Source of the DNA: Pardosa pseudoannulata
Taxonomy: Eukaryota > Arthropoda > Arachnida > Araneae > Lycosidae
NCBI GenBank assembly: GCA_032207245.1
Contig: CM063502.1
Location: forward strand, 64,666,544-64,730,543
Length of the DNA: 64,000 nucleotides
Direction: 5' to 3'
Made by a program: the position numbers and the translations under genes. The notes beneath the pieces are model-generated. The model ran no database searches and was not told the DNA's origin. It was given only the letters and a program-made list of their open reading frames with translations. Positions 1 through 64,000 of this stretch are shown here, piece by piece (the stretch's first letter is position 1; each line of letters begins with the position of its first letter).

Positions 1-802
1 AAAATTACAACAAGGGTTGTGTTACTTCTAAAACAATTTATTTTGTGACATTTCAAATCAAAGAACATACTTTAGATCCTGGAGCATTAAGCAAAAGTAA
101 TCAACTTTGTGACTATTTAATGAAAATTTAAATTTGCAATGATTTCTAAAGCAGTAGAAAAGAAAAAAAAACAAAAATAATTATCAGCTTATGCAATTTA
201 AATCAAACTACCAATACAGATAATTATAAAAGCAGATGATAATGATTAAAATACTCATGCATTGACTATCAGAACAGTATTATGTTAATCCTTAAGAATG
301 AAACCCAGAAATTTTTAAAGGAAAATATGCTAGATAGAATGCAGGACAAATGCATTACCATCTACAGACCTGCTGATGTAATTCTTATTGAATAATACTT
401 CCTATACTTAGAACATCTCAAACTATTTTTTAATTATCCAAATATATATAGAAACAATAAAATATAGTAGGCACATTTTAAACCTAAAATGCTATTCTTA
501 TGTCAAGATATTTCATAATTCCGATAACAAGTTGTCAAAAGCTGCAGATAATTTCAATGTACATTAAATCATTTTTAAAATGAAAGCATATACAATATTT
601 GCCTCTCCTCCATTTAAAATATTTTTTAAAAAAGTCTTGCAGACGTAACAACGTTCAACAAAACCAGGATAGCATTTTAGTGTTAAACATTGCAAGAAAT
701 AAATCAAGATATAAAAAGACGACTCATTAGTAATGAAACTTTTAAGTTAACAAGTTTTTGAACATTTTACCGCGTTACAATTAACTACAGAAAGTTTTGT
801 AC

Positions 803-903
803 CTTTTCATCCCATTCAGCCATGTAAGGCGTCATTTCTTTAGCAGCAAAATCTTTGGCCACCTCTTGTATCTGTTTTTGTTCAGCAGAGAGACCCATAG
901 AGG
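803..903 (-). CDS. ACAD8: ACAD8 coding exon 2
   Basis: 101 bases between AACAG| and |GTAC on the minus strand. They complete the split Pro codon and give [18 protein letters not shown] and on to AEWDEK. This is the conserved start of the mature enzyme. Confidence 0.86.
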
Positions 904-1092
904 CTGTTAAGTATCGTGGTTACACTTAATTTATTTAAAACTTAAGGATAAAGAGAAATGGGAAAGTAATTATAAAATACGAAGGGAAAACTTACGGTCC
1001 AAGAATGACGCAACACGACGATAAAAATTTGAGGAATTTGAAATAACATTCCTCATTTTAAAAACATGCTTCATTACAGATACAGCTGACAT
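803..1092 (-). CDS. ACAD8: Isobutyryl-CoA dehydrogenase, first two coding exons (partial)
   Basis: This is the 5' part of the mitochondrial flavoenzyme that oxidises isobutyryl-CoA in valine catabolism. Exon 1 runs 1092-996: it starts at ATG and gives 32 codons plus one base. Its N-terminus is basic and hydroxylated ([15 protein letters not shown]...FYRR), as expected for a mitochondrial presequence. The donor is GTAAG. Exon 2 runs 903-803 after an AACAG acceptor. The joined codon gives [13 protein letters not shown], followed by [20 protein letters not shown], and a GTAC donor ends it in phase 0. From memory, the DPSMGL...EQK...FAA.EM.P.MAEWD pattern is the start of the acyl-CoA dehydrogenase N-terminal helical domain and fits ACAD8 better than other family members. 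The FAD-binding and catalytic parts lie beyond the left edge. The two exons are clean, with consensus splice sites and no lesions. Confidence 0.88.
996..1092 (-). CDS. ACAD8: ACAD8 coding exon 1
   Basis: 97 coding bases from the ATG at 1092-1090 to a C before the GTAAG donor (phase 1). They encode a 32-residue stretch rich in Lys, Arg, Ser and Asn with few acidic residues, read here as the mitochondrial targeting peptide. Confidence 0.8.
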
Positions 1093-1570
1093 TTTCAGTT
1101 CAGTAAATACTCTTCTACAGAATTTCTAGTAGTTATTTTTTAAACAAATTAGTTAAACAGTACACTTCTAAGAAAAAAAAAATGGATAAATGAAATGTAG
1201 AAGTTAAAAATAAAATCTGTATTCACAGAGAAAAGACCGACACCAGACCTGGCCACCACACGACTGCTTCAAAATAAACACAAACGCTTTGAAAGTTACG
1301 GGCATAGCGTACTCTTACGGGTTACAGGACCGCTTTTATTACAGGGTTACAGGACCGCGTAAAATATCAGTTGAGTTTAAATTTTTAAATAAAAAGAAAA
1401 GATTCCTTTAATATTTTCAGAGATTTAATATGTCAAGAGTTGAAATACTCCGGTTAACGATTTATTTCCAAACTAACTCGTTACCACCAATATTTTAGCT
1501 TCGTTTAAAAATTTCAGATCAAGGATTACGAAAATTGTTTTCCTTCCTATATTTTTAAAATAAAATTTAA
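1093..1570 (-). promoter_or_regulatory. Upstream region of ACAD8 (5' UTR and promoter, inferred)
   Basis: The 480 bases upstream of the ACAD8 start codon hold no other gene. A 15-bp unit, GGGTTACAGGACCGC, occurs twice (1319-1333 and 1344-1358), 25 bases apart, in the only CpG-bearing part of the stretch. The transcription start is not identifiable by eye. The promoter call rests on position only. Confidence 0.35.
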
Positions 1571-1574
1571 TTTT

Positions 1575-1814
1575 CTAAGCAGTTGTCACGTACAATTCTG
1601 GCACAAGGGTGATGTCTCTAAAGCGGTTGTCACGTACAATTTTCAACCTCAAAAGTGCTCCGGAAGTGGATATCACGTACAAATTTGCCATTTCATTCCC
1701 CCCATTTACTCTTGTGGTGGGAGAGTCCAGTCTATTGTTTGGGAACCCCTCTTTGACTGACACTGAGGATGCACCCCTATCCCCTGAGGCACAAAGATGC
1801 CGATAACTTTTCAT
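1575..1814 (-). repeat. Repeat-like block with a 79-codon minus-strand ORF
   Basis: The block carries three spaced copies of a CACGTACAA motif on the plus strand (about 1587, 1631 and 1675) and an open minus-strand frame of 79 codons. That frame contains EMANLYVISTSGALLRLKIV followed by RDNRFRDITLVPELYV. I do not recognise a protein family. The more GC-rich base use, set against AT-rich surroundings, suggests a dispersed repeat or a fragment of a mobile element rather than a host gene. It lies about 480 bases upstream of ACAD8. Confidence 0.35.
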
Positions 1815-2269
1815 GGCTTTGTTAAGCTCTATTTCGAAGTATTTCCTTACGGTAACTGATGTATCTCTAACTGCCCCACTTAAATATCTTGTAACTTCTT
1901 GACGTTTCGTAAAAAAATGTAAATAAGTCTCTCAAAGAATATTTTATTTGTACTTTTTTAATCCATTATTTCTTATAGCATGATCTTCGAGACTCGACGA
2001 GCTTTATGTGTATTTAAAATTAACAATAATTTTTAAAACTTTGGCTGTTAATTCTAGCTAGGCACATATAAAACACTTATATTAATGTATAAAATTCTAA
2101 TTTTCTATTCTTTTTATGAAAGTAAAAATTTTTTATAATTTTCTACATCTTTTTTCAAATTAGTTGAAAATTAAACATTTTAACTCGAGTTTGGGCTGTT
2201 TGTTTTTGCTAGACATAAATTTGTATTAGTATATTTGGTACCGGTTTTTGCAACAAATTTTCATGTATT

Positions 2270-2374
<105 letters not shown>

Positions 2375-2847
2375 AATTATTGAAACTAAAGCCTAATATA
2401 AAATTATTTCTTTACGAAATTTCTAATTCACGACTTTCTATGACTTTCAGAACATATTTATTTTAACTTCGAAACATATTTATTTTTAGTAACCACGAGA
2501 TTTATCTAACATTGAAATTAAAGAAAGTTGAGTATGCAGTATAGAAAACTATTTCTATTTTTAGCATTTACTTTAATTTATTTAATAATAGTTATACAAG
2601 TATAAATATACCAGAATATTTATTTCCGGAAATCTGTGATTTTCCTTAATTAAAATTGTATAATTATTCTCTAATCCCCCTAAGTTCCTTCGGATTGATA
2701 AACACGATTCGGAAGGTGTTATAACATAGGATTGTACAAAAAAAGATCTGCTATACTTAAATTACATTGGGAGTCTTGTTATGATTAATGGAATCAATTT
2801 AAAAAACAACAGTAATTGCACTTTGCACCTTTTGATGCACAATGGAT

Positions 2848-3005
2848 TGCCGAACGATGACCGAATGGTAAGGCACTGCTTTTTTGTACTGAATCTGTGG
2901 TTTTGAATCCAACATGCGGGTATGAAAGTTCGTAGTCGCTCAGAATTGGCTCTAAACTGTAGGCTTTGGTCTCATTAACCCTGAAGTAGCAAAATAGTAG
3001 AGAGT
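2848..3005 (+). mobile_element. tRNA-derived SINE, family 1, copy 1 (plus orientation)
   Basis: The head resembles a tRNA: an A-box-like ACGATGACCGAATGGTAAG, then a B-box-like GGTTTTGAATCC about 45 bases on. The body continues GTATGAAAGTTCGTAGTCGC, TCAGAATTGGCTCTAAACTG and TAGGCTTTGGTCTCATTAAC. The same order of blocks recurs about ten times in this window in both orientations, which defines the family. This copy is diverged. Confidence 0.7.
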
Positions 3006-3224
3006 AACCACAGTTAACATATACACTGGTTTATTATAGATCGGGGTTACTGCAGTCATTTCTTTGTAACACGATTGTTATAATAGTGATAAATACTAGA
3101 AGAAATTAAAAAACCTGTTAATAACGGATGCCTTATGTATCTACTTTATATTAAAAAGTAAAGCGGACTGAAGAATGGCTTGGCAGCTGATTAATGTTGT
3201 TCAGTCTTGTTCAAACATCTTGCT

Positions 3225-3231
3225 AAAAAAA

Positions 3232-3263
<32 letters not shown>

Positions 3264-3273
3264 AAAAAAAAAA
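3225..3273. repeat. Poly(A) tract
   Basis: 49 bases of almost pure A with one G. It could be the tail of an old retroposed insert, but no clear body is recognisable upstream of it. Confidence 0.9.
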
Positions 3274-4433
3274 CCTTGTATAACGTGCATTGAGATGTTT
3301 TGCCTTCAAAACTGGAAATTAGTAGGTGACGAATCAATCCCAGAAAATGCTTTTATTTCATCGGATGTTTATCAATGTAAAGTGACACTCCACAACAAAA
3401 GCCGTAGGCAAGGAGGGGGCGACTTGGGGAATCGGTCGCCTCTAAAATTCTAAAAGAATGTTGCGAAGACAGTCCTAAGTTTGTGTGTGCTCTATTTACC
3501 TAGTTATGCATGGATATAGAGAGACATGTTCTTAGAAAAAAACCTTAAAAGTTCTATCTTTGACCATAAAAGTCTTGCTGGTCTGCTAGCCGGAAATAGA
3601 ATGCTTTTTCTACATCACCCCGGTAGCCTTCGTGAAGGTTTCGCCCTCCCCCCCCCCCTGTGGTCATTCTTCCCAAGAAATGAAGCCTACTCATTTTCCT
3701 TAATCTATTGTTAGGATTTTCCTATTAGTGCTTCATGGTGAGTTTTTGAAGACAGATTCTTATTTACAGAATAGCTCCAACTAAATTACTTTAGTTATTG
3801 TGTACAGCTAAATCGGAACAAAATTTAAACTATGAAAGTTCATCACCAGAGAGTTCAGTGTCATACTGATATAAAAAAAAAAATAATTTCACCAAAGTGC
3901 TTTTAAATACGTAGCATAATATTGATAGATAAGGGGAGGAAATATAAAGAAAAACCTATTAGAAATCGCCACTATTTTTTTTCTTTTGTATTTAAAATGG
4001 AGGTATATTTATTGTGATACCGTAACGAATAATAAAATTATAAATTTAAATAATCTAATATAATCTACGTAAAAGTTATAAAATTGTTGATTTTCATTGA
4101 AATATATCAATTAGTATTATTACTTATGAGTGGATCCTGCATGTATTAATTAATCTCCTTACTCATGAAAAGCTATTACAACACATATGAGCTTTGTTTA
4201 TTTATAGTAAACCTCGTAGAAGCCTTTTAACTGAACTTGAAATAAAATACACTAATTGCATCAATATAAATAATTATTACTCTTCTAGTTACTTTCAATA
4301 GTTTAAAAGAGTCTATGATATAAATATATTTATTTATATTATAACTGCATTTATTACAATATTTTAAATAGAGATTTAGTTTGTTTTCGAGTTCTAAGGT
4401 TTACTATTTTGTTGCACGAGAAATATTAATACC
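3274..4433. other. Intergenic, no gene seen
   Basis: AT-rich sequence with short C and A runs (for example about 3646-3657). No coding frame or repeat could be supported here. Confidence 0.5.
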
Positions 4434-4551
4434 AGGACCCACTGCTTTCCTAACGGCTACGTACATTCATGTTAGCAGTGGGAGTTGAACCTACGAGTTG
4501 TGGCACCGATGAACAGCGCCCTACCCATCGGTCATCGTTCGGTCGTGGTGA
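4434..4551 (-). mobile_element. tRNA-derived SINE, family 1, copy 2 (minus orientation, partial)
   Basis: Reading plus strand it goes ACCCACTGCTTTCCTAACGG, then TACATTCATG, GTGGGAGTTGAACCTACGAG and CCCTACCCATCGGTCATCGT. This is the inverse of the SINE head, with the B box inside GAGTTGAACC and the A box at the ATCGGTCATCGTTCGG end. The 3' tail of the element is missing. Confidence 0.65.
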
Positions 4552-4853
4552 TGTAAAGATGTATATTTAGAAATTTGACAGTAATTATTAAAAACTTCGT
4601 AAATCATTAAGGCAAGCATATATATACCACAGAGGGAAAATGTTTCAAATTCTTCATTTTCTTTCCAAATTTTGATTTCTCTTCTATTATACTTGTTTTT
4701 AAGTTAAAATTTAATATCATGTATAGTTTATTTCTTTTCAATGTTTATTTTTACAATTAAATTCCTTGTGTAGATACTTCATGACACGTTTTCAAAGCTT
4801 TAAAATTGTTCATCTTATCAATTTTTGTTGTTGTTGCAAAACTACATTTCTGT

Positions 4854-4978
4854 TATGATACTCAAAGGGGGTGTACGTGCATATCAAAACACATAGTTTT
4901 ACTGGAGTATTCACAAATAATAATGTCGTCCCCCCTTGGTCCCCCTTTGAAAATACTTTCTGGCTACGGCCCTGCCCA
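4854..4978 (+). mobile_element. Terminal fragment of a non-autonomous TIR element
   Basis: This 125-bp stretch matches, inverted, the left end of the element at 25239-25887. Shared blocks in order are TGATACTCA, a purine-rich GGGGTGTAC, TTTTACTGGAGTATTCACAAA, CTTGGTCCCCCTTTG and TTTCTGGCTACGGCCCTG. Only one terminus is present. A short ORF over it (the 63 codons ending at 4997) is a by-product. Confidence 0.65.
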
Positions 4979-5998
4979 CAACTCATGCTCTCTTTAATAT
5001 ATCTGCCTATCTCCTACTATCGGCTGAGAGATTGTTTTTAATAATGAAAAGAATTAAAACATACGTCTAAAACAAGACTGGGGATAAATAATTTTAACTA
5101 GCTTTGCTTTGTTTTCTGTTCATTGAAGCAAAAATAGTTTTTAATGTAAGGAAAAAACAGACTTATTAATTAATAGTTTTAAAGAGGTTAAAAACTGCAT
5201 TGCAGTTTAATGTGAATGTTAATTGAAATACAATTTTTGCTGTAAATATTGCTATTGTTAAAATTTTTAATAGAAAATAGAGATGATTTTAATAATAAGC
5301 AATAATTCTATTTTCTATTAAAACATTTCTCCATGTGTAATCAGTAAATTTTCTCGTGACCTCTTTTACGCGTCATGAATATTTTTACATGTAGCAAATC
5401 AAGTAATTTACAGTCACTTTCACTTTAAAATTATATATCAGGGTTCTCATTATTATACACATATGCATATACGCACACGTCAATATATGTGTTTATAAAT
5501 ACATGTATCTGTAATTTAAAAAAAATCATAATACTATTTACTTTCACCTTCTCCGAAAATCATATCTAAATACGTGATTATTTATGTTCTACAGATATTG
5601 CTTTTTTGTATCACTCTGAAGAGATAGAAAACACATACATAATATATATATATGCATACTCTTGTTTCTGTTTTATTTGCAATTTGTGATCAATTTTCCA
5701 CCATTAGTAGTTACAATTCTTGAGGATTATTTTAAATTATCGACGAGTCTTCACACTTACTATGGGAAAGCAGGGCGGTATTGTGCACTTTCTCAGTAAG
5801 ATTCAGTTTTTTGAAAATGCTGCCCATTGAATTATTTGGTTCTGTTCGTGCGCCCCCCCCCCATGCAGTGCCGCTTGTTGCAGTCGTCTGTTAGCAACAC
5901 AACCCTAAAATGCCTTGCACTCAAAAAGAAGTTTAGACCTTTTCTTTAACTTGTCATTAACTTTTCTTAGAGCTCAACATAAAAATATTTAGTGTTTC
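4979..5998. other. Intergenic, no gene seen
   Basis: AT-rich sequence with short TA runs near 5641-5652. The last ~240 bases before 5999 may be the decayed 5' end of the piggyBac element listed next. Nothing else is supportable. Confidence 0.45.
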
Positions 5999-6232
5999 AG
6001 AAATAGAATTGTTAAGTGACTATTCAGATGAATTTTCTTCCTCTAAAAATGAACAGTAAGCTATATCACTAGAGAATGGGAGAGATTGGTGTACAGCGAA
6101 TGCTTCTGTTTCTAATCCAAGATTTCCATTTAAGGGTAATTCAGGTTTAAAAGTCAATATATGAGATACTCAGGAGATGTCACTGAATATTTGAATCTTT
6201 TCTTCGATGGAGAAATTATATCATTTGTAGTA
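5999..6232 (+). pseudogene. piggyBac-type transposase N-terminal relic
   Basis: The frame EIELLSDYSDEFSSSKNEQ leads, after a stop, to an acidic segment and then NPRFPFKGNSGLKVNI. After another stop and a frameshift it reads EYLNLFFDGEI. From knowledge of the family, RFPF-GNPGLKV followed about 15 residues later by FELFFD is the entry to the piggyBac DDE transposase domain. At least two stops and one frameshift are present, and the catalytic part is absent. It is dead. Confidence 0.68.
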
Positions 6233-6895
6233 AAAAGAAAAAAAAAATTCTTATGCACAACTTTTCTTAAATTAATATAGTAAATAAAGGATTATAAATA
6301 TTTTTAGCTTTTAGATATAAATCATATAAATAGGAACTGTTAATGTTTAGCAAGGAATAAATAAATAAATCGACATGTGTAAATTTCTATGAAATTCGAT
6401 GAATTCTGTTTAATTTTAAGTATTAATATTTTTCTCACATTCACAACGTGAGTGCCGCCTGGAAAAAATCCCCCCCCCCCAGTCCAGAGTTGTTCTTGTA
6501 CTTATATTGCACAATTTATTTTTTTGTTTTTGTTTTTAACTAGATTTTCTTTCAGTTGTATTCTAAAATATAAAAACAATTATAATGTTTGCTGTAATAC
6601 TAAGAAAAAAAAATTAAAAACCTTTGAAAGGGTACCATATTTTTTTAAACCGTGTATTTCATACTTGAATCGACCGCGAATATTAATCATTTGTTAAATC
6701 TTCAATATATTAATAGGTTTTTAGCTCACACGTCTGAGCTAAGAAATGATAATTAAAAAAAGAGTATTCCGAATCTTACCACATTTTCTTAAAATCTTAC
6801 TGCGGTAACGATGAACTTACTTTAGAACGTGAGAGCTATAGTTTTTAAAGAAATGCAAATAAATCATCAATGAAATCATTCCATCAGTATGATTG

Positions 6896-6955
6896 AAGCC
6901 CGCGAATTCCGGTTCCTAACATCAGCGCCCTACCCCTTCTGCCGGCCTCCTACCC
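6896..6955 (-). mobile_element. tRNA-derived SINE, family 1, head fragment
   Basis: A short inverted fragment with GAAGCCCGCGAATTCCGGTT and CATCAGCGCCCTACC. It matches the B-box to A-box part of the SINE family and lacks the tail. Confidence 0.5.
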
Positions 6956-8346
6956 TTATATATTTTCACTCAAACTCAGAAAGTATATGATAGTTTAGAA
7001 TTGTGTACAAATGTTGACAGAGATCAACACGATGTACATCCTATGTAATCCGGATCATTTTTACCTAGAACTAGTTTTACGTTTTTACTTACCCTTAAAA
7101 ATAGCAGCAGAATACAAAAAAAAATAGGAAAAATAAATAAGAAAAGTCCATAAAATTTAGCATTTAATCTTATTCTTACAAGGAACTTATAAACAGTCTG
7201 AATTATTCTATATCGATCAGTTTATATTCTTAAAACTTTTAAAACTTCACAGAATAAAGGAAAATATACATGAATATATAAATATAAATTCAAATCCAAC
7301 ATATTATGTATGATTATTCTTTGTAGATTATTGTGTAATTAGAGTTATTCCTAATGAAGAATTTTTTATTTATAATATAAAACTTTAAAAAAAAGTTATT
7401 GCAACATTTCAACGAAGCAGTATCACAGTAACTTATACACCCGACCCAGCTTACGCCATACGGGGAACACCAGTATCACAGTAAATAAACTTCTCTTATA
7501 TTTCAATTATAACAGCATGAGGTTTTACAATGTTCTAACATAACAGAGAAAAACACATTTAAACACATTCAGATTGAATTTGAAAATGTTATCTGTATAG
7601 ACATATGGGATAGTATTTATATACCCAATTTATGAGCTATGTATATGGGACGCATTACAACTCCTAAAATCTTCAGCTTTTTAAAAGCAAAATTTGTATA
7701 TTTAACAAAATAACTTATCAAGGAAAAGAGGGAACATTAAAGTAGAATCATATATTATTCTGTTATTAGCATCATTAACAGTAAATGATGTGTACATGTT
7801 ATCAGTACATGATGTGAAATTTTCATGCTAAAAGTAAATGTTTAAAAGAAAGCTTTAAAAATTTTAAAACACAACTATAAAACATTTATTTCTTTGTGAA
7901 TCATAATGAGTTATATAAAACAGAATTAATTATAAAATAAGTTGTTTCAGAGATTTCACTGTTTTTTTTAATCTTGTTAAAACAACTACATTTAAAATAA
8001 TTTTGTGTAATTTGTTTTTACATTTGTTTATTTATTTTTTTAGAAAACTTTTTTCGAATGTAAAGAAACATTATTATTTATTGTAGAGAATTTTTCGTAA
8101 TAACAGTATCCAATAAAAATTAATTGATGAAAGTTGGTAAACTATAAAGACACATGGTTTTTACTAAATACATATAAAAATTTTAAAACTACATTATTGC
8201 AGGTTACATAAAAAATATTTTCTAGATGCATTTGCATATTTTCTAGATGCACATTTAACCTAAAACCTGCTTTTAAAAACAGATGAGTAAAAGCAGTTTT
8301 TACTGATCGCCATGTAATAGCCCAGAAATTCAAAGAAAGAAGCTGT
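6956..8346. other. Intergenic, no gene seen
   Basis: AT-rich. A 13-base word AGTATCACAGTAA occurs at about 7419 and again at about 7471, and a 16-base ATATTTTCTAGATGCA is doubled near 8213-8251. No gene or defined element is supported. Confidence 0.45.
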
Positions 8347-8435
8347 TTGGGTCAAATCGGAGATGGGATCACTGTAGATAAGACTGTATTGTACTCCTTA
8401 GACATTGGAGACCCCCAAGGCAGTGACTCTGGGAG

Positions 8436-8890
8436 GTGCACAGGAAGTAAAGGGACAATACGGGAGGGCGTGTATCCCTTAGTCCATCCTAGCCGAAAAA
8501 GGGGGGTAGGAAAATTCTCTCAACGCTTTCGGAACAAACGAAGTAAAATTCTAGCGTATTTTTTTGGAGACTTTTTTCCTCCGATGCGTTCCACTCGGAG
8601 GGTTAATATTATTTCTAGGAAAAAATACAGAAAATATCAAGTTTCAGCATTTCAAGATTACATCTACTGCATTTTATTTTTTGCATCAAATAGTACTCAG
8701 TTTGATTAATCCTCCGAGTGGGGCACAATTCAAAAGAGGATGTCTCGAAAAATGGGCTAGTTGGCAGCTAAGTTTTACATATAAAGCGTTTAGTGTTTTT
8801 TGGTTACCCACCCCCCTTGTCGGCTAGGGTGGGAAAGGGAAACACCCTTTTTTATTGTCTATTTACACCCCATCTTACTTCCTGTTGTAA
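8436..8890. mobile_element. Inverted-repeat (MITE-like) element
   Basis: The two ends are imperfect inverted copies. On the left are ACAGGAAGTAAA, GGGCGTGTATCCCTT and CATCCTAGCCGAAAAAGGGG. On the right, read on the minus strand, are ACAGGAAGTAAG, GGGTGTTTCCCTTTC and CACCCTAGCCGACAAGGGGG. A nested inverted pair sits inside (CCACTCGGAGGGTTAAT at 8591-8607 against 8705-8723). No transposase is encoded. Short ORFs across it are spurious. Confidence 0.6.
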
Positions 8891-8907
8891 AGAATAGTGC
8901 ACTCAGT

Positions 8908-10466
8908 GGCCCTTACTCTGGGAGTTGCGGTTCGTACCACAAGTGCGGTATGACGTCACGTTGACGTCAGCTCTCGGAAATTTGGAGAGCAAACGATACT
9001 TCGGTAATCTGGGGTTACATGCGGAAAGTTACCGATAGTTCCAGGTTGCGGAAACTTTCAGGCAGCAAATTTGGTAGGGAGAACTTCCCGATAGTAAGAA
9101 AACATGGCGGCTTATTTGAGTTACGAATATATAGCTCAGTTAGGAAAAGTATGCCTGTTTTGCCAAAATGTAGAAAATTCCATGCCATCTCCATGGATAC
9201 CACTTATATTAAAAGTATGAACTAAAAAGTTGTTTTTAAATATATTAATGCTGAATTTAGAGCAGTATAAAAGTATGATGTAAATATTGTGTATCTTCAG
9301 TTTTGATCTTATATTTTATGTTTTTCATACTAGTAGAAATCTTGTTAACAATGCTAAGTAATAAAAAGATCGAAGCCTTTATAACTTTCGGCTTTTATTT
9401 TACATATTTTAAGCACAAAATTTACAATCTTCATGGATACCTGTGATGTTAGTCTGAACCCAAAATTTGTGTTTACATGTAATAAAACTGTTTTTAAAAT
9501 ACTATCAAAGTATGATTTAAATATTATTTATCTTTAATTTTCATCATATTTATATCTTTTATTTTCATCATAACCATAATTTTCATATTGTGATTTTCAA
9601 ATTTTAATTTCTTGCATTTTATATATTTTAATAACTGTGTTCAAAACAAAACATTGATGTTTAGATTTTAGGTATTGATATATAGTAGTAATATGATAAA
9701 TTTTGATGGAATAACTATCATTTTACAGTTTTTTCAGTACAAATATAACTTTTTATCAAGTTTTTTTTATCAATGATCTCAATGCAGTAATATTTACATC
9801 ATAATAACCATCAGTTACATCATTTTTATGCATTCCATCATAATTGTAATGTATAAAATATATCTGTAAGAGAATGTAACTTGCAGAAACCCAGAAAATT
9901 CAACTGCAGGTCAATTAAGCTGCAGGTCCCGGTCTCATTAGCACTCGTGTTGCAAAAATTAGACCGTAGCACTCCAAGCCAAACCTATGGAAAGCGCCTC
10001 TATATGCTTAATAAAATTCCATACTGTATATAATAATGCTCCATAAAACTAATCATGGGTAAAAGTTTCCGTGAGACAATCTCTTCGATTTAAACTCTTG
10101 AGATTTGGATGCCACTTTTATCAATACCGTACTCAAGCAAAGAAAAATGCGAATTATTTATTTGTTTATATTTACAAACATTGCTGTTGCCGAAACTGAA
10201 AATCAGAATTATAATTCTAAATTTCTGATTGGTTTAAATGGTGCAAAGTAGAAGATCCCATTAAACTCCGCCTCTAAAATAAGCCCAGCCCAAAGGCGGG
10301 ATTTATTTCTCAAACCCGATAGTAAGCTAGTTACCGCACCTTCGTTTCCGTGCTCCCAGAGTACGGTTTGAGCTTAGTTGCGGCAACTAGGTATCGTTAG
10401 GCCAAGTTTCCGCGACTACGTCATACCGCACTTGCGGTACGAACCGCAACTCCCAGAGTAAGGGCC
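8908..10466. mobile_element. Non-autonomous TIR DNA element, 1.56 kb
   Basis: The left terminus GGCCCTTACTCTGGGAGTTG (8908 on) is matched in inverse at the right terminus ending 10466. The similarity runs about 50 bases inward through GCGGTTCGTACC and GTGCGGTATGACGTCA. The interior is AT-rich and holds only short unrecognised ORFs and a SINE tail. The flanks show no convincing target duplication. The terminus is shared with the smaller element at 10497-10653. Confidence 0.75.
9925..9990 (+). mobile_element. tRNA-derived SINE, family 1, 3' tail fragment
   Basis: GCTGCAGGTCCCGGTCTCATTAGCACTCGTGTTGCAAAAATTAGACCGTAGCACTCCAA spans the 3' tail seen in full copies (for example, inverted, at 31018). 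Shown in pieces: GCAGGTCCCGGTCTCATTAG, CTCGTGTTGCAAAAA and TAGACCGTAGCACTCC. It sits inside the 1.56-kb TIR element, so it is a nested insertion. Confidence 0.6.
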
Positions 10467-10496
10467 TATGACTTTGAAGGAGCTATCGACGATCTA

Positions 10497-10653
10497 GGGG
10501 CTTACTCTGGACGTTGTGAGTCGGGTCGAACGTTCGTTGTGACGTCACTTTGACGTCAGCTTGATCATTTGCTCACATAATGTCCGCAAGCTGACATCAA
10601 AATGACGTCACAACGAAGGTTCGAAACGAACCGCAACATCCAGAGTAAGGGCC
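10497..10653. mobile_element. 157-bp palindromic MITE
   Basis: Both ends match in inverse over most of their length: GCTTACTCTGGACGTTG at the left and, on the other strand, CCTTACTCTGGATGTTG at the right. Both continue through TTCGTTGTGACGTCA to GACGTCAGCTTG or GATGTCAGCTTG. It shares the outer CTTACTCTGG with the 1.56-kb element ending 30 bases to the left, so the large element may have mobilised this one. It carries three perfect TGACGTCA palindromes. Confidence 0.8.
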
Positions 10654-10671
10654 TCACTCATTCAACCATTA

Positions 10672-10806
10672 GGGACGGTCTAACCAAAGTCGCTTAACGG
10701 CTAACCGCGATTAATCTCTGTTTAAACAGAGAACTGCTTTCCACCATTGGTTGGCGCCATAGATTAATCGCGGTTAGCCATTAAATGACTTTGGTGAGAA
10801 CGGCCC
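10672..10806. mobile_element. 135-bp MITE with TTA target duplication (PIF/Harbinger-like)
   Basis: The terminal inverted repeats are long. The left reads GGGACGGTCTAACCAAAGTC then GGCTAACCGCGATTAAT. The right, inverted, reads GGGCCGTTCTCACCAAAGTC then GGCTAACCGCGATTAAT. The element is flanked by TTA on both sides (10669-10671 and 10807-10809). A 3-bp TWA target duplication with GG-starting TIRs is typical of PIF/Harbinger elements. It carries no coding capacity. Confidence 0.82.
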
Positions 10807-11129
10807 TTACAGAATTAAATATCTAATGTAATCTTCTTTCAACCGTTAATGCCACCAAATATATAATTTTTTGAACCATTTTCAGTTCATTGGAGAGAAA
10901 ATATTTTACAAGTCGAGAGGTAGGGCAACAAATGTGTTGTGCTTGCACACAATTATACTCTCTTTTGCAACAAAATATAGAGATAACCAGTATGAATAAA
11001 TGTGAAAATCCCTTTTTTAAAACCATTTTCATATTTTGAAAAATAGAACAAAGACCGGATTTTAAAGAGATTAACAACTACTCATTTAATAATAGCGAAT
11101 TAGGTAATAATAAAAACAATGTTAAAAAA

Positions 11130-11174
11130 AACCATAGATTAAAAGCTCTGAAATTGAGCTTTTAATCTATGGTT
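11130..11174. repeat. Perfect 19-bp inverted repeat with 7-nt loop
   Basis: AACCATAGATTAAAAGCTC (11130-11148), loop TGAAATT, then its exact complement (11156-11174). No flanking gene explains it. It could be a tiny palindromic MITE or a hairpin RNA. Confidence 0.9.
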
Positions 11175-11546
11175 ATTTCTAATCAACTGTTATGCAATGC
11201 ATCCTTGATTTGCAATAAACACCTTATAATTTTAAGAAGAGATGACATCATTAGGATAAAAATAAATATAGAAATTTTTGAGTGGAGCCATTCTCGCATT
11301 TATAGTCCTCTAAAGTACATGTTTTCTTTTTCTTTTTACAATTCTTACATTTGCTAATGATAAGCAAAAAATGAGACAAGTATTTGAGACTTTCACCAAA
11401 AATGAACTATTTTTCGTTCTCTTATAAAAAATTGTATCATGTATAAATTGCAGAATTTCTCGCTGTATAGAAAAATAACTCTTTCTATACAAACGTCTGA
11501 CATGTACAATGATTTTCCTCAGATATTAACAGGACAGTTTTGATTG

Positions 11547-11690
11547 GGGACCTACGGTCTAATGTTTTCCTACAAAAGATCTTGACCTACTGCTTAATGT
11601 CAGTTCCAAAAACTCATGCCAACAGCGGGATTCAAACACGCAAACTCCGTTATCTAATAGCAGCAACCTATCATTCGACATAGATTAACA
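11547..11690 (-). mobile_element. tRNA-derived SINE, family 1, copy (minus orientation)
   Basis: The plus strand reads GGGGACCTACGGTCTAATG, GACCTACTGCTTAATGTC, CTCATGCCAACAGCGGGATT and CAAACACGCAAACTCC. This is the inverse of tail, body and B-box region in that order. It is diverged, with internal deletions. Confidence 0.65.
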
Positions 11691-12203
11691 CAAAACTAGA
11701 GAATCCAACATATCCGGCACTCAAACACTTTAACTTAAACACACATTTAATGAGATATGAGGAGGTTTTATGTTCCTATGTAATAATTTTTTTAATATGC
11801 TGAATATGAGCCTAAGTATTATGACCCTAAATAGGGCTTGTTCACTAACTTTAACGAGTGGAGTTTCAGGTATTTAGAAAACTAAGCATGTTATATATTA
11901 CAGAAAATTTTTAAAATTCTTTATGGCTGATTCTTTCTGATAAGCTAATATTTTAATAACATATGTGTATTGATTATAGTGAAAAAGTAAGTGCTGATCT
12001 TGTAGCAAAATTAAGTGCTCCAAATGAAACAAATGTTTTTATACATCTTTTCATCTATCCAAAAAAAAAAAAAATTATTCGCGCGTGCTCAACACAGACT
12101 AAACAATAATATATTTGTATAGAGATACAATTTAAAGAGTTTTTTTTTTTTAATTATATGTAATATAGTAAAATATCTCTTAGCACAAAAATATTTACAA
12201 AAC

Positions 12204-12560
12204 GTCGAATGAGCGTTCTTTTAGACATACCAAATGTCCAGAAGACGTCGCCGCGACTTTGCCTTCGGACGTCTGCTTCGACGTCGCAGGGAGGGAAAAT
12301 ATTCCCTTTCGGGTCTCACAGCATTTAACATGATGCCAAACGGATGTCGTAAGATTGTCTTAAATGCGACATCTGTTTATAAACAGCCAGTGGCTTTCCA
12401 TTGGACATTATTCATTTCAAAAGTATGTCAAAAGGACGTCTTAAATTGGACGTATATTTGTAAACCATCGTGAGGAAGTTATGTTTCAAACTGCTTGTAT
12501 GTCCGAGATGCATTTCCCACATTCATTAAACGTCTGTTTCTTGATATCCGGATGTCTTTT
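12204..12560. repeat. Block dense in GACGTC-like motifs
   Basis: Over about 350 bases the words RGAYGTC or GACRTC occur about a dozen times: for example AGAAGACGTCGCC, CTTCGGACGTCTGC, CGACGTCGC, AACGGATGTCG, GCGACATCTG, AAGGACGTCTT and CCGGATGTC. One pair forms an inverted repeat around 12341-12383. The base composition is unlike the AT-rich flanks. This looks like a dispersed or satellite-derived element. The 79-codon ORF here is not taken as a gene. Confidence 0.5.
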
Positions 12561-13817
12561 GATTACCTTCGTATAATGCCCAACCCTTTCGCTCCTAGCA
12601 AAATCACGTTTGATATAATTTCTTTTCTTATGCCAAAGTATTGAGTTAAAAACTAAGAAAACAAATTATGCCTCTAAATACATAAGAGACGAAATGTTCT
12701 GTCCTATCCTTAGCACATTGTTTGGACAAAAGAAAAATAATGAAGACACATGAAGCTAAATTATATCCTTTTTATAATACTTTATTTTTAAATTGCATCT
12801 TTTTGTAAGGAACCAAAATCTAACATTGTTTAAAAAAATATTTTAATATTGGGATATTATACTCATAAGCAGTCCAGCCCTCACCCCGTAAATAAATAGA
12901 AACAGAAGAGATGGTGAAGTAGGAGATGGGAAGAAAATGGGTAGTTTACTGTAACTGGTTAGAAAGTTTTTTTTTAATTACAGATTATAAAGTTCGTGTA
13001 TCATTTTGAACTCTTACAAAATTCTATTAATATTTGTAATTAATTGTCTTTAAGGAATCATTAAATTAAATCATTAATAGTGATCAATTTTAAAAATATT
13101 ATACTTGTTTAAAGTTGACAGATGAAACTAATAATTAAACCAATTAAATGTTGATGAGTTTTCTCGACTTGAATAAGTAAAAAACTTTCAGTTAAAAGTC
13201 TTGTAGTCTTTTTTTTTATATTGATTTTTATTATTTCACTCTCTTTAGACTTCTAAATATTTGTATTATAAATGTACAGATATTTTCAGATTTAATAACT
13301 CAATGATATTTATGAAATAATATCTGAATGAACTTGTGTATATAATAATATCTTGTATATACAATAATTGAAGTAAAAAATAAAGTCAAATTTATTAATT
13401 ATAATTTATCTCAAGTGTTGTCTTCATATTCTTCCTTGCTGGTTCATCTCATCTAAAAGAAAAAGAAAATACATATATGTATATGCACATTTGTACATAC
13501 TCTAAACACATACATATAGTTATATATGCACACAGGTTGATTTTGGGATATTAGCCTGTTGCTTTCAATATAAAATATAATCCCCCCCCCCCTTCCTTCT
13601 AAACTGAAATCTCAGTAGATTCATAGCTTAGCCCCACACATGGAAACTGTATCCTGTTTTTATAACTGCTCCATATAACTGACTAGGGATGAAAAAAGTA
13701 AATATATGCACGATATATCGGTGTAAAATTTATTAAAATGAATATTCTATCCAAAAACTGCAGTCTTGTTTGTTCCCTGGTAAAATCTGATAATTTTAAA
13801 TTTTTACATTCATTTCA
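12561..13817. other. Intergenic, no gene seen
   Basis: AT-rich sequence with a C run at 13582-13591. I see no coding exon or recognisable element. Confidence 0.45.
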
Positions 13818-14083
13818 GCTGCTGCTGCTGTTCCTGCTGCTGCTGTTCCTGCTGCTGCTGTTGCTGTTGCTGCTGTTGCTGCTGCTGTTGTTGCTTCTGC
13901 CGTTCCTGCTCCTGCTGCTGCTGTTGCTGCTTCTGCTGCTGTTGCTGTTGCTGCTTCTGCTGTTCCTACTGCTGCTGTTCCTTCTGCTGCTGTTGCTGCT
14001 TCTGCCGTTCCTGCTGCTGTTGCTGCTGCTGCTATTCTTGCTGCTGCTACTGCTATCGCTGTTGTTGCTGCTCTAGTTGCTGT
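13818..14083. repeat. Imperfect (CTG)n trinucleotide array
   Basis: About 265 bases of CTG units with TTC, TTG and CCG variants. Frames through it read poly-Leu on one strand and Ala/Thr-rich on the other. I treat these as products of the repeat, since no initiating exon or conserved flank supports a protein. Confidence 0.92.
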
Positions 14084-14416
14084 TGGTTGGTTGAATGGAT
14101 TTTTATGGCACTGAGTCCTCATGGGACATTGTGCCAAACAAATAGTTAAAACCTAAAGCTACAAAGATCGGGTCAAAAGAGCTTTAAAAGGATAACAGAA
14201 GATAAAAACAAACGTGTCAAAATACAAAACCACTGTAAAAAGACACAAACCAAAAGTAAATAAATGAATGAGGAATAAAATTCATATGTGAGGGTAAAAA
14301 CAATGTCTTTAAAAAACGGAAAGAGCTTAGGATGAGGCAAATTATTTAAAATACCTTTAATATTAAAAGATGAGGAATTAAAATAATGAATACGATGTTT
14401 TATATACCGGGGACTG

Positions 14417-14505
14417 TCGTTGCTGTTGCTGATCTTACTCCTGTCGTTGCTGCTCTTGTGCTGCTGCTGTTATTGCTGTTGTTGCTGTTGATGCTGCTGC
14501 TATTG
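14417..14505. repeat. Second (CTG/TTG)n array
   Basis: A shorter, more degenerate stretch of the same trinucleotide type, about 340 bases beyond the first array and abutting the 3' side of the LINE ORF1 relic. Confidence 0.8.
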
Positions 14506-14509
14506 TTAG

Positions 14510-14870
14510 TATCAATTTACCGGCCTTGGGATAAGATATGCTGTTTCTTATTTTCATTGTTTGGATTTCTTTCTCCATTTGGCAAGAAGGGCGAGAGTGG
14601 GAGAAAGATCGATGAGCCACTTTGCAGTTCGCACAGAACGGAGTCTTGACAGTTTTCACAGATGTGACCGACTTCTGCGCAAAGGGTAACAACCCCACGG
14701 TATAAAAACTTTGAATGGTCAAACCGTTGGCACTGAAAGAAGCGTAAGGTTTTTGGGATATAACGGCGCAATGGACAACGGAGGTAAGCTGCAGAAATGT
14801 ATGATGGAAGACTTGGGCTATTGAAAGTATTATAGTTTAGTTTTTTGAGTATCTCCACCAATACGAATCG
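14510..14870 (-). pseudogene. Jockey-type LINE ORF1 (gag-like) relic
   Basis: On the minus strand one frame carries RCPLRRYIPKTLRFFQCQRF followed by DHSK. After a frameshift, CANCKVAHRSFSHSRP, EKEIQTMKIRNSISYP and AGKL appear. The pattern R.YIP.PLRC..CQRFGHS, then C..C...H.S.SR.CP....EKEI...K...ISY.EA is how I remember the CCHC zinc-knuckle region of Jockey/I-clade ORF1 proteins, which bind the element's RNA. The frame is shifted between the two halves and the knuckle cysteines are partly lost, so it is dead. The matching ORF2 is not adjacent on this strand. Confidence 0.7.
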
Positions 14871-15645
14871 TGATGCGTCTTACCTAGGTGACTCCTTGGT
14901 CCTTAAATGTAATTCCTAAATCCGAACCCACAGAAACTTCACAATCTTAAATAGCTACGAAAGTTTCCAAAGCAATCGAAGGAGATAGAAATTAAACTAC
15001 CATGCATTTGTGAGGCATTTCACCCTTTCGTGGAGCATTTATTTCTCACTCCACGTTTCCAAACTTTCAAAACAGAGCTGCTAATTTTATTCAATCCATC
15101 GAACAATTGATTACAGCTCAAAACGGAAGAGGGAATCAATCTTCCCATCGTTTCAATAACAAGACCAATATATTATAATGGGTTTTGCACTTCCCACAGG
15201 TGTATTTTATAAGATCGTGTAGGTGGGAAGTAATCTTCCTACGGCCCACGAAAGGGTTAATATGCGATAAACTTCAATCTGCTATCGTGAGACTAAGTAT
15301 AGACTACGATACTTTAAATACTTTACAAACCTCAAACTTCAAGGAGAAAGAGAAATTTCGGACTTACAGATTACTATAGAGTCAAAATAATTTTAATAGA
15401 ATACCTTAATTTTGTTTATAAAATTAGGATTTGGTTATGATTTGATTGGGTAATACATAACGGCTTGTCATTCTGACGGGTATAAAGCAATCGTTTACTG
15501 ATAAAAAAACCCCTCTGGATTGAAGGGCTTTGCCCATATAGTCCAGATACTCCATCACCTTCAAGCAATCGTGATGCTATTCTGGAGATTTCCTCCTGGA
15601 TTTTTACTCCTCATTTCGCACCACTCTCCCTCCTTCCGAGAGAGG

Positions 15646-15646
<1 letters not shown>

Positions 15647-15703
<57 letters not shown>
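15647..15703. repeat. (TA)n microsatellite
   Basis: 57 bases of TA, directly 5' of the truncated LINE ORF2 that follows. Confidence 0.97.
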
Positions 15704-15705
<2 letters not shown>

Positions 15706-15729
15706 ACATCTTCTCTGAGTAACCTGGAT

Positions 15730-16777
15730 TTCTAAATCAATTTGGCTTTAGACAATGCCATAGCACAACAGACCAGTTACTTTAAGTTGTAGAATTCGCT
15801 AGCGAAGGACTACAAAACAAGAAGCCCACTGCCGCACTCTTTTTAGATATTGCAAAGACATTTGACAGCATCACAAACGACAGACTTTGGCGGAAATGGC
15901 GTACAAATTAATTAGCCCCGTGTGCCTGATGCACTTATACACTTATTGAAACACTACCTTTGCAATAGATACTTCAAAGTCCATATCAACAACACCTTTT
16001 CTAACGCTAAACACATTACTGGAGTCCAACAGGGCTGAACCATAGGACCAACTTTATTTAACATATACATAAATGATATTCCGAGATCCAATTTAACTTC
16101 ACTTACTTTATATGTTGACGATATGGCAATCTATACTTCTGCGCACCACATCAATAGTGTGGCTTCGTACATCCAACGTCATCTCTCTCCTCTGGAAATT
16201 TAGTTAGATTAAAATTTGGAACATTAAAATAAATTCTGGGAAATGCCAGGCAATTTATTTTAGTCGATACTTCAAAACTCCTTCCGCGGCTTCAGTTATA
16301 TAACGAAGTAATTGAATGGGAGAACTCTGTCAAATACTTAGGAGTAACGTTAGATAGGCAGCTTACATTTAAACCCCATATAACGAACATCAAAAATAAA
16401 ATTATTGAAAGGAAGGTTGAGCTTCTTTCGCTTTTTTGCGGCCCTCATTTATCTATTGGAAACAAGGTATTACCGTACAAAACAGTACTGCCCGCGGCAA
16501 CTTAAGCATCACCGGTCTGGTCGTTTGCGTTCCCAATTAACTTAGATATTTTGAATCGTATACATAATAAATTAGAGGAATAGCAAGAGCTCCACGAAAT
16601 GAGATCATATGGCGTGATCTTAACATTTTAATTTTTAATGAACTTTGCCGTAAAATTTCCATTAAATTCTATGATAATATTAATAACATTAACAAGGAAA
16701 TAGTTGCTGAACCTCCAAACTGTGATTTCAGGGAAACCAATAATCGTACACAGCCACGAACCGCTATGCTTCCCTAA
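15730..16777 (+). pseudogene. Jockey-type LINE ORF2 (reverse transcriptase) relic, 5'-truncated
   Basis: The relic begins NQFGFRQCHSTTDQLL, then stop, then VVEFASEGLQNKKPTAALFL and DIAKTFDSI. Later the catalytic-loop region reads LYVDDMAIYTS (YVDD in place of YADD). The end is ...RTAMLP and stop at 16775-16777. It is colinear with the minus-strand copy at the right edge of the window (62928-64000), which ends RATMLP, so both belong to one family. Several stops and frameshifts are present: a stop after DQLL, and a frame break after the DIAKTFDSI region. The endonuclease domain and most of ORF2 are missing on the 5' side. Confidence 0.85.
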
Positions 16778-17187
16778 AATCATTTTATTTTCAAAAATTT
16801 TAAAAGTCGTTCAATACATTCACTGGATTAATTTTCTTCGTCGACATTAGATGGCGCCACGATGAAATTTTCTTCCAATGACTTGCTTATGAATGGATTT
16901 TAAAGCTTATCAGAGTCCCTTTTTTGTCATTGAATATAAACTGTTAGATCGAGAATGATGCATTAATGTCTTTCTAAAACGTTCTTCCGTGTTCAATCGG
17001 CTTAAGTGCAGATAGGGATGTATGTTAACTCATTTATTAACATAACCAGGGTTGTAAACGGGGGGGGGGAGAGAGCTAAGTACACGAAGGTCTTGGGTTA
17101 AATTCCCATGGAGCAAGATAATTTTATTGTTCCTATTTTTATATTGTGTTTATAAATATAGTGGTAATTAAGATAGATTTTAATTTC

Positions 17188-17190
<3 letters not shown>

Positions 17191-17279
<89 letters not shown>
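17191..17279. repeat. (TA)n microsatellite
   Basis: 89 bases of pure TA between the LINE relic and the BEL element's left LTR. Confidence 0.97.
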
Positions 17280-17284
<5 letters not shown>

Positions 17285-17371
17285 TAAATAAATTAAACTT
17301 GCTAAACATATACTCCACCCTAAAATCTTTTGAATTTGTTTATAGTTTTATGTTCTTTTTCTGCTCTTTTA

Positions 17372-18273
17372 CCCCCTCTATCCTTTTCCCTATATTTATA
17401 CTGTAGTGTCGGCCATATTAATTTAAGGTTTCTCATATATCTATGTGTATACCAGAGATAATGGGACTTCGGCTCAATATACCCTAAAATTGGTCATGCC
17501 AATGCCAATGCCAATAATAATAAATATATATTTACTCGTATTTACCTATTGGGACAGTATTTTAGTTTATCATAAGCTTTTTTAGGTAGGGGAAACTAGT
17601 AAAAGGGAACTAGATTTATAAATGAATGTAGATAAGTTGTACAAAACCCCGAAGACGGTCCCTTTTAGAATATAGTGTTGACGAGCATCCGGTACTCTGA
17701 TACATAAAAGATACCGAAGCAAATATACAGCCAAAAGCCTTCAATACCGCTCAAGAAAATTTTCAGGGGTTTTCAAATCTACGACCAGGGATGAAATCCC
17801 CGTGTGTTCCTTCTTTTATTCCTTTTAATCCGTACTTTAAAATGACCACTGGGACTACAGTTGATACCCTCAGGCAAGGAGTCGAATTAATTAAACCTTT
17901 TGAGCTCTTGCGGCCAGTTTAGGAAATTGCGAACTAAAAGGGGTGCTCCTAATGAAGACAGGCTTTCAAAGGATTTTCTTAGATTTGTCTCAGAGATTTT
18001 CCCATGTTTTCTTAGCGTCAGTTCACCGAAAACAAAACTAACTAAATAGAAAATAAAAGGTAGTTCTCTTACCTTTTATTGTTGATCTCGCCTGGGGGAC
18101 CGTGTCGATTCAAACAGCTGCAAAAGTTCTAATGATTTTGTATATTAATATTTATTTAGAACAAAACGTTACTCACACCATTACAAACACTTAGAACAAA
18201 AAACATACATAGTTCCATCTACTAAATCAAAACAGTTTTTCGTTTCTTCACTTCCGTTCAGTTCAAGAGAGAC
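17372..18273 (-). repeat. BEL/Pao 3' LTR
   Basis: About 900 bases colinear with 22598-23501, differing by scattered substitutions. It contains the AATAAA-bearing block at 18021-18092 and, near its far end, a CCAATGCCAATGCCAATAAT run that looks like a LINE 3' tail. It lacks the outermost ~85 bases that the other LTR has next to the primer-binding site. Its outer edge merges with the LINE and (TA)n region. Confidence 0.85.
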
Positions 18274-18297
18274 CTGACTTCCTTCCCACTTTGCATA
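18274..18297 (-). promoter_or_regulatory. Polypurine tract
   Basis: Minus-strand AAAGTGGGAAGGAAGTCAG abuts the start of the 3' LTR. This purine run at this position is the primer for plus-strand DNA synthesis in LTR retrotransposons. Confidence 0.7.
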
Positions 18298-18333
18298 CTT
18301 AAAAAGGATGCAATCAAAGTCACTTCTCAGGCG

Positions 18334-18936
18334 TTATAAGCCAGAATGGCTCGTTCTTTTGTGATGTTCTAAGATAAGAGAAGGAATAACAGGATGCTTG
18401 CTAGGCAACACAATTGAATATTTGAAATTATCAGTATCTTCCCGCTGTACAAAACGCGTTGTCACGCGAATCATAACCTTTTCATCAAGTTGAGGGCATA
18501 GTGGTTTTAAAACAGGATTATTGATTTCGACAAATACTTCGCGCTGTATACGTCTAAGCAGCATCAATTCTGCTCCTTTAATTTCTTCAACAGTTAAGTT
18601 AGAATAACAACGTTCTGATTTGTGATTCGTGGTATTTTTCAGAAAGCGTCGCATCCAAGCGATGACACTTATTAACTTCAGATACGAAGAAAATCTATTG
18701 TAATACCATGTTAATTCCTTTTCTGTATCGACCAATACAGTTTTCCTTCTTTCTTGGTTCAAAACTTCTTTATCAGCTGTAATCTTAGATTTTGGCCACT
18801 CTGTCTTGGAAGACCTTAACCAGGTAGGACCTTGCAGCCATTCCGTCAGGTACCGAATTGTACTTCATCTAGTGGGAGCATCAGCTGGATTGAGATTCCC
18901 AGGTACATGGTACCAGTCCTCAGGATTAGATAGCTC
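18334..18936 (-). pseudogene. BEL/Pao region between RNase H and integrase, truncated
   Basis: The frame reads past LSNPEDWYHVPGNLNPADAPTR to EWPKSKITADKEVLNQERRK, and on through YLKLISVIAWMRRFL to PSLILEHHKRTSHSGL, then stop. HVPG.LNPAD.PTR and the LI...H...HSG ending are typical of the BEL linker and the HHCC zinc finger at the integrase N-terminus. The frame ends at that finger, so the DDE core is absent. The start at 18762 is not a true protein start; it is a polyprotein segment. Confidence 0.82.
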
Positions 18937-19314
18937 TCAAATTTCTTTCACTCTGTTAGCAATGAATGTCGCCCACTGTTCATCTCTTTTTATCGAACTA
19001 AGTGCATTGCTGGAATCAGTCCAATAGAACGTTTCAATATCAGGTCTCTTCATATCTTTCTTGACCTCTGCAGCTAGTTGAGCAGCAATCAAACATGCTA
19101 ATATCTCTAGTCTGGGAATTGTGATTTTTTTTACAGGAGCTACTCTATTTTTGACTCTAACAAAGGCGCATGACACAGATTCTCCAGTTTCAGCTCGGAG
19201 GAAAATACAAACTGCATAGACATTCTTACTCGCATCAGCAAACACATGTAAACTGCAATGTTTCAATGTTAAAGTATTTGGCATCATCCATCTGGGTATG
19301 TTAATATTTATCAA
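18937..19314 (-). pseudogene. BEL/Pao RNase H domain segment
   Basis: It contains HVFADASKNVYAVCIFLR, RVAPVKKITIPRLEILACL, FYWTDSSNALSSI and FIANRVKEI. The ADAS, E (in PRLE) and TDS acidic residues of the RNase H active site are all visible. This domain removes the RNA strand during reverse transcription. It is open over 125 codons. Confidence 0.88.
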
Positions 19315-19319
19315 AAAAT

Positions 19320-19741
19320 TTAATTGATTTTCCTAGTTAAGAAATTTTTTATTATATCAACTGGCAATTCCTTATCCCATGATATTTTCAGTTTCCAGCA
19401 TTCTTGAAGCAATATCTTTCGCAACAACGTAAAGGTACAAACGATTCCGAGTGGATCGTAAATTTGCTGCACGACAGCCAATATTTTCCTCTTTGTAATC
19501 TGAAAATTATCAGATGTATGCCGTGTTGAATTACAGCTCAACACATCTTTCTGTACGTTCCACAATAGTCCTAAGATTGATATCAAATTGTTTTCTTCAT
19601 CTTGCTTCTCTGCATCAGCACCGGGTATATTTGAGGAAGTCTCTAATTTCGAATAATTACTTTGCCAACCTCTTAAATCGAATTTTCTTGCAAGAAATAA
19701 TTCCTTTGACTGTTCAACAAATGTGTCGTACTCTTTGTTGA
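19320..19741 (-). pseudogene. BEL/Pao reverse transcriptase, C-terminal part
   Basis: It reads DDNCLASFNKEYDTFVEQSK, then ARKFDLRGWQSNYSKLETSS. In the next frame segment come ISILGLLWNV, KRKILAVVQQIYDPLGIV and LLRKILLQECWKL. The residues before DDN, where the family has a Y-V-D-D-like catalytic loop, are disrupted by a stop. The thumb and connection (YDPLG...P....K...Q..W) are recognisable. It is joined to the RT N-terminal part by a frameshift. Confidence 0.82.
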
Positions 19742-19892
19742 AACTAGCAAGACAATTGTCATCCTAAAAGGAATCTTATAAGACTGACGCAGTATCTTTA
19801 ACACAAGAAGGAGCTTTCTCTAAATGGTGTTTAAGAGTGGCACATAACAAAAATGGACTGAATGTAAGTCCGAATACAACACGACAGTGTCG

Positions 19893-20219
19893 TCAGATTT
19901 TTTTTAACTTATTGTGGTCACCATCTTCCATCCACAGAAATTTGAGATAATTTCTTTCACGTTTGCAAACTCTAATTTGTAAGAATGCTTGTTTAATATC
20001 GGCGGTAACAGCAAAGTCTTTCATGCGAAATCGAGTTAAAATTACGGGAATAAGTTCTAGAAGATTAGGACCTTTGGCGATACAGTCATTTAAGGACGGA
20101 CAATTTTTCAGGTGTGCCGAAGCATCAAATACCGGTCGGATCTTCGTAATAGCTGAATTCTTTACCACTGCTGTATGCGGTAAATAATGTCCCAGTTTTG
20201 CTTCATCATCTTTCTTCAA
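19893..20219 (-). pseudogene. BEL/Pao reverse transcriptase, finger and palm part
   Basis: Signatures are GHYLPHTAVVKNSAITKIRP, VFDASAHLKNCPSLNDCI, KGPNLLELIPVILTRFRMKD and FAVTADIKQAFLQIRV, then LKFLWMEDGD. The ADIKQAF aspartate is the first catalytic Asp. This copies the element's RNA to DNA in virus-like particles. A frameshift follows. Confidence 0.88.
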
Positions 20220-20496
20220 TTACTATATCCTTCAACCAATTTTGTAGAACATTTTGATAAGCTTCAAATATGGTAGCTGCTTTCCATTTTCTAATTGTAG
20301 TTTTTAACCTTCTTTCGGCCAATTCTTTCCCATCAGGAAGTGTGGTAGGTAGTTGGAGCCAAGGCAATGTTATTTCATACCTCCCTTCATCGTTAATTTT
20401 GAGACTGTGTTGAAAATGCTCATAAGCAGCTTCGTGAAATTCTTTCATATTTTGCCTTTCAAAGGGTCTAGAATTCCTATTCGTTCTAAATTCCAC
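20206..20496 (-). pseudogene. BEL/Pao segment between protease and reverse transcriptase
   Basis: A 96-codon open stretch with GRYEITLPWLQLPTTLPDGK and LAERRLKTTIRKW. It is the usual linker before RT (GRY.V.LPW......LPDN...A..RL). It overlaps the next frame by about 14 bases, which shows the frameshift. Confidence 0.78.
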
Positions 20497-20547
20497 ATCG
20501 GAAAGATTAATATTACCAGCTAATAAAGATATGATCGATAGATAGGA

Positions 20548-21000
20548 TTAAGTTATTTGAGGAACTTTGAGCATCAACGTCCATCCCAAATGTGTACCAA
20601 CAGCTACAGGTCCATGTGGTAAATAGTGAATTTTCCCATTTAGCAATGTTCCTGCCACATCGGCGCCTATGAGTAGATGGACTTCCGATCTAAATGCTAA
20701 TGAGAACTCATTATCACGATCAGTCAGCTTTATGCCTCTTTTATGTAGATCTGTCATCCAAGATCCATGAGGAATCTTCGATATATCGCCACATATTTTT
20801 TCTTGCTCTAGAACCTCAAAATCACAGTTGTACTTCTCATCTAAGCTAATTAAGAATACCTTAAAATGGCGATGTTTCTGTTGAGGGGATTCAAGGCCAC
20901 CAAATAAACTATGGACTATACGAATTTCTCCTAAACTTTCACATTTTAACAATTTAACAGCTTTGGAACTTATATAGGACCTTTGACTACCAAGTATCAA
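20548..21000 (-). pseudogene. BEL/Pao aspartic protease segment
   Basis: The frame begins just after the active-site triad (GSQRSYISSKAVKLL) and ends LLIGADVAGTLLNG, GPVAVGTHLGWTLMLKVPQI, which is the DUF1758/A17-type protease tail that cleaves the polyprotein. The active-site Asp-Thr lies in the upstream frame (ends RALLDT at 21000). A short tandem repeat of TACTTGA at about 20997-21011 puts a stop and frameshift exactly at the catalytic site. Confidence 0.82.
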
Positions 21001-21317
21001 GTATCAAGTAGAGCTCGCATGACATATCTCCCCTTCTGACCTCTAATGTATACTTGTAATGTTTGTAACAACCCCCCAGATGAACTAGACTGACTAGCCA
21101 ACGTCTGACTTTTCGACTGGCCACATTCCAAATTTTCATCTGATTTAGGAGCCTCAAATTTAGATTCAGAGGGAGGATTTGGACACATGATTATACAATG
21201 AATTTTATCACACAGAAAATATTGTATTTTACTCTTACATTGTTTCGATACATGGCCTCTCTTTAGACATCGGAAACAACATCCGGCTTTTTTTTGCAAG
21301 TTCGAGTTTTTCTTCAA
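20997..21317 (-). pseudogene. BEL/Pao gag C-terminus: zinc knuckle and start of protease
   Basis: The CCFRCLKRGHVSKQCKSK segment holds a CX2CX4HX4C zinc knuckle, the nucleocapsid RNA-binding motif. The second knuckle appears decayed. The frame ends at the protease RALLDT, where it stops. It is part of the gag-pol polyprotein. Confidence 0.82.
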
Positions 21318-21365
21318 TATTCATTTTTTCGCTTTATTACACTCTTGTGAATAATGTTTTTTCTC

Positions 21366-21590
21366 TCAAAAAATACATCTTTTTTCATCATTTAAGTTTG
21401 CGTTAAAAAGCCCTGCAGCGGTTGAGACTTTACTTTTATTCCCATCAAAATACTGCTTATTTGTTTTCTTATGTGTATCTCTACCACCGTCAAAAGTGCT
21501 CCTAGCAATCGCTAATCTTAACTCCCCTTCATCTTCCGATTTCAGAAATTCCATTAGAATATCCAGTTTATTAATTTTGTCTTCTCCCAT
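21366..21590 (-). pseudogene. BEL/Pao gag middle segment
   Basis: 74 codons continuing gag: INKLDILMEFLKSEDEGELR then LAIARSTFDGG. It is separated from the large gag frame by frameshifts around 21600-21710 and from the zinc knuckle by a break near 21340. No further domain is seen. Confidence 0.65.
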
Positions 21591-21711
21591 TTTCTTTGTC
21601 TTTTACTAAGAGAGAACTAACATGCCGTTCCCATATCTTTAAAATATCCTCTCGAAAACAACTCTCAGCAAGAGGATATAACATAGCTGCATATTTGTCT
21701 GAAGTGAAGCC

Positions 21712-22428
21712 TCATGTACCCAAAGCTCTTAAATGCACTTCAATTTTATCATATAACTTCACAACATTACTCTTATTATGATTCAAAACCAAATTCAACA
21801 ACTCTCGTACGTATACTTCTATCAACAACTCATCTTTGCCGAAGAGAGATTTCAAACATGCAATTGCTAATGAGTAATTTTCGCCAGTAGTCGGGAAACT
21901 CTCAACAAGGTCACGAGCTCGGGATTTTTCTGTAGTACTTTGTAAAAGATAAACAAATTTATCCTCATTCGATAATTCTGGGTCTTCATGTATTTTCTTA
22001 AATATAGACCAAAATTTCAGCCAATTTTTAATCGATCCGTTAAATTTCTCTAATTCTAATTTTGGCAATCTAACAGTTTTTTTATTTACCGCTTCAAGGC
22101 TGGCCATATTAGAAGAAATCTGTTTACTAGTTTCATTTTGAATTGGTTTAGCTCTTATTTTTAAAGTAATATACTTATCTGTGTAACACGATATACTTTC
22201 GTATTCTTTGTAGTAAACATTCTGTTCTACCGAGTTATCTTTAATCAATAAACTGAGTATTTCATTATCTGCCGTTTGCAGATTCTGATATTTATCGCTC
22301 AGAAGCGAAAACGAAATTTCAATTTCTTCAATATCAATTGGTTTAGCTTTTAAAGCTTCTTCGAGTCTATTTGCATCTTTTATGAAACTAGTGGGTAACG
22401 GTGTTCTAACTTTCATTAAGTTATCCAT
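21712..22428 (-). pseudogene. BEL/Pao gag N-terminal part (DUF1759-like)
   Basis: The longest open frame of the element, 238 codons from an ATG 70 bases inside the primer-binding site. RLPKLELEKFNGSIKNWLKF, then FVYLLQSTTEKSRARDLVES and IACLKSLFGKDELLIEVYV, match the F.G....W..F...F...I......S...K...L......G.A...I pattern of BEL gag. It forms the particle coat. A frameshift ends it at ALGT. Confidence 0.88.
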
Positions 22429-22491
22429 AATTACTTAATACTAAAATAATAATTCAGTATTTCAAGATATCACCGTCATTTTAAAAACCGG

Positions 22492-22510
22492 CATCCCTGT
22501 TTGGGCGCCA
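22492..22510 (-). promoter_or_regulatory. tRNA primer-binding site
   Basis: Minus-strand TGGCGCCCAAACAGGGATG follows the 5' LTR directly. TGGCGCC is complementary to a tRNA 3' end (GGCGCCA) and is where minus-strand DNA synthesis starts. The tRNA species is not decided here. Confidence 0.75.
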
Positions 22511-22511
22511 A

Positions 22512-23501
22512 AAGATACCAGTCCACCGAAAACAAAACTAACTTAATAGAAAATAAAAGGTAGTTCTCTTACCCTTTATTGTTGATCTCGCCGGAAGCCC
22601 CCTATATCCTTTTCCCTATATTTATACTGTTGTGTCGGCCATATTAGTTTAAGGTTTCTCATATATCTATGTGTATACTAGGGATAATGAGACTTCGGCT
22701 CAATGTACCCCAAAATTAGTCATGTCAATGCCAATGCCAATAATAATAAATATATATTTACTCGTATTTACCTATTAGGACAGTATTTTAGTCTATCATA
22801 AGCTTTTTTAGGTAGGGGAAACTAGTAAAAGCGAACTAGATCTATAAATGAATGTAGATACGTTGTACAAAACCTTGAAGACGGTCCCTTACAGAATATA
22901 GTGTTGACGAGCATCCGGTACTCTGATACATAAACGATACCGAAGTAAATATACAGCCAAAAGCCTTCAATACCGCTGAAGAAAATTTTCAGGGGTTTTC
23001 AAATCTACGACCAGGGACGAAAACCCCGTGTGTTCCTTCTTTTCTTCCTTTTAATCCGTACTTTAAAATGACCACTGGGACTACAGTTGATACCCTCAGG
23101 CAAGGAGTCGAATTAATTAAACCTTTTGAGCTCTTGCGGCCAGTTTAGGAAATTGCGAACTAAAAGGGGTGCTCCTAATGAAGACAGGCTTTCAAAGGCT
23201 TTTCTTAGATTTGTCTCAGAGATTTTCCCATGTTTTCTTAGCGTCAGTTCACCGAAAACAAAACTAACTAAATAGAAAATAAAAGGTAGTTCTCTTACCT
23301 TTTATTGTTGATCTCGCTTGGGGGACCGTGTCGATTCAAACAGCTGCAAAAGTTCTAATGATTTTGTATATTAATATTTGTTTAGAACACAACGTTACGC
23401 ACACCATATACAAACACTTAGAACAAAAAAACATACATAGTTCCATCTACTAAATCAAAACAGTTTTTCGTTTCTTCACTTCCGTTCAGTTCAGGAGAGA
23501 C
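22512..23501 (-). repeat. BEL/Pao 5' LTR with an internal duplication
   Basis: It starts near minus-strand TGTCTCTCC (23502) and ends at the primer-binding site. A ~72-bp block (ACCGAAAACAAAACTAAC to GTTGATCTCGCC on plus, carrying the AATAAA of R/U5) occurs twice in it, at 22521-22592 and 23247-23318, about 725 bases apart. The segment between holds a LINE-like 3' tail (CAATGCCAATGCCAATAATA). The other LTR has only one copy of the block. Confidence 0.82.
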
Positions 23502-23529
23502 AGGATACTTAGAGTTTAGATCAGTGGTC

Positions 23530-23889
23530 AGAGCCGTGGTAGCTCAGTCAGTAAAAGCAGTGATCTCGTAACAGAAAGGTTGCGTGTTGGAGCCGGCCTA
23601 AGATCCGCCGTTTTCGCTAAAGGTGACTGCGCCACTTAAAATATGTTCTTGATCCCAAAGTCTTCCAAGTTCTCAGACGATACCTGTGGGGTGGAAGGCT
23701 AAGCCTAGGGGGTCTTCTGCTTGGTCCCTGCTTCTAAATTACGAGAACCCAGCGGATGTAATGTTACTCACGTCTCTAGCATACTTTAAGCTACATGTTG
23801 TTCTCGGGTGATGCTAAATGAGTAACAGGTCCGCAGCCTTGTTAAGGCGTTAGGGTAATGTCTGTATTGCCTGCTACATCGAAGAAAAA
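23530..23889 (+). mobile_element. tRNA-derived SINE, family 2, with exact 12-bp target duplication
   Basis: The head GTGGTAGCTCAGTCAGTAAA is a tRNA A box and GGTTGCGTGTTGGAGCC a B box, then about 290 bases of body ending in an A-rich tail (GAAGAAAAA). AGATCAGTGGTC lies on both sides (23518-23529 and 23890-23901), so the boundaries are exact at 360 bp. The insertion split the end of an older hAT-like element. The body is unlike family 1. Confidence 0.88.
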
Positions 23890-23892
23890 AGA

Positions 23893-23995
23893 TCAGTGGT
23901 CCCCAAAGTAGTTTCTACGAAACCTCCGGGGTCCCTGTAATTACTCTGGTCCGTGTTATATAAAACAACTTGGAGATCCGTTAAAGGTTTAATAC
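23893..23995 (+). mobile_element. hAT-like element terminus
   Basis: CAGTGGTCCCCAAAGTAG followed by CCTCCGGGGTCCCTGTAAT is a typical hAT terminal inverted repeat and subterminal region. I could not find the opposite terminus in the next 1.3 kb, so only one end is claimed. Confidence 0.5.
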
Positions 23996-25094
23996 AGAGC
24001 AAAATAAGTTTGATCCATTTTCATTTTTTATAAAAGATAAAATACATAGCCGTAAACAAATTAGTTGTCCTTTTTCTGCCGTTTGCTTTATGTATTACGT
24101 TATATTATTCTTTTTTCCCTTTCTCATTCGTTTAAGAGGATAAGGGCGAGAATGAAATACATTGGAGTTATTTAGTTCTATTTTCTCTCTTCCTCTCCCG
24201 TGTTTTTATAACACCGCTTTTCTCATTTGCTGGTAACACTCTGATTTTATAACATCTTTCCCTTGGAATGTTTTTTATGCACAAATTAATATGACGAACC
24301 TAGTTAATTTTCAGTTTATTGACCCCCAAACTCGATGTAATCACCAAAATTAAACAGCCATCTTGCTAGAATTTTATAACTTCTGTGAGGCTGTTTGCAA
24401 TGCATTCTTAAACAGAGCTTTGATTTTGCATCTGTACGCACATACGAAAAAAAAAAAATGCTAGTGATTCTAAATAGCACGTGCTCAAACATTACAACAT
24501 TGAAAAATTTCATAGGTCAATTTGATGTGGACGCACGTACACACCTCAAAGGAAAGAGGATTTAAGCAGTACATCACCAGCTTCAGTCATGATTGCTCTA
24601 CTGGGATAAATGCAGTAAAGACAAATTCGACATGTTCATGTCATTGCTTTTTAAATATGTAAGTACATATTATAAATTTCTGTTAAAAATTACGAACGAT
24701 TGCAGGAATTATCAGAATATTGTTTACATAATTATAATAATTTTTTATTATTTTTATAATTAACAATGAATTAAAGCCCAATCTGAAATGAATGCAATCT
24801 TATACGCAAATCAGACTGAACGTGATATCATAAAAATTGCTTGATAAAGTAACAGGAGTGAAACTCTCAGTACAGTGCTTTGTGTTATTTAAAATTACTG
24901 AGCTTGCCAATTCAGACTTTAATTAATCATTGTATGAAATAAAGCTCTAGGTAAAGCCCACAAAGAAAAAAAGTAACTTTAAATTGAGAATATTTTGGAG
25001 CCATGTAATCAGTAATTAAGATAAAGGAAGAAACTTTCTTCAGAAATTGTAGGTGTTTAGGCATATTTTTTAAATAAGGGAAAGTCAGGACGGA
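23996..25094. other. Intergenic, probably interior of an old element, no gene seen
   Basis: AT-rich with no supportable coding frame. The 65-codon minus ORF at 24316-24513 shows no family features. Confidence 0.4.
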
Positions 25095-25228
25095 CTGATT
25101 TAATTCGACTTAATGAGACCGGGACCTACTGCTTAAAGCCGATTCCAAATGGCTACAAACATCCATGCCTTCAACAGTTCTCTAACCCATGAACTCCGGT
25201 TCCAAACAGCATTTGGTCATCTTTTGGC
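25095..25228 (-). mobile_element. tRNA-derived SINE, family 1, copy (minus orientation)
   Basis: Plus strand AATGAGACCGGGACCTACTG, CTTAAAGCCGATTCCAAATG, GCTACAAACATCCATGCC, CCATGAACTCCGGTTCC and ATTTGGTCATCTTTTGG give tail, body and head in inverse order. It is one of the better preserved copies. Confidence 0.78.
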
Positions 25229-25238
25229 TAGAGCACTC

Positions 25239-25887
25239 CAGGGCCATAGCCAGAAATTATATTCGGAGGGGGACCAAGAGGAAAGAAATTGTTTGTTTGT
25301 GAATGATACTTCAGTAAAACGACAGGTTTTCTTATGTATGTATACCCCTAATGAGTATCATAATACAAAGTGGTTTTAAAATATCAAAATGATTAAAAAA
25401 GGATATAATGAACAAATTTAAAGCCTAGAATAAGTAATGAAGTAACTGCACAATGAATTTAGTAGTAAAATTAAAATTGAAAAGGTATAAACTATACATG
25501 AGAGTAAATTCTAATTTTTAAAACAGAAGTATAACCAAAGAATAATTTTGAAAGAAAATGAACATGTTTAAATTTTTTACTTGTATATTATAAAATACGC
25601 TCACCTTGGAGATTTGTAAAAACTTTTCACAATTTCTTCCGATTGTGCATCAATATTGTGATGAGTTGATATGAGTGCTAGTCAATCCGCTCTTGTCGAA
25701 TAAAATTTGCACCTTCTTTTTAACTCAACGTCACTAAAAACATTATTCTAAACGAACTGTTGTCTATGCACAGCTAGGCAGATGACACAACCACACAAAT
25801 GGTTCATTTTCATTCCACGAAACGGTCTTTTTAGAATTTTGGAGGGAGACCAGTCCCCTAAATCCCCTCCCTTGCCTACGGCCTTGG
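25239..25887. mobile_element. Non-autonomous TIR element, about 650 bp
   Basis: The left end is CAGGGCCATAGCCAGAAATT then GGAGGGGGACC. The right end, inverted, is CAAGGCCGTAGGCAAGGGAG then GGGACTGGTCTCCCTCC. The termini are imperfectly inverted and the interior has no transposase. A left-end fragment of the same family lies at 4854-4978. ACTC-type short words flank it, but a target duplication is not certain. Confidence 0.65.
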
Positions 25888-26671
25888 ATCACTCGGGTAC
25901 CTCGGGTGCGTGAAACCCGTACAAACCTAAAAAATGTGTGCCCCTGAGGGATAGCCCTGCCGGTAATATGTCTCAGTACTTAATAGACTCTCGGCATTTG
26001 ATATCACAGGTAAGTATATAAAATAACTATATTATAAGTAGTACCGTAGCCCGACGGGCTTCCTTACCACCCGCAATTCTGGAATTTACTATATTGCATT
26101 TTAACATAAAAAAGAACGATTTTGAACTATAATTTTTTCAATCTAGATAATTAACCGAAGATTTAATTTTTAAATAAATATTTCACTATTTCAATTTTTA
26201 TTCTACTTTTCTAAATTTCGATGCTTTTGCTCCAAACTGTTTTATGCATTTACTGAAGCATATTACACGAAATTGTGCATGGACTTATAATATATATATA
26301 TATGTAATATTAAAATCCCTTATTTACATATTTTAATATTAATTTAATAACTTTTGTTCATAAAGTACGTTGGGGTTTGCGCGGTAATTCTGATTTTTCC
26401 CGCCAGACACGCTATAGACTTAATTCAGCCTGTACGACTTTAGCCAATGGTTAAAGCGTTCTCTTTAAACATGGGTATTTTTATCACGTGATCAATTGTG
26501 CTTAGGGATTATTCGTAGCATTTTTACCTTAGGAATCCCGACTTGAAAACTGTGTATATGCGGGATCACATTGTCTATGTGCACGAGGTTGTAAAAGTGT
26601 TTGCTTGTTGTATGAATTTCATGTTTCTTACCAGAAATAAACTGTGTTGTGATTTTGAATGAGTCTCGCCC

Positions 26672-26674
<3 letters not shown>
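25888..26674. other. Intergenic, no gene seen
   Basis: No supportable gene or repeat, apart from a short TA run near 26291-26302. Confidence 0.4.

Positions 26675-26764
<90 letters not shown>
26675..26764. repeat. Compound (AC)n(AT)n microsatellite
   Basis: About 30 bases of AC followed by about 60 of AT. A minus-strand ORF through it is an artefact. Confidence 0.97.
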
Positions 26765-26767
<3 letters not shown>

Positions 26768-27108
26768 ACATGGACGAGTGGTTAAGGCATGGATGACACA
26801 TTGAAATTCATATATAAAAAATTCTTTATTGTAATCCTTCTGTCCATGGCTATGCCATTTAGATATCATTTGTTCTCATAATTTGCCACGACAAGCGTGG
26901 AGGATGTTATCAGCAAGAGTTCCCGCTCAGAACTGTATCTTTTGGCGTTGCTATCTAAGCAAAGTTTCGATGTCTACCTCCACGTCAGCTTTCGTACTGT
27001 GTATAGTTCCGCTCGAAGGTGTGTCTTTCTCCTATTACGTTATCGTTAATGGGTTCTAACTATTTTTAATTGCATCTCGCTTAATTCTTAACCCCCTTTT
27101 TTAAACCT

Positions 27109-27110
<2 letters not shown>

Positions 27111-27176
<66 letters not shown>
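27111..27176. repeat. Compound (CA)n(TA)n microsatellite
   Basis: 30 bases of CA then about 36 of TA. It is the same compound type as the one 430 bases to the left. Confidence 0.97.
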
Positions 27177-27179
<3 letters not shown>

Positions 27180-27654
27180 AAATTTTATAGAATTTATTAT
27201 TAATTGTTTTATGGTTGTACTGAGGTACTTTCCCACGATGGTCAGAACGTGCATGCACAGCGGTGGGAGAAATTTCCTAGAAGAATTTAGGACTTCGATT
27301 GTTGACTTCGAGTTTAGGGACCCCTGCAGAGAAGATATAGATCACGGAATGGCAGCGTAACGGTCAAGCTCGCACAGAGATGTAACCGTGAGTATGAAAA
27401 CATTAGCTAAAAATAATGTCAGCTTTCGCAAAGGGGGCTATTTTAATGAGCCCACTTGCACTCCCGAACGGGGTGCAGATGTGGGAAAATTTCATCAAAC
27501 AAGCGATTGGCAAAGAAAAAAAAGGTTGCGTTAAAACCTAGGTGAGGAGTTGGGAAAGAGAAAAGGAGTTGAAGTCGGGATTCAAGAGTAGCTGGACATC
27601 GAAATCCCAAGCCCGGCTCACCAGCACCGACTCGTCCCGTGCGCCCGAACGCCC

Positions 27655-27762
27655 GGACCGACACACCGCATGAGGAAAGCCCCTGCCTGATCCTCTGTAC
27701 CAACTGAAGGACCGACACATCGCGTGAGGAAAGCCCCTGCCTGCTCCCCTGTGCCTGTACTG
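27655..27762. repeat. 54-bp tandem duplication in a GC-rich block
   Basis: GGACCGACACACCGCATGAG followed by GAAAGCCCCTGCCTGATCC is repeated 54 bases on with a few changes. It sits in a GC- and CpG-rich stretch (about 27240-27765) that stands out from the AT-rich surroundings. This may be an LTR or LINE 5' promoter fragment. The overlapping minus ORFs are not taken as genes. Confidence 0.7.
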
Positions 27763-28509
27763 GAGGTAAAAATATTCACAACGGTCATTTAGGCCTCTGT
27801 TAGTAATTTAACATTGTGATTAAGGAATAACGCATAACTAAAGAGAATTATAATAATTATGGTGTAAATATGAATAAGACATAAATAATTGGCTGATTAT
27901 GTTATATGATAATGGAGGATAAAAATTTGTAAATAGTGTACAGAATAAATGTCTTAATCTCAACATAATGTATCATATTTTTACTGTGTTTCCCCTTTGT
28001 AAACGAACACTGGTGTTAAGGTTGTAAGTACATTACAACAATGGTTTAGTTAAAAATCGATATATCATTGGGGTGAAAGCAAGTATCAGTTAACTCGCAT
28101 CGGAACTAAATCCTATGGCTCTGATTATACCCCATTTTCATTATTACAATCCATAGTTTTTCAAAACGAACGATGAGCCTATAGCAAAAGATAATATTTG
28201 ACTACGCTTTAAATAAAGAAACAGATACTTGTTGATTACGGAGCATATTAATGTGATGAACTTTAACCATGAAAAAGAGTTATAACGTAACAGCTTGTTA
28301 CGAAACATCCTAGGAAATTTTGCTTTCTGCAACTGATTTTGGATTCTCCGATCAGATCAAAGACCACGTTAAGTAGAGGAACTTCTTAAAGTGGGCATAG
28401 AGGTAAGAAATCAATCCCAAAATTTTTAAACTCTATTAAGATTTAGATATATAAAACAGTAAATGGTGTAAAAATCAATCTAATAAAATAAAGAACTAAA
28501 TTAATAAAG
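27763..28509. other. Intergenic, no gene seen
   Basis: AT-rich sequence. No coding or RNA gene supported. Confidence 0.4.
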
Positions 28510-28960
28510 CAAATAGATTTGTAACACTCTATTATCAAACATTTTATAAAGAAATTAAAATTTTTCAACTCTTGGTTCAACCTTTATTATTCCTTAAATG
28601 ACTAAAATCGCTTTATTTCTATACATTTAACGTAGTAAAAAGTCAATATTTTAGTTCTGACAAGCTACACAGAATGTAGAAATGATTTAAATCTCTAGAA
28701 TTTTTAAGGGAAAATTTTAATTGTTAAAACTTTTCGTTTGATTCTCTTTAACAACAAATAGAATAAATTATAGTAAAATATAAGATTAAAGTACTTTTTT
28801 ATTTTGAAACAAAAACAGTAACGTATTTGAAAACAACAAATATATAATATGTAGTAATAAGTAGTAGGCATTAAGGGCTATTATGAAATCACTCAATTTT
28901 ATACATGATGGAAAAAAAATAGTTATGTGTTATTTGTAGTTAATCTTAACGTTCGCTAGC
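28510..28960 (+). repeat. Diverged duplication, left copy
   Basis: It shares an ordered series of words with 29445-29800: ATTATCAAA, ATTTTATAAAGAAATTAAA, CTTTATTATT, GTACATTTA-like, TTTAAATCTCT, AATTTTT.AG, CATAGTAAAAT-like and TTTGAAAACA. The left copy leads into the tRNA-Thr-like gene. Confidence 0.6.
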
Positions 28961-28966
28961 TCATGA

Positions 28967-29039
28967 GCCACCATAGCTCAGTGGACAGAGCACTGGTCTT
29001 GTAAACCAGAGGTCGTGAATTCGATCCTCACTGGTGGCT
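28967..29039 (+). tRNA. tRNA-Thr (TGT)
   Basis: The cloverleaf fits: acceptor stem GCCACCA/TGGTGGC (all seven pairs), D stem GCTC/GAGC, anticodon stem CTGGT/ACCAG around CTTGTAA (anticodon TGT, Thr), variable AGGTC, and T arm GTGAA TTCGATC CTCAC with one A-C mismatch. The last base before the unencoded CCA is T. No intron. The nearest T-run downstream is about 30 bases away, so termination is weak. Two relatives nearby (29915-29987 and 33235-33307) and repeat flanks mean it may be a dispersed copy and not a working gene. Confidence 0.65.
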
Positions 29040-29199
29040 GACGATTTGGTCAAGTGACGGGTAGTTATTCTTTTCTATTTCAGAAGACCCTGAGTAAACT
29101 GCTTATTTATTGATACCGCATACTATGCATGTATTTTTTCCAAATATAATGTTACATTTTCTTTGCAAATCAAAAGGTTACTTAACCCTACATTTTACT

Positions 29200-29345
29200 A
29201 TAATTTTATATTTTTTAAAGATTTATAATTTTATATTTTTAAAAAATATATAATTATATATTTTTTAAAAATTTATAATTTTATAATTTTATATTTTTTA
29301 AAAGTTTATAATTTTATAATTTTATATTTTTTAAAATTTAATTTT
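29200..29345. repeat. AT-rich tandem repeat
   Basis: Variants of TTTATAATTTTATATTTTTT repeat about four times. It lies between the tRNA-like gene and the second duplication copy. Confidence 0.75.
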
Positions 29346-29444
29346 AGGTAAAGGAAATAGTTATATCAATTTCATTTTAAAAATTTTCAATAGTTGTATC
29401 AATTAAGATTTTAATAAAGTAAATGTAGTCTTAATACCCCTTTT

Positions 29445-29800
29445 CTAAGCGTGATATTATCAAATGTTTTATAAAGAAATTAAATTTTTTATGTTTATGT
29501 GCTATCTTTATTATTTCTTATTTAAGACATTAAAAATATCATTGTTCCCGTCATGCCTTTTATGTACATTTATTGTAATAAAAAATCCTTTTTCTTTTTT
29601 TGATAAGCAACTAAAAACTTATAACTTTTTTAAATCTCTGCAATTTTTCAGAGAAAAATTTATTTAATATAACTATTTGTTATGTTCCTTTTAGTATTAA
29701 TTAAATAAGTCATAGTAAAATGAAGGATTGAAGTATCTTTCGGATTTGAAAAAAGAGTAGTATCGTGTTTCAAAACAGTTATGTGGTAGGAATTCCTCTT
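29445..29800 (+). repeat. Diverged duplication, right copy
   Basis: Colinear with 28510-28960 (see there), about 0.94 kb apart and same orientation. The 67-codon ORF within it is not supported as a gene. Confidence 0.6.
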
Positions 29801-29914
29801 AAAATGCGTAGCTTGTTTGTTTAATGAAAGTGTCTTTTGGGAAGAAAATTATTTTTGGAACCTATGAGCAATATAAGTACCGGTAAATAATCATTAGCCA
29901 CCCACATATTTATA

Positions 29915-29987
29915 GACACTACTGAGGATCAAATTCCCGACCTCCGATTTACACCCTCTGTTCCCCAAAGCTTTGAGCTATGATGGC
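29915..29987 (-). pseudogene. Degenerate tRNA-Thr-like sequence
   Basis: The minus strand reads GCCATCATAGCTCA, then a disrupted D arm, GTGTAAATCGGAGGTCGGG and AATTTGATCCTCA. It aligns along the whole tRNA-Thr sequence of 28967-29039 but with broken D and anticodon stems. Confidence 0.55.
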
Positions 29988-30227
29988 TCTGAGCATAGCT
30001 TAAAGCTGTTGACTTTATTGTCTATTTTTGTTTCCACCACACACTGATTAACATTTTTGTTAATGTAACCTTCAGTTTAGTTTTTTCAACTTAACCAGCA
30101 CTTTCTAATTGTTTTTTCTTCTACTCCGTGAAGAAGCCCTCACTGCATGCTAATTTGTTTTGTGGACTGTATTTCACGTCCAGCTGAATATATAAAGGCA
30201 AGTCGCTGGTTATGCTGGGTGGTGGTA

Positions 30228-30612
30228 TTATTTTGATGATTAGTGAGCTGTGTCTCGTTTCTCACCATGTCCTACGCTTATTGAAGATGCCTGTTTTTTA
30301 TATTAGACTTAATGTTTTTTTTATTATTTTGACGATTAGTGGCCTGTGTCTCGTTTCTCACTATGTCCTACACTTATTGAAGATGCCTGTTTTTTATGTT
30401 AAACTTAATGTGTTTTTTATTATTTTGACGATTAGTGAGCTGTGTCTCGTTTCTCACTATGTCCTACACTTATTGAAGATGCCTGTTTTTTATGTTAAAC
30501 TTAATGTTTTTTTTTATTATTTTGACGATTATTGAACTATGTCTCGTTTCTCACTATGTCCTATGCTTATTGAAGATGCCTATTTATGTTAAACTTAATG
30601 TGTTTTTAAGAC
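30228..30612 (+). repeat. Minisatellite, four units of 96-97 bp
   Basis: The unit begins TTATTTTGACGATTAGTGAG and continues CTGTGTCTCGTTTCTCACTA and TGTCCTACACTTATTGAAGA. Unit starts are 30228, 30324, 30420 and 30517. The first three are very similar and the fourth is more diverged and shorter. 96 is divisible by 3, so a frame stays open through it (107 codons, Leu/Phe/Val-rich). I regard this as a by-product. Confidence 0.93.
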
Positions 30613-31017
30613 GTGTTTTTTAATTCAGGGATGATATTTAAGAATAAACTCAGTTACCATCGCATGGGGATTGATCGTCATTTATTTTGCAAGGTTATTT
30701 TTATCGATGAGTTAGGATGGTTCAAAAGAAACGAAGAATGATAGCAAGAATCTTCCACGTTATAAAATGTTTACAAAAGCTAGAACCACGATATGGGTCC
30801 CTTTGACCCAAAGACTATTATACGTTGTCAATTTTCTGAAAAAGTTACTAACGAAATTGAAAGACATTTCTTGACTTTTTATTAATTTTAGATCCATAAA
30901 AATCTATGAAAAAAATAATATTGAAAAATCTGTGCCTATGCGGAAAATGGTTCATTACTAAGCTCCCAAGTGTGGAAAAAAAATTATAGATATTTGTTTT
31001 AACTATAAAATACTGAT

Positions 31018-31190
31018 TGGTTTGGAGGGCTACGGTCTACTTTTTTCTACAAGAGGGCTGATGAGACGGGACTTACTGCTTAAAGCCGATTCCGGACGGC
31101 TACGAACATCCAAGCCATAGTGGGATTTGAATCCACGAATTCCGGTATTGAAGATTAACGCTCTTACCATTTGGCCATCGTCCAGCTGAT
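31018..31190 (-). mobile_element. tRNA-derived SINE, family 1, near-complete copy (minus orientation)
   Basis: This is the best reference copy. On plus: GGTTTGGAGGGCTACGGTCT, TTCTACAAGAGGGCTGATGA, GACGGGACTTACTGCTTAAA, GCCGATTCCGGACGGCTACG, then GTGGGATTTGAATCCACGAA (B box) and CTTACCATTTGGCCATCGTC (A box). Read on minus it goes tRNA head, body, then conserved tail. A (TA)n run abuts its head. Confidence 0.85.
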
Positions 31191-31201
31191 AAGTAAAAAT
31201 T

Positions 31202-31205
<4 letters not shown>

Positions 31206-31268
<63 letters not shown>
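31206..31268. repeat. (TA)n microsatellite
   Basis: About 60 bases of TA followed by a degenerate TATG/TATA stretch to about 31325. ORFs across it are artefacts. Confidence 0.96.
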
Positions 31269-31271
<3 letters not shown>

Positions 31272-31706
31272 ATGTGTGTATGTATATATCCATATATGTA
31301 TGTATATATATATATACATATATAAAGTTGATCGAGCTACGCCTGAATTGTGCTAGAGACTTTGACTGATAAGAACTAAATAATTCCATTAAAGTTGTCT
31401 AAATATTTTTCTATTATATACTTTTCGATATTGTAATATAATTATTTTTTATCAATTATCATAATAATTTAATATATAAAATTGAATAACTACCATTTCT
31501 TATAAATACAGTGTACTTTTTGAATAACAACATGGATTCATATTAAGCGAAATAAATTTGATCCATCCCAGAGTTTTAGGTAAACCGAAATTCCCGTAGT
31601 TCTACTGTTTATAGATATTTAGTGTGATAAAAAAAAAGTTAGTGTCTTAAATTTGCCATGATAAACAGAAAGTAGGATTAATTTAAAGGGGTCATACGAC
31701 TCTTAA

Positions 31707-31956
31707 TCCCTTCGCGACCAACGTCTCGTATACGCGACACACCGATTTCACTCTTATTCACTCTTCTTCTTATCATTACAGCGTCACCTCCACACGATGA
31801 TCTCCGGTTGATATTGAGAGACCATTGACGCGTATGCGTATTAAGAGATCTGAATATTTAATTTTAAATGCTAGATTTAATCACTAGATGGCGTAAACGG
31901 CAACGGTTTTATTATCGGTCGACTCATATATCATTTACTTGCTAGTCTTCAAGAGG
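31707..31956. mobile_element. Possible TTAA-flanked (piggyBac-type) short element
   Basis: TTAA lies at 31703-31706 and 31957-31960. The left end starts TCCCTTCGCGACCAACG, which resembles piggyBac-type CCCTTT-like termini. The right end is only weakly inverted (CCTCTTGAAGAC). Base composition inside is richer in CpG than the flanks. Confidence 0.3.
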
Positions 31957-32526
31957 TTAAAAGTCGAAAAAAATGTAAAATGATTATCATTTTCGACTTC
32001 TTATAGCTTGAAAACTACCAGTTTTACAAGCATAAATTTTTTAGCATAGTTAGAACAAATTAATTTTTTTACACACATATCTCATTCATTTTTTTAAATA
32101 TAAAAAATATTTTTGTTAGAAATTTCTAAGTAAGAGACACTTTGTTGTTAACAAAAATGATATCGAGGCTAACGCGCACAAAAACTAAAAATATAATTAA
32201 GTTAAAGACACACTTATTGTTTTAAAACATGCTACAATATCTGAAAATAACTTTGAACCTAAACTTGTATGTATTTAAGACACATATATATTTTTAAAAA
32301 ATATTTGATAAAAAATGAATTTTTTTCCTTAAAAAATAAAAATTTATCATTTAAAAAAAAAACCATATTTTTGGAAAATATACAAGAAAATTTAGGTTTA
32401 ATAGGATGAAAACTATATTATATAAAGACTGTAAACATTTCAGGAAAAATATTAAAAACTTTTAGAGATAACATGCGTGTTACATGGAGAAAAAAAAAAA
32501 TGAGAGAAATCAAGTTGTAGACGAAA

Positions 32527-32872
32527 GTAGAAAGCAATCCTATAAACGATTTAACAAATTTTTGAATACTTGCTATTATTTATAATTTTATCGTTAGGAT
32601 GGACATTTTATGATTTTTTGAATCTCGCACCAAATATACTTTTTCAGCAAGTTTATTAACAGAAATTATAATAGATAGCTTCTCTATTACAAGCTTTAGT
32701 TTACAGTATTGTGATTACATTTAATATCAAATAAATCTCTTATCGGGAATTTTTGTTTCTTTACAACTGGCCTTTTATGATATTTAAAATGATAGCTGCT
32801 CAATAATGATGATAAGCTGTACTTTTCAAAGTAGTTTAAAGGTATTTGTTTTATTCTGTGCAGTGCATATTT
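32527..32872 (+). repeat. 350-bp direct repeat, copy A
   Basis: Nearly identical to 34256-34602, from GCAATCCTATAAAC to TTTATTCTGTGCAGTGCATA, with around twenty differences seen by eye. The copies are 1.73 kb apart in the same orientation. No coding frame. Confidence 0.92.
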
Positions 32873-33234
32873 TAAGTTTTGAGTTTTTAAGTATTAAAAG
32901 TTTGGCAAGTTAAACTTTTTCAGTAAACAGCTGACATGCTTTTATTCATAACTCCTCTCAATATTGGAAATTTTTATACAACTGAATTCCTTTTCACGTA
33001 TATTTTTTTCTGAAAAATCTAATTTTTTGTCAATTTAACATGACCCCTTAAACCTTTGGAAATTTTAATTAAAAAAAAAATTTAATTAACCTTTTATTAG
33101 CTGCAATAATTAAGTCACGATGATATGAAACGAAAGTGGTACTACATTTGAAAACAATGAATACATCGTGATGCTTGCATTGAGAAAACAATTTGCAGGA
33201 CAAGTGATCTACAAGTGCAACGACCACTACCTTC

Positions 33235-33307
33235 AGCCACCAGTGAGGATCGAACTCACGACCCCTGGTTTACAAGACCAGTGCTCTATCCACTGAGCTA
33301 TTGCGGC
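33235..33307 (-). tRNA. tRNA-Thr (TGT)-like gene
   Basis: The minus strand gives GCCGCAATAGCTCAGTGG, ATAGAGCACTGG, TCTTGTAAACCAGGGGTCG and TGAGTTCGATCCTCACTGG. D stem GCTC/GAGC, anticodon stem CTGGT/ACCAG with TGT, and T stem GTGAG/CTCAC are all perfect. The acceptor stem GCCGCAA/TGGTGGC has one A-G clash and one G-T pair. It may be a functional tRNA or a recent pseudogene. The short sequence beside it (ACTACATTTGAAAACAA at about 33141) also occurs near the other tRNA-Thr copy. Confidence 0.6.
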
Positions 33308-34255
33308 TCGATTACTATTAACTAAAGTTACTATCATTTTTTTTTTTTAATAATCCATACAATTGCTTCATAAGATTTCCAAATTTTTTTTGTCTAAACC
33401 TTAAAATTCTGTAAATATTATAATTAACTTTATTTATTAATCAATTTAAATATCGATATTAGCAATTCGTTTGCAAATTATATCAGATCAATGGAAAGAA
33501 TTTTTATCCTATTTTTAAAAAAGACTGTAACACGGTGTTAATTTTTCATAGTTTTTCTTTTAAAATGATGCCTGAATTGGAAAAGTATATCACCAGTCGT
33601 GTCTGGTGATGCAAAAATTATTTGAAGCTATACAACTTAATTATTATTTTGAAGTATTTTTTTAATTCTCAGAAAAAATATAAGTGTATTAGTAGGAAAG
33701 CCTGTAAAAATAGGCTAAAATATTGACATAAATTATAATTAGTGTTAAATACCGTATTTACTCATCTATCAAATGTATTTAAAAATATATAAATAAATAA
33801 ATAAAAATTCAAGATGTGCCTTACAAACGGAATAGCTTGAATTAATTTTTATGCTATAATTATGCCATAATTAAGGAACTACTCGGAATAATTACCAAAT
33901 AATAATTAGTGCTTTCTGTATGATATGCGTATAATAAAAGCAGGTATTTAAGAAAAATAAATAAAAAGGTAAACATCTTACTCACTAGACGTATTGTTGC
34001 ATCTATATTTCATTCCCATTGCATTTCTACTCTAAAACAATCCTAGTGACATCAATTTAACTGACTTGACGACTTTGAGCAATTAATTTAACTTAGAATT
34101 TCTATCCTGTAACACTGTTTCCATTTTCTGTTGCATATTGCATTGCTTGTAACTTAAATGCTTCAGTATAATGAGATATTTTATCCCTCTTACTCGTACG
34201 TTGTCATACGTGAAATAATTATTAAAATTTTTATGGTTTCTTCCTTTTCAGCAAA
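33308..34255. other. Intergenic, no gene seen
   Basis: AT-rich. An 8-bp hairpin (ATCACCAG/CTGGTGAT) lies near 33590-33611. No gene supported. Confidence 0.4.
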
Positions 34256-34602
34256 AGTACAAGGCAATCCTATAAACAATTCAACAAATTTTTGAGAACT
34301 TGCTATTATTTATAATTTTATCGTTAGGATAGACATTTTATGATTTTTCGAATGTCGCACCAAAATATGCTTTTTCGGCAAGTTTATTAAATGAAATTAT
34401 AATAGATAGCTTTTCTATTACAAGCTTTAGTTTACAGTATTGTGATTACATTTAATATCAAATAAATCTCTTATCGGGAATTTTTTTTTCTTTACAACTG
34501 GCATTTTATGATGTTTAAAATGATAGCTGCTCAATAATAATGATAAGCTGTACTTTTCAAAGTAGTTTAAAGGTATTTGTTTTATTCTGTGCAGTGCATA
34601 TT
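34256..34602 (+). repeat. 350-bp direct repeat, copy B
   Basis: Partner of 32527-32872. The similarity stops abruptly at both ends, which suggests a repeat unit and not a large segmental duplication. Confidence 0.92.
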
Positions 34603-35089
34603 AACTTAAATTTAAGATAATCATCAACATATATTCAGTAGAAATGGATCGGTTATTAATGGATTGATACATTTCATATACTGCCTACTGTTGCAATCAT
34701 TTCCTGACTAATCGAAAAAAATTGATAAGAAATAAATATCCGAATTTAGGGAAAAGATAGGAGTCCAAGGCAGAGGCTTGGCTTTGAGGCTGTCAGCATG
34801 CAGACGCGACATAAGATTTCGCCCCCGCCTCCTGTTGTCAAGAGGATGAAAAAAAAATGAATTTTATAAAATAGTACTTAAAATCCTTTTATTTTTTAAA
34901 ATAATTTAAAGATTCTACAGGATATATTTCCACTTCTCTTTTCTAATTTATAAAGAAAGAATGACGTCCAATAATGCAGGTGACATTGGTAGCTCGAAAT
35001 ATAGTTATTCTATAATATTATTTAAACATAACACTACATATGTAGAAATCATTTGACATATTTTCAGTGATGTTTGCAACAAGTCACAG

Positions 35090-35420
35090 AATGCATCATA
35101 AGTAACCAAATTTAGAGAAAGGGGTGATTGTTCCAGCACTTCATTTTGCTAAATTGTCACATCTCTAAGATACTTTTTGGAGCAGGTCCATTGTCCCGAA
35201 CAAAGTTCGTATTTTTCTACACGCTGAGTGGCACCAATAAGTCTTCATAAAATTTTCTACCAGTGTCTTTAGAAAGTAAGAACAGTATTCTCCATTGTTT
35301 TATCTTTTTTATTTAGTTAATAAACAAAATTCCGTTTACATCCTCAAACACCAACGCCATGATCTCCCCTGCTGATAACTCCGTTTCCCTCTTTTCAGAG
35401 TTGAAGAGCTTGCTTCTATC
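35090..35420 (-). pseudogene. mariner transposase relic
   Basis: The minus strand reads ELSAGEIMALVFEDVNGILF then IN and stop. Further on in a shifted frame comes FVRDNGPAPKSILEM. From the family, SAGKVM..VFWD..G...IDYL and later the Q-D-N-A-P-x-H motif are mariner DDE transposase landmarks. The Asp of the second motif is present, but frames are broken and the rest is missing. The upstream ORF to 35600 is mostly not alignable by eye. Confidence 0.65.
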
Positions 35421-35752
35421 CACTGCACGGACTGTTATTTCGATTCTGGTGCGTATTGATGAGTCTATCTTTGCTCCATTGTCATATACCGTAGAAAAAT
35501 TTTGCTCTTTCTCTTCTTGAAACTGTACAAACACCCTTTGGAATGTTCTGTGGATTTTGATCTGCAGTGTCACACGCAGCATCCGTCTTGCGCAAAACAA
35601 ATTTCACGTGCAATTATCGCTTTAATAGTAACTGTCCACTAGCAACAACGATAGTGGGAGACTGGTATCTTGTCTTACAGTCGAAAAGAGACAGATGGCT
35701 AACAACGGAAGAATTCGTCCTACTCATGCAATGGACTACAAGAGTGGTACTA

Positions 35753-37690
35753 CAGTGGTTCTCAACAAGAGCGGCTCCGCCGCCCCGGGGGGTCAGGGAG
35801 CTTGTTTCGGGCAGAAGAGGGCGGTGGCCATGCTTTGGGAGATAGCCTATATGAGTATGTTTGAGCATTTAAAATTAATTTTAAAACTAAAAATCTATTA
35901 AATCGATTATCCTGTTTGCATCATTTCTACCAGTCATGAAACAAACTTACAAGACGGGCCAGAATTAGTAAATGTCATACATTTACTTTCCACGCTCATT
36001 AAGTTGGCCTCCCGACACTCGTAAAATTAAGTTTTCTCAACAGCATTCCATTGAGAGTTGTGAGTGCGTCGTTTGAGGGTGTATCAACAACAAATTTACA
36101 AATTTCAAAACTTTGGAATTTTTTCATGTTTGTTTTTAAAAATAGTCGTTACCAGTATATGAAAATTCCCTTTACCGTTATTAATCATGATGGATACATT
36201 GAAAGTCCTTTCAGAATGTAAGTTTCTTGAGTTGGTTTTCGTATTCTTCTTTCTGATCTTTCTACCAGTTTCGATATATTTTTTGTGTTTATTTGGGTAG
36301 TTGTCTAAGTACATGGGACAATTGGTATTTTATTGTTAACTAGAAATTTTGAGAAATAGTTATTTTTCTCTCGTCCTATCTTGTTGCAGAAAATGCTATA
36401 GGTTAACGAAAAAAATACCCGTCAATACAGTGCCTGTATTTTGACGTTCGAAATTGTTCAATCGACTCCCAACTATTTATGTGTTATCAAATGCAGAAGC
36501 ATCTTCAAAATATTCATTCTGAGAAACCAAATAAAAATTTGTGGTTTTTAACGAACATCAGGGACAAATTTCTAAAGACATAGCAAGCTTATCACTAAAA
36601 TGCAACGGATTGATAGTCTCTTAGAATGTACCAAAAGTAATTACTAAATCAGAGACAACTAAAACCATCGCAAAGAGTTTCTGCTGCCAGCTGTGAAGCC
36701 ATTGATGAAGCTCCTAATAAGGTGGCTCATCACAGTGGGTTCATCGCCCATTTGAAGAGGAAAATACCAGGTATTTTAACTGGTATCAGAGACTACTAAA
36801 ACCACCAGCAAAGAGTTGACGATGCCAACTGTGAAGGAAGTTTTAAAAATGGTTTTACACCATTTACCCGCGTCCAGTGAAATCTAAAATGCCTCATTAA
36901 ACAACGATACAATAAGACAACGAACTGATGAGATGCTGAAGACGTTGAAATATCCTCTTTATTGAAACATGCAATAAATTTTCTCTTCAAACTGATGAAT
37001 CAATCTTGCCAAATGATGAGATTTTACTGCTGGTGTAAGTTCAGTTTGTAATGAAGAAAAACATCATTTAAATTATGCTTTTTTGAAAGAAGTTTGTTTG
37101 CAGACGCTAAAGGTGAATTTATATTTAACACTGTCAAATATTATTTTAGAGATAAAAACTATTCTTCTTGCGAACGTTACTTCTGTTTCTGCTGGTGAAG
37201 CTCCTAATACGGTGGGTCATCATCATAGGTTTATCCCCCATTTGAAGAGGGAAATACCAGGTATCTATTAACTAAGGGACACAAAGATGATTTAACTGCA
37301 AAAAAATCTCAACGATCATTTGCGTCATTCATCTGCATATGTCATCTCTGTTGCAAACAAAATTCGAAATAATGATCTCCACTATCAATTATTAGGGAAG
37401 TTATATAAAGAGAAGAATGAAAAACTCAATTGTTTTCTTGTACAAGCCGAGATTCACTAGCTTTCTTCGCGCCTCACTTAATAAGTTCTGAAATCTTTTT
37501 GACTTTTCTTGAATTTTTCAAAGAGAAAGGTGTAGCTCTGTGAGAAAGATAAGTGCATTTTAAAATCTAAATTGCTTAGATGACCGATTTATTTGCAAAT
37601 TTCAATGGAATTAATTTGCAGTTCTAAGGCAACGAGATTCAACTGAAATCAAGGCTGATAACTGTATCTGTTATAAAATTTCACTTTACT
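35753..37690 (+). pseudogene. hAT-type element with ZBED/GTF2IRD2-like transposase relics
   Basis: CAGTGGTTCTCAACAAGAG at 35753 is a typical hAT terminal repeat. Downstream on plus, CYQMQKHLQNIHSEKPNKNL (about 36479) looks like a decayed BED-type zinc-finger end. FEIFQRE-like and GVALCEKDK-type text appears near 37510. TDLFANFNGINLQF then stop then GNEIQLKSRLI (about 37578-37650) matches the D-F-L-N-LN-LQ-QGK region of hAT transposases related to vertebrate ZBED5/GTF2IRD2. Stops and frameshifts abound. The right terminus was not found. Confidence 0.55.
36706..36780 (+). repeat. Short internal duplication (partner 37195-37270)
   Basis: GAAGCTCCTAATAAGGTGG and CCCATTTGAAGAGGAAAATA at 36706-36780 recur as GAAGCTCCTAATACGGTGG and CCCATTTGAAGAGGGAAATA at 37195-37270, 490 bases on. 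Both lie inside the hAT relic. This suggests a repeated unit or a nested short insert. Confidence 0.75.
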
Positions 37691-37888
37691 CATGGCCCTG
37701 CTCTCGACGGTAGGTAAGATAGGCGGCTGTTTATGACAGAAAATTTAGGAACGACAAAACTTAAGTGAAAATCAAATAAATTAATCAATATAGCTCACAA
37801 AAATATATTTTGATTTCGTGAATCAGAAAAATAAAATGATTACTCTATAAAAGTAATTTATTAAACTATTTTTATATAAACCGAAAAA

Positions 37889-39081
37889 CCATTACATGAT
37901 GACCATCCTATTAATAACATGTAGGACTACCTTTAGCCCTCAAAACCGCCAGCACCCGGCGTGGCATTGACTCCACAAGGTGATGATAGGCAGTCTGAGG
38001 TAATTAGTACCAAGCACTCACCAACTGGTCCTGCAATAGACACACATTGCGAGGGGGTAGCGTGGTAGCACGAATTTGGTTTTCCAGGTGGGACAACAAA
38101 TGCTCTATTGGATTAATGTCAGAGGAATTTGGAGGTCAAGAAATGGATTTAAAGTCACTGGAATATTCCTCGAACCACTCCCTGATGATTTGACCCTTAC
38201 GATGTGGTGCATTATCCTGCTGGTAATCACCATCCCCCGCCGGAAATATTGTTTTCATAAATGGGTGAGCCTGGTCTGGAATAATGTTCAAGTAGTGAAC
38301 AGACGTCAGGGATTGTTCTATGGGGATTATGTGTCCAAATGTGCTCTTGAAAACATTGCCCATATCATAATACTTCAGCCACTGGCTTGTTTCCGTCCAA
38401 CTGTGTATTGGGAGTCAGGGTTTCCTTTGGAAATCGGCGTATTCGCACAAGCCTGTCGATGTGATGGATCCGAAAATGTAATTCGTCAGACTCTGCAACT
38501 TTCTTCCATTCTTCTAATGCTTAATTCCCATCTTTCTTAGCCCATTGCGAATGCAGCTGGCGATGACGTGTCGTCAGTGCAGGGACATGTTTCTGCCTCC
38601 GGATACGTAGACCCATACGTAAAGATGCACGCTGCACATTGTGTTGAGAAACACTGTCTGGGTTGCCTCTGAGGTAGCTGGTGGTGATTTCGGCTCTTGT
38701 AGCTCTTCGGACACGGCGAACAATATGTGTATCAATACCCGTTCTCCTCTGGAATCAATGCAAAGTGGATGACATACGGCTTGCTGCGAATTGTAGGTTC
38801 ACCATCCATACACCACTTTCGATATGTGATCATAACAACTGTACGCGAACAGCCCACTAAATATTGATATTCTCAGTCGTTTCTGATATTGATTCCTCAT
38901 TCGCCAGGCCATAACGATTTGACCTTTATCGAAGTCGATAAATCAGCTGTTTTTCCCATTATGTCGCTAATCGAGGTATATCTGGAAAGAAAATGCATAG
39001 CAGCCTTATGTATTCCAACGCCAGCAGCGCACTTGTAGTGGTTTTGTTCCTGGGCTAAGGAAGGTGGTCATAATATAATGG
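37889..39081 (-). mobile_element. Tc1-like transposon with inactivated transposase
   Basis: Terminal inverted repeats are CCATTACATGATGACCATCC (37889 on) and, at 39081 inverted, CCATTATATTATGACCACC. The minus strand encodes a DDE_3 transposase relic. Near 38955 is MGKTADLSTSIKVKSLWPGE (the usual helix-turn-helix start). Then come YQQDNAPHRKGQIIREWFEE, NSSDINPIEHLLSHLE, the Asp and Glu of the DD34E triad, and the end MPRRVLAVLRAKGSPTCY. Stops and frameshifts interrupt it (for example after KSIS and after SAWY). The element is about 1.19 kb, short for Tc1, and dead. Confidence 0.85.
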
Positions 39082-39829
39082 ATTTATATAGTATCAGTAG
39101 CTTAAGTTAAAAAAAAGATAAAAAATTTTTTAAAGCTTGGACCGTTATTTTCGGGTTTTGCCTGCGTCAACAAATGAGGTAGAGCCAGACCTGCTTTACA
39201 GAACTATGTACTGTGTTTATATGTAGCAGAAAATAAATATCTTATCACGCAATTTTTCTTTTTTATAAATGATCGCTTATGATAAATTTCAGCTTATCAC
39301 TAATGAAGACGTGTTGTATTATTTACAACTGCTTAAATTTCACATTCCGTTTTCTCCCAGCAGTCCGTAATAATAAAAATTTAAGCTAGTCATTAATATA
39401 TTTGGAAGAAATAGTAGAGGCGTTAATTATCTATTGGATCAAAAAGAAAAGTGATTACGATGAATTAAACATATGAAATTACAGGATTAAAAATGTGAAA
39501 ACTTGAATTTTTATAAGTTAAAGGGCCTTAGTTAAATGAAAAAAATTCTTTTATTATTAAGATATTAAACTCCAAAACAAAATCTCTGTCTACTCATTAA
39601 CATACATTGTTCGTAATATGACGAAAGTATAATTTAAAAAATACCATCAAATTTAAGAGGGAAATGAATTTTTAATTATTTTTAAAATCCAATTATGGGG
39701 AATTTGAGTGCTTCAATTTCCTCTAAGATTGCTTCAATACATGAGTTAATGAATAATTCTAGTAGAAGTACAATATAATATTATGATAATAATAATAATA
39801 ATAATAATAAGGAAATATATCCCATTTAT
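39082..39829. other. Intergenic, no gene seen
   Basis: AT-rich spacer between the Tc1 relic and the NTPDase gene. An (AAT)n run of about 25 bases lies at 39785-39810. Confidence 0.45.
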
Positions 39830-40069
39830 CAGCGCAGTCTCAAAGTTGCATCACCAAAGTCGGTATTTTATTGGTTAATTGTACAACTGGTTCTACATCG
39901 TTTAGACAGTGCCTTTATTTTTTGAAAATAAACAAGAGGATCCGTATGTGCATGAAGTCGTCGGTGAGACAGATATGTACGGCCATGTGACTATTTTATG
40001 TTATATCAGGAAATAATCTAATGAATTAAATTTCTCGTATTTTAGATAAAGCAGCGAAACTCTTAACTA
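39830..40069 (+). promoter_or_regulatory. Probable promoter and 5' UTR of the NTPDase gene
   Basis: The stretch is richer in CpG than its surroundings and holds a CCAAT-type TATTGGTTAA near 39872. It leads to a coding start whose in-frame upstream codon is a stop (TAA just before CTA-ATG). The transcription start cannot be fixed by eye. Confidence 0.35.
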
Positions 40070-40080
40070 ATGCATAGGAG
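40070..40080 (+). CDS. ENTPD: NTPDase gene, putative coding exon 1
   Basis: ATGCATAGGAG before a GTGAGT donor. It joins exon 2 in phase 2 to give MHRRYECERLLNEMYTVY, with no stop and an in-frame stop just upstream of the ATG. The start context is weak (C at -3). Support is the exact phase fit to an otherwise unexplained open frame at the start of exon 2. Confidence 0.6.
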
Positions 40081-43000
40081 GTGAGTGTTATTCGAAATTT
40101 AACTTAAGATGGTACAACATTTTTGTAATTTATTCATAAAATCTGATTTATGTATATTACTGATTAAATATTTGTCATTTTTTATAATTCCCCCAGCACC
40201 TCCTCCCCCCAAAAAATTAAAAATTCCAGAATTTATTTTGAATTTGGATAGTATAAAAACTTCCCTACTAGCAACTGTTATTCCTGCTTTACCATTAATC
40301 AAATGTGCCATACAAACGGTAAGAAACGTGCAAGGATTATTTTATTAATGAAATAGTTGTTCGATATTTAACAGCTTCATTCAAAAGAAACAACTGATAA
40401 TTGTTTAGTCCAATAAGCAATTCTTAAGATTAAAGAAGAAGTAAGTTAGTAGAATCATTTTATTTTCTGAATGCATTCAGTGAATTTTTTTAAATACATT
40501 TTTTAATTTATTTTTTATTTGTGTTATAGTTTTATGATTTTGAGTATTTTTTAAATAAATTTTTATTAAATTATTCATTATAAATAAATAAATAGGCTGT
40601 GATACTTGGGATAATACAGTTTTCTAACATGGCATAATGTTTTAAAATTTCATAATAAGTTAATTTTTCTGTATGGCAGTGAGTCAGAGTTTTAAATCTT
40701 GTAAATTTACTCATGATATTTAGTTTATTTTTCATTTTTAAAGAAGCATTTTAGTCATATGATGTACATTTTTTCTGAATAAAATTAAATGCTCTGTTAG
40801 GTTTAAAGGATGGTGTTAAAAAATGAGTGCAAATATCTGGAATAAAGAAATAATAAATATTGATGATCATGGTATTGAATAGCACTATTTTAGTTTGTGA
40901 TTTTATTTCAATAAGATCATAGTTTAACTGCAATCTCAAGTATGAACTGGAAACTTTTGTTAACTAAATAATGATGATTTTTCTCTTCCTTGAACTTTAT
41001 TACATCATTTTTAGGGTTTTTGTAAAGTATGACTTTTAATTAGCTTCAGATTTTCATAATTTTTTTACTTTTATTTATTTCTGTGCATATGTTACATTAA
41101 TTGAGCTATAGAAATTTTTTTTTTCTAGGTATGAATGTGAAAGACTATTGAATGAAATGTATACAGTCTATGTAGAGAGCAGTCTTGCTAGTCCATTAGC
41201 AGGATCAGTGACTGTTGAAATAAACCCAAGAGACACAGTTCGAAAACTTATTAGTGATTTTTTATTTGCATTAGAGAGAGATGATGGTGTTCCTGGATTG
41301 GCTGTTTTTGATAAACATTATAATAAACTAGATTGGGATGCTACTGTGGAATCTCAGGGCATAAAACAAGGATCAAAACTGTATTTGGCTTATGATAGTA
41401 TGTTTCCCTTTAAAAAAAAAAAAAAAAAACTGGGCATATTTTATGTATTAAAAATAAGATTGTTTTTTTAATGTAATCCAGTGTTTATTTGTGCTACTAT
41501 ACTTTTTAAAACTTAAGTCTGTTTCATTTTGTAAATTTTCTTGCTGCTTAAATCTAAAAATTTAAATTTGTTTGGTGAAAAAACTTAAATTTAAAAAATA
41601 GAAGTTTACAGTTCTTTTGATTTTTTTAAACCTTTATATGAGATTTATATAGGTATTAGAAATTCTATAATTTTTTGTTTGAACTTCATATAAATTATTC
41701 AAAATGCTTATATTTTATTATATATGTTAAGCAACTTTAATAATGTTTTTTGAATGGTCATCTGTTTGTATATAATAATTTTTTTTTCTGTTTCTAGAAA
41801 CATCATTTTTAAAACCAGTTCATATTGCAGTTGTAGGATTTTTTACAATTTTCATAGCAACAACTCTCTTTATAACTACAACAGTTTTATATGAAACAAC
41901 AGGTGGAGATATACCTTTTGATGTATGTAGTTTTATATATAATTTTTTTTAAAGAAACTTTTTTTTCAAAGTATGCATTTACAATTTTATGTAGACAATT
42001 AGGGTAAATTAAAATATGAATTAAAATACTTTTTCTTCTAAACATTATATATTTATATATTTTTAAAATTTTGATCACAGTTGTATTCAGACTATTACAT
42101 AATTTTAGAGAGTAACAGAAATACAGTGCACTATAGCATCAAGAGCTATTTAAATTTTTATGTCAGTCTGGATTTCTAAAAAATTTTAGAAAAAAATATC
42201 TTTTTCGCATGCACAATGTTTTTTTTTTTTATTTTTAAGAAATATCACGTTTATATCTCATCATATATTCAATACTTTAATTTTAAATTTCAGTATGCTT
42301 TTCTTGAACATTGACAACATTTAGTTAAAAACCTTCGACTTTAGTTCCTAAAAATGGGAATTTTTTTTTATTGTTATAGAGAAAATGATTATATCTTCTA
42401 AATCATGATGCTATTTTTGCAAAAATTTATCTAAAAATTGTTAAATGTTACAAGATATATTACAAGTCATTTTAAAATTATGATATATTTATAATGCCAA
42501 AATTCTTAAAAAAAAAAATTTCAGTTTGTAAATAATCACTTAAATGATGCTCTTGCCAAAATTTTGCTGGACAATATTAGCATATTTTTTTGTGGTTAAA
42601 ATATCAGAATGAGTTGTTTAGTATTTTTTTTCCTTTTTAAGATATTTGAAAAAATGTCTAAAGTTCAAAGTGTCCAATGACTTTTGGCTGTATAATGTAT
42701 AAACACACATATATATATATATGTGTGTGTGTGTATGTGTATAATTTCACAAATCGCTTTGTCATTGAATCTTAATTGTTAGTATAAATTCATTGTAGTA
42801 TATGCCTATCACAGTACCATAAACATGGCTTTCATCTTATATTATAAAATCTTATGATATAAATTACTTTTGGCTGTCAAACAAAATACTGATTTCATAT
42901 ATATGTGTGTGTTTATGTCATATAATTTATATATTAAATATCTTTGTGGCTTATAACTGTAGAAAGTATTAGAATGTATTATTTTCTTTTTAGTATGGAA

Positions 43001-45400
43001 TTGTCATTGATGCAGGATCAACACACACTGAAATTTTTCTTTATCAGTGGTCTGGTAGCAAATTCAATGGTACTGGGGAAGTTAACCAAAGGAATTTTTG
43101 CTACATTGAAAGTATGTTATAATAAATTTTGTCATATCTTTTTTGAGTTTTGTAAAGATGTTTAAATAAAATATTTTATTTAAACATTTCTAATTTTCTG
43201 TAGTTAATTTATGGAATTTTAATTAATTTATGCTAAACCTTTTACTTAAAGGTTAAACAGATTTCCTTTCTAGAATATGTGAGTTTAAATTTACCGGGTG
43301 TTATGGATGTTCATAGTCATTTAGGAGATTATTTGGGAGCATCAGAGCTAACTTACTAAACTGAGGCATTTTGCATAAAGTCTATTTCAAATGGTTATAA
43401 ACATTCATGCTAACCAATAGAATTGGAACCAATGGACTACAGTACTGAAAATTAGACCTCTTTTTGTTTGGCTGATTTCAGAGTTAATACTTTTATTATT
43501 ATTTTAAATTATGTGAAAATTGGATTTCCATTTTTAACTGAATTTTCTCAAAACTTTTAAATTATATGTAATAAAATGCAAACCTGCATGTATATAATTT
43601 TTTTTTTTTCTGCTACAGTATAAGAATGTACTACAGTAGATAAAATGTTTTTATCTTTTAGAGGGCATAGCTGAAGGGTATGATCCTGCAGATATTGTTT
43701 CTTGTGTAAATAATGTGACAAGATCTTTGCCAAGTGATAATGCTACACCAGTGAAATTGTACTTAGGAGCTACTGCAGGAATGAGACTTCTAAAGTATGT
43801 ACCAGTCAATATTAAAAAAAAAAAAAAACTTTTCATTTATTTATTAACAAAAGTAGAAGAATTCTGATACTTCTTGAGATATTGTAATAGTCTAGTTCTC
43901 TTACACATTGATGAAAATTTATGCTTGAAATATTGCACTATGAGGTCACAGCTTCAATAGCCATTGTCTGAACTTTGTGTTTGTGTAAGAATTTGATTAA
44001 CAGGCATTACAGATACCTAATTAATAACTTAAGATGGGTGACTTAATTGTATGTGCAAGTGAGGATATTAAATTATTTTAAACAGTATTAAATGTAGAGG
44101 AAAATATTTGCTTTTCAGATTTATAGTATAATTTAGTAAAAATGGTTTTGCATCTGGGAAAATGTCTTTTAGAAAATATCTTTTAAATTTTATATCCAGT
44201 ACCACTGTAGTACTTTGACAAGGTAAGCTAGGGGAAACAGTTATCTTATAATAGTTAATACATATTTTGGATTTTTGGACATGAAAAGCAGGTAATTGAT
44301 TTATAAAAATTTATTATGTGTCCAAATGCTATAATCAATGGTAAATATGTAGAAATACCTAGCATTTACTCTATACCTGATGTTGAGTGATTCAAGTGTT
44401 GATTTAATTAGCATTCAGAACTTGAAAATTATCTATGCAGTTTAATGTTTTTATTAATTTTTTGTCATATTTATTTGCTTATGTGTATATTTACTCCAAT
44501 TGCATGCATAATTTGACACATACACATATATACATATAGACTATAAAAGTGTAATATATTTCCAAACAATTACATTTCTGTAAACAGTTATATTTTAATC
44601 TTGTATATGCTTATCTCTTTCTTTAATTCTGTTATTTTTCCATTTAGTCAAAGCAGCCCTATGGAAGCTCAGCTTATAATGACCGCAATAAAATATGCAC
44701 TGAAAACAACGTCAGTGCAGGAAGGATCAGTAGAAATAATTCAAGGACAGGATGAAGGCTTGTTCTCTTGGATCACAACTAACTTTTTAACCAAAACTTT
44801 TGTTCAAGATGCGGTTAGTATGTAGTTACTTTTATAGGGCCAGAGTCTGGTCAGGTACTATAAAGTAGAATATGTCCTGCAAGTAAATGGGAATTGTGGA
44901 CATCAAGGGGGTCTGCAGAAAAAGCAGTCCCTGATGATGTGTTCTGGTCAAACAGTTTTGACTCTAACTGCTGATGTGATAGTATGTCAGGATGAAGGTA
45001 ATTGAAGAATATGAACATAGAGTTTAATTTTACCAATGATTAAGTACCATTAATAAATCAATTTACTAGGACTTTTTCTGATAACTACCACTCTAATTTC
45101 AGTTACTTGTTATTTTACTTTATCAACCAGTTTTTTAACATTTGATAACTAAGCTTTTTGATAAAAGTGTCAAGGGTAACAAATTTTTCCAATTTTGAAA
45201 TTGAATTTTTAGCAAGATGGAGGAATTTGCAAAACTCATTCCAAAGGATTTTATACATACATAGATTTCCAGGTAAAAAAGAATACCAGAATCAATAGGC
45301 AAATAAATTGTCAATAAATGTAGGAATTCCAAGATCTGAAATTCTCTTCTTAAACAAGGTCAATGACTTTATAATACAAAATCAAACAAAAGGTGATAAG

Positions 45401-45450
<50 letters not shown>

Positions 45451-48400
45451 CCAGTAAAGGGGCAGGTGGTAGACCAACAACATTGGTCAATTTTTTGCCA
45501 TATTAGCAAAGAATCATTAGCATTTCAGGCAATAGTTTTATTGAAGGCATCACTGATGAATCCTGTGATAAATCTACATTGGTAAGTCATTTTCAGCTGT
45601 ATAAGTTGAATATTCAGAAATAAGTTATAATTTTACTTAAAATTGTGCTATATTTTCTTCTTACTAATTATTTTTCTTTAACAGATTCTCTAGAATCTGC
45701 CAAAGTTCTGAAGAAGATAAATAGTAAGAAAATTATCATTTTATAGTTCATTGTTAAATTTTCTAATGAAATTCATTATTAGAAAGAATTAAAGTAGCTA
45801 ATTTATTCTTTATAATAATAAATTTCATTTTAGAATTTAACAATTAATTTAACAATAATTTTAGTTATGATAATGTAGTAAAATGTGTGTTAATTTGTTT
45901 TAGTAATATCCTTTTCAATTTTTGTTAATTTTTCAGAAAATAATTCAGCAAATGCCAACATCATGGATTGTTTCATCTGTTGAAAAGTAATTATTTTCAT
46001 TTATTATTTGCATTAAAGTAATTCTGTTTGTTACCTTTCATAGTTACTATTATTTTTATTATTTTATAGACATACAGTAAGAGGACAGAAGCATTGTGAA
46101 AAATGTTGGGGCGTGTCTGCTGGATCATTTTGAAACCAAAGTACTGGATGTACAAAAGGATATGTGCAAAGTTACTTGGTTAACATTTAATCAGCATATT
46201 TCTGTCTTTTCACAACAGCAGGATACTATCATCATAAAAGACATATTTTTATCCATAAAAAACATTGAAAATAGGAACAAAAGCAATGAAACTTTAATAA
46301 TTAATAAAGCAGATATTAAAAAGCTATTAGCTTATGTACTGCATGACAACTAAAAAATAAATTATTTTAAAACATTTTTCAAAGGATGTTTTTATTTTTT
46401 TATTAAAAATACAGTTATTTTCCATACAGAATTCATAGAATTATTTTTATGTTAATATTTATAATGAATGAATAAGCTTATTTTTTATTAACAGGATTTT
46501 CATTTTACCTTTTGTAATAGAATTTTCCTTAATAACATAATAGATAGGACAGGGAGTATTGTTTAAAAATTTTTAAGAAATTAAGTAGTACAAGATTATT
46601 ATAAAGTAATATTAAATGTTTAGTAAAAATTTAATATTACTTTAATTAATAAAAATATAGAAATACCTTAATTTTTTAGGCAATACAGGTTCCAAATAGG
46701 GAGAATTTTGTCTCAGAAGAGATATTTTCAATATGAATTGAAAAATAAACTCAAATGTATGATTTTTTAAATTTTTTTATAGAACATATTTTCATCCATT
46801 TTTAAAATTGAATTATGAATTGTATTTGGGTACTCATATAAAAATTCAGAAATAACAATTTTGGCAACAACAATTTAAAAGTTTAATTTGATTAAATATT
46901 TCAATCAATGTAAATTTATACGGCTCATATTTTTCTTTTCCAAAATGCTTACTGCTCTTGAATAGTACATTAAAAAAATCCTTATGATAATTTTAGCTTA
47001 GTTACTGAAATTTCACAATATGAAAAGGGCTATAGAATCGAAATTATCTTAGATAGTGTATATAAACTTAAGGGGTTATTTATTATCACAGAGAAGTGAA
47101 ATACATTAAGTTTTGTCAAAATCTGAGTTGGTGGGTGTTAAAATATCTTTTTTCTAGTTGATTTGATATAGAATCACTTTTGATTAACTGTAATAAACAT
47201 TATTACAATTCCCATTCTTATTGTATTTCTTTGACATCAAATTATTATTTTAATATAGCTACATAAAGAAGCATACTAAAGATGCAATTAATATGAATAA
47301 TAATAGTTGAAATATTTAAATATTGTGTAAAATGGCACATGCTGTAATGATTTTGCACACTTTATCTCTTCTTATGATTCACAAAAACAAAAAAATATAG
47401 TTCTGCTGACCTTCCAATATGAAAATAGGAGCAATCAATTGCCTCCACATAAATTTGAAAGTCACTGTTATTTTAAAAATCTGTTTTGATATCCATAAAT
47501 TCTGAGACAGTGATAAGAAACTGAATATAGTATAATATATACAAATAGCATCCACAAACTTTTTTAAAAAAAAAATCTTGATACAGATATTTGTGGAAAA
47601 CCGCTTGTTGAAGCAACATGATGAAAGGTCCCAGAATCAAAAACATACTTACAGCACAGCACCAGCATATGCAAATCATCTATAAATAATTACCTTATTT
47701 TGAAGTAGTATATAAATTTATTTTAGAGTAGAACACAATTTACACATTAATAATCTTGTATAAATCAGTAAAAACTATATATTTATACTCAAAGATTTTG
47801 ATGCAAGCTTAAAATGCATGCTTTGATGTCTTGACTAAAGAACTGGGTTCTCCTGCCAACTTGACGTTAATGGTTTAAGTATGGTCTCCTAACATTTTCT
47901 CCTGATCTCACCATGTCCAAACAGTATGTATAATTTATATCAAACCATTTTAATATATGAACACATTTAGGATTAAAAATTATACATTAAGATAAAGTAT
48001 AAGGCATAACATCAGAAGATAGTAAACATAAAAAGTTAAATAAAAGCATTTTACTTATTTATATTTCTTTGAATAGCTGCTTTCAGTTCCTCTCAAATGA
48101 GGTCCTAATTCTTTTACTAGATCCTCAATGGCTATTTTCAAAATCTTCTGTTAAAGGTTCATTCTTTCATTTTGAATGAATTATCTCTGTCTTGCAGTTC
48201 CCATATATTACTTCTTATGTGTTAAAGTCTTCATTTAACATGACAGTGCAGTGATGTCTGCCATGTTTATTTACCATACAGAGTTAACAGGGTTTTTAGA
48301 AGCTTCCAGCTACTTCAAATATTGGTTTGCTTATGCCTGTAATTGTGACTAGATATCCTTCCACATGTTTCGCTTGCTTACCAAAGCTAGCTTATCTCTG

Positions 48401-49689
48401 TCACTTAATGGGAGAAGGGAAAGATATGTTTGACCAGAATCTGGCCTAAGATTTTGATATTGTGATTCATATTTATATGTGGCTATAAAATTTCTATATA
48501 TTTCATTAAAGAATTTTATATTTAAATTATTTCAAAGTTTATAAAGTTTTAATTTTTGTTTTAACTTTAAATAACTTTGATTACATGATTTATTTATAGG
48601 ACAGTACTACTTTTGGTGCTTTAGATTTAGGGGGAGCCTCAACACAGCTAGCTTTTGCTTTAGATTCTGATATAATTACAGATTCATCTGATACTGAAGC
48701 ATTGAAACTTTATGGTAAGAAATATAATGTACTGTCTAAGAGTTTTCTTTGTTTTGGACTTTCTCAAGCTGCTGACAGAAGTGAAGCCATTATTTTTATG
48801 GTAAGTTCTTTATGTAGTTATTAGTCTAATTCAAATTTTTTCAGTTTAATGCTACTTGTTGGATTTTATGCACTTAGTCTTCATTTGAAAGTTACTAGTC
48901 TATTTTATAGTAGTACTTGTACTTACTTTCTTACATTTTTAACTCAGCTTTTTGTTTTATCAATCTGAAATTTTTTCATTATATTTCAGAGTAATCCAAC
49001 AAATGGTACAATTACTGATCCTTGTCTTCCTGCAAAGTTTACACTTGAGTTTGAAACACGAACATTTTTGGAAGGAACATGTATTCAGAATAATAATGCC
49101 ACTATCTGGTTGCAGACACATGGATATGTAAGTGTTTGAATAAATGATCTAGAAGGGTACAAACTTTATAATCCATTAAAAGATTATAATATTCTTTTGA
49201 CACTAAAAAGACTAATATTTCTAATTTCTTAGATGGATTATGTTAATTTATATGCTTATTAAAAATTACTAGGTACTTTGCACCTAGCCTTCAGTCTAGG
49301 TTTTTAAGGTTATCAAATGAAAGGTTGTGTTTATTTCAAAATTTAATTTTTAGAATATATTACATCAGTAATTTTAAGAATTTTGTAAATAAAACAATCC
49401 AGTTTCATAAAATTAGTAACACATCTTATTTTAATTTTCTACATTTCTTTAGTATATTTGGGGCATTATCTTTGAAATTGGCTAAAGGAAAAGTAACTAC
49501 ATTATTTACATGACTTACAGGGAATTAATATCAAGACCTGATCTTGCTGAAGCTAATTTAAGATAATCAGAAATTTGCTACATTTTGATGAGATCAACCC
49601 TAAGCAAAAGGTACAAATAAAATGTAAAATATTTTTAATTTTGCTAATAATCACTTTGTTACCACAGTAATGAAATACATTTTCATTTG

Positions 49690-49720
<31 letters not shown>

Positions 49721-51880
49721 AGTTAAAAAGAAAGGAATTTTTCAACTAAAAATAGTTAAAATTAAATAATTCATTAAAAGTAAATCTAGTCAAAAAGTCT
49801 TTAATTTTTATATTATTTGTAACTATATTTTAAGAATTATCTCATGAGTTAAGTATTTTGAAGATTTTAATTATTTTAGCATGTGAATAAAAGAAAAATC
49901 TATGCAATGGGGCCAAAATATATCTCTATCATTTCTTTGACCTCTGAACAATTTGAATTACCTAAAACTTTCTCAGTGTTTACATGAACAGCAATGTAAA
50001 ATTACACCCAGATCTGTCTAGACATACAAGCAAGCAAAAGATTTTATATTCATAAATTAGAATAATCACCATTATACATTTAAAAAATTCAGAAAAGTAG
50101 CAATAGTCTTGAAAACTTTGTGAATTGATATATCCATGGTTTCCGCGCACCTGGAAAGTCAGGGAAAATCATGGATTTAGACAATGGATTAATTTTGTCA
50201 TGGAAAGTCTTGATTTTTCAAGTAAAATGAGTAAAAGTCATGGAAAGTCATGGATCTACTAAACTACCGATTAAAAAAATGCATTGAATTGTTTAATTAT
50301 ATTTTTATTTGTCATTTGGCTGAAGTTACTGAGTTTGATATTTAGGTATTATCCCATTGACCCTATTGCCAAGTAAAATTTGTTCACCAATGAAACTCAA
50401 AGCAAGAAAGCTTAATGGGTGGGTAAATGTATATTATTCTGGTTTTTTCATAAATTGTAGATTAAAATTTTATTAATATAATAATTATTTTTAATAAAAA
50501 TGCACAAAATATAAATTTATCTCTAGGTATATTGTATATAATCATTATAGAGTTATATTTGGCTATTATTCATGGTCATCTGGATAATACCAAAGTACCC
50601 TGAATTCAAATTGGAAACATTTTGATTGAAAAATTGCTATATGATTAAACTTAGGTATGTAGATACAACAATTTATTTTTTATGTATGTGAGTTTATTAA
50701 CACTTATAAAGTAAGTTTATAGTTTTTTATGATAAAATTCCTGTAATTTCTCTAAAAGAATATATTTTATTTGTATGTACATAAGAAGTTTTATCCATAT
50801 ATACTTTAACAAAAGCTTTTTAAAGTCATGGAAAATGATCTGCTAAATCAGGGAAAGTCATGAAAAGTCATGGATTTGAAAAATTTTATTTTGGCAGATA
50901 CCCTGTATATCCCTTTTAAAAGTAATTGCTTCTAAAATTATCCAGAATGACTGATTCAGTCATTCTTGTGTAAGTAGCAGTCAGTGGTATTAGATAAACA
51001 ATATTTTACTAATATTTCAAACATGAAAATTGTATTTTTATCAACTATTTATTAATGTGCATCAGTAGACTACAAAAAATGTAACATGTACAACATACTT
51101 TTTTCATTTTCTTTGTTATATCAATAATTATATAATTATTAATCACAATATTTAAATTGCTGTAAATATGTTTTCTTTGTTATTCCCTAAGACTAATATT
51201 CAGATCATTGCTGTCTTTGTTACTGGTGTGCTTTGATCTTGAAACTAAATAAAGTAAATGCATTATAATAATAGATCATATAGTTTTTATTTGTTTGAAG
51301 TATTTAATAATATGGTATTATAAAAATATGGATGTGTTGACAATATTCCTTATCAGTCTGAAGATCAAGAAAAAATATTCTGTATATTATCTTAAAAGTA
51401 ACTTTACCTAAAGCTATATTTGAAAAAAGATTTGTTGAAATTTTTATTTTTAGCAATATTTTAAATCTTTACACTGAAACTTGTATTTTTAAATTGTGCT
51501 TATGGGTCATTCTGTATCATTTCAACCAGGAATCAATGCAAGGTATGTCTAAAAAGAAATTGGTTTAATGTCATGAGAACCTTTATTTTTTATTCATCCT
51601 AATTTAAACCTTATTGCTTTCAATATCCTCTGCACCATGATCCTATACCATTCTACACATGTTTTCCTTTGGTCAATTTTTTGACCAAAGGAAAATGTGT
51701 TCAAGGTCAATTTTAAGAAGCATGTTTATGGTCTCTTCCACTTTGTGTTTTATAACTTGAAATGTCCCAAATCTCATTCCTTTCAGTACTAATTTTTTCC
51801 TTTTGAATAAAAAAAAGTCACAAGCAAGGTTAAGCTGATTGACTTGATAGGGGTGTATGTTCCAACTCAGGCATCCCATG

Positions 51881-51921
<41 letters not shown>

Positions 51922-53272
51922 AACAATGTTCATTTAAGATTTCTTTGTTCAATTATGAAAATCTTTGGCTTTATATTTGACATTTTTTCTAATGTTAAAA
52001 TTTCATGTAAATTCTACCAAACATATTCAGAGTTAATATGTATGCTTTCAGCAATAAATATTTACCTAACCTTCTTTTCAGGTAAAATCCCTTTTTTTCC
52101 TTTTTTTAAATCTTGTTGATGTGACAGGTCATCCTAGACATGGGTCATATATAATCTCCTCATGTACACCTTTGAGCTGTTGAAAACACCCAGAAATATG
52201 GGGGTATAAAGTAATTCATCACTGTATACTTTTTTTCAACAAAGAGTGATTTTATGTAGGAAACTTTTTATGCTTTACAGGAAATTTCATGTTGCTCTTT
52301 TAAAACAATATTTTCCTGGTAGCTGCTTATACAAAGTCCTGTATGAACGAAAGGCACAGTCCATTTTGATAAAACTTGGTGTACTTTTCTTCTTTATGGT
52401 TTAAAGTAATTTTTTTTTATTTATTTCTCTTTCTTTTATTTAATTTTACAGCCTTTTTGAAATTCTGAGATTTTACAAAGAAGGAATTATTCAAAGTTGC
52501 AAAATTTGAAAAGGGGTATAAAATTTAAACTGACCTAGAAAAGTTAGTTTTTTATAACCATAAAACAGTACATCAAGTTTCCTCAAAACTTGTTTTGTTA
52601 AAATAACACTTTTATTGTTGATTTAATATCATATAATGTATATTTATGTTATATGCATCAATATTTACAATTTTATGAGTATAATCACTTTATATTCTTA
52701 AACTATGTGCCAAATTTAATGAGTATTATGTATTTCTTTATGTTTTCAGATACAGAAGCTTACAGTAATAGGCAGCAGTAATTATGAAAAATGTGTAGAA
52801 AGTGTGAAGAAATTGGTAAATGTGGATACATGTCAAAGCATGGGATTCTCACAATGTCTTGAAGCTGTGGACTTAGCTAAGCAGAACAGAAAATTTATGG
52901 TAAAATTTTAACTATTGATTTTATACTTTTTTTTGAAAAAAACTTTCATTTGTTTCTTTTTTTTAAAATATACAGGATTAATGTTAGTTTATGATTGTTA
53001 TTTTTTAATTATTTGATTGAATTCTTAAAAATCTTTTAAACTTTAAGGTTACCAAAGAAATATCATTTTGAGTTTAGGAAAACATGATTTAAATATTTTC
53101 TCTTGTAAAAATTTTATTTATCAGATTATATGTTTTGTTTTTTGTTTCTAACAACGCAATCATGTGAATTTAGGCTTAAGAATACATGTAAAAGAAAGAT
53201 CTTATGATATAATTTGGTAGAATTCTTGTTTTCTACTATTCTATGCCATACATGCAATGATATATATACACA

Positions 53273-53360
<88 letters not shown>

Positions 53361-56300
53361 ATCTCAGTAAAAGGTTGTCATTTGGTACCAGTCTGAGTTC
53401 AAATCCTGCTGGTGGCATGGAAGTTTGTAGCCATTTGAAATTAATTGTAAGCAGTAGACCTCATTAGCCTTCATGTAATAAAAATGTTGATCACAGTAAC
53501 TGTTAAAATCTAACAAACCTCATTACAGGGGGATTTGATATGAAGATATTATTTTGGTTGGCTCTGTATGTAGATTTGGTTAAACAAATAAGTTGGATCC
53601 ATTACTGCATTCATACTGGAAGCTCAAAAGTAACTGAGAAAAGACAAGAAGAAAAAGACAGAATTTGGTTTGAATTGACTAAGTGTAATTTAGTTGGTAT
53701 GAAAGCTTTGCTTTGGAAAGTAGTGCTACAGTCGATTTTTTTATTACATAAGAGTTATTCAGACTGGAACCTACTGCTTAAAGATGATTCCAAATCTATT
53801 TGAACATCCATGCCAGCAGTAAAGTTTGAACCTGTAAACTCCATACCAAATGGCAACACCCTAACAATTTGGTCATTGTTCAGCATTAATGTGAAAACAC
53901 CATGTTGATTCTAATTTGTTTTATTTAAACAGAATTTGAGCTTTGTCTGTAGTTTTCAAATATGTATTTTCTTGTGTGTTTTCCTGCCAACTATATTTAC
54001 TTTCTTTTGAATTCTTTTTAGGCATTTTCAAGTTATTATTATGTTGTAAATTATTTGAGTCCTAATGGTACTTTGGCAGATTTTATCAAGGCTACAGAAC
54101 AGTTCTGTAGTCTGTCTTATGAAGAGGTATGTTTTTAAATTTTATTTAAATTTAAATGCATAATTTTTAATTTTTCTGGATACATTTTGAATTAAATAAA
54201 AATATAAACAACTCTTACGAACTGTCAGGAATTTCAGAAATGTATTAATTATCACTGTGCTGTGACATTGTTCTGCAAAGTACATAATTAGAGCATTATA
54301 TTTTCTTTAGATGTAATCAAGTGAAATTATATATGTATTTAACTCTAAAATCTAACATTAATTATCCACATCATGTATATGAGGCACAGTCAGAAATTAT
54401 TATAGATTTTTTTTTTTTTTTTGTAAATTCATGTAACATCCTGCTAGGAATATATCTTAGCTGATGAATGACTCTCTTCTGAGATGAGGTTAAAAATATA
54501 TCTTAGTTTATAACCATACATCATCTATTGCTTGATATGACCCCAACACATTGTAGCAAGAATCATTCTTTAGATGAAACTTGCATAAAAGATTACAATA
54601 GTGGTAGTTCATATGTCTGTGGCTGGGACTGCTACTGTATTCTCAAGAATTTACAGGTATAGACAATAAGCAAAAAGATAATGATTGGATAAATATCAGT
54701 AAAGAGAAAATCACTGTAACAAAGGATAGGCTCCTGTACTTGTCAGTGAATTTAAATCAGTCATTAAAAACAAGCTTCCACTTTTTAAAGGTGAAACATT
54801 TTGTTTGTTCTCCAATAAATCTACACCATTTGTCAAAGCCATCTCTAGCATTTTTGTGACCCTAGGAAAAATACTAGCACCAGTCTTTTTTTTTTTTGTA
54901 TTCTAGTTCTAGCTACCCATATTCATTTACAGAACCCATTAATATATCTCAAATTAATAATTGTTTATCAAAATTTAATGTATACATTTTAACATATAAT
55001 TAAAATCCTGACTACTAGTTTTTCAGTATTCTTCAATAAACTGAACATTACTTTCTCTCCTCTCTTATTCAATAGAAACAAAAATTACCTTTGTTCTTTA
55101 GGAACTCTTTCCATTAACTGCATATTTGTTGAAAAAAATTATTGAAAGAATAGTGCTTATAAATTCCATAGAATAAATATAGATTAAAATTTAATTTAAA
55201 TACTTGACTATCCATACTTTAAATAATATCTATTCAGTTAATGCTAACCATTATATTTGGCATTGTCTTTTAAACAAGAGATGACTAATCTTAAACTCCA
55301 AAAGAGCAATGTTGTGTCATTATGTTGAAAAAATGTTGAATTTGGCAAAATTTATGAGACACTTTGACTTGATTCATTGTTTCTCATTTGAGATACTATA
55401 AACAGGATAAAAGTAATCCTGGCATGTTTTACACTATAGTAAACCTACAGCTTTCAAGGCTTGAGGCAGAAATCTATCTCTAATTATTTCATTACAGAGT
55501 TCACTGGTCAAAATTCATTAACCTCTCTTAAAAAGTTGGCACAAGTTATAAAAAATCTGCCTTTTATAAAACAATTAGGAATACTTAAGGAAATTTCATT
55601 TCTCAAAGCACTAAAAATCATTTGCATATCATCTACTTAATTACTCTGTTTATTCTTTCTATTTCTTAAAAAGTTACTATGTACAAAGATTGCGTGGAAC
55701 ATCAAGATAAGCAGAGTAAACTTCGCAATAGCTAGAAAAAAATTCTGCTAAACTGCATTTATGTAAGTTCGGGACCTTAAAAAATTTTATAAGTAGAAAA
55801 TTAAAATATCAAATGTTATGTTATGCTTTTAAAGCAGATCATGATATCCCAAAACCTACAGCTTTCAAGGCCAAAATTTTGAATATGTATTAAAAATGTA
55901 TATTTTGAAATTTTGTATCTAATACGATTTAATTTTTTCTCTTTTTTAAAATCTAGATTAAGAACAAAACTACAGACAAAGGACTTCTAGGTCATTTGAT
56001 AAGATACTGCTTTGGAGGCGTTTACATTAAAGAGATACTTACTTCAACATATGGCTTTAATGAATCAAATTGGAAAAATATATTATTCCAACAGAGTGTA
56101 AGTTTTTATAATCTTTAGATACACATAAATTTAAAATACTATCATCTTCACCTAATATTATCTGATGTAAATATCAAAGGCAAAAATTAGAATAATAAAC
56201 TTTTAAAGCAAAATGCCATAAGAAAATTTGTTGATGAAAAAAATGTTTTTAGTTTTAATAAGAAAGTTATTGATGTTAAAGCTAAAGGCAGAATTTAAAT

Positions 56301-56473
56301 GTGGGCTTTAGTATAATACATTTGAATTATGGGTATGAGGCTCTCAATTGACTCAGTTCTAAGCATGTTGTATTCATTCTATAGCCCCTCTTATGCTGTA
56401 TAGTCCATAGTTTCAAGGAATTTGGTAGGCTTAAAAAACCCCTATCAGATAAGCTAGAAAATGGGGTAGAGTT

Positions 56474-56532
<59 letters not shown>

Positions 56533-57526
56533 TTGTGGCTTTCAAGAAGGTATGTTACTCATGGCAAGGTTGCAGTCATAGGATAGAGCTAAAAGAAAGA
56601 AGTATTTAGCTTAAGCAAATTACATAAAGAATCACTCACCATTGCAGTACATATCCTTGACCATACACTTCTTTAGTAGGGACTTGTGAGGTTTGGTAGG
56701 TTTTACACATTTTCAGTACTATTGGAGTAGTCTCCAGTACTATCAGAGGAATATTTCCAGTACTAATGGCAGAAAGGTAGTCTGGTAAAATAAGTCTAGA
56801 GACTAAACGCCAATCTATTGGAAGCAGCTACTAAAAGAGATATTAATTTATATAAAGGAGAAGACTTCAGATTATTGCTGATGGAGTAAAAGAAAACCTA
56901 GGACACCATAAGACATTAACTAATTAAGATAACCTCCCAGCAAGTTGTAGATTTTGACTTAGTAAAAATGTTTTGAGATAGCAGATATTTGGATAAAATT
57001 TATTTTTTATATTTTCCTCATGTATTTAATATTAAAATTGCAGCTATTTATGCTGATTTATTTGATTTGAAAAAGCTATAGATTGAAGTAACCTACAGTA
57101 TGGTAAAGATACTGGCTTGCAATGTGATTATATATTATTATGAGCTTTAAAGGTTAAAAAATGCCAAAAGAAATATAAATGGATGGCAACTATGTAGAGA
57201 AATCTTTGTAGCAAATAAAAATTAAGTTCATACCATCTTGTATTTCATATTTAGAAAATCTTTTTTGGTTATATGCTTTTTGACCTTTATTCTTTCAGAT
57301 AAAAGGTGCTGATGTTGGCTGGGCTCTTGGATATATGATTAATGCCACTAATGCTATTCCAGAGGAACTGCCCAAACCACCTGTTATAAGTTTAAGTGCC
57401 TTCATTCCTCTTGTCCTTATTAGTTTTCTAATGGTTTTGTTTGCTCTAATATTATTACAGAAAACATTTAAATTTTGTAAAAGAAAGCAAAGAGATACAT
57501 TGTTAGATTCAATGGCAGATATTTAG
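40070..57526 (+). CDS. ENTPD: CD39-type ectonucleoside triphosphate diphosphohydrolase with N-terminal ubiquitin-like domain
   Basis: Twelve exons: 40070-40080, 41129-41397, 41798-41922, 42994-43111, 43662-43794, 44648-44813, 48600-48800, 48990-49127, 52750-52899, 54022-54126, 55957-56097 and 57299-57526. They total 1785 bases, 594 residues and a stop, with GT/AG at every junction and matching phases. Order: short basic start; ubiquitin-like domain (about 14-93); membrane helix (HIAVVGFFTIFIATTLFITT); apyrase regions YGIVIDAGSTHTEIFLY, LGATAGMRLL, GQDEGLFSWITTNF and FGALDLGGASTQLAF; Cys-rich glycosylated C-terminal lobe ending VGWALGYMINATN; second membrane helix; short basic tail. The layout matches cell-surface NTPDases (human ENTPD1/2/3/8), which hydrolyse extracellular ATP and ADP to AMP. 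ACR4 keeps its catalytic Glu. About nine N-glycosylation sequons are present. The ubiquitin-like domain would face the cytosol. Exon 1 is the least certain part; if absent, translation would start at 41157 (581 residues). Confidence 0.93.
41129..41397 (+). CDS. ENTPD: NTPDase gene exon 2: ubiquitin-like domain
   Basis: The acceptor is TTTTCTAG and the donor GTATGT, and the exon ends in phase 1. From MYTVYVESSLASPLAGSVTV, through EINPRDTVRKLISDF and PGLAVFDKHYNKLDWDATVE, to SQGIKQGSKLYLAYD, it has the ubiquitin fold pattern: two beta strands, TV..L helix, LxVFD strand, and the closing L....TVES.GI..GS.LYL strand. There is no Gly-Gly end; the chain runs on into the membrane-helix exon. Two out-of-frame ATGs (41131 and 41152) precede the in-frame ATG at 41157, which favours a start in exon 1 or implies translational control. 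Confidence 0.85.
41798..41922 (+). CDS. ENTPD: NTPDase gene exon 3: N-terminal membrane helix
   Basis: Acceptor TTTCTAG, donor GTATGT. With the A carried over from exon 2 it reads KTSFLKPVHIAVVGFFTIFI then ATTLFITTTVLYETTGGDIP. It has no ATG in frame, so it depends on exon 2 upstream. Lys on the cytosolic side and a long hydrophobic run fit a type II signal anchor. Confidence 0.9.
42994..43111 (+). CDS. ENTPD: NTPDase gene exon 4: apyrase region 1
   Basis: YGIVIDAGSTHTEIFLYQWS is ACR1, the phosphate-binding DAGSxHT loop. The donor is GTATGT after ATTGAAA. A longer ORF here merely reads into the intron. Confidence 0.93.
43322..43478 (-). mobile_element. tRNA-derived SINE, family 1, diverged copy in NTPDase intron 4
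   Basis: Inverse order of AAAGTCTATTTCAAATGG, TTATAAACATTCATGCTAAC, AATTGGAACCAATGGACTAC and TTTGTTTGGC follows the family layout with many substitutions. Confidence 0.55.
43662..43794 (+). CDS. ENTPD: NTPDase gene exon 5: apyrase regions 2 and 3
   Basis: It reads KGIAEGYDPADIVSCVNNVT, then PVKLYLGATAGMRLL (ACR3). ACR2 is reduced to KGIAEG. The acceptor is TTTTAG and the donor GTATGT. Confidence 0.92.
44648..44813 (+). CDS. ENTPD: NTPDase gene exon 6: apyrase region 4
   Basis: It contains IIQGQDEGLFSWITTNFLTK, with the catalytic Glu of ACR4. The donor GTTAGT follows GCG. A second GTATGT lies five bases on, but only the first keeps frame with exon 7. Confidence 0.9.
44870..46353 (+). pseudogene. 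Unidentified coding-like segment in NTPDase intron 6
   Basis: Several protein-like stretches lie on plus. KWELWTSRGSAEKAVPDDVF appears near 44885. KIIQQMPTSWIVSSVEK (45937-45986) ends at a GTAATT and can be joined over a TTTTATAG acceptor to HTVRGQKHCEKCWGVSAG. An overlapping 86-codon frame (46096-46353) reads VKNVGACLLDHFETKVLDVQ onward to IKKLLAYVLHDN and stop, followed at once by AATAAA. I do not recognise the family. Possible readings are a retrocopy with lesions or a small nested gene. It is not part of the NTPDase frame. Confidence 0.4.
45403..45448. repeat. Poly(A) tract in intron 6
   Basis: 46 consecutive A residues. Confidence 0.95.
48600..48800 (+). CDS. ENTPD: NTPDase gene exon 7: apyrase region 5
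   Basis: DSTTFGALDLGGASTQLAFA is ACR5. LYGKKYNVLSKSFLCFGLSQ follows, matching the LYG..YNVYTHSFLCYG stretch of human ENTPD1. The exon follows a 3.8-kb intron. Confidence 0.93.
48990..49127 (+). CDS. ENTPD: NTPDase gene exon 8
   Basis: 46 codons including TDPCLPAKFTLEFETRTFLE and GTCIQNNNATIW. The cysteines are likely disulfide partners of the C-terminal lobe. Confidence 0.9.
49690..49718. repeat. Poly(A) tract in intron 8
   Basis: 29 A residues. Confidence 0.93.
50135..50905. mobile_element. hAT-like non-autonomous element in NTPDase intron 8
   Basis: The left end CATGGTTTCCGCGCACCTGG and the right end, inverted, CAGGGTATCTGCC resemble the CAGGGTTTCCGC termini of some hAT elements. Near each end AGTCATGGAAAGTCATGG-type words repeat in opposite sense. 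TATATC flanks both sides (50129-50134 and 50906-50911). The interior is AT-rich and has no transposase. Confidence 0.6.
51886..51917. repeat. Poly(A) tract in intron 8
   Basis: 32 A residues. ORFs through it on either strand are artefacts. Confidence 0.95.
52750..52899 (+). CDS. ENTPD: NTPDase gene exon 9
   Basis: 50 codons: IGSSNYEKCVESVKKLVNVD then TCQSMGFSQCLEAVD. The spacing of Cys residues mirrors the G..NYQQC...I....N...C....CAF part of CD39. Confidence 0.9.
53261..53360. repeat. Compound (TC)n(TA)n(CA)n microsatellite in intron 9
   Basis: TA, TC, TA then CA dinucleotides in sequence. It abuts a SINE copy whose head it has replaced. Confidence 0.96.
53361..53519 (+). mobile_element. 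tRNA-derived SINE, family 1, copy in NTPDase intron 9 (plus orientation)
   Basis: GAGTTCAAATCCTGCTGG (B box), GGCATGGAAGTTTGTAGCCA, TTGTAAGCAGTAGACCTCAT, then tail. The A box is lost at the microsatellite junction. Confidence 0.72.
53755..53884 (-). mobile_element. tRNA-derived SINE, family 1, copy in NTPDase intron 9 (minus orientation)
   Basis: ACTGGAACCTACTGCTTAAA, GATGATTCCAAATC, GAACATCCATGCCAGCAGTA, GAACCTGTAAACTCC and ACAATTTGGTCATTGTTCAG follow the inverse family order. With the copy at 53361 it forms an inverted pair about 240 bases apart. Confidence 0.72.
54022..54126 (+). CDS. ENTPD: NTPDase gene exon 10
   Basis: 35 codons, AFSSYYYVVNYLSPNGTLAD then FIKATEQFCSLSYEE. AFSxFYY is a family hallmark. 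Confidence 0.92.
55957..56097 (+). CDS. ENTPD: NTPDase gene exon 11
   Basis: 47 codons, GLLGHLIRYCFGGVYIKEIL then TSTYGFNESNWKNILFQQS. The YCF.G.YI...L...Y.F....W..I.F pattern matches CD39. Confidence 0.92.
56478..56529. repeat. (TA)n microsatellite in intron 11
   Basis: About 52 bases of TA. Confidence 0.96.
57299..57526 (+). CDS. ENTPD: NTPDase gene exon 12: terminal exon with second membrane helix
   Basis: IKGADVGWALGYMINATNAI closes the catalytic lobe. ISLSAFIPLVLISFLMVLFA begins the C-terminal helix, and a basic tail KTFKFCKRKQRDTLLDSMAD leads to the TAG at 57524-57526. Confidence 0.95.
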   Translation: MKGADVGWALGYMINATNAIPEELPKPPVISLSAFIPLVLISFLMVLFALILLQKTFKFCKRKQRDTLLDSMADI

Positions 57527-57850
57527 TTTTGTATTAAATATTTAAAAAAAAAAAAAGTTTATAGCATTTATGCAAAATGCAGAACAGAATATTGCCTAGT
57601 ATGAAAAAGATAAAAACTTCAATAAGCATCAACATAATGCTATGAGGTTACTTATAAAAGATAAATTTAACTTACAAAAAAATCTAAATATCATTCAATG
57701 AGAGTTTCATTGATGTATCATTGTTGCACATGCCATATAAATTGGTAATATCTTTCCTAGTTGTTGTAATAATTGTAAAATGTAGAAGAAATGAATTATA
57801 AATTATATTATTTTAAGATTTGTATAGATAAATTCCAAACTTTATGACTT

Positions 57851-57854
<4 letters not shown>

Positions 57855-57931
<77 letters not shown>
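57855..57931. repeat. (TA)n microsatellite
   Basis: About 77 bases of TA in the putative 3' UTR. Confidence 0.96.
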
Positions 57932-57934
<3 letters not shown>

Positions 57935-58111
57935 ATGATCATAATTGAACTTGGCCTATTCAAAGTACTCTGTAGCTGTAACTGATTTGTAGATAGACAA
58001 TTCAAAGGGTGCACTGTAATATTCAGGAAATAAAAGTAGTTAAATTTCTACTAGGAGGAATGGATAGACTAAATTCTTGATAAGGCATGTTGTAAATAAT
58101 AGTGAATTACC

Positions 58112-58134
58112 AAAAAAAAAAAAAAAAAAAAAAA
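58112..58134. repeat. Poly(A) tract
   Basis: 23 A residues. Confidence 0.9.
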
Positions 58135-58864
58135 TTAGATCATTGATCTTAATACTTTCAAGTATTATAACTTAAAATCTATTGTTACACTACACATGCA
58201 CTACTGATGCTATTATCCTTCATCTGTGACTGCCTGACAGTGGCTGTTAATAAATCTAAAGTGATTTCTGCACTGAAAGATTTTTGCCCTCAATCATGTT
58301 GGATGCATAACAACCCAGTGTTTTCAAAGAGATATGTCTCTCATACCTTGTGAAGACACAGTAATTTGCTGTGTAGCTTCTTTCAATATCTAAATTCATA
58401 AAAAAACTGCAATAGCATTTCTCTGGGCTTTGTAAAACAGTTTCATGCTGAAACTATTTGCATATTTAAATCAGATTGTTATCTGCATTTACAGTGCCAC
58501 AATTATAATTTGTGCTGCTGTAATGCTTCAAAATAAGAAATTAAATTATAAATGTCAATGTTTTAAAATATTGCAATACAAATTTTAAATGCCTTTTTTG
58601 TTGCCTATAGTTATTTATTGCATATTTCTCCAAGTGTTTCATCTATAATGCATCTCCTTAGCAGAATTTAAAAAAAAAATTTCTTTTGGTAGAATCTTTT
58701 AGTATATCCTCCTTTGAATTGGATAACAATAAATTTTTGGCTTAATCTACAGTTAAGTTAGAGCCACAGTGGGCTGTGAATAGGATAAGTTAAATTTCAG
58801 TCATCTGGTAATATATATCAATCTGTGATATAATTTGTGACAATATAATGAGATTTCAAGTTCT

Positions 58865-58866
<2 letters not shown>

Positions 58867-58913
<47 letters not shown>
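58867..58913. repeat. (TA)n microsatellite
   Basis: 47 bases of TA. Confidence 0.95.
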
Positions 58914-58917
<4 letters not shown>

Positions 58918-61361
58918 TGGTACAAATACTGTATTTATTCACTCCTATGTTATGAAATTAAGAAAAAAGTAATTAGTTCTGATATGAATCATATCTGTTT
59001 ATTATTCTTATCTGTTATTTATTTTTATTCAGTAGACTAGTAACAAGTAACATAAATTAAGTTTTCTTATGTTCTGAATTATACTCTTATGTTATTTGAA
59101 TTTCATAATATAATGAGAGTGCTAGAAAGAATGTTTTCTATATTGGATTCTGTGTGATAAAAACTGTAGAAATAATGTAAGTAAAAAATTTTCATTAATT
59201 ATTTCATATAGTTTTATAGTTTTTTCTAACATACCATATATTCATAAATTTGTGTATTTACATTCACATAGTCTCTTTAATTTATGAAAAAATTTCTTAT
59301 ATCTGTCCAAAGCTTTTGCTGAGCTCTCAAGCTTATTCTACTGTTTTGTTTTGTTGCCTAAAAATATAAATTTTAATAATGTTGCCAAAAATCCACTATG
59401 ATAGAACATTACTTAATTGTCAGGAAAGGTTTGCTATTTTCCCTGCTTTTATATATATTTCATATCAAAGAAAGTAGTGCATCTTAAAAAGCAATGAAAT
59501 CAGTTTATATCTTTAGTAAAATTTTCTTCTTGCATTTGTTCTTCAATCTCCGTTTGTAGTCTTGCTTTTTATTATCAATTTTGACTTATTTGTCATAAAT
59601 CAAATGTTCATGGTTAAACAACTTATTAACAAACTGACAACATATGCAGCTATATTTATGGATATTTATCCATTCCTAATTTATCAAAAATAAGAACTAA
59701 ATAAATATTATCTCCAAGTATGTCTATTCAGAGGTATTTGCTTTAGAAGACTTACTTCAGAATAAAAAGTTATCCATATACAACAGTTTTATTCATAAAA
59801 TTGATGGTTGAGAATGTATATATTAGAATTTTATGATTAGTAGTATAAATTACCATAAATACTGAAAATTAAGTTGGGAATATTTTTGAAAATATTACTT
59901 TTTTATATGTATTATTTTATTTATTTGAATGCTTTTCTCTAACTCTATTTTAATATACTTTTTGGTTAAAAAAATTATTATAGAACATTATACAACAATT
60001 TTATCAAACATTTGAGAGAAATAAATAAATATATATATATATATATATATATTGACACACATATCTTCATAATTAAATTTTGCTAATAGGAATATAGATT
60101 GCCATAAATATTGAAAATAAAGTTATGGATATATTTTGAAACTAGACATTTTTTATGTGTATTATTTTATTTATTTGAACACTTGTATATTTTCATGTTT
60201 TTTTTCTTTGCTCATATTTATATATTGATTTGTTGTTTTGTAATTAATTTAATATTCCTTTGTTAAGTTTTGTTACTGTTAAAGCTAAATGTTTTATTTG
60301 TTCTGATGTTTGGGGCTTTTTTATTAACAGTGCTAGTTATTTTTCCCTAGTCTTTTCATAATGGTATATTCTGATATAAGTTGGTACTTTAATGTGGAGA
60401 GAAGGTTTGAGTTGTAATGACTTTAAAATGACTTGTTTGCTAGCTTTCAATGCGTAATCTTTTAAAATATATTAATATGATTTCTTATTAATTATTAATC
60501 TCCAGTGAAACTGTTATTACCTTTCATCTTTCTACAGCAATTTTGACAATCATGACATTTTTTTTGTTATATATTAACATATTTTTGACTGGCAATTTTA
60601 CATAGAGAATATCTTATGTCACTGGCTATTATTTCATAATTGAATTTGTGAATAAAATAATCTTTCAATAAACTGTATTTATATATAATGAATTAAGATA
60701 AAGCTTTGAACTTATGTTTTACATAACTTTTATTGCTTTCTTTTGTAAGATAAACTGTATAACAATCAAGCATGATAATGAATCAAAATCAAAAATTTCT
60801 GTACTGTCTCAAATTATGATAGTAGCCTTAATACTAAGAAAAGTATTTTCCTAATAATAGATGTAGACATAACTAAACAGAATGAACAAAGGTTTTGGAA
60901 TATTCTATTTTGCCCTGGGTTTCATAAATTGAAATTAATGATAAAAGTACAAATAGAAATTATATTATGATTGGTCAGCATTTTTTGGGATATGAAAACT
61001 TTAGTTATTAGAAAAAAATATGTTAATATTTCATGTATGCAGCTATTTGTTTGCTCAACTTTATATCACAGTTATTTTTTGCAATTTGCATGATTATTTT
61101 TTTTTAACATTTGTTAAGATTATAATTCTGTTTAATGTAAGGTCATTATTTGTAGTCCATTATTCAGTAGTAGTGTTATAAATGTGAGACATCCCTGTGA
61201 GGATGAAGATTGACTTGGAGTTAACTTCATAAGTTGAATTGTTTCAATCAATTTGACAGTTTAATAACATGAAATAATTAATTTCAAGAATAATTTGCAA
61301 GTCATTGCAGGAATACTTTTTAAGGAATTTTTTTATTAAATAAAGGCATTTATTTCTAGAA
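58914..61361. other. Intergenic, no gene seen
   Basis: Strongly AT-rich. Two loosely similar stretches (TAAATTACCATAAATACTGAAAAT-type near 59845, and GATTGCCATAAATATTGAAAAT-type near 60098) suggest a diverged duplication: shared words are CCATAAATA, TGAAAAT and ATGTATTATTTTATTTATT. No coding frame supported. Confidence 0.4.
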
Positions 61362-61686
61362 TAGGGATAGCCAAACTGCAGATTACCCTGTAAAATCTTG
61401 TGGTCTTTGACAGATTTTATGAAATTTATTGGTGAAACAAGTACTGTACTAATTGTAATAAATATAATATCATTAGATTTATTTATTTATTATTATTATG
61501 ATTATTTTTTTATAGTTTTAAACATTTAATCATTTTATTAATTTATAAATAATTATAATACAAACTATAATAATAATGAATTGTTTTAAATTTTAATCTT
61601 AATGCATATTTATATACAATGCAGCATGTCAAAATAAAATGCATATCCAATGTGGCCCACCAAGCATTCTGGGTTAGACAGACCTG
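61362..61686. mobile_element. hAT-type MITE with exact 8-bp target duplication
   Basis: The termini TAGGGATAGCCAAACTGCAG and, inverted, CAGGTCTGTCTAACCCAGAA resemble the CAGGGGTGGCCAACC ends of hAT elements. TTCTAGAA lies on both sides (61354-61361 and 61687-61694), the 8-bp size typical of hAT. It is 325 bp with no ORF of its own. Confidence 0.82.
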
Positions 61687-62369
61687 TTCTAGAATCTATA
61701 TAGTAATCTTATATGTTAATCTACATATAAAGCTGTTGTTTCACTTTCCACTCACATTTTTGAATATTTTATTTTCTGCTTCTATTTTTATTGTATCCTT
61801 TCATTTCATATATTTTGCTATATAATTAAGAGTTAATGTAAATTTTTTGAAAATTATGTATAATGAAATTACTAAAATTTTTTAAACTGAATCTCTGAAA
61901 TAAATGTTAATTATGTTTAACCTAAAATGCTGTATATATACTTGTATAACTGTATACCTTCTCTGATGTAGAACTTTTTTTTATATATATTTCAGTGTTT
62001 TTTATGGTTCTGTGTTGTTTAAGAAAGCAATTTTGTTGCTTGTGAGGAGGCATCTAAATTAAATCCAATAACTGTTTTTTGATATTAGAATCAACGATAG
62101 ATGCAGTTCTTTTTTCAGATAAAAAAAACTTTTCTTTGTTTCTATAATCTTCTAAACTTATGTATAGGTGGCATTTTGTCATGATCATGCTAAAGTTTTT
62201 TTTCTTCAAAAAACATTAAAATATTGATGTCATTATTTTGTTTCTTGTTATACTAGCTATCTAAAACAACTGGTATTTCTTGAATTTCTTAATGTTTTTC
62301 CATATTCATCAGGTAACATAAAGAATAAAAAACAAAGAGTGAAAAAACTATGGATCTTTTGTTGTGATT

Positions 62370-62927
62370 AAAATGGAATTAGGCTTTCAGCAGTTGGATT
62401 TTGCAGGAGCACCTGGGTCCTCGACCGTATCTCCAATTTGATTCGTTGGAACATTCTATGAGGGTGTGCATCAGTACCTGGTTCCCTTATGTGCCAAATA
62501 TATTTTAAGCAATAAAAACATTACAATAAAATAAGAGAAAAAATTTAAGTCCCTTGATAGCAACTAACATCATAGGATGTGAAAAAATTTTTAAGATAGG
62601 AAAGATAAAAGGGAGAGAAAGGATAGAGAGATTTTTAGTCGGATGCAGGCATCCATTTTATAAAATTTTATACATTTTTTTGGGGAATTTTATAAGTTTT
62701 AATTTTTTTTCTTAAAAATAAGAAAAAACAATATGAAAAAATAAAAAGGAAAATAGGAGGGGAAAATCTAAAAACTAATGATAGGAAAGGATAGTATTCA
62801 GCTAACTGAAATGAGGAGTAGCAAGCGTCATTGTGGCGCCATCTTGTATCGGCGCGAGAAAATAGTTAAGTTAATAATTTGGAATACGACTTAGAAAAAC
62901 TAAGCGAATTTGGAATATAAAATGATT
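62370..62927 (-). mobile_element. 3' UTR of the right-edge Jockey LINE
   Basis: This is the sequence downstream of the ORF2 stop on minus. AGATGGCGCCACAATGACG near 62830 is shared with the other LINE copy (GATGGCGCCACGATGA near 16851). The left boundary, around 62370, is set by the change in composition and is approximate. Confidence 0.6.
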
Positions 62928-64000
62928 TTAGGGAAGCATAGTGGCACGGGGCCGTTTACGATTATTACTTTCCCTGAAATCATAGTCAGGTAATTCAGCA
63001 ATGATCTCATTATTAATGTTATTAATGTTGTTATAAAAATTAATGGAAATTTTAGTACAGATTTCTTTAAACGTTAGAATGTTCAGATCTCGTCTGATAA
63101 CATCATTCCTTAAGTAACGCGGAGCCCTTGCTATTCCTCGAAGAATTTTATTGTGAGCACCATTTAAGATGTCTAAGTTAGCAGGGAATGCAAACGACCA
63201 GACCGGTACTGCATAAGTGGCAGCGGGCAGTATTACTGTTTTATACAATAATACTTTATTTTTAATAGACAAATGAGGGCCGAAAAGTAGTGAACGTAGC
63301 TCGACTTGCCTAGCGATAATTTTATTTTTAACATTAACTATATGAGGTTTGAAAGTAAGACGTTTGTCTATGGTAACTCCAAGATATTTAACAGAGTTCT
63401 CCCATTCGATTACCTCGTCGTATAAATGAAGCCGCGGGGGGAGTTTGAAGGAGCGACTAAATTAAATAGCCTGGCATTTGCTAGGATTTATTTTAATCTT
63501 CCAATGTGTAAACCAATTTTCCAGAGCAGAGATATGGTGTTGTAAGTAAGAAGCCACACTATTAATGTGGTGAGCAGAAGTGTAGATTGCCGTATCATTA
63601 GCATACAGTGCGAGGTTTGTGAGATCGGATCTGGGAATATCATTAATGTATATATTGAATAGAGTAGGTCCTAAAATGGAGCCCTGTTGGACTCCAGCAG
63701 TAATGTGTTTAGCGTTAGAATAGGCGTTGTTGATACGGACTTTAAAGTATCTATTGCAAAGGTAGTGTTTCAATAAGTGTATAATGGTACCAGGCACACG
63801 GAGCTGAATTAATTTGTACATGAGTCCGTCGTGTGTGATGCGATCAAATGCCTTTGCAATATCTAAGAAGAGTGCGGCATTTGGCTTCTTGTGTTGTAGT
63901 CCTTCGCTAGCGAATTCGACAACACGAAGCAACTGATGAGTTGTGCTATGGTTTCGTCTAAAACCAAATTGCTCTGGAATGAGACTGTCATTTAAATCTA
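62928..64000 (-). pseudogene. Jockey-type LINE ORF2, reverse transcriptase to C-terminus (cut by window edge)
   Basis: Reading from 64000: EQFGFRRNHSTTHQLLRVVE, FASEGLQHKKPNAALFLDIA, KAFDRITHDG, GVQQGSILGPTLFNIYINDI, LALYANDTAIYTSAHH, SKCQAI, then a single in-frame TAA (63462-63464). The same frame goes on open through YLGVTIDKRLTFKPH and VLLYKTVILPAATYAVPVWS to RATMLP and stop. The catalytic loop is YANDT where the family has YADDT. Apart from these two changes it is intact, so it is younger than the copy at 15730. It continues beyond the right edge. Confidence 0.9.

Follow-up and report, generated by a model that had tools for sequence, protein, structure and literature searches.

Enzymes of the CD39 type set the extracellular levels of ATP and ADP and, further on, of adenosine, and are of interest as targets in work on immunity, clotting and cancer. 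Both the N- and the C-terminal ends of surface NTPDases are cytosolic. To our knowledge, the control of CD39 enzymes from the cytosol is little understood. TMUB1/2 and HERP are membrane proteins with an integral ubiquitin-like domain (UBL), and we know of no catalytic ectodomain in them. The N-terminus of CD39 is palmitoylated, and the binding of RanBPM there lowers activity (PMC7859358). Receptor recycling is promoted by Tmub1, a membrane protein with a UBL (PMC2474703).

The window, a stretch of 64,000 nucleotides from the spider Pardosa pseudoannulata, contains on its plus strand (40,070-57,526) a gene of 12 coding exons, in which 594 codons are open, the phases are consistent and all junctions are GT-AG. 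The junction between exons 1 and 2 (40080 to 41129) is in phase 2, and that between exons 2 and 3 (41397 to 41798) is in phase 1. Exon 2 is 269 nt long, and skipping it, so that exon 1 is joined to exon 3, would break the frame. The only ATG in exon 3 (41891) is out of frame. The preliminary description had claimed a complete CD39-type gene, whose signal-anchor exon lacks a usable start and is joined in phase to exon 2, and the exon model agrees with it on each of these points. As far as the sequence and the exon model can tell, the gene is almost certainly a complete CD39-type gene in which the anchor exon continues the frame of the UBL exon (Table 1).

Table 1. Predicted exons of the NTPDase gene and other features of the window, in order of position. 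ACR, apyrase conserved region.
Feature	Positions	Strand	Content	Basis
Run of long ORFs	18334-22434	-	BEL/Pao-type retrotransposon-like (gag-like, RT-like stretches)	by eye
ORF with internal repeat	30188-30535	+	LCLVSHYVLHLLKMPVFYVKLNVFF and variants, three copies	by eye
Broken ORFs, ~1 kb upstream of exon 1	37933-39067	-	Tc1/mariner-transposase-like; no Pfam family at E<=0.1 for two pieces	by eye
Exon 1, coding part	40070..40080	+	ATGCATAGGAG, then donor GTGAGT; MHR plus two bases of the fourth codon	phase fits exon 2
Exon 2	41129..41397	+	residues 4-94, end codons both shared	fold, profile, frame
UBL, whole, in exon 2	41157-41396	+	residues 14-93
Exon 3	41798..41922	+	membrane helix 1 (signal anchor, ~99-125) and ectodomain link	hydropathy, frame, ATG check
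Exon 4	42994..43111	+	ACR1 (GIVIDAGSTHTEIFLYQW)	Pfam GDA1_CD39 E 3.4e-7
Exon 5	43662..43794	+	YLGATAGMRLL (ACR2)
Exon 6	44648..44813	+	GQDEGLFSW (ACR3)
Exon 7	48600..48800	+	TFGALDLGGASTQ (ACR4)	Pfam GDA1_CD39 E 9.5e-14 for 48600-48824
Exon 8	48990..49127	+	ectodomain
Exon 9	52750..52899	+	ectodomain
Exon 10	54022..54126	+	ectodomain
Exon 11	55957..56097	+	ectodomain
Exon 12	57299..57526	+	DVGWALGYM (ACR5), membrane helix 2 (~545-573), short basic tail, stop
Long poly-A and (TA)n tracts, introns	45403-45448, 49690-49718, 51886-51917, 53283-53326, 56477-56528
Same type of tract, 3' flank of the gene	57856-57931, 58112-58134
177-residue ORF	62928-63461	-	resembles the end of a non-LTR reverse transcriptase; no Pfam match at E<=0.1	by eye

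The ectodomain matches the Pfam family GDA1_CD39 with 240.8 bits against a cut-off of 24.9 (E 2.9e-71), and the Pfam search of a 581-residue protein returned this family, a sub-threshold match to Ppx-GppA and nothing else. The closest PDB sequences are those of NTPDase1 (E 3e-69) and NTPDase2 (E 2e-66). All five apyrase conserved regions, assigned here by motifs that we take to define them, are present: DAGSTH at residue 141, GATAGMR at 210, GQDEGLFSW at 252, ALDLGGASTQ at 281 and DVGWALGYM at 524. The ectodomain contains ten cysteines, and the ten N-glycosylation sequons all lie between residues 160 and 534. Hydropathy exceeds 1.6 in 19-residue windows starting at residues 95-107 and 545-561, placing a helix at either end of the ectodomain. 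The product is predicted to be an NTPDase of the CD39 (ENTPD1/2/3/8) type, hydrolysing extracellular ATP and ADP. As the ten sequons are confined to the ectodomain, the protein fits the known NTPDase topology with both ends in the cytosol, and the UBL is likely to lie on the cytosolic side, just under helix 1. The full-length model of a tardigrade relative (P0104), folded separately, has the same order of UBL, helix, ectodomain and helix.

Exon 2 had been proposed to encode a ubiquitin fold of about 80 residues. The structure prediction that was run on it supports this proposal: the AF2 model of the UBL is a beta-grasp with the order beta-beta-alpha-beta-beta and a mean pLDDT of 90.5, and ubiquitin accounts for the majority of the Foldseek matches listed. 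The domain ends, as had also been described, without a C-terminal Gly-Gly, in ...YLAYDKTSFLKP, and continues straight into helix 1. When compared with a profile of 30 named non-spider relatives, the exon-2 ORF scores E 1.6e-14 versus E 1.1 for the runner-up among 2,025 six-frame ORFs, and the 80-residue UBL reaches 51 bits, whereas its 1,000 shuffles score no more than 8.0 bits. With a wider profile (49 relatives, four of them proteins of a second spider-type paralogue) the result is E 7.8e-16. The match is not due to chance.

The UBL family profile matches polyubiquitin (E 3.3e-7), and one member, P0138, matches YukD, which we take to be a ubiquitin-like family, at 27.4 bits (cut-off 27). The UBL of the window alone stays below every Pfam cut-off, and its sequence search of the PDB gave four weak, unrelated matches (best E 0.017). 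The search of the protein collection with residues 1-125 alone produced 295 candidates, none at E<=10. We take this null result for a false negative due to the search mode, because the full-length search gave relatives that are 46-71% identical over the UBL. In the register chosen by MAFFT, which may be one residue off in strand 3, all 53 rows have a hydrophobic residue at the Ile44-type position; no conservation is seen at the positions that correspond to Leu8 and Val70. The reading of the Ile44 patch as a binding surface was dropped, as it depends on the register.

The preliminary description had guessed exon 1 from the sequence, and the guess has gained in weight: the phase fits, and the predicted start, MHRRYECERLLNEM, resembles the MHQRK(S/G)E(Y/S)EPLL.EM of four spider orthologues (P0003, P0004, P0005 and P0008). 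In the 5.1 kb upstream (36.0-41.1 kb), two stretches open with an ATG, run for no more than 20 codons and reach GTRAGT in phase 2, and this exon is one of them. As three spider models (P0002, P0007 and P0010) begin at the UBL itself, the second methionine could serve as an alternative start; the UBL is whole in both cases. Directly before the UBL lies ECERLL, which we take to be an acidic-dileucine-like motif and whose function is presumed. Several spider orthologues have E(Y/S)EPLL, and the motif is not universal.

Two full-length protein searches gave 215 different proteins, drawn from the best 120 of 1,647 and the best 120 of 1,295 matches. The best-scoring public protein among the matches listed is that of Uloborus diversus (53% over 99% of the query). 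In 59 of these 215, ACR1 is preceded by 110-199 residues, and the UBL profile matches every one of them. For 52 the profile excluded their own group (E 2.7e-27 to 1.6e-6), and the remaining seven, which are close relatives, were compared with the full profile. The other 156 gave no match to this profile at E<=10. The search of chelicerate and other arthropod ENTPD proteins for the same N-terminus, proposed earlier, found such proteins. Among the matches listed, carriers are found in spiders (Uloborus, Larinioides, Nephila, Argiope, Trichonephila, Caerostris, Parasteatoda and Oedothorax), in Centruroides, Tachypleus, Dermacentor, Ixodes, Rhipicephalus, Varroa and Nymphon, and in Folsomia, three tardigrades, Lingula, Dimorphilus, molluscs and Branchiostoma; proteins derived from contigs were grouped by similarity only. 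In a comparison of 16 non-spider proteins with the window protein, identity is 22-38% over the UBL and 33-40% over the ectodomain, and by this measure the UBL is somewhat more diverged outside spiders than the ectodomain.

Some relatives lack the domain. In a second NTPDase paralogue of spiders, the UBL of P0020, P0022 and P0023 is replaced in P0035 and P0037 by a short start that is joined at the same place. P0035 (Nephila) and P0020 (Trichonephila) are 86% identical from the end of the UBL onward, and P0035 starts with MERENKLNERRSLFSSD instead, which itself holds a dileucine-like motif. The amphioxus proteins P0144 and P0130 show the same kind of difference. These UBL-free starts could be alternative first exons or errors of the gene models. 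Other UBL-less rows resemble partial models: P0021 begins inside helix 1, and P0043 keeps what appears to be the last strand of the UBL.

The ectodomain tree comprises 69 chosen rows, namely 68 of the 215 proteins and the window protein, and is unrooted, with no outgroup. The window protein stands beside the Uloborus protein, inside the spiders (99/89). Vertebrates and hagfish (18 rows, none with a UBL) form one starred clade (100/99), and the UBL is carried by amphioxus, molluscs, the brachiopod, the annelid, tardigrades and chelicerates. Amphioxus is not resolved as the sister of vertebrates, and the tardigrades and the sea spider fall outside the arthropods. An insect NTPDase, P0094 from the mayfly Neocloeon, has 81 residues before ACR1 and no match to the UBL profile, and shares a long branch with the UBL-bearing springtail protein.

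With all labels, nine changes of the UBL state are required on this tree. After leaving out seven rows with doubtful or alternative N-termini, the number falls to three, which we read as one change for vertebrates plus hagfish and two for chelicerate-like contigs. The most economical history on the unrooted tree, and a probable one, is that the bilaterian ancestral enzyme carried the UBL, which was then lost on the vertebrate stem. The earlier statement that known ENTPD proteins have a short cytosolic N-terminus holds for the vertebrates examined; it does not hold for amphioxus and many bilaterian invertebrates, which carry an N-terminal UBL.

It is possible to suggest how such a domain might work. 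The evident task for an integral UBL would be to be bound. As a docking site that cannot be cleaved off, the UBL would recruit trafficking or turnover factors, and the binding of an adaptor, aided by the dileucine-like motif, would set the amount of the enzyme at the surface. Precedents are the palmitoylated, RanBPM-binding N-terminus of CD39 and the recycling of receptors by Tmub1. The ECERLL or E(Y/S)EPLL motif, though not universal, fits this docking reading. As about 6-8 residues separate the UBL from helix 1 in the window protein, a bound partner may also affect catalysis via the helix. This mechanism is put forward tentatively, as a quite possible one, and the link to p97, the proteasome or trafficking made in the preliminary description likewise stays a suggestion. 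The gene anatomy, the history and the docking mechanism, taken as a whole, are the best explanation, to which we give a probability of about 0.5.

The most basic objection would be that the fusion is an artefact of gene prediction, exon 2 belonging to another gene or not being joined to the NTPDase in the mature mRNA. The exon phases fit, however, and the fusion recurs in 59 of the 215 listed proteins, from several phyla. Furthermore, 15 of the 59 come from contigs of the source lgn that are 1.8-3.0 kb long and each hold the entire UBL-helix-ectodomain ORF. These contigs are most simply spliced transcripts, because a 12-exon gene of ~17 kb could not yield them unspliced. Orthologous proteins and these contigs both support the junction of exons 2 and 3, and an artefact is highly improbable.

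The other alternatives accept the fusion and concern the role of the UBL. Binding of a cytosolic partner might reach the active site by motion of the membrane helices, rather than control trafficking. Catalysis by CD39 is reportedly affected by helix dynamics (Grinthal and Guidotti). The short linker of the window protein, and that of ~11 residues which joins the last strand to the helix in the tardigrade model, would favour such inside-out regulation, and so would the effect of RanBPM noted above. On the other hand, the tardigrade linker is modelled with low confidence (pLDDT <50 at residues 90-96), and the low identity of the UBL outside spiders argues against so close a coupling, which we regard as unlikely. 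The domain might instead resemble a talin or kindlin lobe or a Ras-binding domain and place the enzyme by binding a small GTPase or acidic lipid of the inner leaflet. The Foldseek rows listed are mostly ubiquitin, further FERM lobes are absent after the UBL, and a common fold demonstrates no function, all of which makes this proposal quite unlikely. A handle for quality control or degradation that, like HERP or UBX proteins, engages p97 or the proteasome at the ER would agree with the position of a ubiquitin fold next to a membrane helix and with the weak matches of mollusc members, all below cut-off, to TUG-UBL1 (E 2e-4, P0126), ubiquitin (E 5.1e-5, P0154) and OTU1_UBXL (E 0.024, P0142). Such a role gives no evident reason for a permanent handle on one ectoenzyme and appears improbable.

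The docking reading can be extended to a bolder one, which is possible but rather doubtful as a whole. The UBL would be the head by which the ancestral animal CD39 was controlled from the cytosol, a built-in mimic of ubiquitin; the bilaterian ancestor would have coupled the clearance of extracellular ATP to the intracellular machinery that reads ubiquitin or directs trafficking; and vertebrates would have exchanged the UBL for a short, palmitoylated tail to which RanBPM binds. Some lineages would then make both a regulated and a UBL-free enzyme by way of alternative first exons (P0035 and P0037 versus P0020). If the ancestral CD39 had such a head, spiders, molluscs and amphioxus would offer a direct route to the inside regulators of CD39, and the short vertebrate tail would have to be re-read as a remnant after loss.

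Neither the enzyme family nor the fold is new, and the architecture is already present in databases. The UBL-bearing NTPDases are mostly named ENTPD1/2/3/8 there, and the UniRef entries P0126 and P0142 carry the probably automatic name 'Ubiquitin-like domain-containing'. The fusion was not found in the titles and abstracts listed from the open-licence PMC literature on NTPDases together with ubiquitin-like domains, spiders or invertebrate phylogeny, and as far as these titles and abstracts reach, neither how widely it occurs nor that vertebrates probably lost it appears to have been described.

The window protein is a clear example of an ectoenzyme that permanently carries a ubiquitin-fold domain. 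It shares two membrane helices, five apyrase conserved regions and ten ectodomain cysteines with ENTPD1/2/3/8 (CD39, GDA1_CD39 PF01150). The vertebrate ENTPD models examined mostly have ~44-57 residues before ACR1 (extremes 24-107) and no UBL match, whereas the window protein has ~136 residues there, including the UBL. TMUB1/2 and HERP also have a non-cleaved UBL beside membrane helices; the window protein differs from them by its complete GDA1_CD39 ectodomain. In kindlin (F0) and talin the ubiquitin-fold lobe is part of a multi-lobe FERM head, unlike the single lobe followed by a membrane helix found here. From the NTPDases of invertebrates and amphioxus in databases, the window protein does not differ in kind: their architecture of UBL, helix, ectodomain and helix is identical.
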